From: a bacterium
Lineage (GTDB): Bacteria > Bacteroidota > Ignavibacteria > Kapaibacteriales > UBA2268
Direction of reading: 5' to 3'
NCBI GenBank assembly: GCA_030431515.1
Contig: JAUIIX010000006.1
Span: 1 to 64,000 of the forward strand
Length of the DNA stretch: 64,000 bases
The notes under the pieces were generated by a model. It did no database searches. It worked only from the letters and a program-made list of their open reading frames with translations, and was not told where the DNA came from. The translations under genes and the position numbers were made by a program. Shown here in pieces: positions 1 to 64,000 of the stretch (positions within the stretch are counted from its first letter, which is position 1; each line of letters starts with the position of its first letter).

Positions 1-54
1 GATAATTTCTATTAATTAATAATTACCTTATATCCATAAAAATAACAAGTAGTT

Positions 55-82
55 GTAATGGCAATTCATGAATTGCCACTAC
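55..82. repeat. 28-bp palindrome, GTAGTG..CACTAC family (core type B: GCAATTCATGAATTGC)
   Basis: GTAATGGCAATTCATGAATTGCCACTAC; near-perfect palindrome, one mismatch in the outer arm. Confidence 0.75.
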
Positions 83-150
83 ACCTTTTAAAATTAATTT
101 TTCAATAAATTTAACCTTTTTAGACAGCCTCTTTTAAAGTTAAAAAAAAA

Positions 151-178
151 GTAGTGAACACAAATTTGCGTTCACTAC
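151..178. repeat. 28-bp palindrome, GTAGTG..CACTAC family (core type A)
   Basis: GTAGTGAACACAAATTTGCGTTCACTAC; recurs at 5783, 17258, 23038, 23278. Confidence 0.9.
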
Positions 179-235
179 CATTAAAAAATTGATTCTTATA
201 TTAAATATAAACAACTACTAATTTTCTTTTAAAAA

Positions 236-2794
236 TTACGCAGAATTTCTACTTGCATTTATATTACCAAATAATGTTCTGATTACCATTTTTTCATAAG
301 TATTTAATAATTCAGAATCAATATTTTCTTCTTTATTTAATTCATTAATTCGCATAAGTGCATATTGTTGAATTGTTAATAATGGCAAAACTATATCTTC
401 TCTTAATTTTATACTTAACTTACTTCTTGGGTCGTCTTCTAATAATTCATCTTGCTTAGATAATTTTAATATCATTTTTTTAGATAATTGAAATTCATCA
501 TGGATTTTATTCCAGTAATCACCAAATTTTTTATCTTTACTCAAGTAAGCTGAAAGTGGAAAATATGCTTTTGACATACTCTGCATACTATTAGAAATCA
601 ATGCTCTAAAAAATAAAGAATCATTATATAAATTAATAAAATCTTGCAAATTACTTGATGAATTTAATGCACTACCAACACCGTAATAACCTGGAACATT
701 TTGCTTTAATTGACTCCACGCCCCAACAAAAGGTATTGCCCGCAAGTCCTCAAATCGTAAATCTTTACTATTTCCTCTTTTTGCTGGACGACTACCAATA
801 TTTGCCTTACCAAAATATTTCAATGTACTTTTTTCATTCAAGTATGGCATAAATAAAGGGTCATTTTTTAAGTCCTTATACGACTCATAAGCATCAACAG
901 ATAAATCCTCAATTAACTTTCTATTTTTATCATTTAATTCATTTTCCGAATCACTAAATACATTATTTTTAATTCCAGCAGTTAGCAAACTTTCCAAATT
1001 ATACACTGCCGATTCTTTATTCCCAAATTGTGTATTTATAGTCTGACCTTGAATTGTAATTTGTATTTGTTTGCTTTCAATAGTTTTACCCATTGCAGCA
1101 TAAAATAAATGCGAATTTCCACCACCTCTCGCTGGAGGTCCTCCTCTACCATCAAAAAACAATACATTAATATTATACAACCTACTTATCTCACTAATAT
1201 CCTCTTTAGCTCGGTAAATAGACCAATTCGCCATCAAATAACCACCATCTTTTGTACCATCAGAAAAGCCAAGCATAACAGTTTTATTTCTACCTCTGGA
1301 CTCCAAATGCGACATATAATGAGCATTACTATAAAGCATATCCATTGATGCTTTCGCATTTTTAAGGTCGTCAATTGTTTCAAATAAAGGCACTATATCA
1401 ACAGTTAAATCTCTTTCAGCCCAGCCACATAGATTAAACAAACAATACACAACTGCAACATCAACAGCACTTTGGCAATTACTAATTATATATCGGTGGC
1501 AAGCATCTTCACCATTATTTTCTTGAATCTGAATCATTGCTTTTATTGAGTCAATTGTATCAATCACAATTGGGTCATCAAACTTGCTTGAATCAACTAT
1601 AGATTTAGCATTTAAAAGAACTTGAATTTGCTCTTTTTGGTCAAGTTCGAATACATTTTTAGGCAGAATATCAGGATATTGAGCCATAATTTGATGAAGA
1701 GTATTTCTAAGCACTCTACTATCTTGCCTAATATCAATACTTGCCATAAAAAAAGCAAAAATATCTACTTTTCTTTGGAATGATTTTAATTTATTTAAAA
1801 ATAAACTATGATGTTTTGAAATTAAGATATTTTCGATTTCTAATAAATCATTTTTAAAATCATCTAATTTAAAAGTATTTTCGTTTGTTTGAATTTCATT
1901 AGATATTGTATTTTCTAATGATTCTAATTTCTCATAAACACCAGAAAAAGTTAAACTTCTTTTTAATTTTTGAATATCTTTATAGTAACAATTTAAAACA
2001 GATTTTTTTAATTTAGCCGCAATTTTAAGTGTTGTATCGACCGTAACAAAAGGGTTGCCATCTCTATCTCCACCTGGCCAAAAACCAATTTGAAATAATT
2101 TATTATTTTTAATAATTGCTTCTTCATAATCTTCACTAATTTTATCAACTAATTTAGAAATCGAAGGATAAAATATATTAGTTAAATAATTAATTAAACT
2201 CATTGCCTCATTATAAGGAGTTGGTTTTTCTTTGTTTAAAAATGGTGTTTTACCAAGTTGAGTTAATAAATCCCTAATTTGACTTACATCATTTTCAGCA
2301 ATTGCTTTTCTTAAATCCTTGATAATATATAGCACGCTATCAGGATAAAATTGTGTTGGGTGAGCAGTTAAAACAATACGAACACCAAAAGTAGAAAGTA
2401 GGTCAGACAATTCATTTACTTTATGTTCTCTTTTAGCTTTTTTGGAAATCATATTCCAAGAATTTGGACCATTTGTATCATATATTTTATCAAAAGCAGC
2501 TTCTTCAAGTGCATCTAATAAAACCACTTGCCTTTCTACATATTGAATTACATTATATAGAAAAGCAATTTTTTCTTTTTCAGAATAATTAGGTCTATAT
2601 TTATCTAAAAATGAATCAATTATTTCATCTGGGCTTAACTTATCTGTAAAAGAAGACTTGCAATATTTCTGCAATAAAGGTAATAAAGTCCCTGTACTTT
2701 CAATTGAGTCAAATTGTAAAGTCAAGAAAAGACTATTATAAATTTGATATTTTAATTCAACTAATTCATTAAAAGCTTTTTCAATTCTATTCAT
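236..2794 (-). CDS. ppc: Phosphoenolpyruvate carboxylase
   Basis: Motifs VLTAHPTQ, GFWPGGDRDGNPFVT, FFDGRGGPPARGGGNSH; 852 aa; C-terminus NASRNSA. Confidence 0.96.
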   Translation of the reverse strand: MNRIEKAFNELVELKYQIYNSLFLTLQFDSIESTGTLLPLLQKYCKSSFTDKLSPDEIIDSFLDKYRPNYSEKEKIAFLYNVIQYVERQVVLLDALEEAAFDKIYDTNGPNSWNMISKKAKREHKVNELSDLLSTFGVRIVLTAHPTQFYPDSVLYIIKDLRKAIAENDVSQIRDLLTQLGKTPFLNKEKPTPYNEAMSLINYLTNIFYPSISKLVDKISEDYEEAIIKNNKLFQIGFWPGGDRDGNPFVTVDTTLKIAAKLKKSVLNCYYKDIQKLKRSLTFSGVYEKLESLENTISNEIQTNENTFKLDDFKNDLLEIENILISKHHSLFLNKLKSFQRKVDIFAFFMASIDIRQDSRVLRNTLHQIMAQYPDILPKNVFELDQKEQIQVLLNAKSIVDSSKFDDPIVIDTIDSIKAMIQIQENNGEDACHRYIISNCQSAVDVAVVYCLFNLCGWAERDLTVDIVPLFETIDDLKNAKASMDMLYSNAHYMSHLESRGRNKTVMLGFSDGTKDGGYLMANWSIYRAKEDISEISRLYNINVLFFDGRGGPPARGGGNSHLFYAAMGKTIESKQIQITIQGQTINTQFGNKESAVYNLESLLTAGIKNNVFSDSENELNDKNRKLIEDLSVDAYESYKDLKNDPLFMPYLNEKSTLKYFGKANIGSRPAKRGNSKDLRFEDLRAIPFVGAWSQLKQNVPGYYGVGSALNSSSNLQDFINLYNDSLFFRALISNSMQSMSKAYFPLSAYLSKDKKFGDYWNKIHDEFQLSKKMILKLSKQDELLEDDPRSKLSIKLREDIVLPLLTIQQYALMRINELNKEENIDSELLNTYEKMVIRTLFGNINASRNSA

Positions 2795-3057
2795 GTTGCC
2801 TTGTTAATTATTATCCTCTCAAATTAAGGGTTTTTTAGGAAATTTCCAAACTAATTTATAATAATTATAAGCAATAATAATGAATTTGTAAAATAATATA
2901 CAAGATTCGTTATTTTGTTTAATTTATCATAGCTTTGATTGACTTAATTTTGAATATTAAATTTATACTAAATAAAAAATATATTATAAGTTCTAATTAT
3001 TTGTATTGTTGAAGTTTAAGTTTAATAGAATTTTTACAAATAAGGAGTAAATACAAG

Positions 3058-4002
3058 ATGAGAGAAATAAAAAAAAATGCTTGGACACCAGATAATATAA
3101 GCAATCTGAATGGAAGAGTTTATGTTATAACTGGAGCAAATTCAGGAATTGGTTTTGATGCAACTAAGATTTTATTGAGTAAAGGTGCCGAAGTTATTAT
3201 GCTTAATAGAAGTGAATCTAAATCAAAACAAGCAATTGATGATATAAAAGTAAAATTTGGTAATAAAGCTAAAGTTTCTTTTATAAAAATGGATTTAGCT
3301 CAACTTTCGTCTGTAAAAGAAGCTTCTGAACAATTAGCAAAGAAAATATCAAGAATAGATGCACTTATATGTAATGCTGCTATTGCACAAGTTCCAAATC
3401 AACAATTTACAAAAGATGGATTTGAAAGTCAACTTGGTGTAAATCATTATGGTCATTTCTTGCTACAAGGTTTGCTTTTCCCAATTATTGAGAAATCAAA
3501 AGGACGTATCGTAGTTGTTGGAAGTATGGGTTATAATTTAGGTTTAAAAACAATGCAATTTGATGATATGAACTGGGATAAAAATTACAATGCTAATAGT
3601 GCATACAGTCAAAGTAAATTGGCACAAATAATGTCTGTATATGAATTACAAGATAAATTAAAAAAAGCAGGTAATACTAATGTAAAAGTCTATGCTTGCC
3701 ATCCAGGTGCATCTTCTACGTCTTTGATTAAAACAAGTGGTAGTTTAATGACAAGAATTGCATGGAAACTCATGACTTTAACGCCATTAGTACAGTCCGC
3801 TGAAAAAGGTTCTTATCCTGAATTAATGTGTGCTACTGAAGAGAATTTAGATGAGAAAGGATTTTATGGTCCAACTGGTAGGAATTATTGGACAGGTCCT
3901 GTAGGTGAATGCAAATTAGAAGCTCACGCCTTGGATAAATCAGTTGCAGAAAGACTATGGAATTTATCAGAAAAAGAAACAAATTTTAAATGGAGTTTAT
4001 AA
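3058..4002 (+). CDS. Short-chain dehydrogenase/reductase (retinol dehydrogenase-like)
   Basis: TGANSGIG nucleotide-binding motif, NAA motif, YSQSKLA active-site motif. Confidence 0.9.
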   Translation: MREIKKNAWTPDNISNLNGRVYVITGANSGIGFDATKILLSKGAEVIMLNRSESKSKQAIDDIKVKFGNKAKVSFIKMDLAQLSSVKEASEQLAKKISRIDALICNAAIAQVPNQQFTKDGFESQLGVNHYGHFLLQGLLFPIIEKSKGRIVVVGSMGYNLGLKTMQFDDMNWDKNYNANSAYSQSKLAQIMSVYELQDKLKKAGNTNVKVYACHPGASSTSLIKTSGSLMTRIAWKLMTLTPLVQSAEKGSYPELMCATEENLDEKGFYGPTGRNYWTGPVGECKLEAHALDKSVAERLWNLSEKETNFKWSL

Positions 4003-4003
4003 T

Positions 4004-4525
4004 ATGGAAAAAATTGATATTTTAAAAGCGGCAACAGATTGGGCAAAAGCCGAAGTCTATTCATCAACTTTCTTTATAATTTTTGGTGCAATGTTTATAT
4101 TAGCAAGTATAGGATTTTGGCAGTTAGGAAAAAGTGATATGGCTAAAGCTTATATAATTCCTACTATAGTTGCAGGAATTTTACTTTTAGCAGTTGGAGT
4201 TGGTATTTTTTATGCAAATAATTCAAGAGTTACTAGTTTTGCAAAGGATTATAAAATTGATTCAACTGAATTTGTAAAAACTGAATTAATTAGAACAGAA
4301 AAAACAATTGAAGAATATAATCTTGTAGTATTTAAAATTATTCCTTCACTAATAGTAGTGTTTTCGTTAATTATTATTTTCATTGATAAATCTAATTGGC
4401 GAGCAAGTATGATTACAAGTATTGCAATGTTGGTAATGATTTTATTTGTAGATAGTAATGCTAAGACACGTTTAGAATTCTATAATAATCAACTAAATTT
4501 ACAAGTTGAACAAGTAAAGGATTAA
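4004..4525 (+). CDS. Membrane protein of unknown function
   Basis: Likely start ATG 4004 (MEKIDILKAATDW), not the listed 3944; several hydrophobic segments. Confidence 0.7.
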   Translation: MEKIDILKAATDWAKAEVYSSTFFIIFGAMFILASIGFWQLGKSDMAKAYIIPTIVAGILLLAVGVGIFYANNSRVTSFAKDYKIDSTEFVKTELIRTEKTIEEYNLVVFKIIPSLIVVFSLIIIFIDKSNWRASMITSIAMLVMILFVDSNAKTRLEFYNNQLNLQVEQVKD

Positions 4526-4557
4526 AACTTTAATTTTTCTTTTTTAAATTTGAAATT

Positions 4558-5481
4558 ATGAAAAGTATAAACTTTAAAAATATCACTGAATTTAATTTAG
4601 CTCAAGGTTTCCCAGAACCAGAGAACCCACTATTTAGCATTGGTCAAAAAAAATTAAATGATAGCGAAATTGAAAATTGTGTAACATCTTCAGACGAAAT
4701 TAATTACACAAATCAATTTTATGTAATTAGTCTTAAAAATATTGTTTCAGGAGAAATAATATATGGTAGGACAAAGTATGATTGTAATACAGGTACTTTG
4801 TTTTTTTCAGCTCCAAATCAAACATATACAGTTAAAAATTTAGTGGTGAGTTCAGCATCTTGGTTTTTAGCATTTCATGAAGACTTTATCAATGGACTTG
4901 ATATTCGTAAAAAAATTAAAAGTTATAATTTCTTTAATTATAATGTAAATGAAGCACTTCATCTTTCTCCAAAAGAAGAAAAAATAATTAAATCTATTTT
5001 TTCAAATATAGAAGCAGAATACAATTCCTTTCAAGATGAATTTTCAAAAGAGCTAATAATATCGCATATAGAAACTTTACTAAAATATGCAGACAGATTT
5101 TATAAAAGACAGTTTTTAGTTCGTAAAGAACTATCAGGCGATTTACATACTAGATTTTATGAATATTTAATTAATTATGTAGATGAATTTAATCTTGAAA
5201 AAACCGGAGTTCCAAAAATTGAAAATATTGCAAAACATCTAACAATTTCAACAAGGTATTTAAGCGACACTCTAAAAGCAGAAACAGGAAAAACTGCTAT
5301 AGAACACATAAATCTATTTTTGATTGAAGAAGCAAAAGATTTACTTTTAAAAAGAAATCTGACTATATCTGAAACAGCATATAAACTTGGCTTTGAGTAT
5401 CCACAATACTTTTCTCGATTATTCAAAAATAAAACAGGTATGAGTCCAAGTGAATATCAAAAATCCTTTGGGGATAATTAG
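4558..5481 (+). CDS. AraC family transcriptional regulator
   Basis: C-terminal double HTH: ISETAYKLGFEYPQYFSRLFKNKTGMSPSEYQ. Confidence 0.93.
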   Translation: MKSINFKNITEFNLAQGFPEPENPLFSIGQKKLNDSEIENCVTSSDEINYTNQFYVISLKNIVSGEIIYGRTKYDCNTGTLFFSAPNQTYTVKNLVVSSASWFLAFHEDFINGLDIRKKIKSYNFFNYNVNEALHLSPKEEKIIKSIFSNIEAEYNSFQDEFSKELIISHIETLLKYADRFYKRQFLVRKELSGDLHTRFYEYLINYVDEFNLEKTGVPKIENIAKHLTISTRYLSDTLKAETGKTAIEHINLFLIEEAKDLLLKRNLTISETAYKLGFEYPQYFSRLFKNKTGMSPSEYQKSFGDN

Positions 5482-5509
5482 TTAGTTAGTAATATAAAAG
5501 TTTATGCTT

Positions 5510-5680
5510 TTAAGAATTACTTAACTTATCTGCAAAAGAAGACTTACAATATTTCTGTAATAAAGGTAATAAAGTCCCTGCACTTTCAATTGAGTCAAAT
5601 TGTAAAGTCAAGAAAAGACTATTATATATCTGATATTTTAATTCAACTAATTCATTAAATGCTTTTTCAATTCTATTCAT
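5510..5680 (-). pseudogene. Truncated duplicate of the 5' end of ppc (56 codons)
   Basis: 5520..5680 aligns without gaps to 2634..2794 (161 bp, 7 mismatches by eye); reads MNRIEKAFNELVELKYQIYNSLFLTLQFDSIESAGTLLPLLQKYCKSSFADKLSNS*. Confidence 0.95.
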
Positions 5681-5782
5681 AAATCCTTTTTTCTATTTTA
5701 TTATTTCTCTAATCTTCAAAAGATAAGAAATTTTCATCATAATTCCTAATGATTAGTATTTTTTATAAATGCAGTGAATGCA

Positions 5783-5810
5783 GTAGTGAACGCAAATTTG
5801 AGTTCACTAC
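5783..5810. repeat. 28-bp palindrome, core type A
   Basis: GTAGTGAACGCAAATTTGAGTTCACTAC. Confidence 0.85.
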
Positions 5811-6325
5811 ATTATTATAATTTTAACATAAAATCTTTATATACTTTACTTTTTTCATAATTTCACTTTATTTTTCTTAAAATTACTAATAGTTTTTAGA
5901 ATTTACAAATTGTATATATACATAGACACATTTTTTGGTAAAACATCACGGTAAAGGATGAATTATTTTAAAGAATCCCAATTCTAAAAGCATCTCAGTT
6001 GGAGAAGGACTAAAAAACTAACAAGTTATACAGTTTTTAAAAATACTTTCAGTGAAATTTCAGAATTACAGATTTAAAAGATGAGCTAGAATACACGGAT
6101 GAAGAAAGATGGATTCAACGCTTATTTCAGCTTTGTTCAATACAAGTCGCTCAGAATGACAAGGCGGTATTAATTAATAGATTATTTTTATAAAGATTTT
6201 TATTTTAAAATATTTGTAGTTTCTATTACAGTAGAAAATAATCTGATTTCCTAAATTTCCATAAATTAATTTTACTTCCAAATTTTCCTTATATTTGTAT
6301 TTTATAATTAACAATAAAAGATAAT

Positions 6326-7063
6326 TTGATATTTGACTTTAGCATAATAATTCCTGCTTACAACGAAGAAAAATTAATATCTAATTTATTAGATGAACTT
6401 TTAAAATTTAAGAACTCTTTTAATTTTGAAATAATTATTTCAGACGGTGGCTCTTTTGATACTACCCTCGAAATTCTGAAAGCTTATGATGTTAAAGTAG
6501 TTAATAACTTAGCTGGCAATAGACAAACTATCGGTGAAGGTAGAAATCTTGGTGCTGAGCAAGCAAATGGAAAAGTACTTGTGTTCATAAACGCAGATAC
6601 TATGCCTAAAGATACTTCCGTGTTTTTAGGGAAAATCAAAGAATATGTAGATAATAAAATTTATAAAAAATCAATTGCTTTAGCTGGTAAAGTTGAGCCA
6701 TTTCCTGATGATAAAGGATTTAAAGATCTGTGCTTTTATGCTTTCTTTAATTTTTATTTTAAGTTACTAAATATAATTGGCTTAGGTATGGGTAGAGGCG
6801 AATGTCAGATAGTGCAGAGTAAAGCATTCTTTGATGTTGGTGGTTATAATCCTCACATTGCAGCAGGCGAAGATTTTGATTTATTCAGACGAATTGCAAA
6901 GACACAGAAAGTAACTTTTGCAGATGATATTGTAGTGCTTGAATCTCCTCGTAGATTTAGACAAAAAGGATATTTGAACACAGTTTTTAAATGGTTTTTA
7001 AATGGTATTTCGGTAATGTTTACTGGAAAATCATACTCAAAAGAATGGGATTTAGTAAGATAA
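6326..7063 (+). CDS. Glycosyltransferase family 2
   Basis: IIIPAYNEEKLI, SDGGSFDTT, FINADTMP; TTG start. Confidence 0.88.
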   Translation: MIFDFSIIIPAYNEEKLISNLLDELLKFKNSFNFEIIISDGGSFDTTLEILKAYDVKVVNNLAGNRQTIGEGRNLGAEQANGKVLVFINADTMPKDTSVFLGKIKEYVDNKIYKKSIALAGKVEPFPDDKGFKDLCFYAFFNFYFKLLNIIGLGMGRGECQIVQSKAFFDVGGYNPHIAAGEDFDLFRRIAKTQKVTFADDIVVLESPRRFRQKGYLNTVFKWFLNGISVMFTGKSYSKEWDLVR

Positions 7064-7071
7064 AGGAAAAT

Positions 7072-8061
7072 ATGGAAAATACATATAAAGCAGCAGGCGT
7101 TGACATCGACGCTGGTGAAAAAATGGTTGAAATGATTAAACCTTATGTTAAAAAAACACATAGCGATAAAGTATTATCTGGCTTAGGTTTATTCGGTGGC
7201 TTTTATGAAGCCGATTTTTCAGAATATAAAAAACCAGTATTAGTTTCATCTGTTGATGGAGTTGGTACTAAATTAAAAGTAGCAGTTGAAGCCGGAGTTT
7301 ACGGTACTATCGGTCAGTGTTTAGTAAATCATTGCGTAGATGATATTTTATGTTGTGGTGCTAAACCACTCTTCTTTTTGGACTACTTTGCTACTGGTAA
7401 ACTTGACCCCTATATGGGAGCAGAAGTTGTAAAAGGTTTTTCAACAGCATGTTATGAAAATGATTGTGCATTAATCGGTGGTGAAACTGCTGAGATGCCA
7501 GGCATTTATGCAGAAGGTGATTTCGATGTTTCGGGAACTGTAGTTGGAATCGTTGACAAAGATAAAGCAATTACTGGGGATAAAGTTGAAAAAGGGAATA
7601 TCCTAATTGGTTTAGAATCAACGGGCTTACAAACTAATGGTTACTCACTTGCTCGTAAAGTGTTACTTGAAAAATATAGCATCAACCATCACTTCAATGA
7701 CAGAGGCACAACTTTAGCATCAGAATTACTTGCAATTCACAAATCATATTTAAAAGAAGTACATCCACTTGCAGAAAAAGGATTATTGAATGGCATAAGT
7801 CATATCACAGGTGGCGGAATAGTTGGTAATACTAAGCGAGTGGTTCGTCAACCATTGTCACTAAATATTGATTGGAAATCATGGGAGTTACCATTTATAT
7901 TTCAATTAATCCAAGAAACTGGAAATATAAGCGATGAAGAAATGCGTAAAGTATTCAATCTTGGTATTGGAATGATACTAATTGCCGACAAATCAAACGT
8001 TGATGAAATAATGAATGCTTGCTCTGGCTCTAATCCAAAAATAATTGGAAGTGTTGAGTAA
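7072..8061 (+). CDS. purM: Phosphoribosylformylglycinamidine cyclo-ligase
   Basis: MENTYKAAGVDIDAGEKMV start; SSVDGVGTKLKVA; GGETAEMPG; ITGGGIVGN. Confidence 0.95.
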   Translation: MENTYKAAGVDIDAGEKMVEMIKPYVKKTHSDKVLSGLGLFGGFYEADFSEYKKPVLVSSVDGVGTKLKVAVEAGVYGTIGQCLVNHCVDDILCCGAKPLFFLDYFATGKLDPYMGAEVVKGFSTACYENDCALIGGETAEMPGIYAEGDFDVSGTVVGIVDKDKAITGDKVEKGNILIGLESTGLQTNGYSLARKVLLEKYSINHHFNDRGTTLASELLAIHKSYLKEVHPLAEKGLLNGISHITGGGIVGNTKRVVRQPLSLNIDWKSWELPFIFQLIQETGNISDEEMRKVFNLGIGMILIADKSNVDEIMNACSGSNPKIIGSVE

Positions 8062-8218
8062 GTTTAATTATTCTAAAGATTTTCTGAAATTAGGAGGCAA
8101 GTATTTCGCACCTTTATTAGAATAGTATAGTCCGATTTATAAACTCAACTTTACCAATATTATCCATAGTTTACCTCATTTTATGTAAATTATTTTTAGG
8201 ATGGTGAAAAGCACAAAT

Positions 8219-8251
8219 AAAAAAAGCACTCCAAATGGAGTGCTTTTTTTT
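8219..8251. terminator. Bidirectional intrinsic terminator between purM and fusA
   Basis: AAAAAAGCACTCC-AAAT-GGAGTGCTTTTTTT. Confidence 0.85.
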
Positions 8252-8270
8252 ATTCAAAATTAAATTAATA

Positions 8271-10358
8271 TTAATCTTTTTTACTTTCTTGGTATGCTTT
8301 GATAATCTCGTCTTGAACACTTTTAGGAACTTGGCTATATTTCAAAAATTCCATTGAAAATTCACCTTTACCTTGAGTTGCAGAACGAATATCAGTAGAG
8401 TAACCAAACATTTCTTTCAAAGGAACTTCACAATCAACTACTACATAATTATTTTCAATTGCAGTATTAACGATGATACCTCTTCTTTGATTTAGTTGAC
8501 CAATTACTACACCTTGGAATTCTTCTGGTGCAGAAACTTCTAATTTCATTATTGGTTCTAAGATTACTGGACTAGCTTTAACAAGAGCTTCTCTAACTGC
8601 AGCTTTTGCGGCAAGTTTAAATGCCATATCTGATGAGTCAACAGAGTGAGTTGAACCATCATTAATTTCAGCTTTAACACCTACTACTGGTTGGTCAATT
8701 AACACACCACTTTGTAACTGCTCTTGGAATCCTTTATCAACAGCAGGTATATATTCACGAGGAATAGAACCACCAACGATTTTATTAGAGAATTCATAGT
8801 TAACACCAGTTTCCAATGGAATTGGCTCGAAATAACCAGCAACACGACCAAATTGTCCAGATCCACCAGATTGTTTTTTGTGAGTATAATCAAAGTCAAC
8901 TCTTTTATTAATTGCTTCTCTATACGCTACTTTTGGTTCACCAACTACAACTTCTGTGTTATACTCTCTTTTGATTCTCTCTACATAAATCTCTAAGTGA
9001 AGCTCACCCATTCCTTTGATAATAGTATCACCAGTTTCTTCATCTCTTGATACTCTTAAAGTAGGATCTTCTTTCTGGAATCTATTTAATGCTTTAGAGA
9101 AATTAACTTGACCAGATTTATCTTTAGGAGCAACAGTTAATTCGATTACAGGAGTAGGAACAAACATTGTTTCCATTGTGTATTTTTTAGTTCCGTCTGT
9201 GAATGTATCACCAGAAGAACAATCAATACCAAATGTAGCAACAATATCACCTGGACCTGCTTCTTCAATATCTTGCATCTCGTTAGCGTGCATACGAACT
9301 AAACGAGGAACTTTATATTTTTTATCATTTGATGAATTATGGATAAAATCACCTTTAGTAACTTTACCTTGGTAAATTCTCATATAAGTTAACTGTCCAT
9401 ATTTACCATCTTCAAGTTTGAATGCTAGTAATACAGGAGTTTTATTAGGATCATTTGTTAAATGTACTTCTTCTTCATCGTTATTAGCATCTAATGCATG
9501 ATAATCCATATCTTCTGGAGAAGGTAAGTAATCAACAACACCATCAAGTAATAATTGAACACCTTTATTTTTAATTGCAGTACCAACAAAAACAGGAACT
9601 AATTCTAAAGCAATTACAGCTTTTCTAATTACCGGTTTCAATTCTGCTGCAGTAACTTCTTCTTCCATAAGGAATTTTTCCGCTATTGCATCATCAAAAT
9701 CAGATACTTTTTCAACTAATAAATTTCTTCTTTCTTTTGCTTCTGCTAAAAATTCAGCAGGGATTTCTGTTCTACGGATATCAACACCTTGATCACCATC
9801 GAAATACACTGCTTCCATATTTAATAAATCGATAACACCTGCTAATTTTTCTTCTAAGCCCATTGGCATAGTAAACATAACTGGGTTTAAAGCTAATTTT
9901 TCTCTCAGTTGAGTTATAACTTTATCTGGGTTCGCTCCAGATCTATCAGATTTATTGATAAATGCTAAACGAGGAACTTTGTATCTTTTCATTTGTCTAT
10001 CTACAGTTATCGACTGAGATTGAACTCCTGAAACTGCACAAAGTACTAGTACAGCACCATCTAATACTCTTAATGCTCTTTCCACTTCTACTGTAAAGTC
10101 GATGTGACCTGGAGTATCGATAATATTAATACTGTTTTCACCCCAAGTAGCATAAGTTGCTGCAGATTGGATTGTGATACCTTTTTCTCTTTCTAAATCC
10201 ATCGAATCCATTGTAGGACCAGAACCATCTTTAGAACGAACTTCAGTAATTTTATGAATTTTACCAGTATAAAATAAAATTCTCTCTGTTAGAGTTGTTT
10301 TACCAGAATCGATGTGAGCAGCGATCCCAATATTTCTTAATTTGCTTATATTTGTCAT
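8271..10358 (-). CDS. fusA: Elongation factor G, EF-G1 (spirochaete/mitochondrial) subtype
   Basis: [74 protein letters not shown]. Confidence 0.95.
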
Positions 10359-10812
10359 ATTAAAGCCAATACCTTAATTTATTAAATAGTTATTTTCTTT
10401 TTTAAAATTTTCCATTAAAGATTACAAAATTATGAATGTTATTTGAATAAACCAAAGAAAATATTTAATATTGTTGATTTTATTGAATTTATTAAGCAAA
10501 TTTATTTTTATAATTAAAAAAATTTCTCACTTTACTTTGTAATGTTAATTCAACTTACTTTTAATAAGATTTTTACTTTTCTTTAATATTATAACTTATT
10601 GAATATAATTTTCATTAATTTTTTTAACACATTTAATTCCTTTTTGAAATTGTAGAATAACATGTGAATTTATATGTTAATTCGATTATGATTTTCTTTA
10701 AACTGCTCTGAAGTATTGACAAACTACAATAAAATGATGGCTTTACGAATTAATTATTTGTTAATGAAAGTTGGTACTTTCTTGCTTCATCGTTTCACAT
10801 TGAATCAAAAAA

Positions 10813-10840
10813 AAAATCCGAAAGTTTATTTCGGATTTAA
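10813..10840 (-). terminator. Intrinsic terminator downstream of M24 peptidase
   Basis: AAATCCGAAA-GTTTA-TTTCGGATTT with A-tract on the + strand (U-tract on the transcript). Confidence 0.7.
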
Positions 10841-10854
10841 TTTTATTTACTAAT

Positions 10855-11976
10855 TTAAATTACTTCTAATTTATCTGGTGGGAAGGTAATTTGCATCACA
10901 CTATCTTTAAATACTTTAGCAGTATCTTTTATTCTCATACCAAATTTATTAGGAATATAAATACCTGGTTCGATTGCCATTACACAACCTTCTGGTACTA
11001 TATCTTCAGATCTTGAATTGATATATGGTTTTTCATTATAAGTAATACCAACACCATGACCTAAGTTAGTTTTGAAGTATTGTCCGTAACCACCTTCGTT
11101 TATTACTTTTCTAGCATAAGTTTCTAAAACTTTACCAACGATACCTTGTCTTAAATTTTTGAAGGTAGCATTTTGTGCTTCTATCAACATACGATATATT
11201 TTCTCTTGTTCTGGAGTAGCTTTTCCTACTGCTAATGTTCTACTTAGTGTTGATGCAAATCCATTGACAGTACATCCAAACTCTAACAATAATAAATCAC
11301 CTTTTTTGATTTTTCTCATAGTCGGGTGTAAGTGTGCCATTGCAGTATTAGATCCACTTGTACATATAATGTGGAAAGGAACACCCTCAGAGCCAAGTTG
11401 TCTTGCTTTATATGCTATTTGATTAGTGATATCCCATTCAGTCATACCAGGTTTTATCACGCCTTTAATGTAATCATATACATCTTCGCACATTTTACAA
11501 GCATCTTTAATAGACTGCAATTCTTCATCATCTTTAGGCATAGTAAAAGGTTCGATTTCACCTGGAGTTGGTTTGAATTTTAAAGGTCTAACCATATTTC
11601 TAATTTCAACAGCTTCAGAGTAATACATTTTATCAGCTTCGAAACCGATAGTTTTTACTTTTGGACCTAAAATTCTATCTTCGGATACTAATTTCCATAC
11701 TTCCCTTGTAATATGAATTTTCATATTTTTAATGGGGAATAATTCACCTTTTAATTGATATTCATATCGATCATCAGTAACAAAATGAATTTCATTAGGA
11801 AGAATAAATAAAAATGCAGAACTTCCAGAAAAATTAGTTAGGTACCTAATATTAGGTAAATAAGTTAAAGCAAACCCATCTAATTTTAAATCTTCGATTG
11901 CAAATCTTATTTGCTGCAATCTCTTATCAATTATTTTTGGATAGGAAGTTGGGGGATCTCTATGTAATTTATCCAT
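10855..11976 (-). CDS. M24 family metallopeptidase (Xaa-Pro aminopeptidase-like)
   Basis: LLLLEFGCTVNGFASTLSRT, LGHGVGITYNEKPYI, AIEPGIYIP. Confidence 0.9.
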   Translation of the reverse strand: MDKLHRDPPTSYPKIIDKRLQQIRFAIEDLKLDGFALTYLPNIRYLTNFSGSSAFLFILPNEIHFVTDDRYEYQLKGELFPIKNMKIHITREVWKLVSEDRILGPKVKTIGFEADKMYYSEAVEIRNMVRPLKFKPTPGEIEPFTMPKDDEELQSIKDACKMCEDVYDYIKGVIKPGMTEWDITNQIAYKARQLGSEGVPFHIICTSGSNTAMAHLHPTMRKIKKGDLLLLEFGCTVNGFASTLSRTLAVGKATPEQEKIYRMLIEAQNATFKNLRQGIVGKVLETYARKVINEGGYGQYFKTNLGHGVGITYNEKPYINSRSEDIVPEGCVMAIEPGIYIPNKFGMRIKDTAKVFKDSVMQITFPPDKLEVI

Positions 11977-12002
11977 ACTTTTTTTAACTCTTAAATTGAT
12001 TA

Positions 12003-13490
<1,488 letters not shown>

Positions 13491-13494
13491 TTAA

Positions 13495-13523
13495 TAAGGG
13501 TTAGAATTTTAAACTCTAACCCT
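13495..13523. terminator. Intrinsic terminator between atpC and guaB
   Basis: AGGGTTAGAATTTTAAACTCTAACCCT inverted repeat with T-tract on the + strand. Confidence 0.55.
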
Positions 13524-13532
13524 ATTTGAACT

Positions 13533-13790
13533 TTATAATTCTTGGGCAGATTCGACTAATACAGAAACTATATTATTATTAATTTCAGCGAATCCTGTTG
13601 AACTTTGAAATATCATTTCTTTTCCACTAATATCTATTTTGATTTTTCCTTCATCAAGACTAGATACTATAGGTGCGTGATCTTTCAACACTTGAAACGG
13701 AGCTTTTGTACCAGGCAATGAAATTGAATCTGCACTACCTTTGAAAATAACTTCCGCTGGTGTTATTATTTCTATGTTTAAATCAGCCAT
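13533..13790 (-). CDS. atpC: F-type ATP synthase subunit epsilon
   Basis: Follows atpD; LNIEIITPAEVIFKGSADSISLPGTKAPFQVLKDHAPIVSSL. Confidence 0.93.
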   Translation of the reverse strand: MADLNIEIITPAEVIFKGSADSISLPGTKAPFQVLKDHAPIVSSLDEGKIKIDISGKEMIFQSSTGFAEINNNIVSVLVESAQEL

Positions 13791-13792
13791 TA

Positions 13793-15211
<1,419 letters not shown>

Positions 15212-15396
15212 CTATATTTTTTTGGATTTTGTTTAAAATAATTCCACAAAATTAACTAATTATTATAGAATAACAAAAAAATTATTTTTTTGTTCTAAAA
15301 TAATTCATAAATTGTAAGTTTTTTTAAAGATTTTTTATTTTAATTGTAAACTTCTTAAAATGATGTGTTTTTCTATATAAATATTACTTAATAGTA

Positions 15397-15966
15397 TTAA
15401 TTTATACCTTCTTTTTTAGACCATTCTTCCCAGCCAGCTGTATAAATAAATATATCTGTGAATTCAAATGCTTTCATTCTTTCAGCAACCATGTGGCTGA
15501 GGTCACAATTTCCGCCGTGGCAATAGATTATATAGATTTTATCTCTTGGGATTTGCTCTAAGATTATTTGCATAAATTCGGCTTCGTCTAAGTATGGAAA
15601 ACAAGACATTGCATTGCCTATTCTGTTTTCTTCATATTCTTCTACTGGGCGAGCATCTATTAATACTACTTCTGGGTCATTTAATTTTGCTTTTACTTGT
15701 TGATAAGATACTGATTTGAACTCATCATCACTAGAACTTATCTCATCTGAAGAAGATTCAGTAGATTTAGTAAGTAAAGAATCATCAGCAAAAGTTTCGG
15801 GCTGTGGGAACCAAGTAATTCCTTTAGGGTTAAAATAGTTAAATAACACTGCTAAAAATACAGATATTGATAAAATTACTAAAATATTTTTTGTTGATAC
15901 TTTAGTTTTCTTATTTTTAGGGTAATGATCAGTATCATATACTATTACATCTTTATTATCTACCAT
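15397..15966 (-). CDS. Membrane-anchored rhodanese-like domain protein
   Basis: VVLIDARPVEEYEENRIGNA; CHGGNC active-site loop; N-terminal TM. Confidence 0.85.
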   Translation of the reverse strand: MVDNKDVIVYDTDHYPKNKKTKVSTKNILVILSISVFLAVLFNYFNPKGITWFPQPETFADDSLLTKSTESSSDEISSSDDEFKSVSYQQVKAKLNDPEVVLIDARPVEEYEENRIGNAMSCFPYLDEAEFMQIILEQIPRDKIYIIYCHGGNCDLSHMVAERMKAFEFTDIFIYTAGWEEWSKKEGIN

Positions 15967-16352
15967 TGTTTTTCTTTTTTAATTTGTTGATATGCTAAAT
16001 TAATATCTTTAGTTTTTAAAATTGCAAGATCCTGAAGTTCTTTTCCAAGATTTGCTACTTTATCTGGATGATATTGTTTTAATAAATTTTTATATGCACT
16101 ACTAACTTCTTCTTTAGTAGAATTAATATTAACACCTAAAGTCTCATAAATGCTTTTATTTGTTGCTTTAAATGAAGATTTAGTAGAATTATTTTGATTA
16201 GATTTAGATTTTTCTTCTTTTTTCTTATCTAATTCATCAATAATTCTCTTAAGTTCTTCGTCTTCATCATCTATAATACTAAAGTCAGCGAATTTACTAT
16301 CGTTGACATAAGAAGAAGATATATTTTTTATTCTATCAAATATTTGTCCCAT
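15960..16352 (-). CDS. J-domain protein
   Basis: YETLGVNINSTKEEVSSAYKNLLKQYHPDKV (HPD motif), C-terminal J domain. Confidence 0.88.
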   Translation of the reverse strand: MGQIFDRIKNISSSYVNDSKFADFSIIDDEDEELKRIIDELDKKKEEKSKSNQNNSTKSSFKATNKSIYETLGVNINSTKEEVSSAYKNLLKQYHPDKVANLGKELQDLAILKTKDINLAYQQIKKEKQW

Positions 16353-16414
16353 AGAGGATAAATACGGACAATGATAAAAATTGTTTTAAAAATATATTTA
16401 AGATTTTTTAAATA

Positions 16415-17200
16415 GTGTCGATAAGTAGAATTATGAGATTAATTGTAGTCATATTATTTATATTTTCGCTTAATTTAGCACATTCAAGTTCTGTTTATAA
16501 TATCAGAGTGAATAATGCTAAATTTAGTGTAAAAGCTCTAAATCATTATAACAATGATCTAATTTCTATTAATCAAATATCAAAACATATTCTTCCAAAT
16601 TCAAAAGTATTTAAAAAAGAAAATACAATAGAAGCACAAGATTACAAAATTACATTCACACCAGGTGCAATATATATTGTTAAAGAAAACTGGCTTGGAA
16701 AAAGAGTAGCACAACTTGACTTACCAGTTATGCAAATGAAAAATAACATATACTTTCCATTAAAATCATTTTTATACTCACTTGACACATTAGATATTTA
16801 TAATGTATTAGAAGGAGATGATAGTAAACATTATCTATTAGCAAATAATGATTTCAGCGGTTTAGGAAATTTTACTAAACTACAATCATTAGATGATTTG
16901 CTTGATGAGTCAAAAAAATCAATAAGAAATGAAGACCCAATCCAACTGATATTTACTAATAAAGATGGAAAAAAAATGGGAGTTAGGACTAACAATCCAT
17001 ATAGAAAATCATTTGAATCTATTTCTAATAAACTATATAAATCATTAGATTTACTTAAACCAGAAGAATTTAAAGCAAGTCCAAAAATAGAAGAATTACC
17101 TATTATAACACCTCCAAATGATACATCAACTCAATACAATCTACCCGAAGGTCTAATTCGTAGAGAGTTAGAAGAAGTAAAAATTAATCCTAAAAAATAA
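16415..17200 (+). CDS. Secreted protein of unknown function
   Basis: Signal peptide (MRLIVVILFIFSLNLAHS); start could be ATG 16433 instead of GTG 16415. Confidence 0.6.
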   Translation: MSISRIMRLIVVILFIFSLNLAHSSSVYNIRVNNAKFSVKALNHYNNDLISINQISKHILPNSKVFKKENTIEAQDYKITFTPGAIYIVKENWLGKRVAQLDLPVMQMKNNIYFPLKSFLYSLDTLDIYNVLEGDDSKHYLLANNDFSGLGNFTKLQSLDDLLDESKKSIRNEDPIQLIFTNKDGKKMGVRTNNPYRKSFESISNKLYKSLDLLKPEEFKASPKIEELPIITPPNDTSTQYNLPEGLIRRELEEVKINPKK

Positions 17201-17257
17201 TTTTAATAAATTTCGCCCTTGTCATTCAAATCAAAGCGAATAATCAAGTAAAAAAAA

Positions 17258-17284
17258 GTAGTGAACGCAAATTTGCGTTCACTA
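17258..17284. repeat. 28-bp palindrome, core type A (last base variant)
   Basis: GTAGTGAACGCAAATTTGCGTTCACTA(T). Confidence 0.85.
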
Positions 17285-17443
17285 TAAATAGTTCACTTCA
17301 AATAGTTGTTTCTTTAAAAACACTACATCATTCAGAGCGAAGCGTGGAATCCATAAAAAAACTCTTCGTCATGCTGAGGCGAAGCCGAAAAATCTCCCAG
17401 AAATGAAAGCCATAATATTAAAATCAGCTCTTTGAAAAAAAAA

Positions 17444-17467
17444 AAGCAAGGTGAAAACCTTGCTTTT
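17444..17467 (-). terminator. Terminator downstream of tRNA-His
   Basis: AAGCAAGGTGAAAACCTTGCTTTT with A-tract on the + strand. Confidence 0.75.
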
Positions 17468-17480
17468 ACTTGAAATATAT

Positions 17481-17557
17481 TGGGGCGAAAGACGGGGCTT
17501 GAACCCGCGACGTTCAGATCCACAAACTGATGCTCTACCGACTGAGCTACTTCCGCC
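17481..17557 (-). tRNA. tRNA-His (GTG anticodon at 17521-17523)
   Basis: G-GCGGAAGTAGCTCAGTCGGTAGAGCATCAGTTTGTGGATCTGAACGTCGCGGGTTCAAGCCCCGTCTTTCGCCCCA; encoded G-1 opposite C73 and encoded CCA. Confidence 0.95.
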
Positions 17558-17700
17558 ATAATTATTTTACAAAATTAACAGTTTTATTTTTAATTACAAA
17601 ATATTTTTTCGATTTTTGCAATCTATTTTTCACAATTTTATAGAATATTTGTTTTATCTCCATATTTTCCTTAATTTAGTAGATAAAATAAATTCAAATT

Positions 17701-18435
17701 ATGGCACAACAATTTTTAGTATTTGATATTGAAACCACAGCAAACAATTGGGATTCTTTTTCTGATTCTCAACAAGAATATTTGCTCCGTGGACTTAAAA
17801 GCGATGAAGAAATAGAAAAAAGAAAATGGGAATTGGCTCTAACTCCATTTACAGGGAGTGTTGTTTGTATTGGTATGATGCTAATTCACAAAAATGACCA
17901 GAATGAATGGGAAGTGATTAATAGAGCAGCTTTTTCTACTAAGCAAAATTATGATGGTGATGAAAGATTAGAGTCAACTCTTCCAAATGGTGATAAATTA
18001 TATATTGGCACTGAAGAAAAGATTATTGAAGACTTTTGGAAGATTTTAAATAAATATCCAACCTCTCAATTAGTTTCTTTTAATGGACGTAATTTTGATT
18101 GTCCTTTTTTGATGTTAAGGTCTGCTGTTTACAAGATTCGCCCATCTCGTAATATTATGTCTGGTACTAAGTTTAATTATCATTCACATATAGATTTAGC
18201 TGATGAATTAACTTTTTTTGCTGGATTTGGATTTGGTGCTACTAAAAGATTTAATTTTGATTTTTATGCAAGGGCTTTTGGTATTACTTCGCCAAAGTCT
18301 GAAGGTGTTGATGGCTCTATGGTTAGTGAATTATATTATGATGATCAAGTAGAAGTAATTGCAGAATATTGCTTGCGTGATGTAACTGCAACATGGGAAT
18401 TATTTAAAATTTGGAATAACTATTTAAGGTTTTAA
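17701..18435 (+). CDS. PolB-like 3'-5' exonuclease (RNase H fold)
   Basis: FLVFDIETTANN, SFNGRNFDCPFLMLRS, YCLRDVTATWEL exonuclease motifs. Confidence 0.85.
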   Translation: MAQQFLVFDIETTANNWDSFSDSQQEYLLRGLKSDEEIEKRKWELALTPFTGSVVCIGMMLIHKNDQNEWEVINRAAFSTKQNYDGDERLESTLPNGDKLYIGTEEKIIEDFWKILNKYPTSQLVSFNGRNFDCPFLMLRSAVYKIRPSRNIMSGTKFNYHSHIDLADELTFFAGFGFGATKRFNFDFYARAFGITSPKSEGVDGSMVSELYYDDQVEVIAEYCLRDVTATWELFKIWNNYLRF

Positions 18436-18439
18436 TTTT

Positions 18440-20572
18440 ATGAGCGTAAAAGCTAAAAGCATTTTAAGAAATAAATTTGGATATAATGAATTCAGAGATT
18501 TGCAACAAGATATTATTAATAATGTCTTGAAAAAGAAAGATACTCTTGTTATTATGCCAACTGGTGGTGGTAAATCTTTATGTTATCAAATACCAGCATT
18601 AATTTTTGAGGGGTTAACTGTTGTTATTTCTCCTTTGATTTCACTTATGAAAGATCAAGTGGAGCAATTGAAAGAGTTAAATGTAGATGCATTATTTTTA
18701 AACTCAACCTTAAAAAAGAAAGATTATAAGAAAAATGTAGATTTGGTAAGGGAAAACAAAGTTAAATTGCTTTATGTAGCACCTGAGACCTTCATGACTG
18801 ATGCTACTCAAGAAATGTTATCACAGGTAAGGGTTGACTGTATTACTGTTGATGAAGCTCATTGCGTTTCTGAATGGGGACATGACTTCAGACCTGAGTA
18901 TATGAAAATAGCTACTACTCGTGATAGATATCCTGATGCAGTATTTTTAGCTTTAACAGCTACTGCTACTAATAAAGTACAAGAAGATATTGCTAATTCA
19001 TTAAAATTGATAGATTATACTAAATTTATTAGCAGTTTTGATAGAGATAATTTATTTTTAAAAGTGATTCCTAAGGTTGACCCAACAAGACAAACTTTAG
19101 ATTTCTTGAAGAAAAGAAGAAAGCAACCTGGGATTATCTATTGCTTCAAAAGAAAGCAAGTTGAGACTTTGTGTGAAGAACTAAATGCACATGGATATTT
19201 AGCAAGACCATATCACGCTGGATTGGCAGATAAAGATAGAGATCAAAGTCAGGAAATGTTCTTAAAAGATGAAGTACAAATTATAGTTGCTACTATTGCT
19301 TTTGGTATGGGTATTAATAAACCAAATGTTAGATTTGTAATTCACTATGATTTACCAAAATCAATTGAGTCTTACTATCAAGAAATTGGTAGAGCAGGTA
19401 GAGATGGGCTTAAATCTGATTGTTTGTTATTATTTAGTTATACAGATATTTCTAAATTCAAATATTTATTGAAACGAAAAGAAGAAAGCGAAAGACAAAT
19501 TGCTGAAAAACAAATCGACTCTTTAGTTGAATATTTAGAGTATCAAAATTGCAGAAGAATTCCTCTTCTAAAATACTTTGGAGAAGTTTACGAGAAAACT
19601 AAATGTGGTGATTTATGTGATAACTGTCTTGCCCAAATAACAGGTGAAGCAGATATTACTGAGTTTGTTTACAAGTATCTATATTGTGTTAAAGAACTTA
19701 ACGAAGAGCATGGTTTAGGATATGTAGCCAATGTTTTACGTGCTGTGAAAGATCCTAAAATATTAAAAAATAGACATGATGATTTAAAGTCTTACGGAAC
19801 TGGTAAGAATTTACAAAGAAATCAATGGGCTTTAGTAGCAAGACAATTAATTGATACAAGTTTTATGATTTGGGATCAGAAAAAAGATAGATTAGAATTA
19901 ACACCAAAAGGTACTTCTTATCTTAGTAAACAATATCAGATTACAGGTAAATTAGTTGATGAAGAAAAGAAAACAAGCGACAAAAGACCAAATATAACCG
20001 AATCAGATGTTTTTAATGTTTTAAACGATGTAAGAAAAGAATATGCTGAAATGCAAGGTATTCCATCTTATGCAGTTATACCAGAAGAAAGTCTTCACGA
20101 AATGGCAAGAACACTTCCAACTACTAAAGATGAGTTCTTAGATATAGAAGGTCTGACCGACTTTAAATACAAAAAGTATGGTGAGAAATTCTTAACTATG
20201 ATTGCCAAACTAAGTAAAGATAGTAAAAATGGTGGCGGGATTTCAGATAATGCTCCAGATAGTACTAAGTTTATGCAAATAGGTGAGAAGTACAATAAAG
20301 GTATGCCTATAAGAGAAATTTCCGATGAATTTGATATGAAATACACAGTAGTATTAGATAACTTATATCATTATATTCAATCTGGTGGTAAGTTACATAA
20401 AATTGATTGGTTAGCAAAAAGAATTCTTGGTAAAGAGATATTAGATAAAGTAACCGATGCTTATGATGCTTATGGTTGCAGTGATTTAGATAAAATCTAT
20501 AAAAAATTTAATGGTGAGATAATTTATGACCATTTAAAAATTATTAGACTTTACTATATGAATGAAATTTAA
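18440..20572 (+). CDS. recQ: ATP-dependent DNA helicase RecQ
   Basis: MPTGGGKSLCYQIPAL, DEAHCVSEWGHDFRPEY, QEIGRAGRDG; Zn-binding Cys; HRDC; HTH_40-like C-terminus. Confidence 0.95.
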   Translation: MSVKAKSILRNKFGYNEFRDLQQDIINNVLKKKDTLVIMPTGGGKSLCYQIPALIFEGLTVVISPLISLMKDQVEQLKELNVDALFLNSTLKKKDYKKNVDLVRENKVKLLYVAPETFMTDATQEMLSQVRVDCITVDEAHCVSEWGHDFRPEYMKIATTRDRYPDAVFLALTATATNKVQEDIANSLKLIDYTKFISSFDRDNLFLKVIPKVDPTRQTLDFLKKRRKQPGIIYCFKRKQVETLCEELNAHGYLARPYHAGLADKDRDQSQEMFLKDEVQIIVATIAFGMGINKPNVRFVIHYDLPKSIESYYQEIGRAGRDGLKSDCLLLFSYTDISKFKYLLKRKEESERQIAEKQIDSLVEYLEYQNCRRIPLLKYFGEVYEKTKCGDLCDNCLAQITGEADITEFVYKYLYCVKELNEEHGLGYVANVLRAVKDPKILKNRHDDLKSYGTGKNLQRNQWALVARQLIDTSFMIWDQKKDRLELTPKGTSYLSKQYQITGKLVDEEKKTSDKRPNITESDVFNVLNDVRKEYAEMQGIPSYAVIPEESLHEMARTLPTTKDEFLDIEGLTDFKYKKYGEKFLTMIAKLSKDSKNGGGISDNAPDSTKFMQIGEKYNKGMPIREISDEFDMKYTVVLDNLYHYIQSGGKLHKIDWLAKRILGKEILDKVTDAYDAYGCSDLDKIYKKFNGEIIYDHLKIIRLYYMNEI

Positions 20573-20583
20573 GAATATATATA

Positions 20584-20608
20584 AGGGCTGTTAATCAGCC
20601 CTTTTTTT
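20584..20608 (+). terminator. Intrinsic terminator after recQ
   Basis: AGGGCTGTTAATCAGCCCTTTTTTT. Confidence 0.85.
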
Positions 20609-20684
20609 ATGTTAAATTTTAATTTTAATCAATCTTTTACTATAAAATTCGTCTGTATATCTATATAACGATTAATAAAAACAA

Positions 20685-21584
20685 GTGAAAAATATGAGTA
20701 ATAACACAAAAAGTGAAGCCGAACTAAAAGAAATAGTTAGACAGAAATATAGCGAAATAGCAAGTCAAGATGCAAGCTTTAATGCCGCTTCTTGCTGTGG
20801 TGCAACTGTTGATTCTAAAGAGATTTACAATATTATGTCAGAAGATTATAATGAATTAGCTGGCTACGATAAGAATGCTGATTTAGGATTAGGTTGCGGA
20901 TTGCCAACTAACTTTGCAAAGATTCAAGAAGGAGATACAGTGATTGACCTTGGCTCTGGTGCAGGAAATGATTGTTTTGTTGCGAGAAATGAATGTGGTG
21001 CAAGTGGTAAAGTAATCGGTGTAGATTTCACAACAGAAATGATAAACAAAGCCAGACAAAATGCTGAAAAACTTGGCTATAACAATGTTGAATTTAGATT
21101 TGGTGATATAGAAAATATGCCAGTTTCAGATGACTCAGCTGATGTAGTAGTTAGTAATTGTGTATTGAATTTAGTTCCAAATAAAAAAAATGTAATTCAA
21201 GATATTTATAGAGTTTTAAAGCCAGGTGGACATTTTAGCATATCCGATATAGTGCTTCAAGGAGATTTACCAGAAAAATTAGTTCACGATGCAGAAATGT
21301 ATGCTGGTTGTGTTTCAGGTGCAATTCAAAAAGAAGATTATATCAAATTTATAAAAGAAGCTGGATTTGAAAATATCACAATTCAGAAAGAAAAAGCAAT
21401 TTTAATTCCAAAAGATATTTTAAATAAATATCTAAATGAAGATGAAATTACAGAATTTCTAAATGGTAAAACTGGAATTTACTCAGTTACAGTATTTGCA
21501 AGCAAACCAGGTATTAAACAATTTAAAACAAAGATTAATTTAAGTGAATTATCTGTTTGTTCGCCAGAAGGAAACTGTTGTTAA
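20685..21584 (+). CDS. arsM: Arsenite methyltransferase-like SAM methyltransferase
   Basis: DADLGLGCGLPTNFA, VIDLGSGAGNDCFVA, VVSNCVLNLVPNK; alternative start ATG 20694. Confidence 0.9.
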   Translation: MKNMSNNTKSEAELKEIVRQKYSEIASQDASFNAASCCGATVDSKEIYNIMSEDYNELAGYDKNADLGLGCGLPTNFAKIQEGDTVIDLGSGAGNDCFVARNECGASGKVIGVDFTTEMINKARQNAEKLGYNNVEFRFGDIENMPVSDDSADVVVSNCVLNLVPNKKNVIQDIYRVLKPGGHFSISDIVLQGDLPEKLVHDAEMYAGCVSGAIQKEDYIKFIKEAGFENITIQKEKAILIPKDILNKYLNEDEITEFLNGKTGIYSVTVFASKPGIKQFKTKINLSELSVCSPEGNCC

Positions 21585-21593
21585 TGTAAAAAA

Positions 21594-21619
21594 AAGGGCT
21601 GATAATTCAGCCCATTTTT
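21594..21619. terminator. Terminator between convergent arsM and gpx
   Basis: AAAAAGGGCTGATAATTCAGCCCATTTTTT. Confidence 0.8.
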
Positions 21620-22182
21620 TAATTTAATAATTTAATAATATCTGTTTCAATAGATTCAGGTGTAGTAACAGAACCATATCTTTCAATCGGTTTTCCATTT
21701 TTATCAACCAAAAACTTAGTGAAATTCCATTTAATATCATCAGTAATCAAACCAGATTTTTCGGATTTTAAATATTTGTATAAATCATGAGCATTATCAC
21801 CATTAACGTCAATTTTCTCAAAAATAGGGAAAGTAACCGAATAATTTAACTCACAAAACTCTTTAATTTCGTCAGACGAACCTGGTTCTTGTTCTCCAAA
21901 TTGATTGCAAGGAAAGCCCAAAATCTCCAAACCTTGAGAAGAATATTTAGAATATAGCTCTTGCAACCCTTTATATTGTGGAGTAAATCCACATTTAGAA
22001 GCAGTATTAACAATCAAAAGCACTTTACCTTTGTAATCGGCAAGTGATTTCTCATCACCGCTAATCGTTTTAACTTTATAGTCATAAATTGATTTCTGCA
22101 TATCTCCTTTATCTGCATTAGTTTCGGAATAGATGAAAGTAGCTACTCCTAAAATAAATATTACTAAAATTGCCTTAATCAT
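21619..22182 (-). CDS. Glutathione peroxidase family protein (Cys type) with signal peptide
   Basis: NTASKCGFTPQYKGLQELY, LGFPCNQFGEQEPG, WNFTKFLVDKNG. Confidence 0.93.
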   Translation of the reverse strand: MIKAILVIFILGVATFIYSETNADKGDMQKSIYDYKVKTISGDEKSLADYKGKVLLIVNTASKCGFTPQYKGLQELYSKYSSQGLEILGFPCNQFGEQEPGSSDEIKEFCELNYSVTFPIFEKIDVNGDNAHDLYKYLKSEKSGLITDDIKWNFTKFLVDKNGKPIERYGSVTTPESIETDIIKLLN

Positions 22183-22328
22183 AATGTCAACCTAATTTTT
22201 ATCTTATAGACGATACAAGTACGCTTTATATTTAAAAAAAAATTAAAATTATATTAAAAATAAAAAACCTGAAAAAAACTATTTATCTATTAAATTAGCA
22301 TTGTCATTTCGAGCGGAGTCGAGAAACC

Positions 22329-22450
22329 CGTCATTCAGAGCGAAGCGAAGAATCCACATTAAACGATATTAGAAACCTTCCGAAGGTTCAAAACCTTCGG
22401 AAGGTTAAAACTAAATCCCCCAAAAACCCTAACGTCATTCAAAGCGAAGA
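22329..22450. repeat. Left arm of ~120-bp inverted repeat
   Basis: Near-identical to the reverse complement of 23081..23207. Confidence 0.9.
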
Positions 22451-22483
22451 GAAAAATTATATTATAAATAAGGGTTGACTTAC

Positions 22484-22553
22484 CTCAAAATTGCCCTCGG
22501 TCATTGAGCGTAGTCGAAATGTAAAAAAGGGGTGTCGCAGTAGCGACGGGGTG
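22484..22553. repeat. 70-bp direct repeat, copy 1 (hairpin GTCGC-AGTA-GCGAC)
   Basis: CTCAAAATTGCCCTCGGTCATTGAGCGTAGTCGAAATGTAAAAAAGGGGTGTCGCAGTAGCGACGGGGTG. Confidence 0.9.
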
Positions 22554-22716
22554 ATTGAATTCCGTTTTTCTTAAAAACTAACCCGTCATATTGAGCGAAG
22601 CGAAATATCTCGTTTAAATTACCAACATTTTAAATCCGTGTAATCAGCGTAATCCATTAAAATCTGTGATTCTGAAATTCCCCGTCATTCAGAGCGAAGC
22701 GAAGAATCCATAATCT

Positions 22717-22786
22717 CTCAAAATTCCCCTCGGTCATTGAGCGTAGTCGAAATGTAAAAAAGGTGTGTTGGCTTGCCGACGGGGTG
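22717..22786. repeat. 70-bp direct repeat, copy 2 (hairpin GTTGGC-TT-GCCGAC)
   Basis: CTCAAAATTCCCCTCGGTCATTGAGCGTAGTCGAAATGTAAAAAAGGTGTGTTGGCTTGCCGACGGGGTG. Confidence 0.9.
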
Positions 22787-23037
22787 TTTCTTGCTTTCTT
22801 TCGGCATATCTTCAAAACAAAAACAACCAAAAAGACAAATGAAAAACAAAAAAATAAAATATACGACATAAACTAACAACAAGCAGATAATCACAACTAT
22901 GAAAAACAAACAAAAAATCACTAATTTTTTTTGACCCTAATTTTTTCTCCCTTGTAATACATTGTAACAAAACCAATTACAAGAAAAGTGTAAAAACCAA
23001 AAAATAAAAAATTAGTAATTTAGGGGATATTATCTAT

Positions 23038-23065
23038 GTAGTGAACACAAATTTGCGTTCACTAC
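23038..23065. repeat. 28-bp palindrome, core type A
   Basis: GTAGTGAACACAAATTTGCGTTCACTAC. Confidence 0.9.
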
Positions 23066-23080
23066 TATTTTCTTATGGAT

Positions 23081-23207
23081 TCTTCGCTTCGCTCTGAATG
23101 ACGGAGGGGTTTTTGGGGGATTTAGTTTTAACCTTCCGAAGGTTTTGAACCTTCGGAAGGTTTCTAATATCGTTTAAAATGGATTCTTCGCTTCGCTCTG
23201 AATGACG
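23081..23207. repeat. Right arm of ~120-bp inverted repeat
   Basis: Reverse complement of 22329..22450, including the nested AACCTTCCGAAGGTT/AACCTTCGGAAGGTT hairpin. Confidence 0.9.
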
Positions 23208-23277
23208 AGATCTAAGATTCTGAAACAAATTCAGAATTATGATATTTCGACTATGCCCAATGCTTATTAATGTAACT

Positions 23278-23305
23278 GTAGTGAACGCAAATTTGCGTTC
23301 ACTAC
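23278..23305. repeat. 28-bp palindrome, core type A (perfect)
   Basis: GTAGTGAACGCAAATTTGCGTTCACTAC. Confidence 0.92.
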
Positions 23306-23405
23306 TTAGATAGTTTTGTTTTAGACACGATAAATCTCTACATTTTTGTTGGTTTTTTGACACTATGAATGACAGGACTAAGCTCTGGAATGTATAACCA
23401 AAAAA

Positions 23406-23427
23406 AAAGCGACTAAGTCGCTTTTAA
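23406..23427 (-). terminator. Terminator downstream of UXS-like gene
   Basis: AAAAGCGACTAAGTCGCTTTT. Confidence 0.75.
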
Positions 23428-23429
23428 AT

Positions 23430-24368
23430 TTACATTCCTAATCTTTCTTTGAAGTTCTTTATTGTTTTGTCGAGACCTTCTTTTCTATTTACTTTGGCTT
23501 CCCAATTTAATATTGTGTTAGCACGGGTTGTGTCTGGTTTTCTAATTTTTGGGTCGTCTGATGGTAAGTCTTGGAAGATAATTTCGCAATTAGGATTAAT
23601 TAAATCACGAATTTCCTCTGCAAGTCCTAACATTGTGATTTCATCAGGATTACCAATATTTACAGGGTCATTTTCTTTTGATAGTAATAATCTGTGGATT
23701 CCTTCTACTAAGTCGTCAACATAACATACTGAACGAGTTTGAGAGCCATCTCCGTAAACTGTTAATGGTTCGTTGTTTAATGCTTGATTAATAAAATTAG
23801 GAATTGCTCTTCCATCATTTATTCTCATTCTTGGACCATAAGTGTTGAATATACGTAGAATACGAGTATCGACATTATGGTAGCGATGATAAGCCATTGT
23901 CATTGCTTCTGCGAAACGCTTTGCTTCGTCATATACTCCACGCATTCCGACAGGGTTTACATTTCCCCAATAGTCTTCTTTTTGCGGATGAATAAGTGGG
24001 TCGCCATATACTTCTGATGTAGATGCAATTAGGAAAGTAGCATTTTTAGCTTTTGCAAGTCCAAGTGCTTTATGAGTTCCAAGTGAACCAACTTTAAGAG
24101 TTTGTATTGGAAATTTTAAGTAATCAATTGGAGAAGCTGGAGATGCAAAATGTAAGATATAGTCTAAATCTTCTTCTACATAGATGTAATTTGTAACATC
24201 ATATTCAATAAATTTGAATTTTTTGTTACCCATTAGATGTGCTATATTTTCTGGACTTCCTGTGATAAAATTATCCATACAGAAAACATTATCACCTTCA
24301 GCGATAAATCTGTCACATAAATGTGAGCCAAGAAAACCGGCACCACCAGTTATTAATACATTTGCCAT
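23430..24368 (-). CDS. UDP-glucuronate decarboxylase (UDP-xylose synthase)-like SDR
   Basis: [60 protein letters not shown]. Confidence 0.9.
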
Positions 24369-24374
24369 AAATTA

Positions 24375-25622
24375 TTATTCCTCAAATTCTCTTTTAAATG
24401 GTACAAACCACTGTTCGCCTATACTCATATTGATGTATAGTCTTCCAAAATATTCTTTTACTAAAGGAGAGCTAATTTCACCTCTTGTTCCTAATACTAA
24501 AGCAATATCAAACATTGCATTTTTACCAAAAGGAGCTGTTAAACCTACACTTAAATACTGCTCACTAATTGGAATATCATTAACCATCATATAAAGTTCT
24601 TTGTAACCTAATCCAAATCTATAAGTAAATTTATCAAGTGTTCTAGCACCTGAAGATTTATTTCCTAATCTTTCTGCACCTATGGTAAAACTATTTAAAC
24701 TTTTGAATTTAGCATTATTACCTGTATTGTAAGTAAAATTAGTAAAATCTTGAGTATAAAAGTCAGATGAAATTCTAAATTTATTTAATTTATAACTTAA
24801 TCCAAAACCTAATGAAGCAGGTACTTCAATTTTAGAGTTTTCAGTAAATGTTGTGTCAACTACCCTATTATTTGAACCAATTAAATCATAATATGATAAG
24901 TAAATTAATTCTGAGTTCATTCTCAATAATGTAGCATTTTCGTAATAGGCACCGAAAGATAAATCTTTATAAGTTAGATTCAAACCAATTTTTTGATTTG
25001 TTCCGTTGAATGAATTTTTTCTTCCAGTATATGAATTGTGTGCATAAGATTCGTTACTAAATGTAAGTGCATCACGTTGGATATTACCTAAATATACATT
25101 TTGTGTAAATCCAATTGACATAAAACTTAAGGGTTTTATTGCACCACCAAAATATAGTTTTTTTAGTCCGCCGGCACCACTATTTTCTAATTTACCGCTT
25201 ACTTGTAAATTATCAACTACTTTGGAAAAACCAGATGCAATTGAATAATTAACTTGACTATATGAATTTAAACCAAATCCGGCACTTAATCCTAAACTTG
25301 TATCTATTGAGAACATGATATTTAGTCCGTCGATAGCTCCATAATTTTGATATAATGAATTATCGGCTGACTCTATTAAATTTTGTTGGAATCTATATCC
25401 TAATTGAATTCTTGTTAGTTCGTTGTATGACCACATAGCAGGATTAATTAGATTAATACTATGTGTACTCGGAACAGCAATTGCAGTACCACCAGCACCC
25501 CAATATGCAGCACCTTGAACGTTTTCTAAGTCTCCAATTCCAAAAGATGAATAGTTAGAACCACCTTCAGAATAAAGAGATGTTGAGTATAAGAATAGTA
25601 ATATGCTTAATAATTTTATCAA
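24375..25622 (-). CDS. Outer-membrane beta-barrel protein
   Basis: Signal peptide, repeated amphipathic strands; ATGA overlap with upstream gene. Confidence 0.65.
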
Positions 25623-26926
25623 ATGTTTGGTCTTTTAGAATAAATAATTAATAATTTAGGTCTTTTGCTAATATCTGGATTGTTAGAACCGAAAAACTTA
25701 TATTTATCAAAATAAGTAAGTTCTACTAAGGCACTTGTTCCTCTTGCAGGACTTAATACAAATTGTCCTTTGCCTTCTTTTCTATTCCAAGAGTCCATTA
25801 ATGGAGTAATATTAGAAAAAGTATATTTATCAGGAATTGAATCGTTAGCAACAGCTAAGTATGGCCAGGTTCCAAGATTGTCTGATTCTGGAGTAAAGAA
25901 TGGGTCTTCACTCGATGCACCAGCAATATAAATGCTTCTACCAAATGAACCAAATTCTGAGTTATTAGTGTCTAATGTTAATTCTAATTGACAGCTTAAA
26001 ATAGCAGATAGAGGAGGAATTTCTGAAATATCAAAATCAAATTGAGTTCTTGTGCGACCTGTTCCTTGAAGATAAATATCATCATCTTCTTCAATTTCTG
26101 GAGCAAAGGGATAATAAGCTGATATTGAATTTTTTAAGTAAATTGTAGTGTCTTTACCTGCTTTATTAACTACTAATTTGATTTGAGTATTATATAAAGT
26201 GTCTAAATCTGATCTATTAATAAACCTGTTTATTACTTTTGAGTTTTGTCCTGCTTTAAGACCGATTGAGTAAGAATGGAATAAATATCTATTCTCAGCT
26301 TTAGTTAGGTCTAATGTTTTAGTTGAATCAGTCCAAATGCTTCTAATTGAGTCTTCTTTTGCAGCAAAAGTGAACCATTTTAGAATTAATTGTTTGTCAA
26401 TTTCAATTTTGAAAGGAATAGAGTCTTTCGGCTCTGCTTTTCCAGAAAATTCACCAACTTGATAATTAAATATACTTGTATTGTCGTTAGCATCAAAAAT
26501 ATCAGAGAAAGAGTTAAATCTTGATATACTATCTAATACTTCGTGAACTGTAAATTCTTGTTCAAAGTTAGTAGTATCACCGAATGTATATTTGTCAGGA
26601 AATAAGTATAGAGTGGCTTCTTTTATGTCTAATTCACTTATATATGACATATCTTTTGGTAAACCAAAAAATCTATATAAAACGTGCGACTTGTAATTAT
26701 TAGATCTACCTAATAATTGAAATTGCATATTGAATGGTCCATCTAATTCTTTATAATGTTGCGATTTGCTAGTAATTAAAGCAGCATCATTAGAAGATAA
26801 AGAATAAACAGTAAGAGTATCTTGAACCAAAGGTATTTCTACAGGAACTTCATTACAAGAAGTAAGATGAGAAATAGAGTAAATACCAAATAGAAAAAGC
26901 GAAAGTTTTAAAAAAGTGTTTTTCAT
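25619..26926 (-). CDS. Secreted lipoprotein of unknown function (DUF4270-like architecture)
   Basis: Lipobox-like ISHLTSCNE; paired with OMP gene. Confidence 0.5.
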   Translation of the reverse strand: MKNTFLKLSLFLFGIYSISHLTSCNEVPVEIPLVQDTLTVYSLSSNDAALITSKSQHYKELDGPFNMQFQLLGRSNNYKSHVLYRFFGLPKDMSYISELDIKEATLYLFPDKYTFGDTTNFEQEFTVHEVLDSISRFNSFSDIFDANDNTSIFNYQVGEFSGKAEPKDSIPFKIEIDKQLILKWFTFAAKEDSIRSIWTDSTKTLDLTKAENRYLFHSYSIGLKAGQNSKVINRFINRSDLDTLYNTQIKLVVNKAGKDTTIYLKNSISAYYPFAPEIEEDDDIYLQGTGRTRTQFDFDISEIPPLSAILSCQLELTLDTNNSEFGSFGRSIYIAGASSEDPFFTPESDNLGTWPYLAVANDSIPDKYTFSNITPLMDSWNRKEGKGQFVLSPARGTSALVELTYFDKYKFFGSNNPDISKRPKLLIIYSKRPNI

Positions 26927-26933
26927 TATTATT

Positions 26934-28403
26934 TTATTTAACTAAATCTCTATATGCTTTTTCGAATTCCATTGTGTTTTCGTCCCAACCAAATTCTTCG
27001 TAAATACAATTTTTAGTAATGCCAAAGAAAGATTCACTATCAGCATATAATTCTAATGCTCTTTTGAAAGATTCGATTAATGATTTAGAACTAGCATCTT
27101 TCATAGCTATACAGTTTCCATCTTCTCCATCAACATCTTCTGCTATTTCATTTAAAGCACAGTTAATAGGAGTTATTGGAACTGCACCATATTTACAAGC
27201 GTGCATAAACTGCATTCCTAATGCTTCTAATGGAGCTAAAGAAAAATACATATCACTTCCTGCCATTATAGTATGAGCGATATATTCGTCAAATCCTATT
27301 GAAACTTGTAGTTTTTCAGGATTGTTATTTGAGATTTCAGTTAATCTATCTCTGTATTCTTTATCTCCGTCACCCATAATAACAATTTGAATATCTTCTT
27401 TTAGTAATTCTTCAATAGATTCTAAAAGATAATCAAAACCTCTGGATTTAGAGAAATTACTTACGATACCAAACATAGCTCTTTTCGGATGGTATTCAAA
27501 TCCAAATTTATTAACTAATTCAACTTTATTGTTGTATTTGAAGTTTTCCCAATCGTCATCAACTAATTTATTAACTAAGTATTCATCTTTTACAGGGTTC
27601 CAAAGCCAATGATCAATCCCTGGTTTAATAACAGAAATATTTTTCATTTTAGCTTTGATGATAGTAGAAAGTCCATTAGAATTTTCTGTATCATTTGCAA
27701 TGTGTTCTAAGTATTTAGCATCAGTTACTACTAATTTATCTGAAAAAGTAATTCCTGCTTTTAATAAATTTACTTTGTTTTTATTTTTAATTTGTTTTAA
27801 ATACTCATCAGGGAGATTCAAATATTTTGATTCTTTCCAGTCAAATTCACCTTGATCATAAAAATCTTGAATAGTGAATAAGAATTTAGTATTTTTAAAT
27901 TCATCCGGATAGATTGCTCTTGCCATAACTGGAACTAAAGCAGACATCCAATCATTGATATGAATTACATCTGGGAACCAACTAAGCAAATTACATGTAT
28001 CAATAACACTTCTACAAAAGAAAGCAAATCTTTCTAAATTATTTGGAAATTCTTCTGCAGACTTATTGTCTTGAATTACACCTTTTAATTTATTGAAATA
28101 TACATCATTAGTAGTAATATAAGATTGAACTTTACTACGAGTGTTTTGAAAAGATGACGATTTAATAGTAGCAAAATCTTCGATATCACCAATTTGTATT
28201 GGCATTTCTCTCAATCTATTAATATCGTGAATTCTATTCTTTCTTTCAGAGATATAACCATACTTAGGTATCATTATTCTCGAATCTAAACCTTTTTCTT
28301 TAAGTGATAAGCTTAAACCAGAATTATAATCAGCAGAATCTGTCCATTTACAATAAGGTAAAATCTCACCAGACACATTTAAAATACTAAGTTGTTTTGC
28401 CAT
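26934..28403 (-). CDS. glgA: Glycogen/starch synthase (GT5)
   Basis: EILPYCKWTDSADYNSGLSLSLKEKGLDSRIMIPKYG; HINDWMSALVPV; GT-B C-terminal domain. Confidence 0.85.
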   Translation of the reverse strand: MAKQLSILNVSGEILPYCKWTDSADYNSGLSLSLKEKGLDSRIMIPKYGYISERKNRIHDINRLREMPIQIGDIEDFATIKSSSFQNTRSKVQSYITTNDVYFNKLKGVIQDNKSAEEFPNNLERFAFFCRSVIDTCNLLSWFPDVIHINDWMSALVPVMARAIYPDEFKNTKFLFTIQDFYDQGEFDWKESKYLNLPDEYLKQIKNKNKVNLLKAGITFSDKLVVTDAKYLEHIANDTENSNGLSTIIKAKMKNISVIKPGIDHWLWNPVKDEYLVNKLVDDDWENFKYNNKVELVNKFGFEYHPKRAMFGIVSNFSKSRGFDYLLESIEELLKEDIQIVIMGDGDKEYRDRLTEISNNNPEKLQVSIGFDEYIAHTIMAGSDMYFSLAPLEALGMQFMHACKYGAVPITPINCALNEIAEDVDGEDGNCIAMKDASSKSLIESFKRALELYADSESFFGITKNCIYEEFGWDENTMEFEKAYRDLVK

Positions 28404-28532
28404 TTTCTTCTATGTTATATAAGTAATCTACAAAATTACAAAAAAAATATGAGATATTAAAATCCGAGTGTTTTTATTCTATTTATAAGTTCTTTTAAGA
28501 GCATTATTTACAAGTGCTTATAATGTAAACAA

Positions 28533-28560
28533 AGAGTTATACTTATTTTAGTATAACTCT
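28533..28560 (-). terminator. Inverted repeat/terminator downstream of lipoprotein gene
   Basis: AGAGTTATACTTATTTTAGTATAACTCT. Confidence 0.55.
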
Positions 28561-28583
28561 TGTTGTATAATAATTAAATTATG

Positions 28584-29117
28584 TTATTTCAACTCTTTAA
28601 GTTCTTGCACATTGAAATTCTTCACTACTTCATCATAATTTTCGAAATTATAATTATTTTGGATACCACTATCAAAATCAGTGATAATAACAATTTTTAA
28701 TTCTACATCGAACTCTGGACTTAACCCAAAATCTTTTGAGTGAATATACTCAATTTCTAAATATCCTGGCTCCATCCAATATCCCCATTCTATTGAGTAA
28801 TCGAAGCTTCCATCACTTTTATCGAAGTATATTTCTGTTCTTGGTATTAATTGCCAAGAATTTCTTGTTGTTCCGTATTCAGCCATATAAACTAAAACTA
28901 AACCCCTATCTATTACATTTTGTGTAATATTTGGATTGCTAATAGTAGCAAACATTTTAGGAATATTTGCGTCATATTGCCAGTTTGATGGTTTTAAAAC
29001 TACAAATTCAGATATCGCATCAACGTCATAAGTTTCATAGTAATTTTCTTCTGAACAAGAAGACATAAATACTGTAAAAACAACAGTAATTAAAGCTGTG
29101 TATAATAATTTTTTCAT
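28584..29117 (-). CDS. Lipoprotein of unknown function
   Basis: Signal peptide with lipobox (FMSSCSEE). Confidence 0.6.
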   Translation of the reverse strand: MKKLLYTALITVVFTVFMSSCSEENYYETYDVDAISEFVVLKPSNWQYDANIPKMFATISNPNITQNVIDRGLVLVYMAEYGTTRNSWQLIPRTEIYFDKSDGSFDYSIEWGYWMEPGYLEIEYIHSKDFGLSPEFDVELKIVIITDFDSGIQNNYNFENYDEVVKNFNVQELKELK

Positions 29118-29240
29118 GATTTTCTCCTAATTAATATAGAGTAAATACGAGCTATTTTAAAATATGTTAAAAAATATTTTTTTTATTTTTGAAAAAAATT
29201 TAATTTCGCTTATTGTAAATTTTAATTTAGAGGAAATATT

Positions 29241-29414
29241 ATGGCTAAAAAGCAAGAATTTGATGATGACTTTGAAGATGATTTTACTAGTGATAATTGG
29301 GATGATTCAAGTCATAGCGACGATGATTGGGATGATGATGTTAGCATAGATATGATAGATGATAGTTATCTAAATGATTTTGGTATAGATGAAGAAGAAG
29401 GTGATGATTTATAA
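29241..29414 (+). CDS. 57-aa Asp/Glu-rich small protein (absent from the ORF track)
   Basis: AGAGGAAAT upstream of ATG; MAKKQEFDDDFEDDFTSDNWDDSSHSDDDWDDDVSIDMIDDSYLNDFGIDEEEGDDL*. Confidence 0.65.
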   Translation: MAKKQEFDDDFEDDFTSDNWDDSSHSDDDWDDDVSIDMIDDSYLNDFGIDEEEGDDL

Positions 29415-29496
29415 AAAAAATTCACATAATGTTTTAATTATTAATTAATCATTAGTAAATTGAATTCTTTTATAAAACAAAACAATTATTTCTTCT

Positions 29497-30279
29497 ATGA
29501 ATTTGATAGCACAAATACACTGGGGTATATCTCCAGAAATATTTTCTTTTAGTTTTCTTACTCTTCGATGGTATGGACTTCTCTTTGCGGCGGGCTTTGT
29601 AGTTGGTTATAGAATTATGGAATGGATTTTCAAAAAAGAGGGTTATGACCATAAATTTTTAGATAATTTAACTATGACAATGGTGCTAAGTACTGTAATC
29701 GGAGCGAGATTAGGACATTGTTTGTTTTATTCTCCTGAATATTATTTATCTAACCCGATAGAAATACTCAAAGTATGGGAAGGTGGACTTGCGAGTCATG
29801 GTGCAGCTTTTGGAATTATTTTAGGATTGTTTATATTTGTAAAACGATTTTCGCAATTTTCTTTTATTTGGATATTGGATAGGATAGTAATTACAATTGC
29901 TCTTGCTGGTATGTTTATTAGGTTAGGCAATCTGATGAATTCAGAAATTTTGGGTATTCCGAGTGATATGCCTTGGGCTTTTGTTTTTGAAAACATTGAT
30001 AATATTCCGAGACATCCAGCCCAGTTGTATGAGTCAATTGCTTATTTGTTTATTTTTATATTTCTGTTTTTTAAATATAAGGCAAAAAAAGCAGAGATTA
30101 AAAGTGGCTTTTTATTTGGATCTTTTTTAATTGGTGTATTCGGAGCTAGATTTATTTTAGAATATTTTAAAGAGAATCAAGTTGCTTTTGAAGAAACTAT
30201 GCTATTAAATATGGGGCAAATCCTAAGTATCCCTTTTGTTTTAATTGGTCTTTATTTTGTGTTTATATATAAAAAGTAA
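29497..30279 (+). CDS. lgt: Prolipoprotein diacylglyceryl transferase
   Basis: LRWYGLLFAAGFVVGY, GARLGHCLFYSPEYY, GGLASHGAAFG, RLGNLMNSEI, HPAQLYES. Confidence 0.95.
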   Translation: MNLIAQIHWGISPEIFSFSFLTLRWYGLLFAAGFVVGYRIMEWIFKKEGYDHKFLDNLTMTMVLSTVIGARLGHCLFYSPEYYLSNPIEILKVWEGGLASHGAAFGIILGLFIFVKRFSQFSFIWILDRIVITIALAGMFIRLGNLMNSEILGIPSDMPWAFVFENIDNIPRHPAQLYESIAYLFIFIFLFFKYKAKKAEIKSGFLFGSFLIGVFGARFILEYFKENQVAFEETMLLNMGQILSIPFVLIGLYFVFIYKK

Positions 30280-30292
30280 TAAAGGAGTTATT

Positions 30293-31531
30293 ATGAGAAC
30301 TATCTTTTTAGTTATTATTGCTATGACATTAAATGTATTCAATGCTTTTGCTGATGAGGTGAATTTAGAGAATTGTATTAACCATATTGACATAATAAAC
30401 AAAAGTGCTGAATCAAGACTTGAATTTGAAAGACTTGAAAAATTAACAGAAGAGTTTATTAAATCAAATAAAATAACTGAAGATAAGGAATATATAATTC
30501 CAGTTGTGTTTCATGTATTTGGAACTGATTTTGCAGGTAAGGAAGTAAATTTGGATATTATTAAATCTGCACTAAATCACACGAATAATGACTTTAATGG
30601 ATTAAACAAAGATTATGAAACTTCTGACCCAAATTTTGATGAAGTAAAAAGTAAATTAAAAATTAAATTTGAATTAGCGAAGATAGATCCCGATGGAAAT
30701 CCTACCAATGGTGTTACTTTTCATGATCCTGTTGCTGGATTAGCTAATGATAATTCTAATATAAATGCTATAGTTTCTAATGTATCTTGGGATAATTTTT
30801 CTTATATGAATGTATTTATCACTTTAGATTTGTTTGGAGATGGAGTAGAAAACCAATCAGGTTTTGCTTATTACCCAAATAATTCTATGAGTAATTCTGG
30901 GTTAGCAAGAGTAGTTTATAATGGTAGATACTTATTAGGTAATACTAATGATAAGTTTGCTTCAGTATTGACACATGAATTTGGTCATTGGTTAAATTTG
31001 TTTCACACTTTTACCGGTGGTTGTACTTATCCAAATGATTATGTAGATGATACACCTCCTGTGGACAAAGCATATATGGGTTGCCCAGCTATTAATTGTG
31101 AGAACAATCCAATTAATGCAGAAAATTTTATGGATTACAATTCACAATGTTACTCAATGTTTACATCTGGACAAATTGATAGAATGAAAGCGGCTTTAGA
31201 ATTTGATTCAAGAAAAACATTATGGCAAGAAGATAATTTGATTAAAGTAGGTTTAGATGTTAATAATAGTGTTGATTTGTATGAAAATGATGTAGTTGTA
31301 TTTCCAAACCCAGTAACTAATGGCGAATTTAATATAAACAACTATAATAATAATTTAATTATTGATGAAATTAGTTTGTATGATATGTTAGGTAACAATA
31401 TTGCAAGCTATAAAAGTGTAAACCTATTAAAAACAATAGATGTCTCTAAATTAGAATCAGGGGTATATGTAGTTAGAATGAATTCAAACTACGGAATAAT
31501 TACAAAAAAGTTATTAATTCAAAAAAAATAA
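30293..31531 (+). CDS. Secreted zinc metalloprotease (M43-like) with T9SS type A sorting domain
   Basis: HEFGHWLNLFH; NFMDYNSQCYSMFTSGQIDRM; C-terminal VFPNPVTNGEFNINN...LESGVYVVRMNSNYGIITKKLLIQK; likely start ATG 30293. Confidence 0.9.
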   Translation: MRTIFLVIIAMTLNVFNAFADEVNLENCINHIDIINKSAESRLEFERLEKLTEEFIKSNKITEDKEYIIPVVFHVFGTDFAGKEVNLDIIKSALNHTNNDFNGLNKDYETSDPNFDEVKSKLKIKFELAKIDPDGNPTNGVTFHDPVAGLANDNSNINAIVSNVSWDNFSYMNVFITLDLFGDGVENQSGFAYYPNNSMSNSGLARVVYNGRYLLGNTNDKFASVLTHEFGHWLNLFHTFTGGCTYPNDYVDDTPPVDKAYMGCPAINCENNPINAENFMDYNSQCYSMFTSGQIDRMKAALEFDSRKTLWQEDNLIKVGLDVNNSVDLYENDVVVFPNPVTNGEFNINNYNNNLIIDEISLYDMLGNNIASYKSVNLLKTIDVSKLESGVYVVRMNSNYGIITKKLLIQKK

Positions 31532-31752
31532 TTTGGAATTTAATAATTAATATGTTAATTTAGAGTTAGTATTTTTTCAATTAATAAATAAAAAGTGCCT
31601 ATTGACAATATTTTTACTTTATTTTTCTAAGCTTTTTAAGCTGAACTAAAAAAAATTTGCATTTAAGAAAAAAAGTTTTTAAATTGGAAATTCTGAAAAA
31701 ATAATTTCAGGACTTTTAAAAATTAATTACACTCGAAAAATAAAGGTGATAT

Positions 31753-34041
31753 ATGTCTGGTGGTGGTGCTGGTAAGGTATATTTCGTATTATATCTTGCC
31801 GTTGTATTAGAGCTTTTAATTATTATCGTTGAGCGTGACGAAGCTGAAGAACATCTGCACGCAAAGCAGAAAGAAACTATGAAGATTGTTCAGAGTATTC
31901 TTTCTCAACTTCAAGCAGGTTCGGGTACCGAGGGTATTAACACAAGACCTCAAGATGAAATTACAATTCCACCTTCTGGAATTGACTTCAAAGAAGTAAT
32001 GGGTACTGATATTAAGACAAGTAGAAAGTATGTAATCGAAGTTGGTGTTACAGATGTTGCTTCTGACCTAAAAAAGAAGGAAGGTGAAACACCTGATGAA
32101 TTTAACGAAAGACTACATAAGTTAATTCGACTTGCTAATGTTCAGGAACTTGAATATCAAATATTCTTTAATCCGAGCAAAGATCCACTTAACCCACCTA
32201 CATTTCCAAGTGAAAAATACTTCGATGAGAATAATATTGAAGTAATGAAGATGAATCCTGGTGACAAAATGGAAACTACTAATGGCGAAGTTTGGACTTT
32301 TAAAGGTGCCAAAAAACTCGTTATGGATATTGAACCTACATTTAATAAAGTAAATAAAGATAAACTAAAATCTGACCCTTTAGATCCTGTATATAAAGCT
32401 CCAATTATTGTTGGTGAAAAATTTGTGCCGTCTGAAATTAAAGAAGATAGTACTTTTTATTTCTCTTCTAATAGAGTGATTGATGCAGATGGTAAAAGTG
32501 TAGTTAAAAATGGTAAAGAAGATTCTAAGTTAAAAAGAGCATTCGTTGTATATTTTGAACCTCCTGCTGAAGAAGGTTGGTATAAACTTAGATTCTATTC
32601 AAAAACTAATAGAATTTTGGGTATTGCAGCTGATGCTAAAGCCGAGGAATTAACTGATAATATGACAGTTAATATTGGTACTGTACAGTTGAAAGTTAAA
32701 GACTTGCAGAAAGTATCTAAAGAGTTAGAAATTGAATTAGATAAATTCAAATTACCAAAACAATCTGACCTATTGGCTAGTGCTGATGGTTCTGATAATT
32801 TTGATGATATGATTGAAGCAAGTAAAAAACTTGCTGAAGATGAATTAGATTATATACAAGTTAGTACTAAAATAGAATTATATGGATATATCATTAGATT
32901 ATTAACACCAGGTAAATCTGTTTATTTCCCTCAAAATAGTAATTCAATTGAATTTGATATTAGGGTATTAACTCCTCAGCCGAAAATTGCTGATGCTGTG
33001 ATTGCTATGGCAGATGAAATTAACTATTTTGATGCTTTACCTCCTACTTTTAAAATGTCTTTATCCCCTTACCAAGGTGACCAGACAATAAATAAATTGA
33101 ATATTACTGCTGAAAGTGCTTCGGGAGAAGTTTATACAAAAAGTGACTTCGATATTCAATTAGAAAAATCATATAGAGATAAAACACTAAAAGTTGGTGA
33201 ACAGGTTGAGTATGTAATAAAGTTTAAAAATAATTTACCTCCTGTTAATGGTGATGTTAAATCTTATGATTTAACAGTAGAGTATAATAGCGGAAATAGT
33301 GAACAAAGTAAATCATACAAAAAAGGCAGACTTAATTTATTTAAGACAAAAGATGATGAAAATATTAAAACATTACAAGGAAGAATTTTCTTCTATTCTG
33401 GTGAACCATTTCGTTATAATTTTACCCCAACATCAGGAGGAAAAATACCTGCAAGTCAATTTAGATCTTACATACACTTAGATGGCTCCCAAAAAATTGA
33501 TAGTATTGTAGGGTTAAATACAGAAAAAGCAGAATGGTTATTACATTGTAACAATAAGTCTTATGATTATTGGGTTAATTGGATTGATCCTGTAACTAAT
33601 AAAAAAATTGAAGTCTTTCCACGTAAAACCTATGAAATACCATTAGAAAAGCCTTACATTGATGTTAGTGGTATGAGTATAAGTAATCCAATCGGAGAAA
33701 AATCATTTACAATAAATATTAAAGGGATAACTGCTTTAGCTCCTAGTGTATTTGACTCTAAAAATTGCTCTTTAATTTTAAGTGCTGATGAAGAAGTTGT
33801 TATTGTAAATAACTCTCCTACTTTAAAAAATATAAAGGCTTCAATATCTTTAGAAGGAGAAGAAATTCAATTAAAATTAAGAACAACAGGAACTCCGGTC
33901 AAAGGAATAATACAAGGAGATATAACTCTAAGAATAAAAATTATTGCAAGGCAGAGTGATGGTTTAATTAGTGTTAGTGAGGAAGAAATATTTGTGCCTA
34001 TTTACAAAAAAATAGAAAATAAAAATCAATTAGGATTTTAA
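31753..34041 (+). CDS. Single-TM-anchored large periplasmic protein (GldM-like topology, homology unproven)
   Basis: MSGGGAGKVYFVLYLAVVLELLIIIVERDEAEEH: N-terminal TM then ~730 aa predicted periplasmic region. Confidence 0.5.
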   Translation: MSGGGAGKVYFVLYLAVVLELLIIIVERDEAEEHLHAKQKETMKIVQSILSQLQAGSGTEGINTRPQDEITIPPSGIDFKEVMGTDIKTSRKYVIEVGVTDVASDLKKKEGETPDEFNERLHKLIRLANVQELEYQIFFNPSKDPLNPPTFPSEKYFDENNIEVMKMNPGDKMETTNGEVWTFKGAKKLVMDIEPTFNKVNKDKLKSDPLDPVYKAPIIVGEKFVPSEIKEDSTFYFSSNRVIDADGKSVVKNGKEDSKLKRAFVVYFEPPAEEGWYKLRFYSKTNRILGIAADAKAEELTDNMTVNIGTVQLKVKDLQKVSKELEIELDKFKLPKQSDLLASADGSDNFDDMIEASKKLAEDELDYIQVSTKIELYGYIIRLLTPGKSVYFPQNSNSIEFDIRVLTPQPKIADAVIAMADEINYFDALPPTFKMSLSPYQGDQTINKLNITAESASGEVYTKSDFDIQLEKSYRDKTLKVGEQVEYVIKFKNNLPPVNGDVKSYDLTVEYNSGNSEQSKSYKKGRLNLFKTKDDENIKTLQGRIFFYSGEPFRYNFTPTSGGKIPASQFRSYIHLDGSQKIDSIVGLNTEKAEWLLHCNNKSYDYWVNWIDPVTNKKIEVFPRKTYEIPLEKPYIDVSGMSISNPIGEKSFTINIKGITALAPSVFDSKNCSLILSADEEVVIVNNSPTLKNIKASISLEGEEIQLKLRTTGTPVKGIIQGDITLRIKIIARQSDGLISVSEEEIFVPIYKKIENKNQLGF

Positions 34042-34051
34042 GGAGAAACAA

Positions 34052-35863
34052 ATGAAAATAATAAGTATTTTGGTAATATGTAGTATGTACGTTTTTTCAC
34101 AGTCAAATGACCATGATATTAAAAACAGGTTACAACATTTTAAAAATTATAGATTTGGAAATATACTTTTATATGAAATGAGTGATTTGGGGGATGATTT
34201 TAAAAAAATCGTGGATGAAAATAATAAGTCAAAGGAAGAATTAAACGAAGAAGATAATTCAAGTTTTGTTAACATATCTGATCAGGTAAAAGAATTTGTA
34301 AAGCTAAATGCTAGCAGATATAAAGTTGCAAGGGATATGTTAAGCCAATTGACAAGAAATAGAATTAACGATATACCAGATTTGAAAACTTTACAAGCTT
34401 TAATTGATTCTTATTCTAGAAAAAAAGAGGTTGACAAAGAACAAAGATTGTATGTTGTATTAAGAAATTCTGATGACTTAGATATTGAAAATAAAATAAT
34501 TGCTGTGATTTATAGAAGTGAAAATCCAAATTTCTTTATCGATGAAGATAATCAAAGAATAGAAAATTTACTATCAAACTTAGACAAGAAAAGTAATATA
34601 TATTTAAAATCTGATTTAGAAAATTTAGAAATAGCAGAAGTTGCTAAGTATAATGCTAAAAATGCTTTAGATTTTATCAAGAATGGGATAATTCAAGAGT
34701 ATTATGTTAATAAGACATTAGATGCTAAAGCTATTGGTCAGGATTATGTTTATTTTAAACCTATTGTAGGAAATTCTTCACCGTTAATTGATTATAGTCT
34801 TTTTGGTGTTAGCGGTAAGGATATTCAAAAATTTAAAAGAATCTCACATGGAGAACCACAAAAATATATTGGAGTTAATCAAGAGTTATTACTTTCTCCA
34901 GATATAGTTAGATGGACAATGTATCCGGAACCAAAATTTAAAGAAATAGAAATTTACAAATTAGATGTTGATGGTATCGAGATGATGGATGATGATGGGA
35001 ATTTAATTATTGAACGTACTGAAAGAGTTGTAGACTCCAATTTTATTACTAATGACTTACTCCCATTAATTGGATTTGAATTAAAGTATGGTGCTGATGA
35101 CATAAATATGCCATCATTTGTAAGTGATAGAATGAATTTCTCTGTATTATGGAGTAAAGTTAAATTAGGTGTTATCCTTCCTACTTCAGGATGGGCTGTG
35201 CTTCAAGAAGACTTATTCAGTATTGATAGAAAATTAACTCATGGTGGATTTGGTATTGCAGGTGAGTTTGATTTTGACTTGCCAATTATACCAAAATCTG
35301 ATGTATTTAGATTGTCATTTGGTTATACTTTTGGTGATGCAGTTGCAGCTCCTTACGGTTCAGAAAGTATTGGGAACAATTTAAAAAAAGATCCCCTGTT
35401 AAATCAAAATTTAGTTAATGACCCTAGAAATGTTGACTATCTTTTAAGATATAATACAACATTACTTTATACTTTTGGATTAGATATAGACAAAGATTAC
35501 TTGTTAAGATTTGGTATAGGAGGATCTATATACACTATGGAAGAATGGAAACATGATATAATTAGAAATGATGCACAAGAAATAATTGATAGTAAATTTA
35601 TAAATAATAGCACAGAAGCAGTTGGTGGTATATCAGGAAAAGTTGATTTTATGGTTAAAAATAACTCAACTCCTTATGGTGCGTCGATGAATTATTTTGA
35701 TGAAACAATTAACCTTAATTTATTTGTACAATTTCCTGTTGTAGAAAATATGCTTTACTTAAAACTTAGAGCAAATGGAAATGTGCTTTTAAGAGAAAAT
35801 CAAAGACCTTGGGAAATTGGGTCTTTCTTTATGCCTATGGCTAACATTATTTATGTATTTTAA
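34052..35863 (+). CDS. Outer-membrane protein with N-terminal periplasmic domain and C-terminal beta-barrel
   Basis: Signal peptide; barrel-like strands in the last ~250 aa, C-terminal aromatic (NIIYVF). Confidence 0.55.
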   Translation: MKIISILVICSMYVFSQSNDHDIKNRLQHFKNYRFGNILLYEMSDLGDDFKKIVDENNKSKEELNEEDNSSFVNISDQVKEFVKLNASRYKVARDMLSQLTRNRINDIPDLKTLQALIDSYSRKKEVDKEQRLYVVLRNSDDLDIENKIIAVIYRSENPNFFIDEDNQRIENLLSNLDKKSNIYLKSDLENLEIAEVAKYNAKNALDFIKNGIIQEYYVNKTLDAKAIGQDYVYFKPIVGNSSPLIDYSLFGVSGKDIQKFKRISHGEPQKYIGVNQELLLSPDIVRWTMYPEPKFKEIEIYKLDVDGIEMMDDDGNLIIERTERVVDSNFITNDLLPLIGFELKYGADDINMPSFVSDRMNFSVLWSKVKLGVILPTSGWAVLQEDLFSIDRKLTHGGFGIAGEFDFDLPIIPKSDVFRLSFGYTFGDAVAAPYGSESIGNNLKKDPLLNQNLVNDPRNVDYLLRYNTTLLYTFGLDIDKDYLLRFGIGGSIYTMEEWKHDIIRNDAQEIIDSKFINNSTEAVGGISGKVDFMVKNNSTPYGASMNYFDETINLNLFVQFPVVENMLYLKLRANGNVLLRENQRPWEIGSFFMPMANIIYVF

Positions 35864-35874
35864 AAGGAAAAAAG

Positions 35875-37347
35875 ATGAAACTAATAATTTTAATTTTGAT
35901 TTATATATCAATTGGATTAAATGCTCAAAGTATTATTGATGATCTTGATCAGATTGACCCTGAATTAAAAAAATACTTTCCTAGATGGAAAGTAATGGAA
36001 CCTGATTTACAATATCAAATATATCAATATTTTAATTTAACATTTAATCAAAATGAAAAGTTAGATATCCAAAATATTGAAGTATTGGCTGTTCCTAGAA
36101 CCAAAAGACAAATATATGGGAAAGCAAAATATGAAATATTATTAGTCAGTTGCGGTGAAGTTTCTATATCAGGAAGTAGATTTGTAAAAGATTTAGAGAG
36201 TATTTATAATATATTAGCAGGAGATATATATTCTAAAAATGCATTTAGATACAATAATCCAAATAATCCTACAAGCACAAGCTCTGATGAAATTAGGAAT
36301 TATGCATTTAAGGATATTCCAGTACAGGCACCAGTTAGACCGGATCAAGGTGCTGCAATTCGTGATTATCTAAACCCAACAAATGTTAACCAAGCTTTAA
36401 CATTATCTTTGTATGACCAAACTTTAAAAATTGGTGAAACAGGATTTTGGATTCAAAATAAAATAGGTAATGATCAAATTGGTTATCCTTATTATACTGC
36501 TGGTGAAAATAAAGTGATTTTGAAGAGACCATTATATATCAATAATGATCCTGCAACAAATAAGAATACTCCTTATTTAATTAATGCTTATTTAGGAGCA
36601 TCTTATAAAATAACAACTGGTTTAGAAGGTAGTTCTAGTATTTTCTCTTGGTTACCATCAAGAAAATTAAACACTGATCCAGGTGGGAAATTAATATTTG
36701 GAATGGATGTACACATGCCATTTCACCCTGAAGCAGGTATTCATATAAATATTGAAGCTCCAATTAATTCAAGTGATGATTTAGCAATTGATCCATTAAA
36801 ATTTGGTCAGACTTCAATGAGACCAGGAGTTGACTTTAGAAGAACAGATATAAGAAATGGTGATTCTACTTTTATACCAAGTGGAGTAATGCCAATTTTA
36901 CAAACAACAGGACAAATCACAGCTTTCTATAATCTTTGGTTAAATAGTAAAAAAGCTGAAAATTATTTCAGATTTGACTTGGGTGTTTCTTACAATGAAG
37001 TAAGAGAATACATGTATTATACTGAAGAAGTAGATGTAAATGGTGATAATGTACCTGAATATGTTTACAAAAATATGACTACTAATGCAGAAGGATTAAC
37101 TTTATATCATCCTGATGAATTTGCAGATTGGTTATTTGCAAAAGTAGAATATAGAAATCAAGCAGTTTTTCCTTTTAGTGTTAGTTTGCAATATTCTAAT
37201 CAAATCATGTTAGCAAGAGCATATATGCCGTTGTTTGGTGATTGGTTATTATTAGAAGCAAAATATGCTACACCAATGAGGGATGCTTATGAATATGAAA
37301 TAGAAAACTTCTTTATCATATCACCAGTTATTAGAATTACAATATAA
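35875..37347 (+). CDS. Outer-membrane beta-barrel-like protein
   Basis: Signal peptide; 11-nt spacing from upstream gene. Confidence 0.55.
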   Translation: MKLIILILIYISIGLNAQSIIDDLDQIDPELKKYFPRWKVMEPDLQYQIYQYFNLTFNQNEKLDIQNIEVLAVPRTKRQIYGKAKYEILLVSCGEVSISGSRFVKDLESIYNILAGDIYSKNAFRYNNPNNPTSTSSDEIRNYAFKDIPVQAPVRPDQGAAIRDYLNPTNVNQALTLSLYDQTLKIGETGFWIQNKIGNDQIGYPYYTAGENKVILKRPLYINNDPATNKNTPYLINAYLGASYKITTGLEGSSSIFSWLPSRKLNTDPGGKLIFGMDVHMPFHPEAGIHINIEAPINSSDDLAIDPLKFGQTSMRPGVDFRRTDIRNGDSTFIPSGVMPILQTTGQITAFYNLWLNSKKAENYFRFDLGVSYNEVREYMYYTEEVDVNGDNVPEYVYKNMTTNAEGLTLYHPDEFADWLFAKVEYRNQAVFPFSVSLQYSNQIMLARAYMPLFGDWLLLEAKYATPMRDAYEYEIENFFIISPVIRITI

Positions 37348-37368
37348 TTTCTAATTACTAAAATTTAA

Positions 37369-37409
37369 TCCCTCTATCAACTATTATGTTGTTAGAGGGC
37401 TTTTTTTTA
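37369..37409 (+). terminator. Intrinsic terminator after the 3-gene envelope operon
   Basis: CCCTCTATCAAC-TATTAT-GTTGTTAGAGGG + T8. Confidence 0.85.
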
Positions 37410-37425
37410 TAATATATACTTTGTT

Positions 37426-38742
37426 ATGTTTAAATTATTTCTTTTAATAGTATTAATTTCAATATCGCTAATTGCACAAACTGAACTTGATAGTTCTAAG
37501 TATAATGCCAAGCAACTTTTAGATCAAGCTAAGGTACAAGCTGATAAAAAAGAAATTAAAATGACAATTAGAAATGTAGATATTACTAATTACCCAATTA
37601 TTAAATTAATAGTAGAAGCGTATAATATTTATGGTGAGCCATTAGATACTCTTTTACCAGAAAAAGTAAATGTAGTAGAAAATGGTATAACTAAAGATGT
37701 AATATCAATTGAAAAAATATCAATTGACGAAAGAGTCCCAGTTGATTTTACATTTTTAATAGACCAAACTGGATCTATGCAATCATATATTGATGCTATT
37801 AGAAAACAAATGTTTTCATTTACTAACTTGATAAAGGGTAGAGGTATTGATTATACTTTGAGTTTAGTAGTATTTTCTGATTATATAGATGCAATTGAAC
37901 AACCAACTGAAAATGTAAATGAATTTACTTCTTGGTTATCTGATATTAAAGCTAAAGGTGGTGGAGATGTTAAGGAAAATGCACTTGAAGCTTTCCAAAA
38001 AGCAATTGATAAAATAAAATATAGACCATCAGCAAATAAAGTAATTGTATTAGTTACAGATGCCCCTTATCATCAAAGAGGTGAAAAAGGAATTGGAACT
38101 ACAGACCAAACTACTGAAAGCATAATTAAATTACTAAAAGATAATGAGGTTCGTGTATTTACTATTACACCTCCATATTTAGATGAGTATAAACAAATAT
38201 CTGAATCTACAAGAGGTAATACTTATGATATGGATTATCCTTTTAAGGCAATTTTAAATAACTTTTCTAATCAGTTGACAAATTTATATGCTATAAAATA
38301 TAAAACAACTAAAGCAGCAATTCCAGATTCGATTGATATTTCTTTATTTAATGAAAAGAAAAAATTATTAACTCAAAAAACAATTCCAATAGTTGAGTTA
38401 GGTAGAAAATTAATTATTCAAGATTTACTTTTTAAATTAGGAAAAGCTGAAATACCTGAAAGTGCTCCTCAACTTGAAGTATTAGTTGAGTTTATGAAAA
38501 ATAGACAAAACGTTACAATAATGATTGAAGGGCATACAGATGCAATAGGATCTTATGCTGTCAATGATAGGTTGTCCAAAGAAAGAGCAGATGTTGTAAA
38601 GGATTATTTAATACAAAACGGTATTGACAAAAACAGAATAAAAACAATGGGTTATGGAGAAAGAAAACCTATTGCTTCAAATAATACAGAGTTTGGAAGA
38701 AAATTAAATAGAAGAACAGAGATTGTAATAATATCAAAATAA
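37426..38742 (+). CDS. VWA domain + OmpA-like peptidoglycan-binding domain protein
   Basis: [16 protein letters not shown] (MIDAS-like); [35 protein letters not shown]...[11 protein letters not shown]. Confidence 0.9.
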
Positions 38743-38759
38743 TAAATTGTAGGAAATTT

Positions 38760-40316
38760 ATGTCGAAATCTATTGATGCTAAAATAGAAAAATTAAAAAT
38801 TATAAAAGAAAAAGCAAGATTAGGTGGTGGAAAAGATAGAATTGAAGCTCAGCATAAGAAAGGTAAATTAACGGCAAGAGAAAGAATTGATTTACTTGCT
38901 GATAAAGGAACATTTACTGAGATAGATATGCTAGCACATCACCATTCAACAAGTTTTGGTTTAGATAAAGTAAAACCACTTGGTGATGGAGTAGTTACTG
39001 GATATGCTTATATAGATGGAACTAAATCATTTATATTTTCACAAGATTTTACTGTTTTAGGTGGTTCTTTAGCAGAGCAACATGGTCGTAAAATAGTGAA
39101 GATTATGGAGCATGCGATGAAACTTGGTACTCCACTGATTGGATTAAATGATTCTGGAGGTGCAAGAGTACAAGAAGGTGTTATTTCTTTGGGTGCTTAT
39201 GCAGATATATTTTTATTGAATACCTTAGCATCTGGAGTTATTCCTCAAATATCTGTAATTATGGGACCTTGTGCCGGTGGTGCTGTTTACTCGCCTGCAA
39301 TTACTGATTTTGTTATAATGGTCAAGAATACTTCTTACATGTTTGTAACAGGCCCTAAAGTAGTAAAAACTGTAACTCACGAAGAGTTGACTGCTGAAGA
39401 TTTAGGTGGTGCATCTGTACATGCTGGTAAATCAGGTGTAGCACACTTTGTAGCTGAAAATGATATGCAAGCACTTGAATTAGTTAAAAAATTATTGACT
39501 TTCATCCCTTCAAATAATAAAGAAGAAGCACCTTTTGTACCGAATAATGATCCTACAGATAGGTTGAATGATGACTTAACACACATTATACCTGAAAATT
39601 CAAATATGCCTTATGATATTAAAGAAGTAATTAAGTCTGTAGCTGACAATCACGATTTTTTAGAAGTGCATAAAGACTACGCTCAAAATATTGTAGTTGG
39701 GTTTATTCATTTAGGTGGTAGATCAGTGGGTGTTGTTGCAAATCAACCAGCTGTTTTGGCTGGGGTTTTAGATATTAATTCTTCTAAAAAAGCTGCAAGA
39801 TTTATTAGATTTTGCGATGCTTTTAATATTCCTTTACTTACTTTTGAAGATGTACCAGGGTTTATGCCAGGAAAGGATCAGGAGTGGGGTGGAATTATAG
39901 CAAATGGAGCTAAATTACTTTATGCATACTGTGAAGCAACAGTTCCAAAAGTAACAGTTATTACTCGTAAAGCGTATGGTGGTGCCTATGATGTGATGAG
40001 TTCAAAGCATATTAGAGGTGATTTCAATTTTGCTTGGCCAACTGCTGAAATGGCTGTTATGGGTGCAAAAGGTGCAGTGGAAATTATATTCAAAAAAGAA
40101 ATTGATGGTGCGGAAGATAAAGAAGCAAAACAACTTGAGTTAGAAGAAATGTATAATGAAAAATTTGCAAATCCATATATTGCTGCATCTTATGGTTATA
40201 TTGATGATGTTTTTGAACCAAAATTTACAAGACAAAGATTGATTGATACTTTTAAAATATTAGAAAATAAAGTTGATACTAATCCTACAAAAAAACATGG
40301 AAATATTCCACTTTAA
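38760..40316 (+). CDS. pccB: Acyl-CoA carboxylase carboxyltransferase (propionyl-CoA carboxylase beta)
   Basis: [54 protein letters not shown]. Confidence 0.93.
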
Positions 40317-40319
40317 AAT

Positions 40320-40347
40320 AAAAAAGGAGTCAAAAATGACTCCTTTT
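40320..40347. terminator. Terminator between convergent pccB and the polysaccharide cluster
   Basis: AAAAAAGGAGTCAAAAATGACTCCTTTTC. Confidence 0.8.
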
Positions 40348-40367
40348 CTTTATTGTATTTTCATATT

Positions 40368-41303
40368 TTAATCACACATACTATGCTTCTTTTCAGTATT
40401 TTCTACTACTTTTGAATGCCTAATATCCCAAGCAAGCTGAACTGAAGGTCTTGCATCACTAATACCATAACCATTTCCAGCAAGAATATCTTTATAGACT
40501 AATGTATGTAAGTCTGTAAAGCCACCTGAAAATTCAATTTCTTCTCCGTCGATTGTAATTGACCTATAAGTTGGTTGATTGTTTTTAATTGCTTCTTCAG
40601 GCAAATCTTCCTTATTAGTCGATAAAAACCATCGTACATTTGCATTTTCAAGTTCAATAAAACCAGATGCTTTTGTATCATCAAGTTTATGTAATTCAGT
40701 CTCTTGAACACTACCGAATAACCATATTAACATATCAAAAAAGTGAATTCCAATATTAGTAGCAACTCCACCTGATTTTTCTAAATCTCCCTTCCAAGAG
40801 TAATTATACCAAGGACCACGAGAAGTAATATAAGTTAAAACAACATCTTTCTTTGTTTTAGAGTTTTCAGATTTTAATCTATTTCTTAGATTAATTATTT
40901 TTTCGTGAACCCGTAATTGTAAAATATTATAAACTTTAGAATTACTTTGTTGTTCAATTTCTTCTAAATAATCTAAGTTATGTGGCTTAGTAACAAGTGG
41001 TTTTTCACAAATTGCATTTGCACCAATTCTTAATGCAAATCTAATGTGAGCATCGTGTAAATAGTTTGGAGAACAAATAGATACAAAATCACTACTGCCA
41101 ACTCTACCAATTAATTTAGATAAATGCCTATCAAAACGCTCAAATTCAGTAAAGAAACTTGCATTTGGAAAATATCTATCTAAAATACCAACAGAATCGT
41201 GAGGATCCATCGCTGCAATTAAATCACAATCATTGTCTTTAATTGCTTGTAAATGTCGAGGAGCTATATAACCTGCAACTCCAATTAAGGAAAAGTTTTT
41301 CAT
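40368..41303 (-). CDS. Gfo/Idh/MocA oxidoreductase, WlbA/WbpB-like
   Basis: MKNFSLIGVAGYIAPRHLQAIKDNDCDLIAAMDPHDSVGILDRYFP; CEKPLVTKP. Confidence 0.88.
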   Translation of the reverse strand: MKNFSLIGVAGYIAPRHLQAIKDNDCDLIAAMDPHDSVGILDRYFPNASFFTEFERFDRHLSKLIGRVGSSDFVSICSPNYLHDAHIRFALRIGANAICEKPLVTKPHNLDYLEEIEQQSNSKVYNILQLRVHEKIINLRNRLKSENSKTKKDVVLTYITSRGPWYNYSWKGDLEKSGGVATNIGIHFFDMLIWLFGSVQETELHKLDDTKASGFIELENANVRWFLSTNKEDLPEEAIKNNQPTYRSITIDGEEIEFSGGFTDLHTLVYKDILAGNGYGISDARPSVQLAWDIRHSKVVENTEKKHSMCD

Positions 41304-41304
41304 A

Positions 41305-42459
41305 TTATTTTAATAGTTTGTTTATAATTGATTTCAATTTATTGTTGTTAGTTTCTGAATTTAATTCTTTTGATGCTGAAACTGAATTTAATTTGTATTT
41401 ATTTATCTCATCAATAGTAAGAGAATTTAATTTATTTGCAATTGAAGTTAATTCATAATCTTGACTTACAAAACCTACATTATGTGTTTCAATAATATTT
41501 TTAATATTAGGTAGTGGATAAGAAATAACTGCTAATCCTGATTGAATAAATTCAAACAATTTATTGGGCAGACTATATTCTAAATTAAATGTTGTTGGTT
41601 CAAACATAATTAAACCAATATCATAATTAACTAATGTGTCATTTATTTTATCTAATTCGATTTCTTTAAAGATATTAATTCTACCACTTTGTTTAGCTAG
41701 ATTAATTAAATGTTCATAATATGAACTATGATATTTAATTAAATATAAATCTAATTCAAATCTATCATCTAAATTATTCATTAATTCAATCATTAATTCA
41801 ATTTTTCTGGATTCTTTTGCACCACCATGATGTACTAATTTAATTTTATCTGTAGTTTGTAATTGTTGTGATTTATTTTCTGAATAATCTGGTAAACTCA
41901 TAATTAAATCAGTGTCTAAATTAAAAGTTGACTTATAATTATCTTGTAATCCGGGACTAACAGTAATTAATTTATCAAATTTAGAAACATAATTAATAAT
42001 TAAATAATTCAAATAATTAATTTTAGAATCGTAATAAAACTTTTTAAAAAAATGAGAATGAAAATCATTTGAATATTGATTTATGTAAAACTCACGTAAA
42101 TCTAGCATTAATTTTGTTTTATTAGATTTTATTAAAAAAGATAAATAAACTATAGTTAAATTTTCACAAATAATTAAATCATAATTATTCTTTCTTAATT
42201 CATTTAATATCTGCGGTTTAATAGGGTTTAAACATAGATACTTTTTAAATATTTTATAAAGATTTAAAATATAAATAAATCCTTCCCAATTAGTCATTTT
42301 CTTAGATAATTTAAAATGCTTAATTTTATCATCATCAAAAGGTGTATTAGAAAGTAAATGGGTTTCATATTCATTAATTGAACTTAATAAAGTTAGCATT
42401 CTAAAAGGTCGAGCAGCTTTATTTGGGTTATTATCAGTTATGACTAAGATCTTTTTCAT
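41305..42459 (-). CDS. Glycosyltransferase (GT4-like), paralog of the next gene
   Basis: KLVHHGGAKESRKIELMIELM; SLPNKLFEFIQSGLAVISYP. Confidence 0.8.
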   Translation of the reverse strand: MKKILVITDNNPNKAARPFRMLTLLSSINEYETHLLSNTPFDDDKIKHFKLSKKMTNWEGFIYILNLYKIFKKYLCLNPIKPQILNELRKNNYDLIICENLTIVYLSFLIKSNKTKLMLDLREFYINQYSNDFHSHFFKKFYYDSKINYLNYLIINYVSKFDKLITVSPGLQDNYKSTFNLDTDLIMSLPDYSENKSQQLQTTDKIKLVHHGGAKESRKIELMIELMNNLDDRFELDLYLIKYHSSYYEHLINLAKQSGRINIFKEIELDKINDTLVNYDIGLIMFEPTTFNLEYSLPNKLFEFIQSGLAVISYPLPNIKNIIETHNVGFVSQDYELTSIANKLNSLTIDEINKYKLNSVSASKELNSETNNNKLKSIINKLLK

Positions 42460-42462
42460 TTA

Positions 42463-43596
42463 TTAATTTAGCAATCCATCAATAATCGATTTCATTTTAA
42501 TATTATTATTATCAATATTAAAAATATCAGCAGTTAATCTTGAATTATTTTTAAAATTATTTAATTCTGTATCATTTAATGATTGAATTTTTCTCGCTAA
42601 ATTTTCAGGATCATAATTATCAGATAAAATACCAAGTTTATATTCATTTACAATTTTGCTAATTTCAGGAGTTGGACCAAATGCTAAACATAAACCTGCT
42701 TGAATAAACTCAAACAACTTATTAGGCAAACAATTTAATAAATTAAAAGTTGTTGGGAAAAAGAAAAATATTCCAATATCATATTGAACTAACATCGTAT
42801 TTATATCTTCAAAAGGTACTGGGTCTAATATTCTAATATTCTTTTTATTTTTAATTAATAAATTTAATTTATCATAATAATATTGCTTAGATTTAACTAA
42901 ATATAGATCCAAAGAATACTTGTCTGGATCAAGATAATCCATCATTTTAATCATTGATTCAATGTTTCTTTCTGGAGTTGCGTTTCCATGGTGAACTAAT
43001 TTAATTTTATCATAATTATCTTTTAAATCTGATTTATTTATTCCCTTTTCAGGCAAACTTAAATATGTCTCACAATCTAAATTAAAATGTTTTTTATATT
43101 CAGAAGCTATTCCATCACTAACTGTTATTAGTTTATCTGATTGCTTTACAAAGTTATTTAATAAATAAGTATAGTAGGCTTTTTTTCGTATTCTCCAGAA
43201 AAATCTATTTTGAAATTGACTAGGAAAATATTCTCTCAAATCAAGCATCACTTTAGTGTTTTTTGATTTTAATTTTAATGTTAAATATATTAATTCAATA
43301 TTCTCACAAATAATTAAATCATAATTATTGTTTTGTAATTCTTTGAAGGTATCTTGGCTAACATTATTAAATAATAATAAATCATTAAATAATTTATATA
43401 ATCGAGTGTATAGTATTATATTTACTAAATCAATATTCATTTTCTTTTTAAAATAATATTGTTTTACCTCTCTTTCAGATTTATTATAATTTAGCAAATC
43501 AAGTGAATAATTATTATCTAATAAAAAGTTTAATAATCTATTTGGTCTAGGATTATTATTAATATTATTTGAAGTAATAAGTAATATTTTCTTCAT
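42463..43596 (-). CDS. Glycosyltransferase (GT4-like), paralog of 41305..42459
   Basis: KLVHHGNATPERNIESMIKMM; CLPNKLFEFIQAGLCLAFGP. Confidence 0.8.
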   Translation of the reverse strand: MKKILLITSNNINNNPRPNRLLNFLLDNNYSLDLLNYNKSEREVKQYYFKKKMNIDLVNIILYTRLYKLFNDLLLFNNVSQDTFKELQNNNYDLIICENIELIYLTLKLKSKNTKVMLDLREYFPSQFQNRFFWRIRKKAYYTYLLNNFVKQSDKLITVSDGIASEYKKHFNLDCETYLSLPEKGINKSDLKDNYDKIKLVHHGNATPERNIESMIKMMDYLDPDKYSLDLYLVKSKQYYYDKLNLLIKNKKNIRILDPVPFEDINTMLVQYDIGIFFFFPTTFNLLNCLPNKLFEFIQAGLCLAFGPTPEISKIVNEYKLGILSDNYDPENLARKIQSLNDTELNNFKNNSRLTADIFNIDNNNIKMKSIIDGLLN

Positions 43597-44591
43597 TTAT
43601 TAACGCCAAAAAATAATTCTTCATATTTATTAGCAATAACTTCATCGCCAAAATTATCAATTACATATTGCCTATTTTTTAGAGATTTAGTTAATTTATC
43701 TTCATTACTTAGTTTAGACCAATCCAAAATACCTTTAATAAATTCATCTTCAGAATTATATCCAAAATCCTCCCAAAACTCTTTAATTAATGGATTTTCC
43801 CACATATTATAAAAGCCCTGCAAGCCAACAAGTAAACCTTCAGCAAAACTATAATGAAAAGATTCGTCATCGCTGTAACTAATAATTATGTCATTATCGT
43901 TTAGCAAATTAGCAACTTCACTTCTCTCTTCTTTTAAGTTATTATTTTTATTTCTTTGAATAATATTAACAGAATTATTTAAATCAAGAATCTTAATCTC
44001 AGCATCTAATATTTTTCTTTGTTCATCAGAATTAGCACTTTTAATTGCAATTATATTTAGTTTAAATTCATTATCTAATTTAATTAATTTATTAAAAGTT
44101 CTAATTAAATTCAAATATCCTTTTCGAATATCAAAATCAACACTCAAAGCACAAATATTTTTATCATAATTCTTTTTTAAAAATGGAAATGAATTAACAT
44201 CTAAAGCATTAGGTATAGTAATAGTATTTGCTTTATCATCTATTCTATTTTTAAAATCAAGTTCATATTGATGATTGACAAATATCAAATTACTAATATT
44301 TTGCCACTTAATCATCTGCATATATTTAGTTTCAATTTCGTATCTATGCAAGCGAACAAAAACCTTTCTATCTTTCCAATTCTTTTTAGAAATATGCCAA
44401 GCAAACTTATTAGCCCATTCATTCCAAATCACCTTACCTTTCACCTTATAATGCCAATAATCACGATTTCTTTCTAAAAATAAATATTGAATAGAGTATT
44501 TCTTTTCAAGTATTTTTAGAATTGGTTCAGCAAAATGTTCTTTCCCTTTGTAGCACACAAAAGTAATATCATATTTCGGTTGGAATAACAA
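43593..44591 (-). CDS. Glycosyltransferase-like protein
   Basis: GT-B-like C-terminal half (CALSVDFDIRKGYLNLIRTFNKL...YSFAEGLLVGLQGF). Confidence 0.6.
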   Translation of the reverse strand: MLFQPKYDITFVCYKGKEHFAEPILKILEKKYSIQYLFLERNRDYWHYKVKGKVIWNEWANKFAWHISKKNWKDRKVFVRLHRYEIETKYMQMIKWQNISNLIFVNHQYELDFKNRIDDKANTITIPNALDVNSFPFLKKNYDKNICALSVDFDIRKGYLNLIRTFNKLIKLDNEFKLNIIAIKSANSDEQRKILDAEIKILDLNNSVNIIQRNKNNNLKEERSEVANLLNDNDIIISYSDDESFHYSFAEGLLVGLQGFYNMWENPLIKEFWEDFGYNSEDEFIKGILDWSKLSNEDKLTKSLKNRQYVIDNFGDEVIANKYEELFFGVNK

Positions 44592-44690
44592 TTAAAGGGA
44601 TTGGATTAGTTGGTATAGTTTTTCGCAGACGATGGATTCTTCAAATTTCTCTTCAAATAATTTCTTAGCGTTTATTGATTTCTGAATATT
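44592..44690 (-). pseudogene. 3' remnant of a glycosyltransferase gene
   Basis: Minus strand reads IQKSINAKKLFEEKFEESIVCEKLYQLIQSL*, resembling a GT4 C-terminal helix; no body upstream. Confidence 0.6.
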
Positions 44691-45559
44691 GAATCTAAAT
44701 ATTTAGAATATGTTTTAGCACCCATATAATTTAAGTGACCAATATCACCATATTCTATATCACTTAATCTAAAATTAGAATGATTTAAATGAATAAAATT
44801 ATACTTATTACTATACTCATTAAACTTATCTTTTGTAAAAGTTCTAATTTCGTTATTATCTATGTATGTTGGTGTTTCAAGTAAAATAATTGTAATATGA
44901 TTATCGTTGCAATATTTTATTATCTTTTCTAAATATTCATTTTGATAAATTGAAAAACTATATTTTGTTAATTTAGTGGTTTTTGATAAATGCAAAGCTT
45001 CTTTTAATTTGTTTCGAATTAAATAGTTGTATCCACCTATACTATAATCATTAAGATGAACCAAATTAAAAAGAGATTTAACTGTTGTTTTTAATAATAC
45101 TAATGAAGATTTAACATAACTTTGTATAACTGCAATACTATTAATATCATATAAATAATATAATTCTTCTATTTCACACATTGGAGCTAAATATGATAAT
45201 TTTGTTGTCAAAATTCTTTTATCCTTTAACCATCTATCATCATCAACTTTTATTAGGTTCTGTGGTCTGTAGGAAATAAGTACAGTGTCTAAACCAATTA
45301 TAGCATTTATATATTTAAGTTTAATAAAGCTATAAATATAAGCATCTGCACTATTTGATAGATTTAAGCTAGTAAAAATTGTATCGTTTATCGCACATTC
45401 AGTATGAGAATCACCAAGTATTAAAGTCTTATTATGTTTAAATTTATTTATAAAAATATAATCAGGATAATTGATTTTAACAGTTGAATAAATAAGAATA
45501 CCTATCATTATTATATTGATAAGAAAAAAAAATATAATATATTTTATAAATTTAAACAT
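44672..45559 (-). CDS. SGNH-hydrolase-like membrane-anchored protein
   Basis: TLILGDSHTECAINDTIF block I; GDIGHLNYMGAKTYSKYL C-terminal block; follows MBOAT. Confidence 0.7.
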   Translation of the reverse strand: MFKFIKYIIFFFLINIIMIGILIYSTVKINYPDYIFINKFKHNKTLILGDSHTECAINDTIFTSLNLSNSADAYIYSFIKLKYINAIIGLDTVLISYRPQNLIKVDDDRWLKDKRILTTKLSYLAPMCEIEELYYLYDINSIAVIQSYVKSSLVLLKTTVKSLFNLVHLNDYSIGGYNYLIRNKLKEALHLSKTTKLTKYSFSIYQNEYLEKIIKYCNDNHITIILLETPTYIDNNEIRTFTKDKFNEYSNKYNFIHLNHSNFRLSDIEYGDIGHLNYMGAKTYSKYLDSIFRNQ

Positions 45560-46989
45560 TAAAATTGAAAATAAATAAATTCACTCTGACTTCCTCCCAT
45601 AGAAATCACTAAATAAAAAACAAAGGAATATATTAGAATTTGTAAATATTTTGATTTTTCTTTTATATCTAAGCCAAATTGCTTGTTTCGACAAAACCAC
45701 TCAACTAATACTAATACAATAAGTGCAAATAGTAAATCATATAGATTAGTTTGTAATTTTCCTGAAAAAATAGCACTAAACTTTATATCAAAAAGAGAAG
45801 TATTAAATATACCTCCAATATAAGTAAAAGCTGAGCTAAGATTATCGGATCTAAAAAATATCCATAATAAGCATGTAAGTGAAAAAGTAAATAAAATCTT
45901 TGGTATTTCAAAGTATTTATTTGGTAATATAAATATTCTTAATGAAAATACAGAAGGTAGATATAGTAAACCATTAAAAAAACCCCAAGCTATAAAAGTC
46001 CAGTTCGAACCATGCCAAAGCCCACTAATTGTAAAAGTAATAATCAAATTCGTTAAATGTTTGATTTTAGATACCCTACTTCCACCTAATGGTATATAAA
46101 CATAATCTCTAAACCATGAGGATAAAGAAATATGCCATCTCTTCCAGAATTCATTTATGCTTCTTGAAAAATATGGGAATGCAAAGTTTTGCATTAGTTG
46201 AAAACCAAATAATTTTGAAACACCAATAGCTATATCTGAGTATCCCGAAAAATCACCATAAATTTGAAATGCAAATAAAACAGAGCCTATTACCAATGTA
46301 CTTCCTGGGAGAACTTCGGAATTATCAAATATATACGCTACACCTGTAGCACAATTATCCGCAATAACAACCTTTTTAAAAAATCCCCATAGAATTTGTC
46401 GCAGTCCATCTACAGCCAAGTTATAATCAAACTGTTTTAAAGTACTAAACTGAGGTAAAAGATTTTGTGCTCTTTCAATAGGTCCTGCTACTAATTGAGG
46501 AAAAAAACTTACAAAAGTAAAAAATTGAATCGGATCATTAGTGGGCTTTAAATGATTTCTATATATATCGATTGTATAACTCAAAGTTTGGAAAGTATAA
46601 AAACTTATCCCAACTGGTAGAATTATATTTAATGTGGCAATGTCTTGTTGGTAACCTATTTCTGATAATAGTATTACAAAATTATCAATAAAAAAATTAA
46701 AATATTTGAAAAATCCAAGAACTCCAAGATTAATTGCTAAACTGGCTATTAAATAATATCTTTTTTTTGTTATATTGCTTGTCGAATATAGTTTTTGACC
46801 TATTATATAATCAGCAAGACTACTTAAAAATATTAATCCTAAAAATTTCCAATCCCACCAGCCATAGAAGACATAACTAACTACAAGCAAAAATAAATTT
46901 CTATAATTAATATTTTTTGAAAAGAAAAACCAATAGAATATAAATACTATTGGAAGAAACATAATAAATTCAATAGAATTAAATAACAT
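45559..46989 (-). CDS. MBOAT family O-acyltransferase (AlgI-like)
   Basis: FFPQLVAGPIERAQNLLPQF, INEFWKRWHISLSSWFRDYVYIPLGGSR, GLWHGSNWTFIAWG. Confidence 0.93.
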   Translation of the reverse strand: MLFNSIEFIMFLPIVFIFYWFFFSKNINYRNLFLLVVSYVFYGWWDWKFLGLIFLSSLADYIIGQKLYSTSNITKKRYYLIASLAINLGVLGFFKYFNFFIDNFVILLSEIGYQQDIATLNIILPVGISFYTFQTLSYTIDIYRNHLKPTNDPIQFFTFVSFFPQLVAGPIERAQNLLPQFSTLKQFDYNLAVDGLRQILWGFFKKVVIADNCATGVAYIFDNSEVLPGSTLVIGSVLFAFQIYGDFSGYSDIAIGVSKLFGFQLMQNFAFPYFSRSINEFWKRWHISLSSWFRDYVYIPLGGSRVSKIKHLTNLIITFTISGLWHGSNWTFIAWGFFNGLLYLPSVFSLRIFILPNKYFEIPKILFTFSLTCLLWIFFRSDNLSSAFTYIGGIFNTSLFDIKFSAIFSGKLQTNLYDLLFALIVLVLVEWFCRNKQFGLDIKEKSKYLQILIYSFVFYLVISMGGSQSEFIYFQF

Positions 46990-48139
46990 TCTTTATAATC
47001 TCATTATATTTACTTGCATGTTCATTCCAATCAAATTGTTTCATTTCCAAATCTACATTTATCTCTATTTCATCATTATCAAAATAATTCAATATTTCTT
47101 CTTTTAATTTTATTAAATCCTTTGCCTCGTAAATATGATAATAATTACTCAAACTCCATTTATCTTTAAGTATTTCAAAGGTTCCACCTACATTTGTTGC
47201 AATAATTGGACATCCAGCAAATAATGCATCTAATACACTTGTTGGCAATCCCTCTGTATAACTTGGATTGATAAATAAGGGTTTATTCTTTAATATAGAG
47301 ATTACTTCACTATGTTTTAATTTACCTAAAAAATGAACTCTATCCTGTAATTTATATTCTATGACTAATTCACTTAATTTTGATTTATACTCACCATCAC
47401 CAATTACATGCAGAATAATATTTGTCTGTAAATCTTTTAACACTTCAACAATATCCTGAACACCTTTACCGTCTATTAATCTTCCAACAAAGGCAATATT
47501 CTTTTTATCCTTAAACTTTTCAAAATAAGCTGATGTTTGTAAATCTTTAAAATAATTTACATCAACTCCTCTATATACTACTTCAATTTGTTTTGTAATA
47601 TTAAATTTATCTTGTAAAAATAATTTACCAGCTTCTGAAACACAAACTATTTTATCTGACAAATATAAAGTTAATTTGCCTAATGTTTGCATATAAGTCT
47701 TATTAACAAATGAAATAAGTTTACTATCTAATTTAGAATAATCACTTCCATGTTCAACATGGATTAATTTGATTTTTCTGAATCTAAATTTTGCAAAAAA
47801 TGAACCTAAACTGGTGTTAAAAAAAAACATCGTCCTTGTCATGACGATGTTATAATCTACTTTATATAAGTTTATAAACATTTTCCAAAATTGTAATTTC
47901 CAAAATTTAGCAAGAGGAAAATTATTTACTACAAAAAAGGCGGGGTATCTTATGACTTTTACATTATTATGTATAATCTCTAATTCAGTAGCATTTTCTG
48001 TATTTGGAGTAAATATGGTAATTTCATAATTTTCATAATTCTTAGATAGATACTTTACAAAATTATCAACATGACTTTCCAAACCACCTGTATGAGGTAA
48101 AAAATTACCTGGGAAAATTATGAGTTTAATTTTCTCCAT
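46979..48139 (-). CDS. Glycosyltransferase family 4
   Basis: FVGRLIDGKGVQDIVEVL; NPSYTEGLPTSVLDALFAGCPIIATNVGG. Confidence 0.92.
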   Translation of the reverse strand: MEKIKLIIFPGNFLPHTGGLESHVDNFVKYLSKNYENYEITIFTPNTENATELEIIHNNVKVIRYPAFFVVNNFPLAKFWKLQFWKMFINLYKVDYNIVMTRTMFFFNTSLGSFFAKFRFRKIKLIHVEHGSDYSKLDSKLISFVNKTYMQTLGKLTLYLSDKIVCVSEAGKLFLQDKFNITKQIEVVYRGVDVNYFKDLQTSAYFEKFKDKKNIAFVGRLIDGKGVQDIVEVLKDLQTNIILHVIGDGEYKSKLSELVIEYKLQDRVHFLGKLKHSEVISILKNKPLFINPSYTEGLPTSVLDALFAGCPIIATNVGGTFEILKDKWSLSNYYHIYEAKDLIKLKEEILNYFDNDEIEINVDLEMKQFDWNEHASKYNEIIKNVI

Positions 48140-49178
48140 AATATTCTAAATACCAATTTATGAATTGGTTAATTCCATATTCAATGGTTGTTTCAGGTTT
48201 ATATCCTACGTCTTCTATTAAATTTTGAACATCTGCATTTGAAGCAGGTACATCACCTGGCTGCATTGGTAAATAAATCTTTTTAGCAACTTTACCTAAT
48301 TTACGTTCTATTTCTTCTATAAAATACATTAATTCAACTGGGTCATTATTCCCTATATTATAAAGAGAATACGGAGCAAAACTTTTTGCAATTCCATCTT
48401 CATCAGTCCAATTTTCTACTGCTTTAGGAATTCTATTCATTACTTTAAAAATACCCTCAGTTATATCATCTATATAAGTAAAGTCACGAATCATTTTACC
48501 TTCATTATATATTTCAATTGATTCATTTGCTAATATCTTTTTAGTGAATATAAACATAGCCATGTCTGGTCTTCCCCAAGTTCCATACACACTAAAAAAC
48601 CTCAATCCAGTAGTGGGTATATTATATAATGAAGAATAAGAATGAGCCATTAATTCATTAGCTTTTTTACTGGCTGCATAAATAGATAATGGGTGATCAA
48701 CATTGTGTTCTACAGAAAAAGGAGAACGTTTATTTCCACCATAAACAGAACTCGATGAAGCATAAACTAAATGTTTAACTTCATTATGTCTGCAACCTTC
48801 CAAGATATTTAAAAAGCCAGTAATATTAAAATCAACATAATCATGAGGGTGAGTTAATGAATGTCTCACTCCAGCTTGAGCTGCAAGATTAACTACATAG
48901 TCGAATTGTTCATTTGCAAATAAATTTGCCATTCCTTCTCTATCGGTCAAATCTAATTTAATAAATCTATAATTTGAATACTTTTCACTTTGTAAAAATT
49001 GATTATATTTAATATCATCTTTCTTAATACCATGATTTAATAATCTATCATATTTTAAATTCAAATCATAATAATCATTAATAATATCAAGACCTACTAT
49101 CTCAACATCTTCTTTAAATAACCTACCAACTAAATGATAACCAATAAAACCTGCCGTCCCTGTAACTAAAATTTTCAT
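48126..49178 (-). CDS. NAD-dependent epimerase, UDP-glucuronate 4-epimerase-like
   Basis: VTGTAGFIGYHLVGRL; NLAAQAGVRHSLTHPHDYVDFNI; RFFSVYGTWGRPDMA. Confidence 0.9.
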   Translation of the reverse strand: MKILVTGTAGFIGYHLVGRLFKEDVEIVGLDIINDYYDLNLKYDRLLNHGIKKDDIKYNQFLQSEKYSNYRFIKLDLTDREGMANLFANEQFDYVVNLAAQAGVRHSLTHPHDYVDFNITGFLNILEGCRHNEVKHLVYASSSSVYGGNKRSPFSVEHNVDHPLSIYAASKKANELMAHSYSSLYNIPTTGLRFFSVYGTWGRPDMAMFIFTKKILANESIEIYNEGKMIRDFTYIDDITEGIFKVMNRIPKAVENWTDEDGIAKSFAPYSLYNIGNNDPVELMYFIEEIERKLGKVAKKIYLPMQPGDVPASNADVQNLIEDVGYKPETTIEYGINQFINWYLEYYGEN

Positions 49179-51058
49179 GTTAAATACTCTTCATACCATT
49201 GTTGAAAAATGAATAAATTCCAAATCAATACATTCCTATTTACTTTATCGATATAAAATTCATTTTTAATTTTTTTAATCTCTTCTAATTTAAAAATACC
49301 TTGTTTTAAAATTCTTTCATCACTCAATAATTCTAAGACATTGCTTTTTAATTCATTTCTAAGCCAATTTTCAATAGGTATTGAAAACCCTTGCTTCTTT
49401 CTTTCTATAAGATTACTCGGAACATATCGATATAAAACATCTCTTAATACTGATTTAGTTTTATTATTTCGATATTTATAATTATAAGGTAATCTTAAAG
49501 AAAATTCAACCACTTCTTTATCTAAAAATGGCACTCTTGTCTCTAACGAATTATACATTGCTGCTCTATCAACTTTAACTAAAATATCATTTACTAAAAT
49601 TGTTTTTATATCATAATAACCGAACACATCGCTTTTCAAAATATAATTCGGTTTATTTTTGTCTTGAATAATATTATTATTAATTAAAATAGAATTCGTT
49701 AACAAATTAAAATATATCTTATATTTTTCAATTAAATCCTTTTCTTTTATAAAATTTAATATTTTATTATAATTATTAATATTTAACTCTTTGCTTAGAA
49801 AGTATAATTTATTTCCAAACAAAGATTTAATAAATTTAATAAATAACTTTAAAGGTATTTCTTTAATACCACTTGTAAAACTTAGAATCTTATAAAACAA
49901 GAAATAGTGATTATAACCATAAAATAATTCGTCTCCACCATCTCCAGAAAGTGAAACCGTTACCTTTTCTTTAGCTAATTTAGAAACCAAATAAGTTGGT
50001 ATTTGCGAAGAATCAGCAAATGGTTCATCATACATTTTTGGAATCAAAGATACAACTTTTGACAAATCATCATTAGTTAAAATAAGATCTGTATGATTAG
50101 TACCTATATGATCTGCCACACTCTTCGCAAATACGGATTCATCATATCTTTTATCTTCAAATCCAATAGAGAAAGTATTGATCTTTGTTGTAGAATTTTT
50201 CTGCATTAAAGCTACTACTAAAGAAGAATCAACTCCACCAGATAAAAAAGCCCCAAATGGAACATCTGTTCTCATCTGCATTTTAACGCTATTTTCTATC
50301 AGATTATCTAATTTATTTACCGACTCTTCATAGCTTAAATCTAATTCAATTCCATCACCAAATTTACTTAATTTATCAGAATCCCAATAACAATGTTTAG
50401 TAAAAGTAAAATTATTAACCTCCAAATCTAAATAATACCCTGGTTCTAATTTATAAGTATTCTCAAATATAGAATTTGGATGATTGATATAAGATAAATT
50501 CAAAAATTCATTTAAAGCTGTAGAATTAATTTCTTTGTTAAACGAAGGAAACTTCATTATTGGCTTTAATTCAGATGCAAACACAAAAGAATGAGTATCA
50601 GTAAAATAATAAAGTGGCTTTTCACCAATTCTATCTCTTGCAATAAATAACTTTAATTCATTTTTATCATAAAGAGCAAATGCAAACATCCCAATACATT
50701 TCTCTAAAGCCACCTTTAAACCATATAATTCAATTAATTCTAATAATACTTCAGTATCAGAACTACCTTTCCAATTAATATTATTTTCAGATTCAATTTC
50801 AGATTTTAATTCTAAATAATTATAAATCTCACCGTTCAAAGTAATAACATATCTACCAGAATGCGAAATCATAGGCTGATGACCAGACTCACTCAAGTCT
50901 AAAATCGCAAGACGCTTATGCCCTAATACTACATTAGTCTGAGTATCTTGCCAAGTTCCGTCGCTATCAGGTCCTCTATGCTTGATACTCTCCAACATGC
51001 TGTAAATAACTTCTTCAGCTACTCTACTCTTGCTTATATATCCTGCTATTCCGCACAT
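49175..51058 (-). CDS. Asparagine synthase (glutamine-hydrolysing) family, copy 1
   Basis: MCGIAGYISK; SIKHRGPDSDG; FGAFLSGGVDSSLVVALM. Confidence 0.93.
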   Translation of the reverse strand: MCGIAGYISKSRVAEEVIYSMLESIKHRGPDSDGTWQDTQTNVVLGHKRLAILDLSESGHQPMISHSGRYVITLNGEIYNYLELKSEIESENNINWKGSSDTEVLLELIELYGLKVALEKCIGMFAFALYDKNELKLFIARDRIGEKPLYYFTDTHSFVFASELKPIMKFPSFNKEINSTALNEFLNLSYINHPNSIFENTYKLEPGYYLDLEVNNFTFTKHCYWDSDKLSKFGDGIELDLSYEESVNKLDNLIENSVKMQMRTDVPFGAFLSGGVDSSLVVALMQKNSTTKINTFSIGFEDKRYDESVFAKSVADHIGTNHTDLILTNDDLSKVVSLIPKMYDEPFADSSQIPTYLVSKLAKEKVTVSLSGDGGDELFYGYNHYFLFYKILSFTSGIKEIPLKLFIKFIKSLFGNKLYFLSKELNINNYNKILNFIKEKDLIEKYKIYFNLLTNSILINNNIIQDKNKPNYILKSDVFGYYDIKTILVNDILVKVDRAAMYNSLETRVPFLDKEVVEFSLRLPYNYKYRNNKTKSVLRDVLYRYVPSNLIERKKQGFSIPIENWLRNELKSNVLELLSDERILKQGIFKLEEIKKIKNEFYIDKVNRNVLIWNLFIFQQWYEEYLT

Positions 51059-51060
51059 AA

Positions 51061-51120
51061 CTAAACAAGTTCCTTAACTAAAGTAGTAAATTTCTGACCC
51101 ATCATATTTATATTAAATAT
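51061..51120 (-). pseudogene. Possible 3' remnant of a glycosyltransferase gene
   Basis: Minus strand reads KIFNINMMGQKFTTLVKELV*, resembling a GT4 C-terminus. Confidence 0.35.
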
Positions 51121-52568
51121 TTTTTAATTAAATAAATTGGATTTTGTTTTCTTAATATTTTAAAGTAAATTATTAACGAAAATAACAACATTAAAATAGT
51201 GTATATTCCAATCTGAAAATATAAACCCAATTCCCTAACAAAATAATAAAAAAGACTTAAAAAAGTAAAAGTTATTAAAATAATAATAGCATTTGTAAAA
51301 TTGAATCTCAGTGAATATGATTTATAAGATAAGTATAATTCAAATAGAAATAGAATAATATTACCTATTAAATAACTTATTGCTACTGCGAATAAATTAA
51401 ACTCAGTTATAAAAAATATCAATATTAATAGCTCAGTAATGTTTTTAGCAAAATAAGAATATACCCTTAAATATGATTTTTTTGAAATAGTTATACCCAA
51501 AGATGTAATCCACGAAATACTTTGAATCATAGAACCTAAGACTAATATAAAAACATAATTACCTGCTTGGAAATATAATTCTGAAGATAGTATTTTAATT
51601 ATCATATCTGTAGTATAAACTAAAAATAGCCCTGCTATTGCAATTAATATCATATATAAATTTAATACTATATTATAGGTTTCCTCTGAATCTTTTTCTT
51701 TAAATATGGATAATGAAAAAGGCCCCCAAGCTGTTGTAAATGCCTGAATTGGCAACTGAATTATAAATGCTACTCTAAATGCTATTGCATATATTCCTAA
51801 TTTATCTTCTGTTAGATAATTAGAAATAAATCCTCTTTCAAATACGGGGCTTATTGCACTTATAAAACTTACTAATCCTAATGGTAATGCGTAATAAAAT
51901 AGTTCCTTCAATATCTTTGTATCTTTTTTAAATTCTAACCATTCAAAGACAAATATTAATCCTATTAGGGCAAAGATACTTCTTGTAGATAAAATAATTA
52001 TAAATATATCAACTAAATCTACATGGAAATATTTTATACCTATTATTATTCCACTAAATGAAAATACTACAGAACCTATATTTAATAATAAAAATTTATA
52101 TTTTGAGAATGTCCATTTTAAAATATTACTTGTATAATTTATCAGCATTCCTACTGGTATTTGTAATAATATGTAGGGCATTAACTCATTATATTTATCT
52201 GTATTTAAATAATAAAACGATAAATCATTCGAAAAATAGTAAAATATTGGGAATAATGCAATTATAAAAATAAGTTGAATTAGTAAGGAACTGCTTACTA
52301 TTAGTTTTTTTTCATTTTTTTCATTATATTCATAAAAATATCTGGCTAATGCTGAATCTTGACCCCATACTACAGCAATAACTAATACATTAATTAAAAT
52401 GTTTATAGAATCGAAGACACCAAATTCTTCTACACTTAAATAACGTGTTAAAAATGGAAAAGCAAACATCATAAATACTGCATTTAATGCGTTTGCTCCA
52501 CCATATACTATACTATCTTTTAGTAGAAACTTTATTCTATTTTGTTGCGTCGATTTTTCTTTTTTCAA
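51108..52568 (-). CDS. Wzx-type polysaccharide flippase/translocase
   Basis: LLKDSIVYGGANALNAVFMMFAFPFLTRYLSVEEFGVFD; ~12 TM segments. Confidence 0.9.
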   Translation of the reverse strand: MKKEKSTQQNRIKFLLKDSIVYGGANALNAVFMMFAFPFLTRYLSVEEFGVFDSINILINVLVIAVVWGQDSALARYFYEYNEKNEKKLIVSSSLLIQLIFIIALFPIFYYFSNDLSFYYLNTDKYNELMPYILLQIPVGMLINYTSNILKWTFSKYKFLLLNIGSVVFSFSGIIIGIKYFHVDLVDIFIIILSTRSIFALIGLIFVFEWLEFKKDTKILKELFYYALPLGLVSFISAISPVFERGFISNYLTEDKLGIYAIAFRVAFIIQLPIQAFTTAWGPFSLSIFKEKDSEETYNIVLNLYMILIAIAGLFLVYTTDMIIKILSSELYFQAGNYVFILVLGSMIQSISWITSLGITISKKSYLRVYSYFAKNITELLILIFFITEFNLFAVAISYLIGNIILFLFELYLSYKSYSLRFNFTNAIIILITFTFLSLFYYFVRELGLYFQIGIYTILMLLFSLIIYFKILRKQNPIYLIKKYLI

Positions 52569-53736
52569 AATCTATTAAATATTGTACTAATTTTTCCATG
52601 GTTTTTTGTACCACTTCACTTTTATACCATTCTAGACCATCAAGACCCATTTTTTTATAATTATTAGGGGTTTTAATAAAATTATTAAAATGGTTCTCTA
52701 TATCTTCAATTGTATTTGCATTCATAATATCATAAAGTGACTCTTCTGTTTTTTCACTAATATTTCTGTATGATAATATTGGTTTACCTCCAACTAATGC
52801 TTCAAATAAAACACCACTTGAATTCCAACTATTTGTAAACTGTCCGCAAACAATGTCACACAGTAATAAACAAACCATAATATCTTTTCTATACATTTTA
52901 GGTAGCCAAGTTACTTTATCTTCTATATCTAAATCTTTTATCAATTTTTTGCTAAATTCAACATCAATACCATATTCTAAAAATATTAACTGTGATTTAA
53001 TGTTCTTCTTACTTTTGACAAAATTTGCATAACCCTTTATTAGTTTATCTGTACCTTTATTGTCTGGATCGTCACTTTTCTTATTATACCAAAAATGTCT
53101 GTTGTGTGATAATATTAGTACATCATTTTCATTTCTTATACTTTTTAATTCCTTTCCATATTTGGAAAGTTCCAATAATGTATCTAAATTGTTAATATCA
53201 TATTCTGGATGATAAATCATTGGCAAATAACCATTCCATCTTATATGTTTTTTATTTAATTTATTTAATCTATTTTCATATAAATCATTTGTATTTGGCA
53301 TTTGTATTATGTCGGCATATGGAACTCCCTTTTTTTGAATCCATCTAATACCTGCGTTTATTATCATCCGTTTAGGGCTTAAGGATTCGAATATTGGACG
53401 CCCCCATATATCACCACCATACGGTTTAAATAAATTAATTGGTATATTTGACTTTTTTAAAAATGCGGGTGCAAATCCACAAGAAATATTAAAATCAAAT
53501 CCTTTTAAATCGGTTTTGATTTTTTTACTTGATACAAAGAAGTATGATATTGGATGACCCCAATTTAATTGGTGGATATATTCACTGTATTTATTATCAT
53601 GGGTATCACATTCTGGTAAGAAATGACTTTGTTCGGCATCTGTTAAAAAGAGGTGCGCATCTATATCGTAATCCCTTAGATATCTCATCCAAGAGAAAAA
53701 ATTATTATTCATATTTCCTATCATGGCAACTTTCAT
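52537..53736 (-). CDS. Glycosyltransferase (GT-B-like)
   Basis: FLEYGIDVEFSKKLIKDLDIEDKVTWLPKM; SGVLFEALVGGKPIL. Confidence 0.75.
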   Translation of the reverse strand: MKVAMIGNMNNNFFSWMRYLRDYDIDAHLFLTDAEQSHFLPECDTHDNKYSEYIHQLNWGHPISYFFVSSKKIKTDLKGFDFNISCGFAPAFLKKSNIPINLFKPYGGDIWGRPIFESLSPKRMIINAGIRWIQKKGVPYADIIQMPNTNDLYENRLNKLNKKHIRWNGYLPMIYHPEYDINNLDTLLELSKYGKELKSIRNENDVLILSHNRHFWYNKKSDDPDNKGTDKLIKGYANFVKSKKNIKSQLIFLEYGIDVEFSKKLIKDLDIEDKVTWLPKMYRKDIMVCLLLCDIVCGQFTNSWNSSGVLFEALVGGKPILSYRNISEKTEESLYDIMNANTIEDIENHFNNFIKTPNNYKKMGLDGLEWYKSEVVQKTMEKLVQYLIDFEKRKIDATK

Positions 53737-53875
53737 TATTTTTTCTTTTTATTGGAAATGTTTCTATTAAGGTGTTTTAATACGAAATTAAAAATATTTT
53801 GCTATCTCAAATATAGACTAGTCACAATCAAAAGTAAAATTCAAAGTATTTGTAAAATCGATTTTACTATATTTA

Positions 53876-54532
53876 TTAATCAATTTTAATTTCTCCAATT
53901 TTTTTTGCTGGTACACCTGCTACTATATGAAAAGATTCAACATCTTTTGTAACAGCAGCAGCTAAGCCTACTACAGAATATTTTCCAATTTTCAAACGAG
54001 CTAACATTGATGATTTATGACCTAAATGTACGCCATCTTCAATAATGCATCTTCCACCCGTACTTGCAAATGCAGAAATAAAACAAAATTCTCCAACTGT
54101 ATCATCATGACCAACATAACTATAAGACATTAATGTTGTATGATCTCCAATAACAGCATTTGCACCTAATTGCGAATAAGGCATTAAAACATTGCCAAAG
54201 CCAAGTTCTGCTGTTTTAGAAACTGTTGAAGTAGGATGTATAATTGATGCAAATCTTTTATTTGGTATTTTTAATGATTTAAGTAAATTATGTCTTTGAA
54301 AAGCAACTTTTACGGTACTTAAGGTATATATAAAATATACATCTTCATCAAATTTTTTCCAATCTTCATTTTGAATACCCCCAATAATTGGATAATTATT
54401 TATATCTTCTTTTTCATTATCGTTTAAAAAGCCTAATATTTTATATTTTTGTCCAGCATCTATACAATCCTCAATAATAGAAGCAACAACTGTCCCGTTT
54501 CCTCTGCCTCCAATAATTACAATTTTTTTCAT
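53876..54532 (-). CDS. NeuD/PglD-family sugar O/N-acyltransferase (left-handed beta-helix)
   Basis: IVIIGGRGNGTVVASII; hexapeptide repeats; ADKLG-like LGHKSSMLARLKIGKYSVVGLAAAV. Confidence 0.88.
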   Translation of the reverse strand: MKKIVIIGGRGNGTVVASIIEDCIDAGQKYKILGFLNDNEKEDINNYPIIGGIQNEDWKKFDEDVYFIYTLSTVKVAFQRHNLLKSLKIPNKRFASIIHPTSTVSKTAELGFGNVLMPYSQLGANAVIGDHTTLMSYSYVGHDDTVGEFCFISAFASTGGRCIIEDGVHLGHKSSMLARLKIGKYSVVGLAAAVTKDVESFHIVAGVPAKKIGEIKID

Positions 54533-55404
54533 ATTAATTTTGCCCTTTCTAATATTTTCTTTGCTTTAATAACTAATGGTGGTCCTATAAATACACCATC
54601 AATAATAGCTACACCTTGGTTATTAGCACCAGCTTGTTCGTATAAATTTAAAATCTTCTTAGCATTAGCAATTTCTTCATCTGTAGGTGAGTAAAATTTA
54701 TTTACATAATCAACTTGTTTCGGATTTAATACCCACATTGCTTCATATCCTAAAGTTTTTCCTTTTGATAAATGCTTTTCTAATCCTTCATTATCATGTA
54801 CATTGATATATGCAGCATCAATTGGAATTAAATTGTTTGCTCTTGCAACAATAGCAACTTTGGCTCTAGGGTAAAAAATACTATTATCTTCTCCAAAATC
54901 TCTTATTCCAGATATATCACTTACAAAGTCTTCTGAACCAAACCCAAGTGCAATTATTCTTGTAGAGGATTTTGCAATTTCATCAGCATTTACAATTGAT
55001 TGAGCAGTTTCTAAGATAGGAATAATTTTCAATTTACCTATTTCTAAATTTTTATCTCTTTCAATAATACTCAATAATTTATCAAAAAATATTACATCAC
55101 CTGCTGTTTGAGTTTTTGGAAGTAAAAAACCATCAATCATATCGATACTTAACTGAGACACATCTTGAAAGAAATAATCACTTGTTTGGTCATTGATTCT
55201 AATGAAGACTTTATGATTTTTAAACAAATTCTCATTTAAACTTTCTAAAATAATTTTTCTAGCTAATAACTTATTATTTTCAGGGTAAACAGAGTCTTCT
55301 AAATCTAATAAAATACAATCAGCATTTGATTTTGAAGATTTAATATGGAAATCTTTATTATGTCCTGGAACAAAGAGCAAAGATTTAAAATTATACTTCA
55401 TCAT
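54529..55404 (-). CDS. HpcH/HpaI aldolase/citrate lyase beta (CitE)-like protein, copy 1
   Basis: SLLFVPGHNKDFHIKSSKSNADCILLDLEDSVYPENN; LALGFGSEDFVSDI. Confidence 0.9.
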   Translation of the reverse strand: MMKYNFKSLLFVPGHNKDFHIKSSKSNADCILLDLEDSVYPENNKLLARKIILESLNENLFKNHKVFIRINDQTSDYFFQDVSQLSIDMIDGFLLPKTQTAGDVIFFDKLLSIIERDKNLEIGKLKIIPILETAQSIVNADEIAKSSTRIIALGFGSEDFVSDISGIRDFGEDNSIFYPRAKVAIVARANNLIPIDAAYINVHDNEGLEKHLSKGKTLGYEAMWVLNPKQVDYVNKFYSPTDEEIANAKKILNLYEQAGANNQGVAIIDGVFIGPPLVIKAKKILERAKLI

Positions 55405-55861
55405 AACTTTTCCTTTTTATTAATATTTTCCTTTTAAAAGATATAATATCGATTTTATCTTGATTACTACCAATTGTTTCAACGTATAAAACACCTCTAT
55501 CTGATTTTGATTTTGAAGGAATTATATCAAGAATCTTTGTACGTGAGTAAATCGTATCATTAATAAATGTAGGGTTTAAGTGTTTAATTTCTTCATATCC
55601 TAAGTTGGCTATTGCCTTCCCACTAATATCCATAACAGATAAATGAACAGAAAGACAGAAAACTAAAGTACCAGGTACTAAAATTTTTCCATGCTTATTA
55701 TTTTGAGCATAGTCAATATTAATATGTACTGGATGATGATTCATAGTTAATAAACTAAAAATATTATTATCACTTTCAAAAATAGTTTTTGATTGTGAGT
55801 GAATTATTTCATCACCAATATTAAAATCTTCTAAGTAAAATCCCATTGAATTAGAAAGCAT
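55391..55861 (-). CDS. MaoC-like (hotdog) dehydratase/hydratase
   Basis: FNIGDEIIHSQSKTIFESDNNIFSLLTMNHHPVHIN. Confidence 0.85.
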   Translation of the reverse strand: MLSNSMGFYLEDFNIGDEIIHSQSKTIFESDNNIFSLLTMNHHPVHINIDYAQNNKHGKILVPGTLVFCLSVHLSVMDISGKAIANLGYEEIKHLNPTFINDTIYSRTKILDIIPSKSKSDRGVLYVETIGSNQDKIDIISFKRKILIKRKSYDEV

Positions 55862-56678
55862 TAGATTTACTCCAATTATATATTTTAATTAAATTTTTAA
55901 TATGTGGTTTTTCATATATTTTATCTTTGTATTTAATAACTCCTATCTCATAATTTTCTAATAGATTATATTCTTTAACAAGATAATTAGCAGTTTCTAT
56001 TTCTTCTTTTGAAAAGAATTCAATTTCATCAAAATAATGAATTTGATTAGGGTGTATTAAAAATTTACCATCAAACCCTAGATAAAAGCCATCTTTAACT
56101 TCTTTAACAAACTCTTCTTTTTCAAATAAATTAATATTAACAACATCAATAACTTTAATATCAAATGCTTTTGCAATATTTAATAGTTTAAATCTTGTAT
56201 AATAAAGATTTTTAAAATTATATTTCATCCCCAAATGATTACAATAATCATGACTACCAAATCCAATTCCACTAATATTTAGTATTTTTGACTCAATTAT
56301 TTTTTCTGCATTTAATATACCTAAAGGACTTTCAAATAAAACAATACAGCTATCATTATTTATTATTTCTGAGATATAAGTTAATTGATCTAAATTTTCA
56401 ATTTTTGGTAAAATAAAATTATTGATTTTATTTTTTCTTAAATCATTGATATAATCATCTTTTGAGTTATAAAATATTTTTAATCTTACAAAATAATTAT
56501 TCTTAAATTTAATATTTAAAATATTATTAACTGACTTTTCAAAATCATCACATTTTACAGAATCTTCTAAATCAAATACAAAATAATCAGAATTTAAACT
56601 ATCTTTATTTGCTAAATATTTTTCATTATATGCAGGTATAAAAAAATATTTTCTCAAAACAAAAATCTCCTGCACCAA
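55851..56678 (-). CDS. CitE-like protein, divergent copy 2
   Basis: SDYFVFDLEDSVKCDDFEKS; ISGIGFGSHDYCNHLG; FLIHPNQIH. Confidence 0.82.
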   Translation of the reverse strand: MVQEIFVLRKYFFIPAYNEKYLANKDSLNSDYFVFDLEDSVKCDDFEKSVNNILNIKFKNNYFVRLKIFYNSKDDYINDLRKNKINNFILPKIENLDQLTYISEIINNDSCIVLFESPLGILNAEKIIESKILNISGIGFGSHDYCNHLGMKYNFKNLYYTRFKLLNIAKAFDIKVIDVVNINLFEKEEFVKEVKDGFYLGFDGKFLIHPNQIHYFDEIEFFSKEEIETANYLVKEYNLLENYEIGVIKYKDKIYEKPHIKNLIKIYNWSKSNAF

Positions 56679-58531
56679 TGTTCAAAATTCATAAATGACC
56701 AAATAAGAAGACGGTGATTAATTTTTTTATCAAGATGCTCGTGTACTATTTTATTTATATAATCGCGACTTATGTAGTCAGTAGAGATAGTATGCTCTTC
56801 GAGCAGTAATTTTTTAATATAATTAGCGTTTTCACCTCGGTACCAGCTCTCGTCCGGTGCTGAAAAGCCCTGCTTTTGTCTATTAATAATTTGCTCGGGA
56901 ATATATCCGCTCATTGCTTTACGCAATACATTTTTACCGTCGCTATATTGGCTATATGCTTTCTTCTTATTAATTATATTTTCATCAAGTTTTTTAATCT
57001 CGGCAGTTAGGTTTCCGAGTTTGTGCTTCACAGGGATTTTCTGAGCGAAATTAACAAGGTCATTATCCAAGAAAGGAAAACGCTCTTCAAGTCCATTTGC
57101 CATAGCGAGTTTATCACCTACTAATAGCAAACCATGTAAAAAAGTCTTGCTTTCAAAGTAAAGTGAATTTTGAATATGATCTTGAGGTGTATCGTATTTC
57201 AGCTTTTTATTGAAAGTAAACACACGTTCAAATATTTGACGTGGCTCTTCGATATCAATATGTTGATACATATCTTTTACAAATAGTTGCCCCTTATCCG
57301 CATCAGGAACAAGACGTTGCCAGAAACTATAATATTGGTCAAAAAACTGCTGCTGAGAAAGTGAATCAAATACTTTGTAGTATCGCCAAGGGTAGCCACC
57401 GAAAAGTTCATCGCCCCCAGTTCCTTGCAAACAAACTTTCACAAATTTAGACGCAAGCCGGGAAATATAGTAGTTAGGGTAAGACATACCAACACGCAAA
57501 TCTTCAAGGTGATTAACTACTTTGGGTAGCGACCAACTAAGATCCCCTGCATTGATAACTTGCTCAAAATGTTCAGTTTTAAAGTGATTAGCGATTAGCT
57601 CTGCGTCTCGTCTTTCATCGTAATTAGCTTCTACTCCAGTAACTTCCGACATATCGAAACCGCAAGTAAAAGTAGAAAGTCTATCTACGTGCTGAGAAGC
57701 AACTGCCACGATAGAACCGGAATCCATACCACCAGAGAGGTAAGAACCCACCGGAACATCAGCAATCATTTGTCGAGTAACTGCTTGATGGAAAAGACGT
57801 TGAGTTTCATCAACTGCATCTTGGAAAGTCATGCTTTCGTCAGGTTGCGAGAAATCGTAATCCCACCACGAATGGTGATACACACCATCTGACTTTGCCG
57901 AAATAGTTACGGTATTTGCTTGAGGAAGTAAAGTAACTCCTTCAAAGAAAGTACGATAACTAAATAAATTTTGAAAAGTAAAGTATTCGTTAAGTGATTT
58001 TTTATTCAATCTAACTTGGAAACTTGGATGAGCTATAATTGCCTTAATCTCAGAAGAAAACACTATAGTTTTTCCATTGAACCAATAATAGAGTGGTTTA
58101 ACACCAAATCTATCACGGCTAAGGTAAAGAGTTTTTGTCTCAGTATTCCACGCACCTATAGCAAACATTCCGTTAAGTCTTTCAAAGAATGAAACACCAT
58201 ATTCGGCAAGACCTTCGGTGATTACTTCTGTATCTGTTGTGCTATGGAAAGTGTGACCTAAAGATCTAAGTTCTTGTTTTAATTCTAAATAATTGTAAAT
58301 ACAACCATTAAAGACGATAACCCATTCTTTATTATGAGAAATCATCGGTTGACTACCTTTGTCGGAAGTATCAAGAATAGCAAGACGTTTATGAGCAAGC
58401 GCAATATTATCTCGTACATAATAGCCCTCGCCATCTGGTCCACGGTGAGCAATAGTTTCAGCCATTTTCTTTAGATTATTTAAAGAAAATGATTCACCAG
58501 TTAGATTAAAAACGCCTACAATTCCACACAT
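56654..58531 (-). CDS. Asparagine synthase family, copy 2 (higher G+C)
   Basis: MCGIVGVFNLTG; TIAHRGPDGEGYYV; VPVGSYLSGGMDSGSIVAVAS. Confidence 0.93.
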   Translation of the reverse strand: MCGIVGVFNLTGESFSLNNLKKMAETIAHRGPDGEGYYVRDNIALAHKRLAILDTSDKGSQPMISHNKEWVIVFNGCIYNYLELKQELRSLGHTFHSTTDTEVITEGLAEYGVSFFERLNGMFAIGAWNTETKTLYLSRDRFGVKPLYYWFNGKTIVFSSEIKAIIAHPSFQVRLNKKSLNEYFTFQNLFSYRTFFEGVTLLPQANTVTISAKSDGVYHHSWWDYDFSQPDESMTFQDAVDETQRLFHQAVTRQMIADVPVGSYLSGGMDSGSIVAVASQHVDRLSTFTCGFDMSEVTGVEANYDERRDAELIANHFKTEHFEQVINAGDLSWSLPKVVNHLEDLRVGMSYPNYYISRLASKFVKVCLQGTGGDELFGGYPWRYYKVFDSLSQQQFFDQYYSFWQRLVPDADKGQLFVKDMYQHIDIEEPRQIFERVFTFNKKLKYDTPQDHIQNSLYFESKTFLHGLLLVGDKLAMANGLEERFPFLDNDLVNFAQKIPVKHKLGNLTAEIKKLDENIINKKKAYSQYSDGKNVLRKAMSGYIPEQIINRQKQGFSAPDESWYRGENANYIKKLLLEEHTISTDYISRDYINKIVHEHLDKKINHRLLIWSFMNFEHWCRRFLF

Positions 58532-58545
58532 TTATTTAGTTATTC

Positions 58546-58932
58546 TCATATTTTATTTTCGAAAATATTTAATATTTTGACCTTAAAACTATCAAAATCC
58601 TTAACGTTTCTAGTCACCAGCTTTAGATTGTAATTCTGAGCTGTTGAAAGTATTAAGTTGTCAGGAATTTTAATTTTCTTAATTTTAAAATTTTCAATTG
58701 TTCTTTCTGCAATATCACAGTTAATTTCTATTATTTCAAAAACATTTAGCAATTCCTTAACTTTTTTCTCTTGTTGTTTAGTAAATGGATAACTCAAAAC
58801 CTCAATGAAAGTAATTAAAGAAATAGCAGAGTCATTTATATTTTTTGTAATAAATTCACTTGCAACTTTATTGTTTTGCAAATGATAAATTATTATATTT
58901 GAATCAATTAGAAATTTTAATTTCTTTCCCAT
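58546..58932 (-). CDS. PIN-domain toxin (VapC-like)
   Basis: FLIDSNIIIYHLQNN; SLITFIEVLSYPF; IPDNLILSTAQNYNLKLVTRNVKDF. Confidence 0.88.
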   Translation of the reverse strand: MGKKLKFLIDSNIIIYHLQNNKVASEFITKNINDSAISLITFIEVLSYPFTKQQEKKVKELLNVFEIIEINCDIAERTIENFKIKKIKIPDNLILSTAQNYNLKLVTRNVKDFDSFKVKILNIFENKI

Positions 58933-59150
58933 TCATCTCTAATATTTTCTTGCCATTTCACTGGATCTAATTTATCTTTTAGTAATCCAGCAGTTTCACT
59001 TACAATATTTGTTTTACTAATATGATTATTTTCATCAATTGGATAAATAAGAAGTTCTAATTTTTTATTAATTAAATGCTTCGGTATTTTTACGATAATA
59101 CTTTCCCCAGATAAATCAATTATCTCTTTATAAATTTTATTTGATTTCAT
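58917..59150 (-). CDS. Antitoxin (VapB-like), overlapping the PIN gene
   Basis: Short ORF immediately upstream, 16-nt overlap, DKLDPVKWQENIRDEWERN C-terminus. Confidence 0.7.
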   Translation of the reverse strand: MKSNKIYKEIIDLSGESIIVKIPKHLINKKLELLIYPIDENNHISKTNIVSETAGLLKDKLDPVKWQENIRDEWERN

Positions 59151-59186
59151 AAACGACCTATCTTTTAAATATCTAATTATTTACAG

Positions 59187-59486
59187 TTATGAGTTAAGAA
59201 TTTTACTTGCATTAGCTGTAGTATCTCTATATAAGTTAGGATAAATACCCTTAGTAATTTCATCACTCAATAGCTTCTTTGCTTCATCTAATCCAAGTAC
59301 ATCAATTAGTTTGTACTTAGAATTACCATTTAATAATATTGTTTTTAATTCAATTGAAGATAATGAATTAGACTGTATCTTTACAAAGAAAAAATCGTCC
59401 AACTGACTTTCTTGAATGTTATAGTCCCAAACCACTTTTTTTAGCATTTGGGGAAGTTCTTCAATTTTATTTAAGTTACTTTTCAT
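59187..59486 (-). CDS. 99-aa protein of unknown function
   Basis: Intact ORF in the operon, no motif recognised. Confidence 0.5.
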   Translation of the reverse strand: MKSNLNKIEELPQMLKKVVWDYNIQESQLDDFFFVKIQSNSLSSIELKTILLNGNSKYKLIDVLGLDEAKKLLSDEITKGIYPNLYRDTTANASKILNS

Positions 59487-59517
59487 TGTTTTTTAGTGAA
59501 TTACTACTATTCTCCAA

Positions 59518-60654
59518 CTACTCAATCCCTTTTAAAACTTCTACTACATATTTATAATCTTCATCAGTCATTCGATTATGAAGTGGAATTGCCATTGATT
59601 GATTATTTGCAATCATTGCTCCTGGGAAATCATTTGGGTTAATTCCAATTTTATCAGTATAGTAACTTAGCATAGTAACTGCATGAGTTCCTGGTCGAGT
59701 AGAAATTCCTTTATTCTGTAATATTTCCATAATTTCATTTCTTGAATAAGGAGATTTACTCTCATCAATCAAAGTTACATAAGATTGCCAACCGTGTTTG
59801 TAATTCTCATCTCTCCAAGGAGTTGTTAGCCAATCAATTGAGGCAAGTTCTTTATCATAAAACTCAGCCCATTTTGCTCTTTCGTCTATGAAGAAGTCAA
59901 GCTTTTTAATCTGCACAACACCAACTGCACCTTGTAAATCAGTCATTCTATAATTATAACCAAGCATATTAAAGTCAGGAAGAATATATGGCTTAGGTCC
60001 GTGATGACGTTGTTCTTCTGAAATAGAAGCCCCATGATTTCTCAATTGAGATAAATATTCAGCAATATCATCATCATTAGTAGTTAACATTCCACCTTCA
60101 CCTGTAGTAACAGATTTTCTTGGGTGAAAAGAAAAGCAACCTATATTTCCTAATCCACCAGCAGGTGTATTTTTATAAGCCGCACCAGCAGCACATGCAC
60201 CATCTTCAACCAACGGAATATTGCCAGCAATTTCTTTAATTCTATCCATATCAGCACACAAGCCAAATAAATGAACTGGTATAATTGCTTTAGTTTTAGA
60301 AGTAATTTTTGATTTTAATTGTTCTGGATCAATATTAAAAGTTTTAACATCAATATCACAAAATACTGGCTTAGCACCACAATATAAAATCACATTTGCA
60401 GTAGAAACCCAAGTAAATGCAGGTACTATAACTTCATCTCCTTCACCTACACCAAGTGCAACTAATGCCAAATGAAGTGCAGTAGTTGCACTCGTAACAG
60501 CAATAGCGTGCTTTACATTATGACGTTCTGCAAATAACTGCTCAAACTCTCTAACCTTTGGACCAGCTGTAAGCCAACCAGTCATAAGTGGTTCTTTAGT
60601 TGCTTGCCATTCTTCTTCACCCGTTACAGGTTGTGATATTTGTATTTGTCTCAT
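59518..60654 (-). CDS. DegT/DnrJ/EryC1/StrS sugar aminotransferase
   Basis: HAIAVTSATTALHLALVALGVGEGDEVIVPAFTWVSTANVI; GCFSFHPRKSVTTGEGGMLTT. Confidence 0.95.
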   Translation of the reverse strand: MRQIQISQPVTGEEEWQATKEPLMTGWLTAGPKVREFEQLFAERHNVKHAIAVTSATTALHLALVALGVGEGDEVIVPAFTWVSTANVILYCGAKPVFCDIDVKTFNIDPEQLKSKITSKTKAIIPVHLFGLCADMDRIKEIAGNIPLVEDGACAAGAAYKNTPAGGLGNIGCFSFHPRKSVTTGEGGMLTTNDDDIAEYLSQLRNHGASISEEQRHHGPKPYILPDFNMLGYNYRMTDLQGAVGVVQIKKLDFFIDERAKWAEFYDKELASIDWLTTPWRDENYKHGWQSYVTLIDESKSPYSRNEIMEILQNKGISTRPGTHAVTMLSYYTDKIGINPNDFPGAMIANNQSMAIPLHNRMTDEDYKYVVEVLKGIE

Positions 60655-60666
60655 TTTAAAAATGTT

Positions 60667-61122
60667 TTAATTATTTGCTAAATTTTCATTTGAGTAAATG
60701 ATCGATTTATTTATTATTTCTTTTAATTTCGGAAATATAGTAATTACATCTCTAAATAAATCTTTTAATTCTTCTAATATGTATTCGTGACTAATTGAAT
60801 TTCTTAATTCTCTGATTTCTAATAAGTCTTTTGAATTAGATATTATTCCAATTTTTTCTAAGTAATTTGCTTTATCAATTAAAGTAAAATTTGTTTCACC
60901 AAGTAAATAAAAGAAAGATTTTAAATATTTTTGTGTGAAAATATCACTCAGTCTTGAAAATCTTGCTGTCATTGCTTCCATCGTTTCAAGTTCTTCGTAA
61001 TTGAAATCTTTAGTTGTATTTATTTTTTCAACTTTTGTAATTGAATATTCTAATATTTCAAGCCCTTTTTGCAGTTGAATAGTAAGAACTTCTATTTCAC
61101 TTATTACTTTCTTCCTATTCAC
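60667..61122 (-). CDS. HEPN-domain (HepT-like) toxin
   Basis: Helical 151-aa protein with RNSISH (Rx4H); 4-nt overlap with MNT gene. Confidence 0.78.
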   Translation of the reverse strand: MNRKKVISEIEVLTIQLQKGLEILEYSITKVEKINTTKDFNYEELETMEAMTARFSRLSDIFTQKYLKSFFYLLGETNFTLIDKANYLEKIGIISNSKDLLEIRELRNSISHEYILEELKDLFRDVITIFPKLKEIINKSIIYSNENLANN

Positions 61123-61406
61123 AGTATTATTGACTCTTCCATTGCTATTTCTTTAAAATTAGATTCTTCATCAAAAGTAAAATTCACTAAATCTATTTTT
61201 TGTTCACCAATTAAATTTTTGATTTCTCTCAAAATTCTTCTTTTTCTTTCAGATTCAATTTTTTCTTTAGTTAGTAGCAATAAATCAATATCACCACCTT
61301 TTTTATTATCATCTACTCTTGAGCCAAAAAGTCTTAACTCATAATTAGAAATATTATTATTAACTGAGTTTCTAATTGATTCTAATTGAAATTCACTTAA
61401 ACGCAA
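61119..61406 (-). CDS. Minimal nucleotidyltransferase (MntA-like) antitoxin
   Basis: LRLFGSRVDDNKKGGDIDLLLL (GSx9DxD). Confidence 0.88.
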   Translation of the reverse strand: MRLSEFQLESIRNSVNNNISNYELRLFGSRVDDNKKGGDIDLLLLTKEKIESERKRRILREIKNLIGEQKIDLVNFTFDEESNFKEIAMEESIIL

Positions 61407-62387
61407 TTACCTATCCAAAGGGTTTTCTTCACGCCATCTAATTAGCTCAAGTAAGCCATCATTTAAGTTATACTTTGGTACAAATCCTAAATGTTCATGA
61501 GCTTTTTTATTAGAGCCAATTCTATTTTTTACTAATCTACGGGCATCATCTTCACTATATGGCTTGTACGTTACTTTTAAGTCAGATTCTTTCAACTCTA
61601 ATATTAAGTCACATAATTGCTTAATACTTGTTTGAACTTCTGTCCCCACATTATAAAATTCATCAGTTCTTTCAGATTGTGCTGCTAAAACGTTAAATCT
61701 TCCAACATCTTCTACATAAACAAAATCATAAGCTTGTGAACCGTCTCCATTTATAACTGGTGGAACACCTTCGTCAATTTTATTCAACATAATTGGAATA
61801 ACTCCAGTATAAACAGCAGTTTGATCTTGATGAGGACCATATACATTCATATATCTAAGACCAACATAGTTTAAGCCATATCTATCTGCAAATGCTCTAC
61901 ACATAGCTTCACCTGAAATCTTTGTTGCACCATAGAAATTTTGATTATTGAAAGGATGTTCTTCAGTCATAGGTACTTGAACGGCATCACCATAAACAGA
62001 TGCAGATGAAGAGTAAACAAGTTTCTTGACATTATTTTTAACACATGCTTCTAATACATAAAAAGTACCTGCAACATTTACTTCAAATGCAGTTCTTGGG
62101 AAATCTTTACAATGAAGCAGCCACATTGCTGCTAAATGAAATACATAATCAACACCTTTCATCGCATCGTCAAGCAAATCAATATCCCTAATATCTCCAC
62201 CATTTGGATATATCTTACATCTCGGATCTTTTAATTGATGAGTTAAGTTAGACTCTTTTCCTCGAGTAAAATTATCATATACAATCACTTCACCAACATC
62301 TTGTTTTAGAAGTTCACTTACTACAAAACTTCCGATAAATCCACCACCGCCTATTACTAAGCACTTACTATTCTTTAATTCATTCAT
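61407..62387 (-). CDS. NAD-dependent epimerase/dehydratase
   Basis: CLVIGGGGFIGSFVVSELL; YSSSASVYGDAVQVPMTEEHP; RYMNVYGPHQDQT. Confidence 0.92.
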   Translation of the reverse strand: MNELKNSKCLVIGGGGFIGSFVVSELLKQDVGEVIVYDNFTRGKESNLTHQLKDPRCKIYPNGGDIRDIDLLDDAMKGVDYVFHLAAMWLLHCKDFPRTAFEVNVAGTFYVLEACVKNNVKKLVYSSSASVYGDAVQVPMTEEHPFNNQNFYGATKISGEAMCRAFADRYGLNYVGLRYMNVYGPHQDQTAVYTGVIPIMLNKIDEGVPPVINGDGSQAYDFVYVEDVGRFNVLAAQSERTDEFYNVGTEVQTSIKQLCDLILELKESDLKVTYKPYSEDDARRLVKNRIGSNKKAHEHLGFVPKYNLNDGLLELIRWREENPLDR

Positions 62388-62496
62388 GATTTTAATTAAT
62401 TTAATTATAATTTAATTCTTTTTTATGGCAATGCCCTTTCACTTACATTTTACTATATAATATAAGTTAATAAAATTATTGTATTTAGGTGAGTTT

Positions 62497-63006
62497 CTAA
62501 GCCAATATTATGTTTTCTAACTCAATATTTACTATCAAAGATTTCCCTAAACTTTCGATTTCAACTACTAATTGATTCTTGCGGTTTACTTTAAGTATTT
62601 TTCCTTTATAATCTTTGAAGATCCCCGAGGTGAACTTTACTAATTTACCCTTTTTTGGTTCCCCATCCAAAAACTCTACTTCTGTCCCACTTTCTAAAAA
62701 TAACTTCAGCACATCAATTTCTTGCTGCCTAACTTCCACTGGTCTGCCCGAGAAAGAAATATATCTTGTTATTCCTTCAACCGCAATTAAATCATAAAGT
62801 TGTTCTTTCTTTACCTTTACAAAAATATAAGAATTAATAATAGGAACAAAAACATACTTCTTCCTATCGCTCCATTGCTTCAAAGTTTTTTTCAAGGGTA
62901 GATAATACTCCACACCTATTTTATCTAACCTCTCGGCAACTTTCTTTTCAGTTCTACTTTTAGTATATAAAGCGTACCATTTTGGTATATTCTCGCTTAT
63001 TTCCAT
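62497..63006 (-). CDS. UpxY/NusG-like transcription antitermination factor
   Basis: KWYALYTKSRTEKKVAERLDKIGVEYYLPLKKTLKQWSDRKKYVFVPIINSYIFVKV; C-terminal KOW-like SGIFKDYKGKI. Confidence 0.92.
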   Translation of the reverse strand: MEISENIPKWYALYTKSRTEKKVAERLDKIGVEYYLPLKKTLKQWSDRKKYVFVPIINSYIFVKVKKEQLYDLIAVEGITRYISFSGRPVEVRQQEIDVLKLFLESGTEVEFLDGEPKKGKLVKFTSGIFKDYKGKILKVNRKNQLVVEIESLGKSLIVNIELENIILA

Positions 63007-63158
63007 TTATGAACTTTCTTACATTTTACGCAAAATAAAAAGCAAATATACGATTGTATGACTTTTAAAACAAACAATTAGCAAATATAAATATTAACAA
63101 ATTGATTTTTATTAAATAATTCTTTAATTTTAAAAATTATTATTTTCAAAAGATATAA

Positions 63159-64000
63159 ATGTTAGACTTCAAAAATTGGAACTCACTATTAAAAAACATC
63201 TTGTATGTGTTAGGGATTGTTATGATATATTTTATCATAAACTACCTAAGTGTATATCTACTACCATTTTTCTTAGCTACAGTTGCAGCATATATTATCA
63301 ATCCTTTTGTAAAATTCATTCAATATAAGTTAAAGTTCAAAAATAGAGTAATATCAGTATTAACTGTTTTCATCTTAATTGCTATAATTCTATCAACATT
63401 AGTATATTTAATTGGACCTTATATTATTAATGAAATTCGATTCTCTGCAGATTTAATTACACATTACTTTCAAGAAAGTTCCAAATCACCTGATTCTTTT
63501 ACTACACTTCTGATAAAACAATTTAACAAAATAGTTAATCCTGAGTTTCTACAATCACTTGTAACAGAAACGAATATTAATAAATATGCCGAAGATTTAG
63601 TGATTACTATTTGGAATTCATTCATGAAGATTTTTGGAATCTTTGAATCTATCTTTATAGTGATCACCTTTATTCTCTACTTACTTTTTATATTAGTGTA
63701 TTATGATGAATTTTCAAATAATTGGCAACGATATATACCACCTATTTACCGTAAAAATGCTATTATGGTATTCGAAGATCTTGAAAAATCAATGAAAATA
63801 TATTTTAGAGGGCAAAGTAAAATTGTAGTACTTCTATGTATATTATTTGCAATAGGTTTTAAAATCATTGGCTTACCACTTGCAATTTTACTTGGAGTAA
63901 TTACAGGAATAGCCAACTTTATACCATACTTACAACTCGCAATGATACCACCTGCATTATTACTTACATCAATACAAGCATTAGAAAATGGAACACCATT
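63159..64000 (+). CDS. AI-2E family transporter (truncated by window end; absent from the ORF track)
   Basis: MLDFKNWNSLLKNILYVLGIVMIYFIINYLSVYLLPFFLATVAAYIINPFVKF...YFRGQSKIVVLLCILFAIGFKIIGLPLAILLGVITGIANFIPYLQLAMIPP. Confidence 0.88.
   Translation, partial: MLDFKNWNSLLKNILYVLGIVMIYFIINYLSVYLLPFFLATVAAYIINPFVKFIQYKLKFKNRVISVLTVFILIAIILSTLVYLIGPYIINEIRFSADLITHYFQESSKSPDSFTTLLIKQFNKIVNPEFLQSLVTETNINKYAEDLVITIWNSFMKIFGIFESIFIVITFILYLLFILVYYDEFSNNWQRYIPPIYRKNAIMVFEDLEKSMKIYFRGQSKIVVLLCILFAIGFKIIGLPLAILLGVITGIANFIPYLQLAMIPPALLLTSIQALENGTP

Follow-up and report, generated by a model that had tools for sequence, protein, structure and literature searches.

A CitE2-MaoC-CitE1-NeuD gene cassette as a candidate N-acyl-donor module for bacterial surface polysaccharides

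Four adjoining genes in a polysaccharide cluster of a Kapaibacteriales bacterium, CitE2-MaoC-CitE1-NeuD, probably form a portable cassette that supplies N-acyl donors for surface polysaccharides. One or both of the CitE-like enzymes would join an acyl-CoA from central metabolism to a 2-oxo acid, giving a short 3-hydroxy-3-carboxyacyl-CoA, for which malyl, methylmalyl and citramalyl types are candidates; MaoC would interconvert this ester with its 2,3-enoyl form (fumaryl or mesaconyl type); and NeuD would move the acyl group from CoA onto the amine of a nucleotide-linked amino sugar. The gene order, protein families, active-site residues, recurrence and exchangeable acyltransferases and sugar pathways were read from sequence, whereas the direction of the reactions, their substrates and their product are what we infer.

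The window (the whole stretch of DNA analysed, 64,000 nucleotides) was initially annotated as containing five tightly overlapping genes, for which no strand was given. All five open reading frames are present, all lie on the minus strand, and their family assignments are borne out by Pfam and NCBIfam. In the order of transcription these are AsnB2, a glutamine-dependent amidotransferase with Asn_synthase and GATase_7 domains (56654..58531); CitE2, a second, divergent CitE-like enzyme (55851..56678); MaoC, a hydratase/dehydratase resembling RipB and mesaconyl-CoA hydratase (55391..55861; MaoC_dehydratas, E 3e-13); CitE1, a CitE-like TIM-barrel CoA-ester enzyme (54529..55404); and NeuD, a probable NeuD/PglD-type sugar N-acyltransferase of hexapeptide fold (53876..54532). 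The CitE pair matches HpcH_HpaI in Pfam with E 5e-35 and 3e-24. The overlaps are 4 nt for NeuD/CitE1, 14 nt for CitE1/MaoC and 11 nt for MaoC/CitE2. The start of CitE2 is most likely the TTG at 56657, since this aligns with the "MLRSYFF" of its relatives, and the overlap with AsnB2 is then 4 nt. The gene set sits close to the start of a polysaccharide operon led by an UpxY-family transcription antiterminator (62497..63006, minus strand; 143 bits, cut-off 100). Between the two, on the same strand and assigned by Pfam and NCBIfam, are an NAD-dependent sugar epimerase/dehydratase (61407..62387) and a DegT-family sugar aminotransferase (59518..60654), which belong to the same module as AsnB2; the aminotransferase probably supplies the amine that receives the acyl group. 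The remainder of the cluster (40368..53736, minus strand) includes glycosyltransferases, a Wzx-type flippase (51108-52568), a second amidotransferase, AsnB1 (49175-51058), a sugar epimerase (48126-49178), an MBOAT acyltransferase (45559-46989) and a GFO/IDH/MocA oxidoreductase that is WbpB-like by inspection (40368-41303), all likewise on the minus strand.

The recurrence of this gene set is far above chance, and the search of gene neighbourhoods that the initial annotation had proposed did find the CitE/MaoC unit in many glycan clusters. The invariant heart of the cassette is MaoC-CitE1: the two occur together in 84 of 86 related loci, nearly all of them Bacteroidota glycan clusters, and CitE1 lies directly downstream of MaoC in 82 (median gap -4 nt), although these loci were gathered by similarity of MaoC to seeds from glycan clusters, so that counts of neighbours are not independent draws. 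In about 24 other loci the pair is accompanied by CitE2, which is present in less than one third of the loci. A scan of genome contigs with a MaoC profile matched 246 genome stretches, the best 80 of which are mostly from gut, marine and environmental Bacteroidota. The loci include those of three cultured organisms, Flavobacterium fontis DSM 25660, Ulvibacter litoralis DSM 16195 and Flagellimonas marinaquae JCM 11811. The spread is patchy: 7 of 396 sampled genomes of the phylum match at 269-295 bits, and the next matches are at about 140 bits. Lachnospiraceae genomes added practically nothing, with one match in 397, which was already known. A scan of genome contigs with the single CitE2 sequence found no relative, CitE2 being too divergent for it, whereas the MaoC profile succeeded; in searches of plasmids and phages with CitE2, every match was a citrate lyase or some other CoA-ester lyase. 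The plasmid search with MaoC gave nothing above 46% identity, and its matches served as an outgroup; the nearest is from Streptomyces (L157).

The recurring core is four genes, CitE2-MaoC-CitE1-NeuD, and the five-gene boundary drawn previously does not hold, because AsnB2 lies outside the recurring unit and has close homologues in a separate module. The same epimerase-aminotransferase-AsnB module exists without the cassette in two other genomes, at 73-79% identity: the AsnB2 homologues there (73-74%; loci L132 and L133) adjoin the same epimerase and aminotransferase, with neither MaoC nor CitE present. It had been suggested that all five genes form one pathway, in which the hydroxy-dicarboxylic acyl group might be amidated by AsnB2, either ahead of its transfer or afterwards. 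AsnB2 is co-transcribed with the cassette, overlaps CitE2 by about 4 nt, and has a counterpart of 75% identity three genes from the cassette in L033; set against these are the cassette-free homologues, the presence of an AsnB within four genes of the cassette in just 3 of 86 loci, and a G+C content (0.37 versus 0.19-0.30) unlike that of the cassette. Furthermore, a uronamide sugar carrying N-malyl is known in V. vulnificus (PMC3210612), so both genes could serve a single sugar while AsnB left its acyl group alone. The five-gene pathway is therefore very unlikely. AsnB2 is a co-transcribed neighbour outside the cassette, and its substrate for amidation is probably a uronic acid in the repeat unit.

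At the other end of the cassette, the acyltransferase and its surroundings are exchangeable. NeuD has PglD_N and Hexapep domains above cut-off and scores 151.9 bits on TIGR03570 (cut-off 160.8); its general-base His142 lies in a conserved GHD/GHN motif, and 65 of the 66 homologues in related loci keep this His. A strictly defined NeuD is found within four genes of the cassette in 61 of 86 loci; in 7 of 86 there is an AAC(3)-type acyltransferase (PF02522), and in L134 a GNAT. The amino-sugar pathways vary similarly: L108 and L119 have the order PseB-AT-PseF-[CitE2-MaoC-CitE1-NeuD]-x-PseI, L106 has PseG-AT-PseF-[cassette], five loci (L035, L054, L080, L084 and L111) have FdtA with DegT, and many of the remainder have other sugar aminotransferases. 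Candidate acyl-building genes are thus combined with a sugar N-acyltransferase and exchanged among differing amino-sugar pathways, as in an R-group module, and this exchange of both acyltransferase and sugar pathway fits a portable supply of acyl-CoA for N-acylation of sugars. The earlier proposal that CitE/MaoC and NeuD make an acyl group and install it on an amino sugar gains from this recurrent unit with exchangeable partners; the part assigned to AsnB2 is what falls away.

MaoC is the most conserved member of the cassette. It is a hot-dog domain protein (PF01575) with the Asp(Asn)/His pair of hydratases/dehydratases, here N41-x4-H46, of which N41 and H46 are invariant in 86 of 86 loci. An Asp/His pair is usual for crotonyl-CoA hydratases; mesaconyl-CoA hydratase has, in its domain 2, the Asn/His pair seen in the cassette MaoC.

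Both CitE proteins have the TIM-barrel fold, PF03328 and the Mg2+/Arg site of the CitE-like superfamily, which consists of Glu and Asp as Mg2+ ligands, an Asp-x-Glu-Asp motif and a catalytic Arg. CitE1 keeps D34, E36, D37, R69, E132 and D159, which are invariant in 87 of 87 CitE1 sequences; in CitE2, the site is invariant in 26 sequences, except for two D-to-E changes at D45. A conserved lid Asp (D299 in R. sphaeroides MCL) is reported throughout the superfamily, with Glu in its place in the malyl-CoA-thioesterase group (PMC3832036), and the comparison enzymes have Asp or Glu at this position. CitE1 has G274 instead ("FIGPP"; Gly in 86 of 86 alignable CitE1), and CitE2 has E256 ("EKPH"; Glu in 26 of 26). 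Thus, of the active sites whose loss was to speak against the initial annotation, the metal and Arg residues are intact in both proteins and the lid Asp is replaced in both, and neither can be presumed to be an ordinary malyl- or citramalyl-CoA enzyme. CitE1 is, by its lid Gly in 86 of 86 sequences, classed as a variant subfamily and not as a malyl-CoA lyase. In the tree it forms a single clade that excludes all nine reference enzymes (support 100/98); its AlphaFold2 model (mean pLDDT 94) has malyl-CoA lyases and CLYBL as closest folds (Foldseek); and it scores below the NCBIfam cut-offs (TIGR01588 [citrate lyase beta subunit], 187 versus 443 bits; NF038242 [RipC], 152 versus 375). CitE2 is lower still on the same models (85 and 73 bits), and its own model (mean pLDDT 92) resembles CLYBL and MtCitE in fold. 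With its lid Glu, CitE2 recalls the malyl-CoA thioesterase group; such an activity would drain an acyl-CoA pool, contrary to the proposed function.

Lacking the lid Asp, CitE1 could have lost C-C chemistry altogether, and MaoC alone might then hydrate an enoyl-CoA to (R)-3-hydroxybutanoyl-CoA or another simple 3-hydroxyacyl-CoA, with the CitE proteins as inactive or structural partners. This would suit the strong conservation of MaoC, and among N-acyl groups of this kind in O-polysaccharides 3-hydroxybutanoyl is the most frequent (PMC10609480). However, all six invariant residues of the TIM-barrel site argue for catalysis by CitE1, which is kept beside MaoC almost everywhere, and the Asn/His pair of MaoC is not of the crotonyl-CoA hydratase kind. 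Action of MaoC alone is therefore unlikely.

The starting material for the cassette must be an ordinary acyl-CoA, because the cassette in the window includes no CoA transferase or ligase and the genome has no further CitE, CitE1 and CitE2 being its sole HpcH/HpaI genes. The donor for CitE1 may be (methyl)malonyl-CoA: decarboxylation would yield the enolate without a base, and the lid Asp, which CitE1 lacks, is the base in malyl-CoA lyases. In two loci, L106 and L110, both on non-Bacteroidota MAG contigs, the cassette encloses a gene for an MmdA-type carboxyltransferase, and L110 additionally has BCCP and AccC. Together with the lid Gly, these two loci suggest for CitE1 a decarboxylative condensation that joins (methyl)malonyl-CoA to a 2-oxo acid; against a link to a carboxylase, the MmdA-type matches in two cassette genomes (G313 and G445) are weak, at about 344 bits. 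CitE2 would be accessory. It is possible, though doubtful, that CitE1 represents a new reaction class of the superfamily, namely a decarboxylative Claisen/aldol condensation between (methyl)malonyl-CoA and a 2-oxo acid, operating without the lid Asp, partnered by a dedicated biotin-dependent acyl-CoA carboxylase in some genomes, and serving N-acylation of glycans.

A further explanation is that a catabolic itaconate/citramalate module of the RipB-RipC kind lies in the polysaccharide cluster by chance. MaoC reaches 120 bits on the RipB model and CitE1 its 152 bits on the RipC model, but both are far under the cut-offs (340 and 375); the RipA CoA transferase, present in the RipBC-like catabolic locus L158, is missing from the cassette; another comparison locus, L159, lies among catabolic genes; the proteins of both comparison loci retain Asp or Glu at the lid position, where CitE1 has Gly; and the MaoC-CitE1 unit recurs in glycan clusters beside acyltransferases. 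Chance placement of a catabolic module is extremely improbable, and itaconate catabolism was rejected on the grounds of the Rip scores, the missing RipA, the lid Gly and the glycan-cluster context.

The preferred reading, a portable cassette for N-acyl donors, bears on the acidic N-acyl groups of surface sugars (malyl, hydroxyglutaryl), whose origin, to our knowledge, has so far been unexplained. The malyl-CoA made by the CitE superfamily has its thioester on C4, and malyl glycans are known in V. vulnificus, P. rubra and S. algae. In O-polysaccharides, 4-malyl and 2-hydroxyglutar-5-yl amides occur (PMC3210612). As a candidate source of such groups, the cassette is both concrete and widespread, and N-acyl groups of surface sugars shape serotype specificity, for example via the R-group genes of F. 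psychrophilum (PMC6519341). In addition, the CitE active site is well studied, and a conserved replacement of its Asp by Gly would be informative on CitE chemistry. The initial annotation knew of no characterised pathway with this gene set; similarly, the open-licence literature searched yielded no description linking CitE/MaoC to O-antigen, capsule or pseudaminic acid.

Set beside known systems, the cassette is a candidate N-acyl "R-group" module with a different predicted acyl chemistry. In F. psychrophilum, the O-antigen genes wfpC-wfpG encode an ACP, 3-ketoacyl-ACP synthases, a 3-ketoacyl-ACP reductase and the PglD homologue WfpG, a strain-variable set predicted to be the source of 3,5-dihydroxyhexanoyl (PMC6519341). 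The two systems share acyl builders with a PglD/NeuD-type transferase, variability among strains, a nucleotide amino sugar and a Bacteroidota O-antigen cluster; the chemistry predicted there is fatty-acid-like on a dedicated ACP, whereas here CitE and MaoC would act on CoA esters, and the cassette in the window has no ACP. RipA-RipB-RipC and M. tuberculosis Rv2498c (PMC6689899) have in common with it a MaoC hydratase and a CitE-like beta-hydroxyacyl-CoA lyase, their folds and the metal site, but RipABC is catabolic, includes a CoA transferase, has the lid Asp in RipC and has no tie to glycan genes. The closest solved structures are 5UGR and 4L9Y, and for MaoC 4E3E and 8HGN. In the ethylmalonyl-CoA and 3-hydroxypropionate pathways, malyl-CoA lyase, malyl-CoA thioesterase and beta-methylmalyl-CoA dehydratase likewise pair CitE and MaoC on C4-C5 hydroxydicarboxylyl-CoA (PMC3832036), and the thioesterase group has the same lid Glu as CitE2; these enzymes serve central carbon metabolism, whereas CitE1 of the cassette has the lid Gly, and the cassette MaoC has one hot-dog domain instead of two. 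C. jejuni PglD, Neisseria PglB and VioB have the same two-domain fold and catalytic His as NeuD, which in many loci adjoins sugar aminotransferase genes, as known NeuD/PglD proteins do; those mostly use acetyl-CoA, whereas the predicted donor for the NeuD of the cassette is the acyl-CoA that the cassette itself would make.

All five open reading frames claimed in the initial annotation were confirmed at 53876-58531, with firm domain assignments. On the minus strand, their order of transcription is AsnB2 (a glutamine-dependent amidotransferase), CitE2, MaoC (a hydratase/dehydratase), CitE1 and NeuD (a NeuD/PglD-type sugar N-acyltransferase), CitE1 and CitE2 being CitE-like (HpcH/HpaI) CoA-ester enzymes. 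Within the run from CitE2 to NeuD (the cassette), the overlaps are 4, 14 and 11 nt, counted from the NeuD end. The CitE2 start as listed gives a 25-nt overlap with AsnB2; an alternative start, TTG at 56657, agrees with the beginning of its relatives (MLRSYFF) and leaves an overlap of 4 nt. The surrounding polysaccharide cluster is headed by a UpxY-family antiterminator gene (62497-63006), extends to about 40368, and includes glycosyltransferases, a flippase, an MBOAT protein, sugar epimerases and a GFO/IDH/MocA oxidoreductase. The 3.55-Mb genome has no HpcH/HpaI gene other than CitE1 and CitE2, so the two stand outside any housekeeping malyl-CoA or citrate-lyase pathway. Interspersed among the AsnB2, aminotransferase and epimerase genes are two A+T-rich genes on the minus strand, one encoding a PIN-domain protein (58546-58932) and one a 151-aa protein without confident family (60667-61122), which are possibly toxin-antitoxin-like insertions in the operon.

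A CitE2 search over 396 genomes of the phylum revealed four further clusters with both CitEs (loci L033-L036), and CitE1-like matches led to two loci (L037, L038) with MaoC-CitE1-NeuD and no CitE2. The MaoC profile (A1) matched 246 stretches of GTDB genomes, of which the best 80, almost throughout from Bacteroidota, were analysed. With the seeds and the window these make a set of 86 loci, which were gathered through MaoC and hence are not independent draws, and many of which are MAG contigs. In this set, CitE1 adjoins or is near MaoC in 84 loci (directly downstream in 82, median gap -4 nt), and 25 loci have CitE2 no more than four genes away. Cassette copies of MaoC score 269-295 bits, the next matches about 140 bits; MaoC in the cassette range occurs in 7/396 phylum genomes, and 5/54 family genomes have a match. 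We infer that this patchy spread is typical of exchanged O-antigen modules.

Of the gene neighbourhood that the initial annotation proposed to search for, MaoC-CitE1 recurs and, in 61 loci, a NeuD-type gene, but AsnB2 does not belong to the recurring unit: only 3/86 loci have an AsnB gene at most four genes away from the cassette. The nearest AsnB2 homologues outside L033 (73-74%), in genomes G194 and G026, adjoin homologues of the window aminotransferase (76-79%) and epimerase (73%), and the MaoC search of phylum genomes gave no match in either genome. The G+C contents also differ, being 0.33 for the epimerase, 0.35 for the aminotransferase and 0.37 for AsnB2, against 0.19 for CitE2, 0.26 for MaoC, 0.28 for CitE1 and 0.30 for NeuD. 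Thus, the window unites an [epimerase, aminotransferase, AsnB2] module with a [CitE2, MaoC, CitE1, NeuD] module. The three-gene module of epimerase, DegT aminotransferase and AsnB is conserved at L132:3822-9026 (with one extra gene inside) and L133:7251-11276; in L132 it may make a diamino-uronamide, as it is preceded by genes WbpE-, WbpD- and WbpB-like in appearance. L033 carries genes for WbmS-like polysaccharide deacetylase and for formyltransferase (L033:9527-12920), which separate the cassette from a 75%-identical AsnB.

Conserved features of the CitE-like superfamily are an Arg, the ligands of Mg2+ and an Asp in the lid (D299 in R. sphaeroides MCL); only in the malyl-CoA thioesterase group does Glu replace this lid Asp [Zarzycki and Kerfeld, PMC3832036]. 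A check for lost active-site residues gave a divided answer: both CitEs keep the TIM-barrel site, invariant in CitE1 (n=87 sequences) and invariant save two D-to-E changes in CitE2 (n=26), but the lid Asp is replaced, by Gly in CitE1 (G274; 86/86, motif IGPP) and by Glu in CitE2 (E256; 26/26, motif EKPH in most). The aligned catabolic and other CitE-like comparison proteins retain the Asp, with Glu in one case, and the profile alignment crosses the lid motif without gaps against 5UGR, 4L9Y, CLYBL, 1SGJ and RipC. Each of the two CitEs makes up one side of a strongly supported branch (100/98 for CitE1, 100/99 for CitE2); the placement of CitE2 in the tree is uncertain because the branches to it are long. 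The confident AlphaFold2 models (mean pLDDT 94.3 for CitE1, 92.4 for CitE2) resemble malyl-CoA lyases and CLYBL. MaoC N41/H46 are invariant across the 86 loci, and NeuD His142 is kept in 65/66.

The cassettes of L106 and L110, which come from MAGs (labelled Lachnospiraceae and Clostridia), each contain an MmdA-type acyl-CoA carboxyltransferase, L110 having BCCP and AccC in addition; the two carboxyltransferases share just 45% identity. In each of genomes G442 and G443, the top MmdA match is the copy inside the cassette, the others being a weaker full-length match (466 bits, G442) and a more distant one (299 bits, G443). Most Bacteroidota carriers tested, G313 and G445 excepted, have a strong MmdA-type copy elsewhere in the genome. 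A dedicated carboxylase would be understandable if CitE1 needed (methyl)malonyl-CoA as its donor: decarboxylation would yield the enolate and make the missing lid Asp, the base in malyl-CoA lyases, dispensable. As it is drawn from two loci and one substitution, we consider such decarboxylative use by CitE1 rather doubtful. The window has an enzyme of the same type as the cassette-internal one, an MmdA/PccB-type carboxyltransferase (38760-40316, plus strand), convergent with the polysaccharide cluster and just past its end; it is the genome's top such copy (774 bits) and probably housekeeping.

Three observations point to acyl-donor supply as the role of the cassette: the acyltransferase is exchangeable, the amino-sugar pathway is exchangeable, and two loci are possibly hybrid. 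The acyltransferase is NeuD-type in 61/86 loci, AAC(3)-type (PF02522) in seven and a GNAT in L134. L108 and L119 have the gene order PseB-AT-PseF-CitE2-MaoC-CitE1-NeuD-x-PseI, and L106 has PseG-AT-PseF-CitE1-CitE2-CT-MaoC-NeuD; the PseB, PseF, PseG and PseI proteins tested from these loci score above their cut-offs, so the cassette there stands among pseudaminic acid genes, with NeuD apparently the N-acyltransferase of the set. An FdtA-type ketoisomerase and a DegT aminotransferase occur in L035, L054, L080, L084 and L111, and further DegT aminotransferases in many of the remaining loci. At L070:5137-12790 and L075:1690-12835, MaoC and a duplicated CitE1 lie near genes that by eye resemble FabH-type synthases, SDR ketoreductases and an AMP-binding acyl-CoA ligase, possibly a hybrid acyl-assembly cluster. 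The swapped acyltransferases and sugar pathways among the 86 loci favour the original proposal that an acyl group is made and attached to an amino sugar; the part it gave to AsnB2 is not supported. A protein conserved in about 16 loci, some 320 aa long (cluster c12; e.g., L065:8374-9339, L110:8325-9275, L114:8364-9314) and without Pfam or NCBIfam match, is encoded between an ATP-grasp or WbqC gene, which seem to take turns at this one position, and NeuD-MaoC-CitE1.

Candidate products, judged by the chemistry of the CitE superfamily, are groups of the malyl, methylmalyl or citramalyl type, or dehydrated forms of these, which would be attached via the carboxyl that lies distal to the hydroxyl. 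4-Malyl amides occur in glycans, that of V. vulnificus on 2,3-diamino-2,3-dideoxyglucuronamide, and the Flexibacter (Tenacibaculum) maritimus glycan has a 2-hydroxyglutar-5-yl amide [PMC3210612]. As one V. vulnificus sugar is thus both an amidated uronic acid and N-malylated, a similar sugar would leave room for AsnB2 and the cassette each to act on it. A parallel with the cassette is found in F. psychrophilum, with its strain-variable R-group genes and PglD homologue [PMC6519341].
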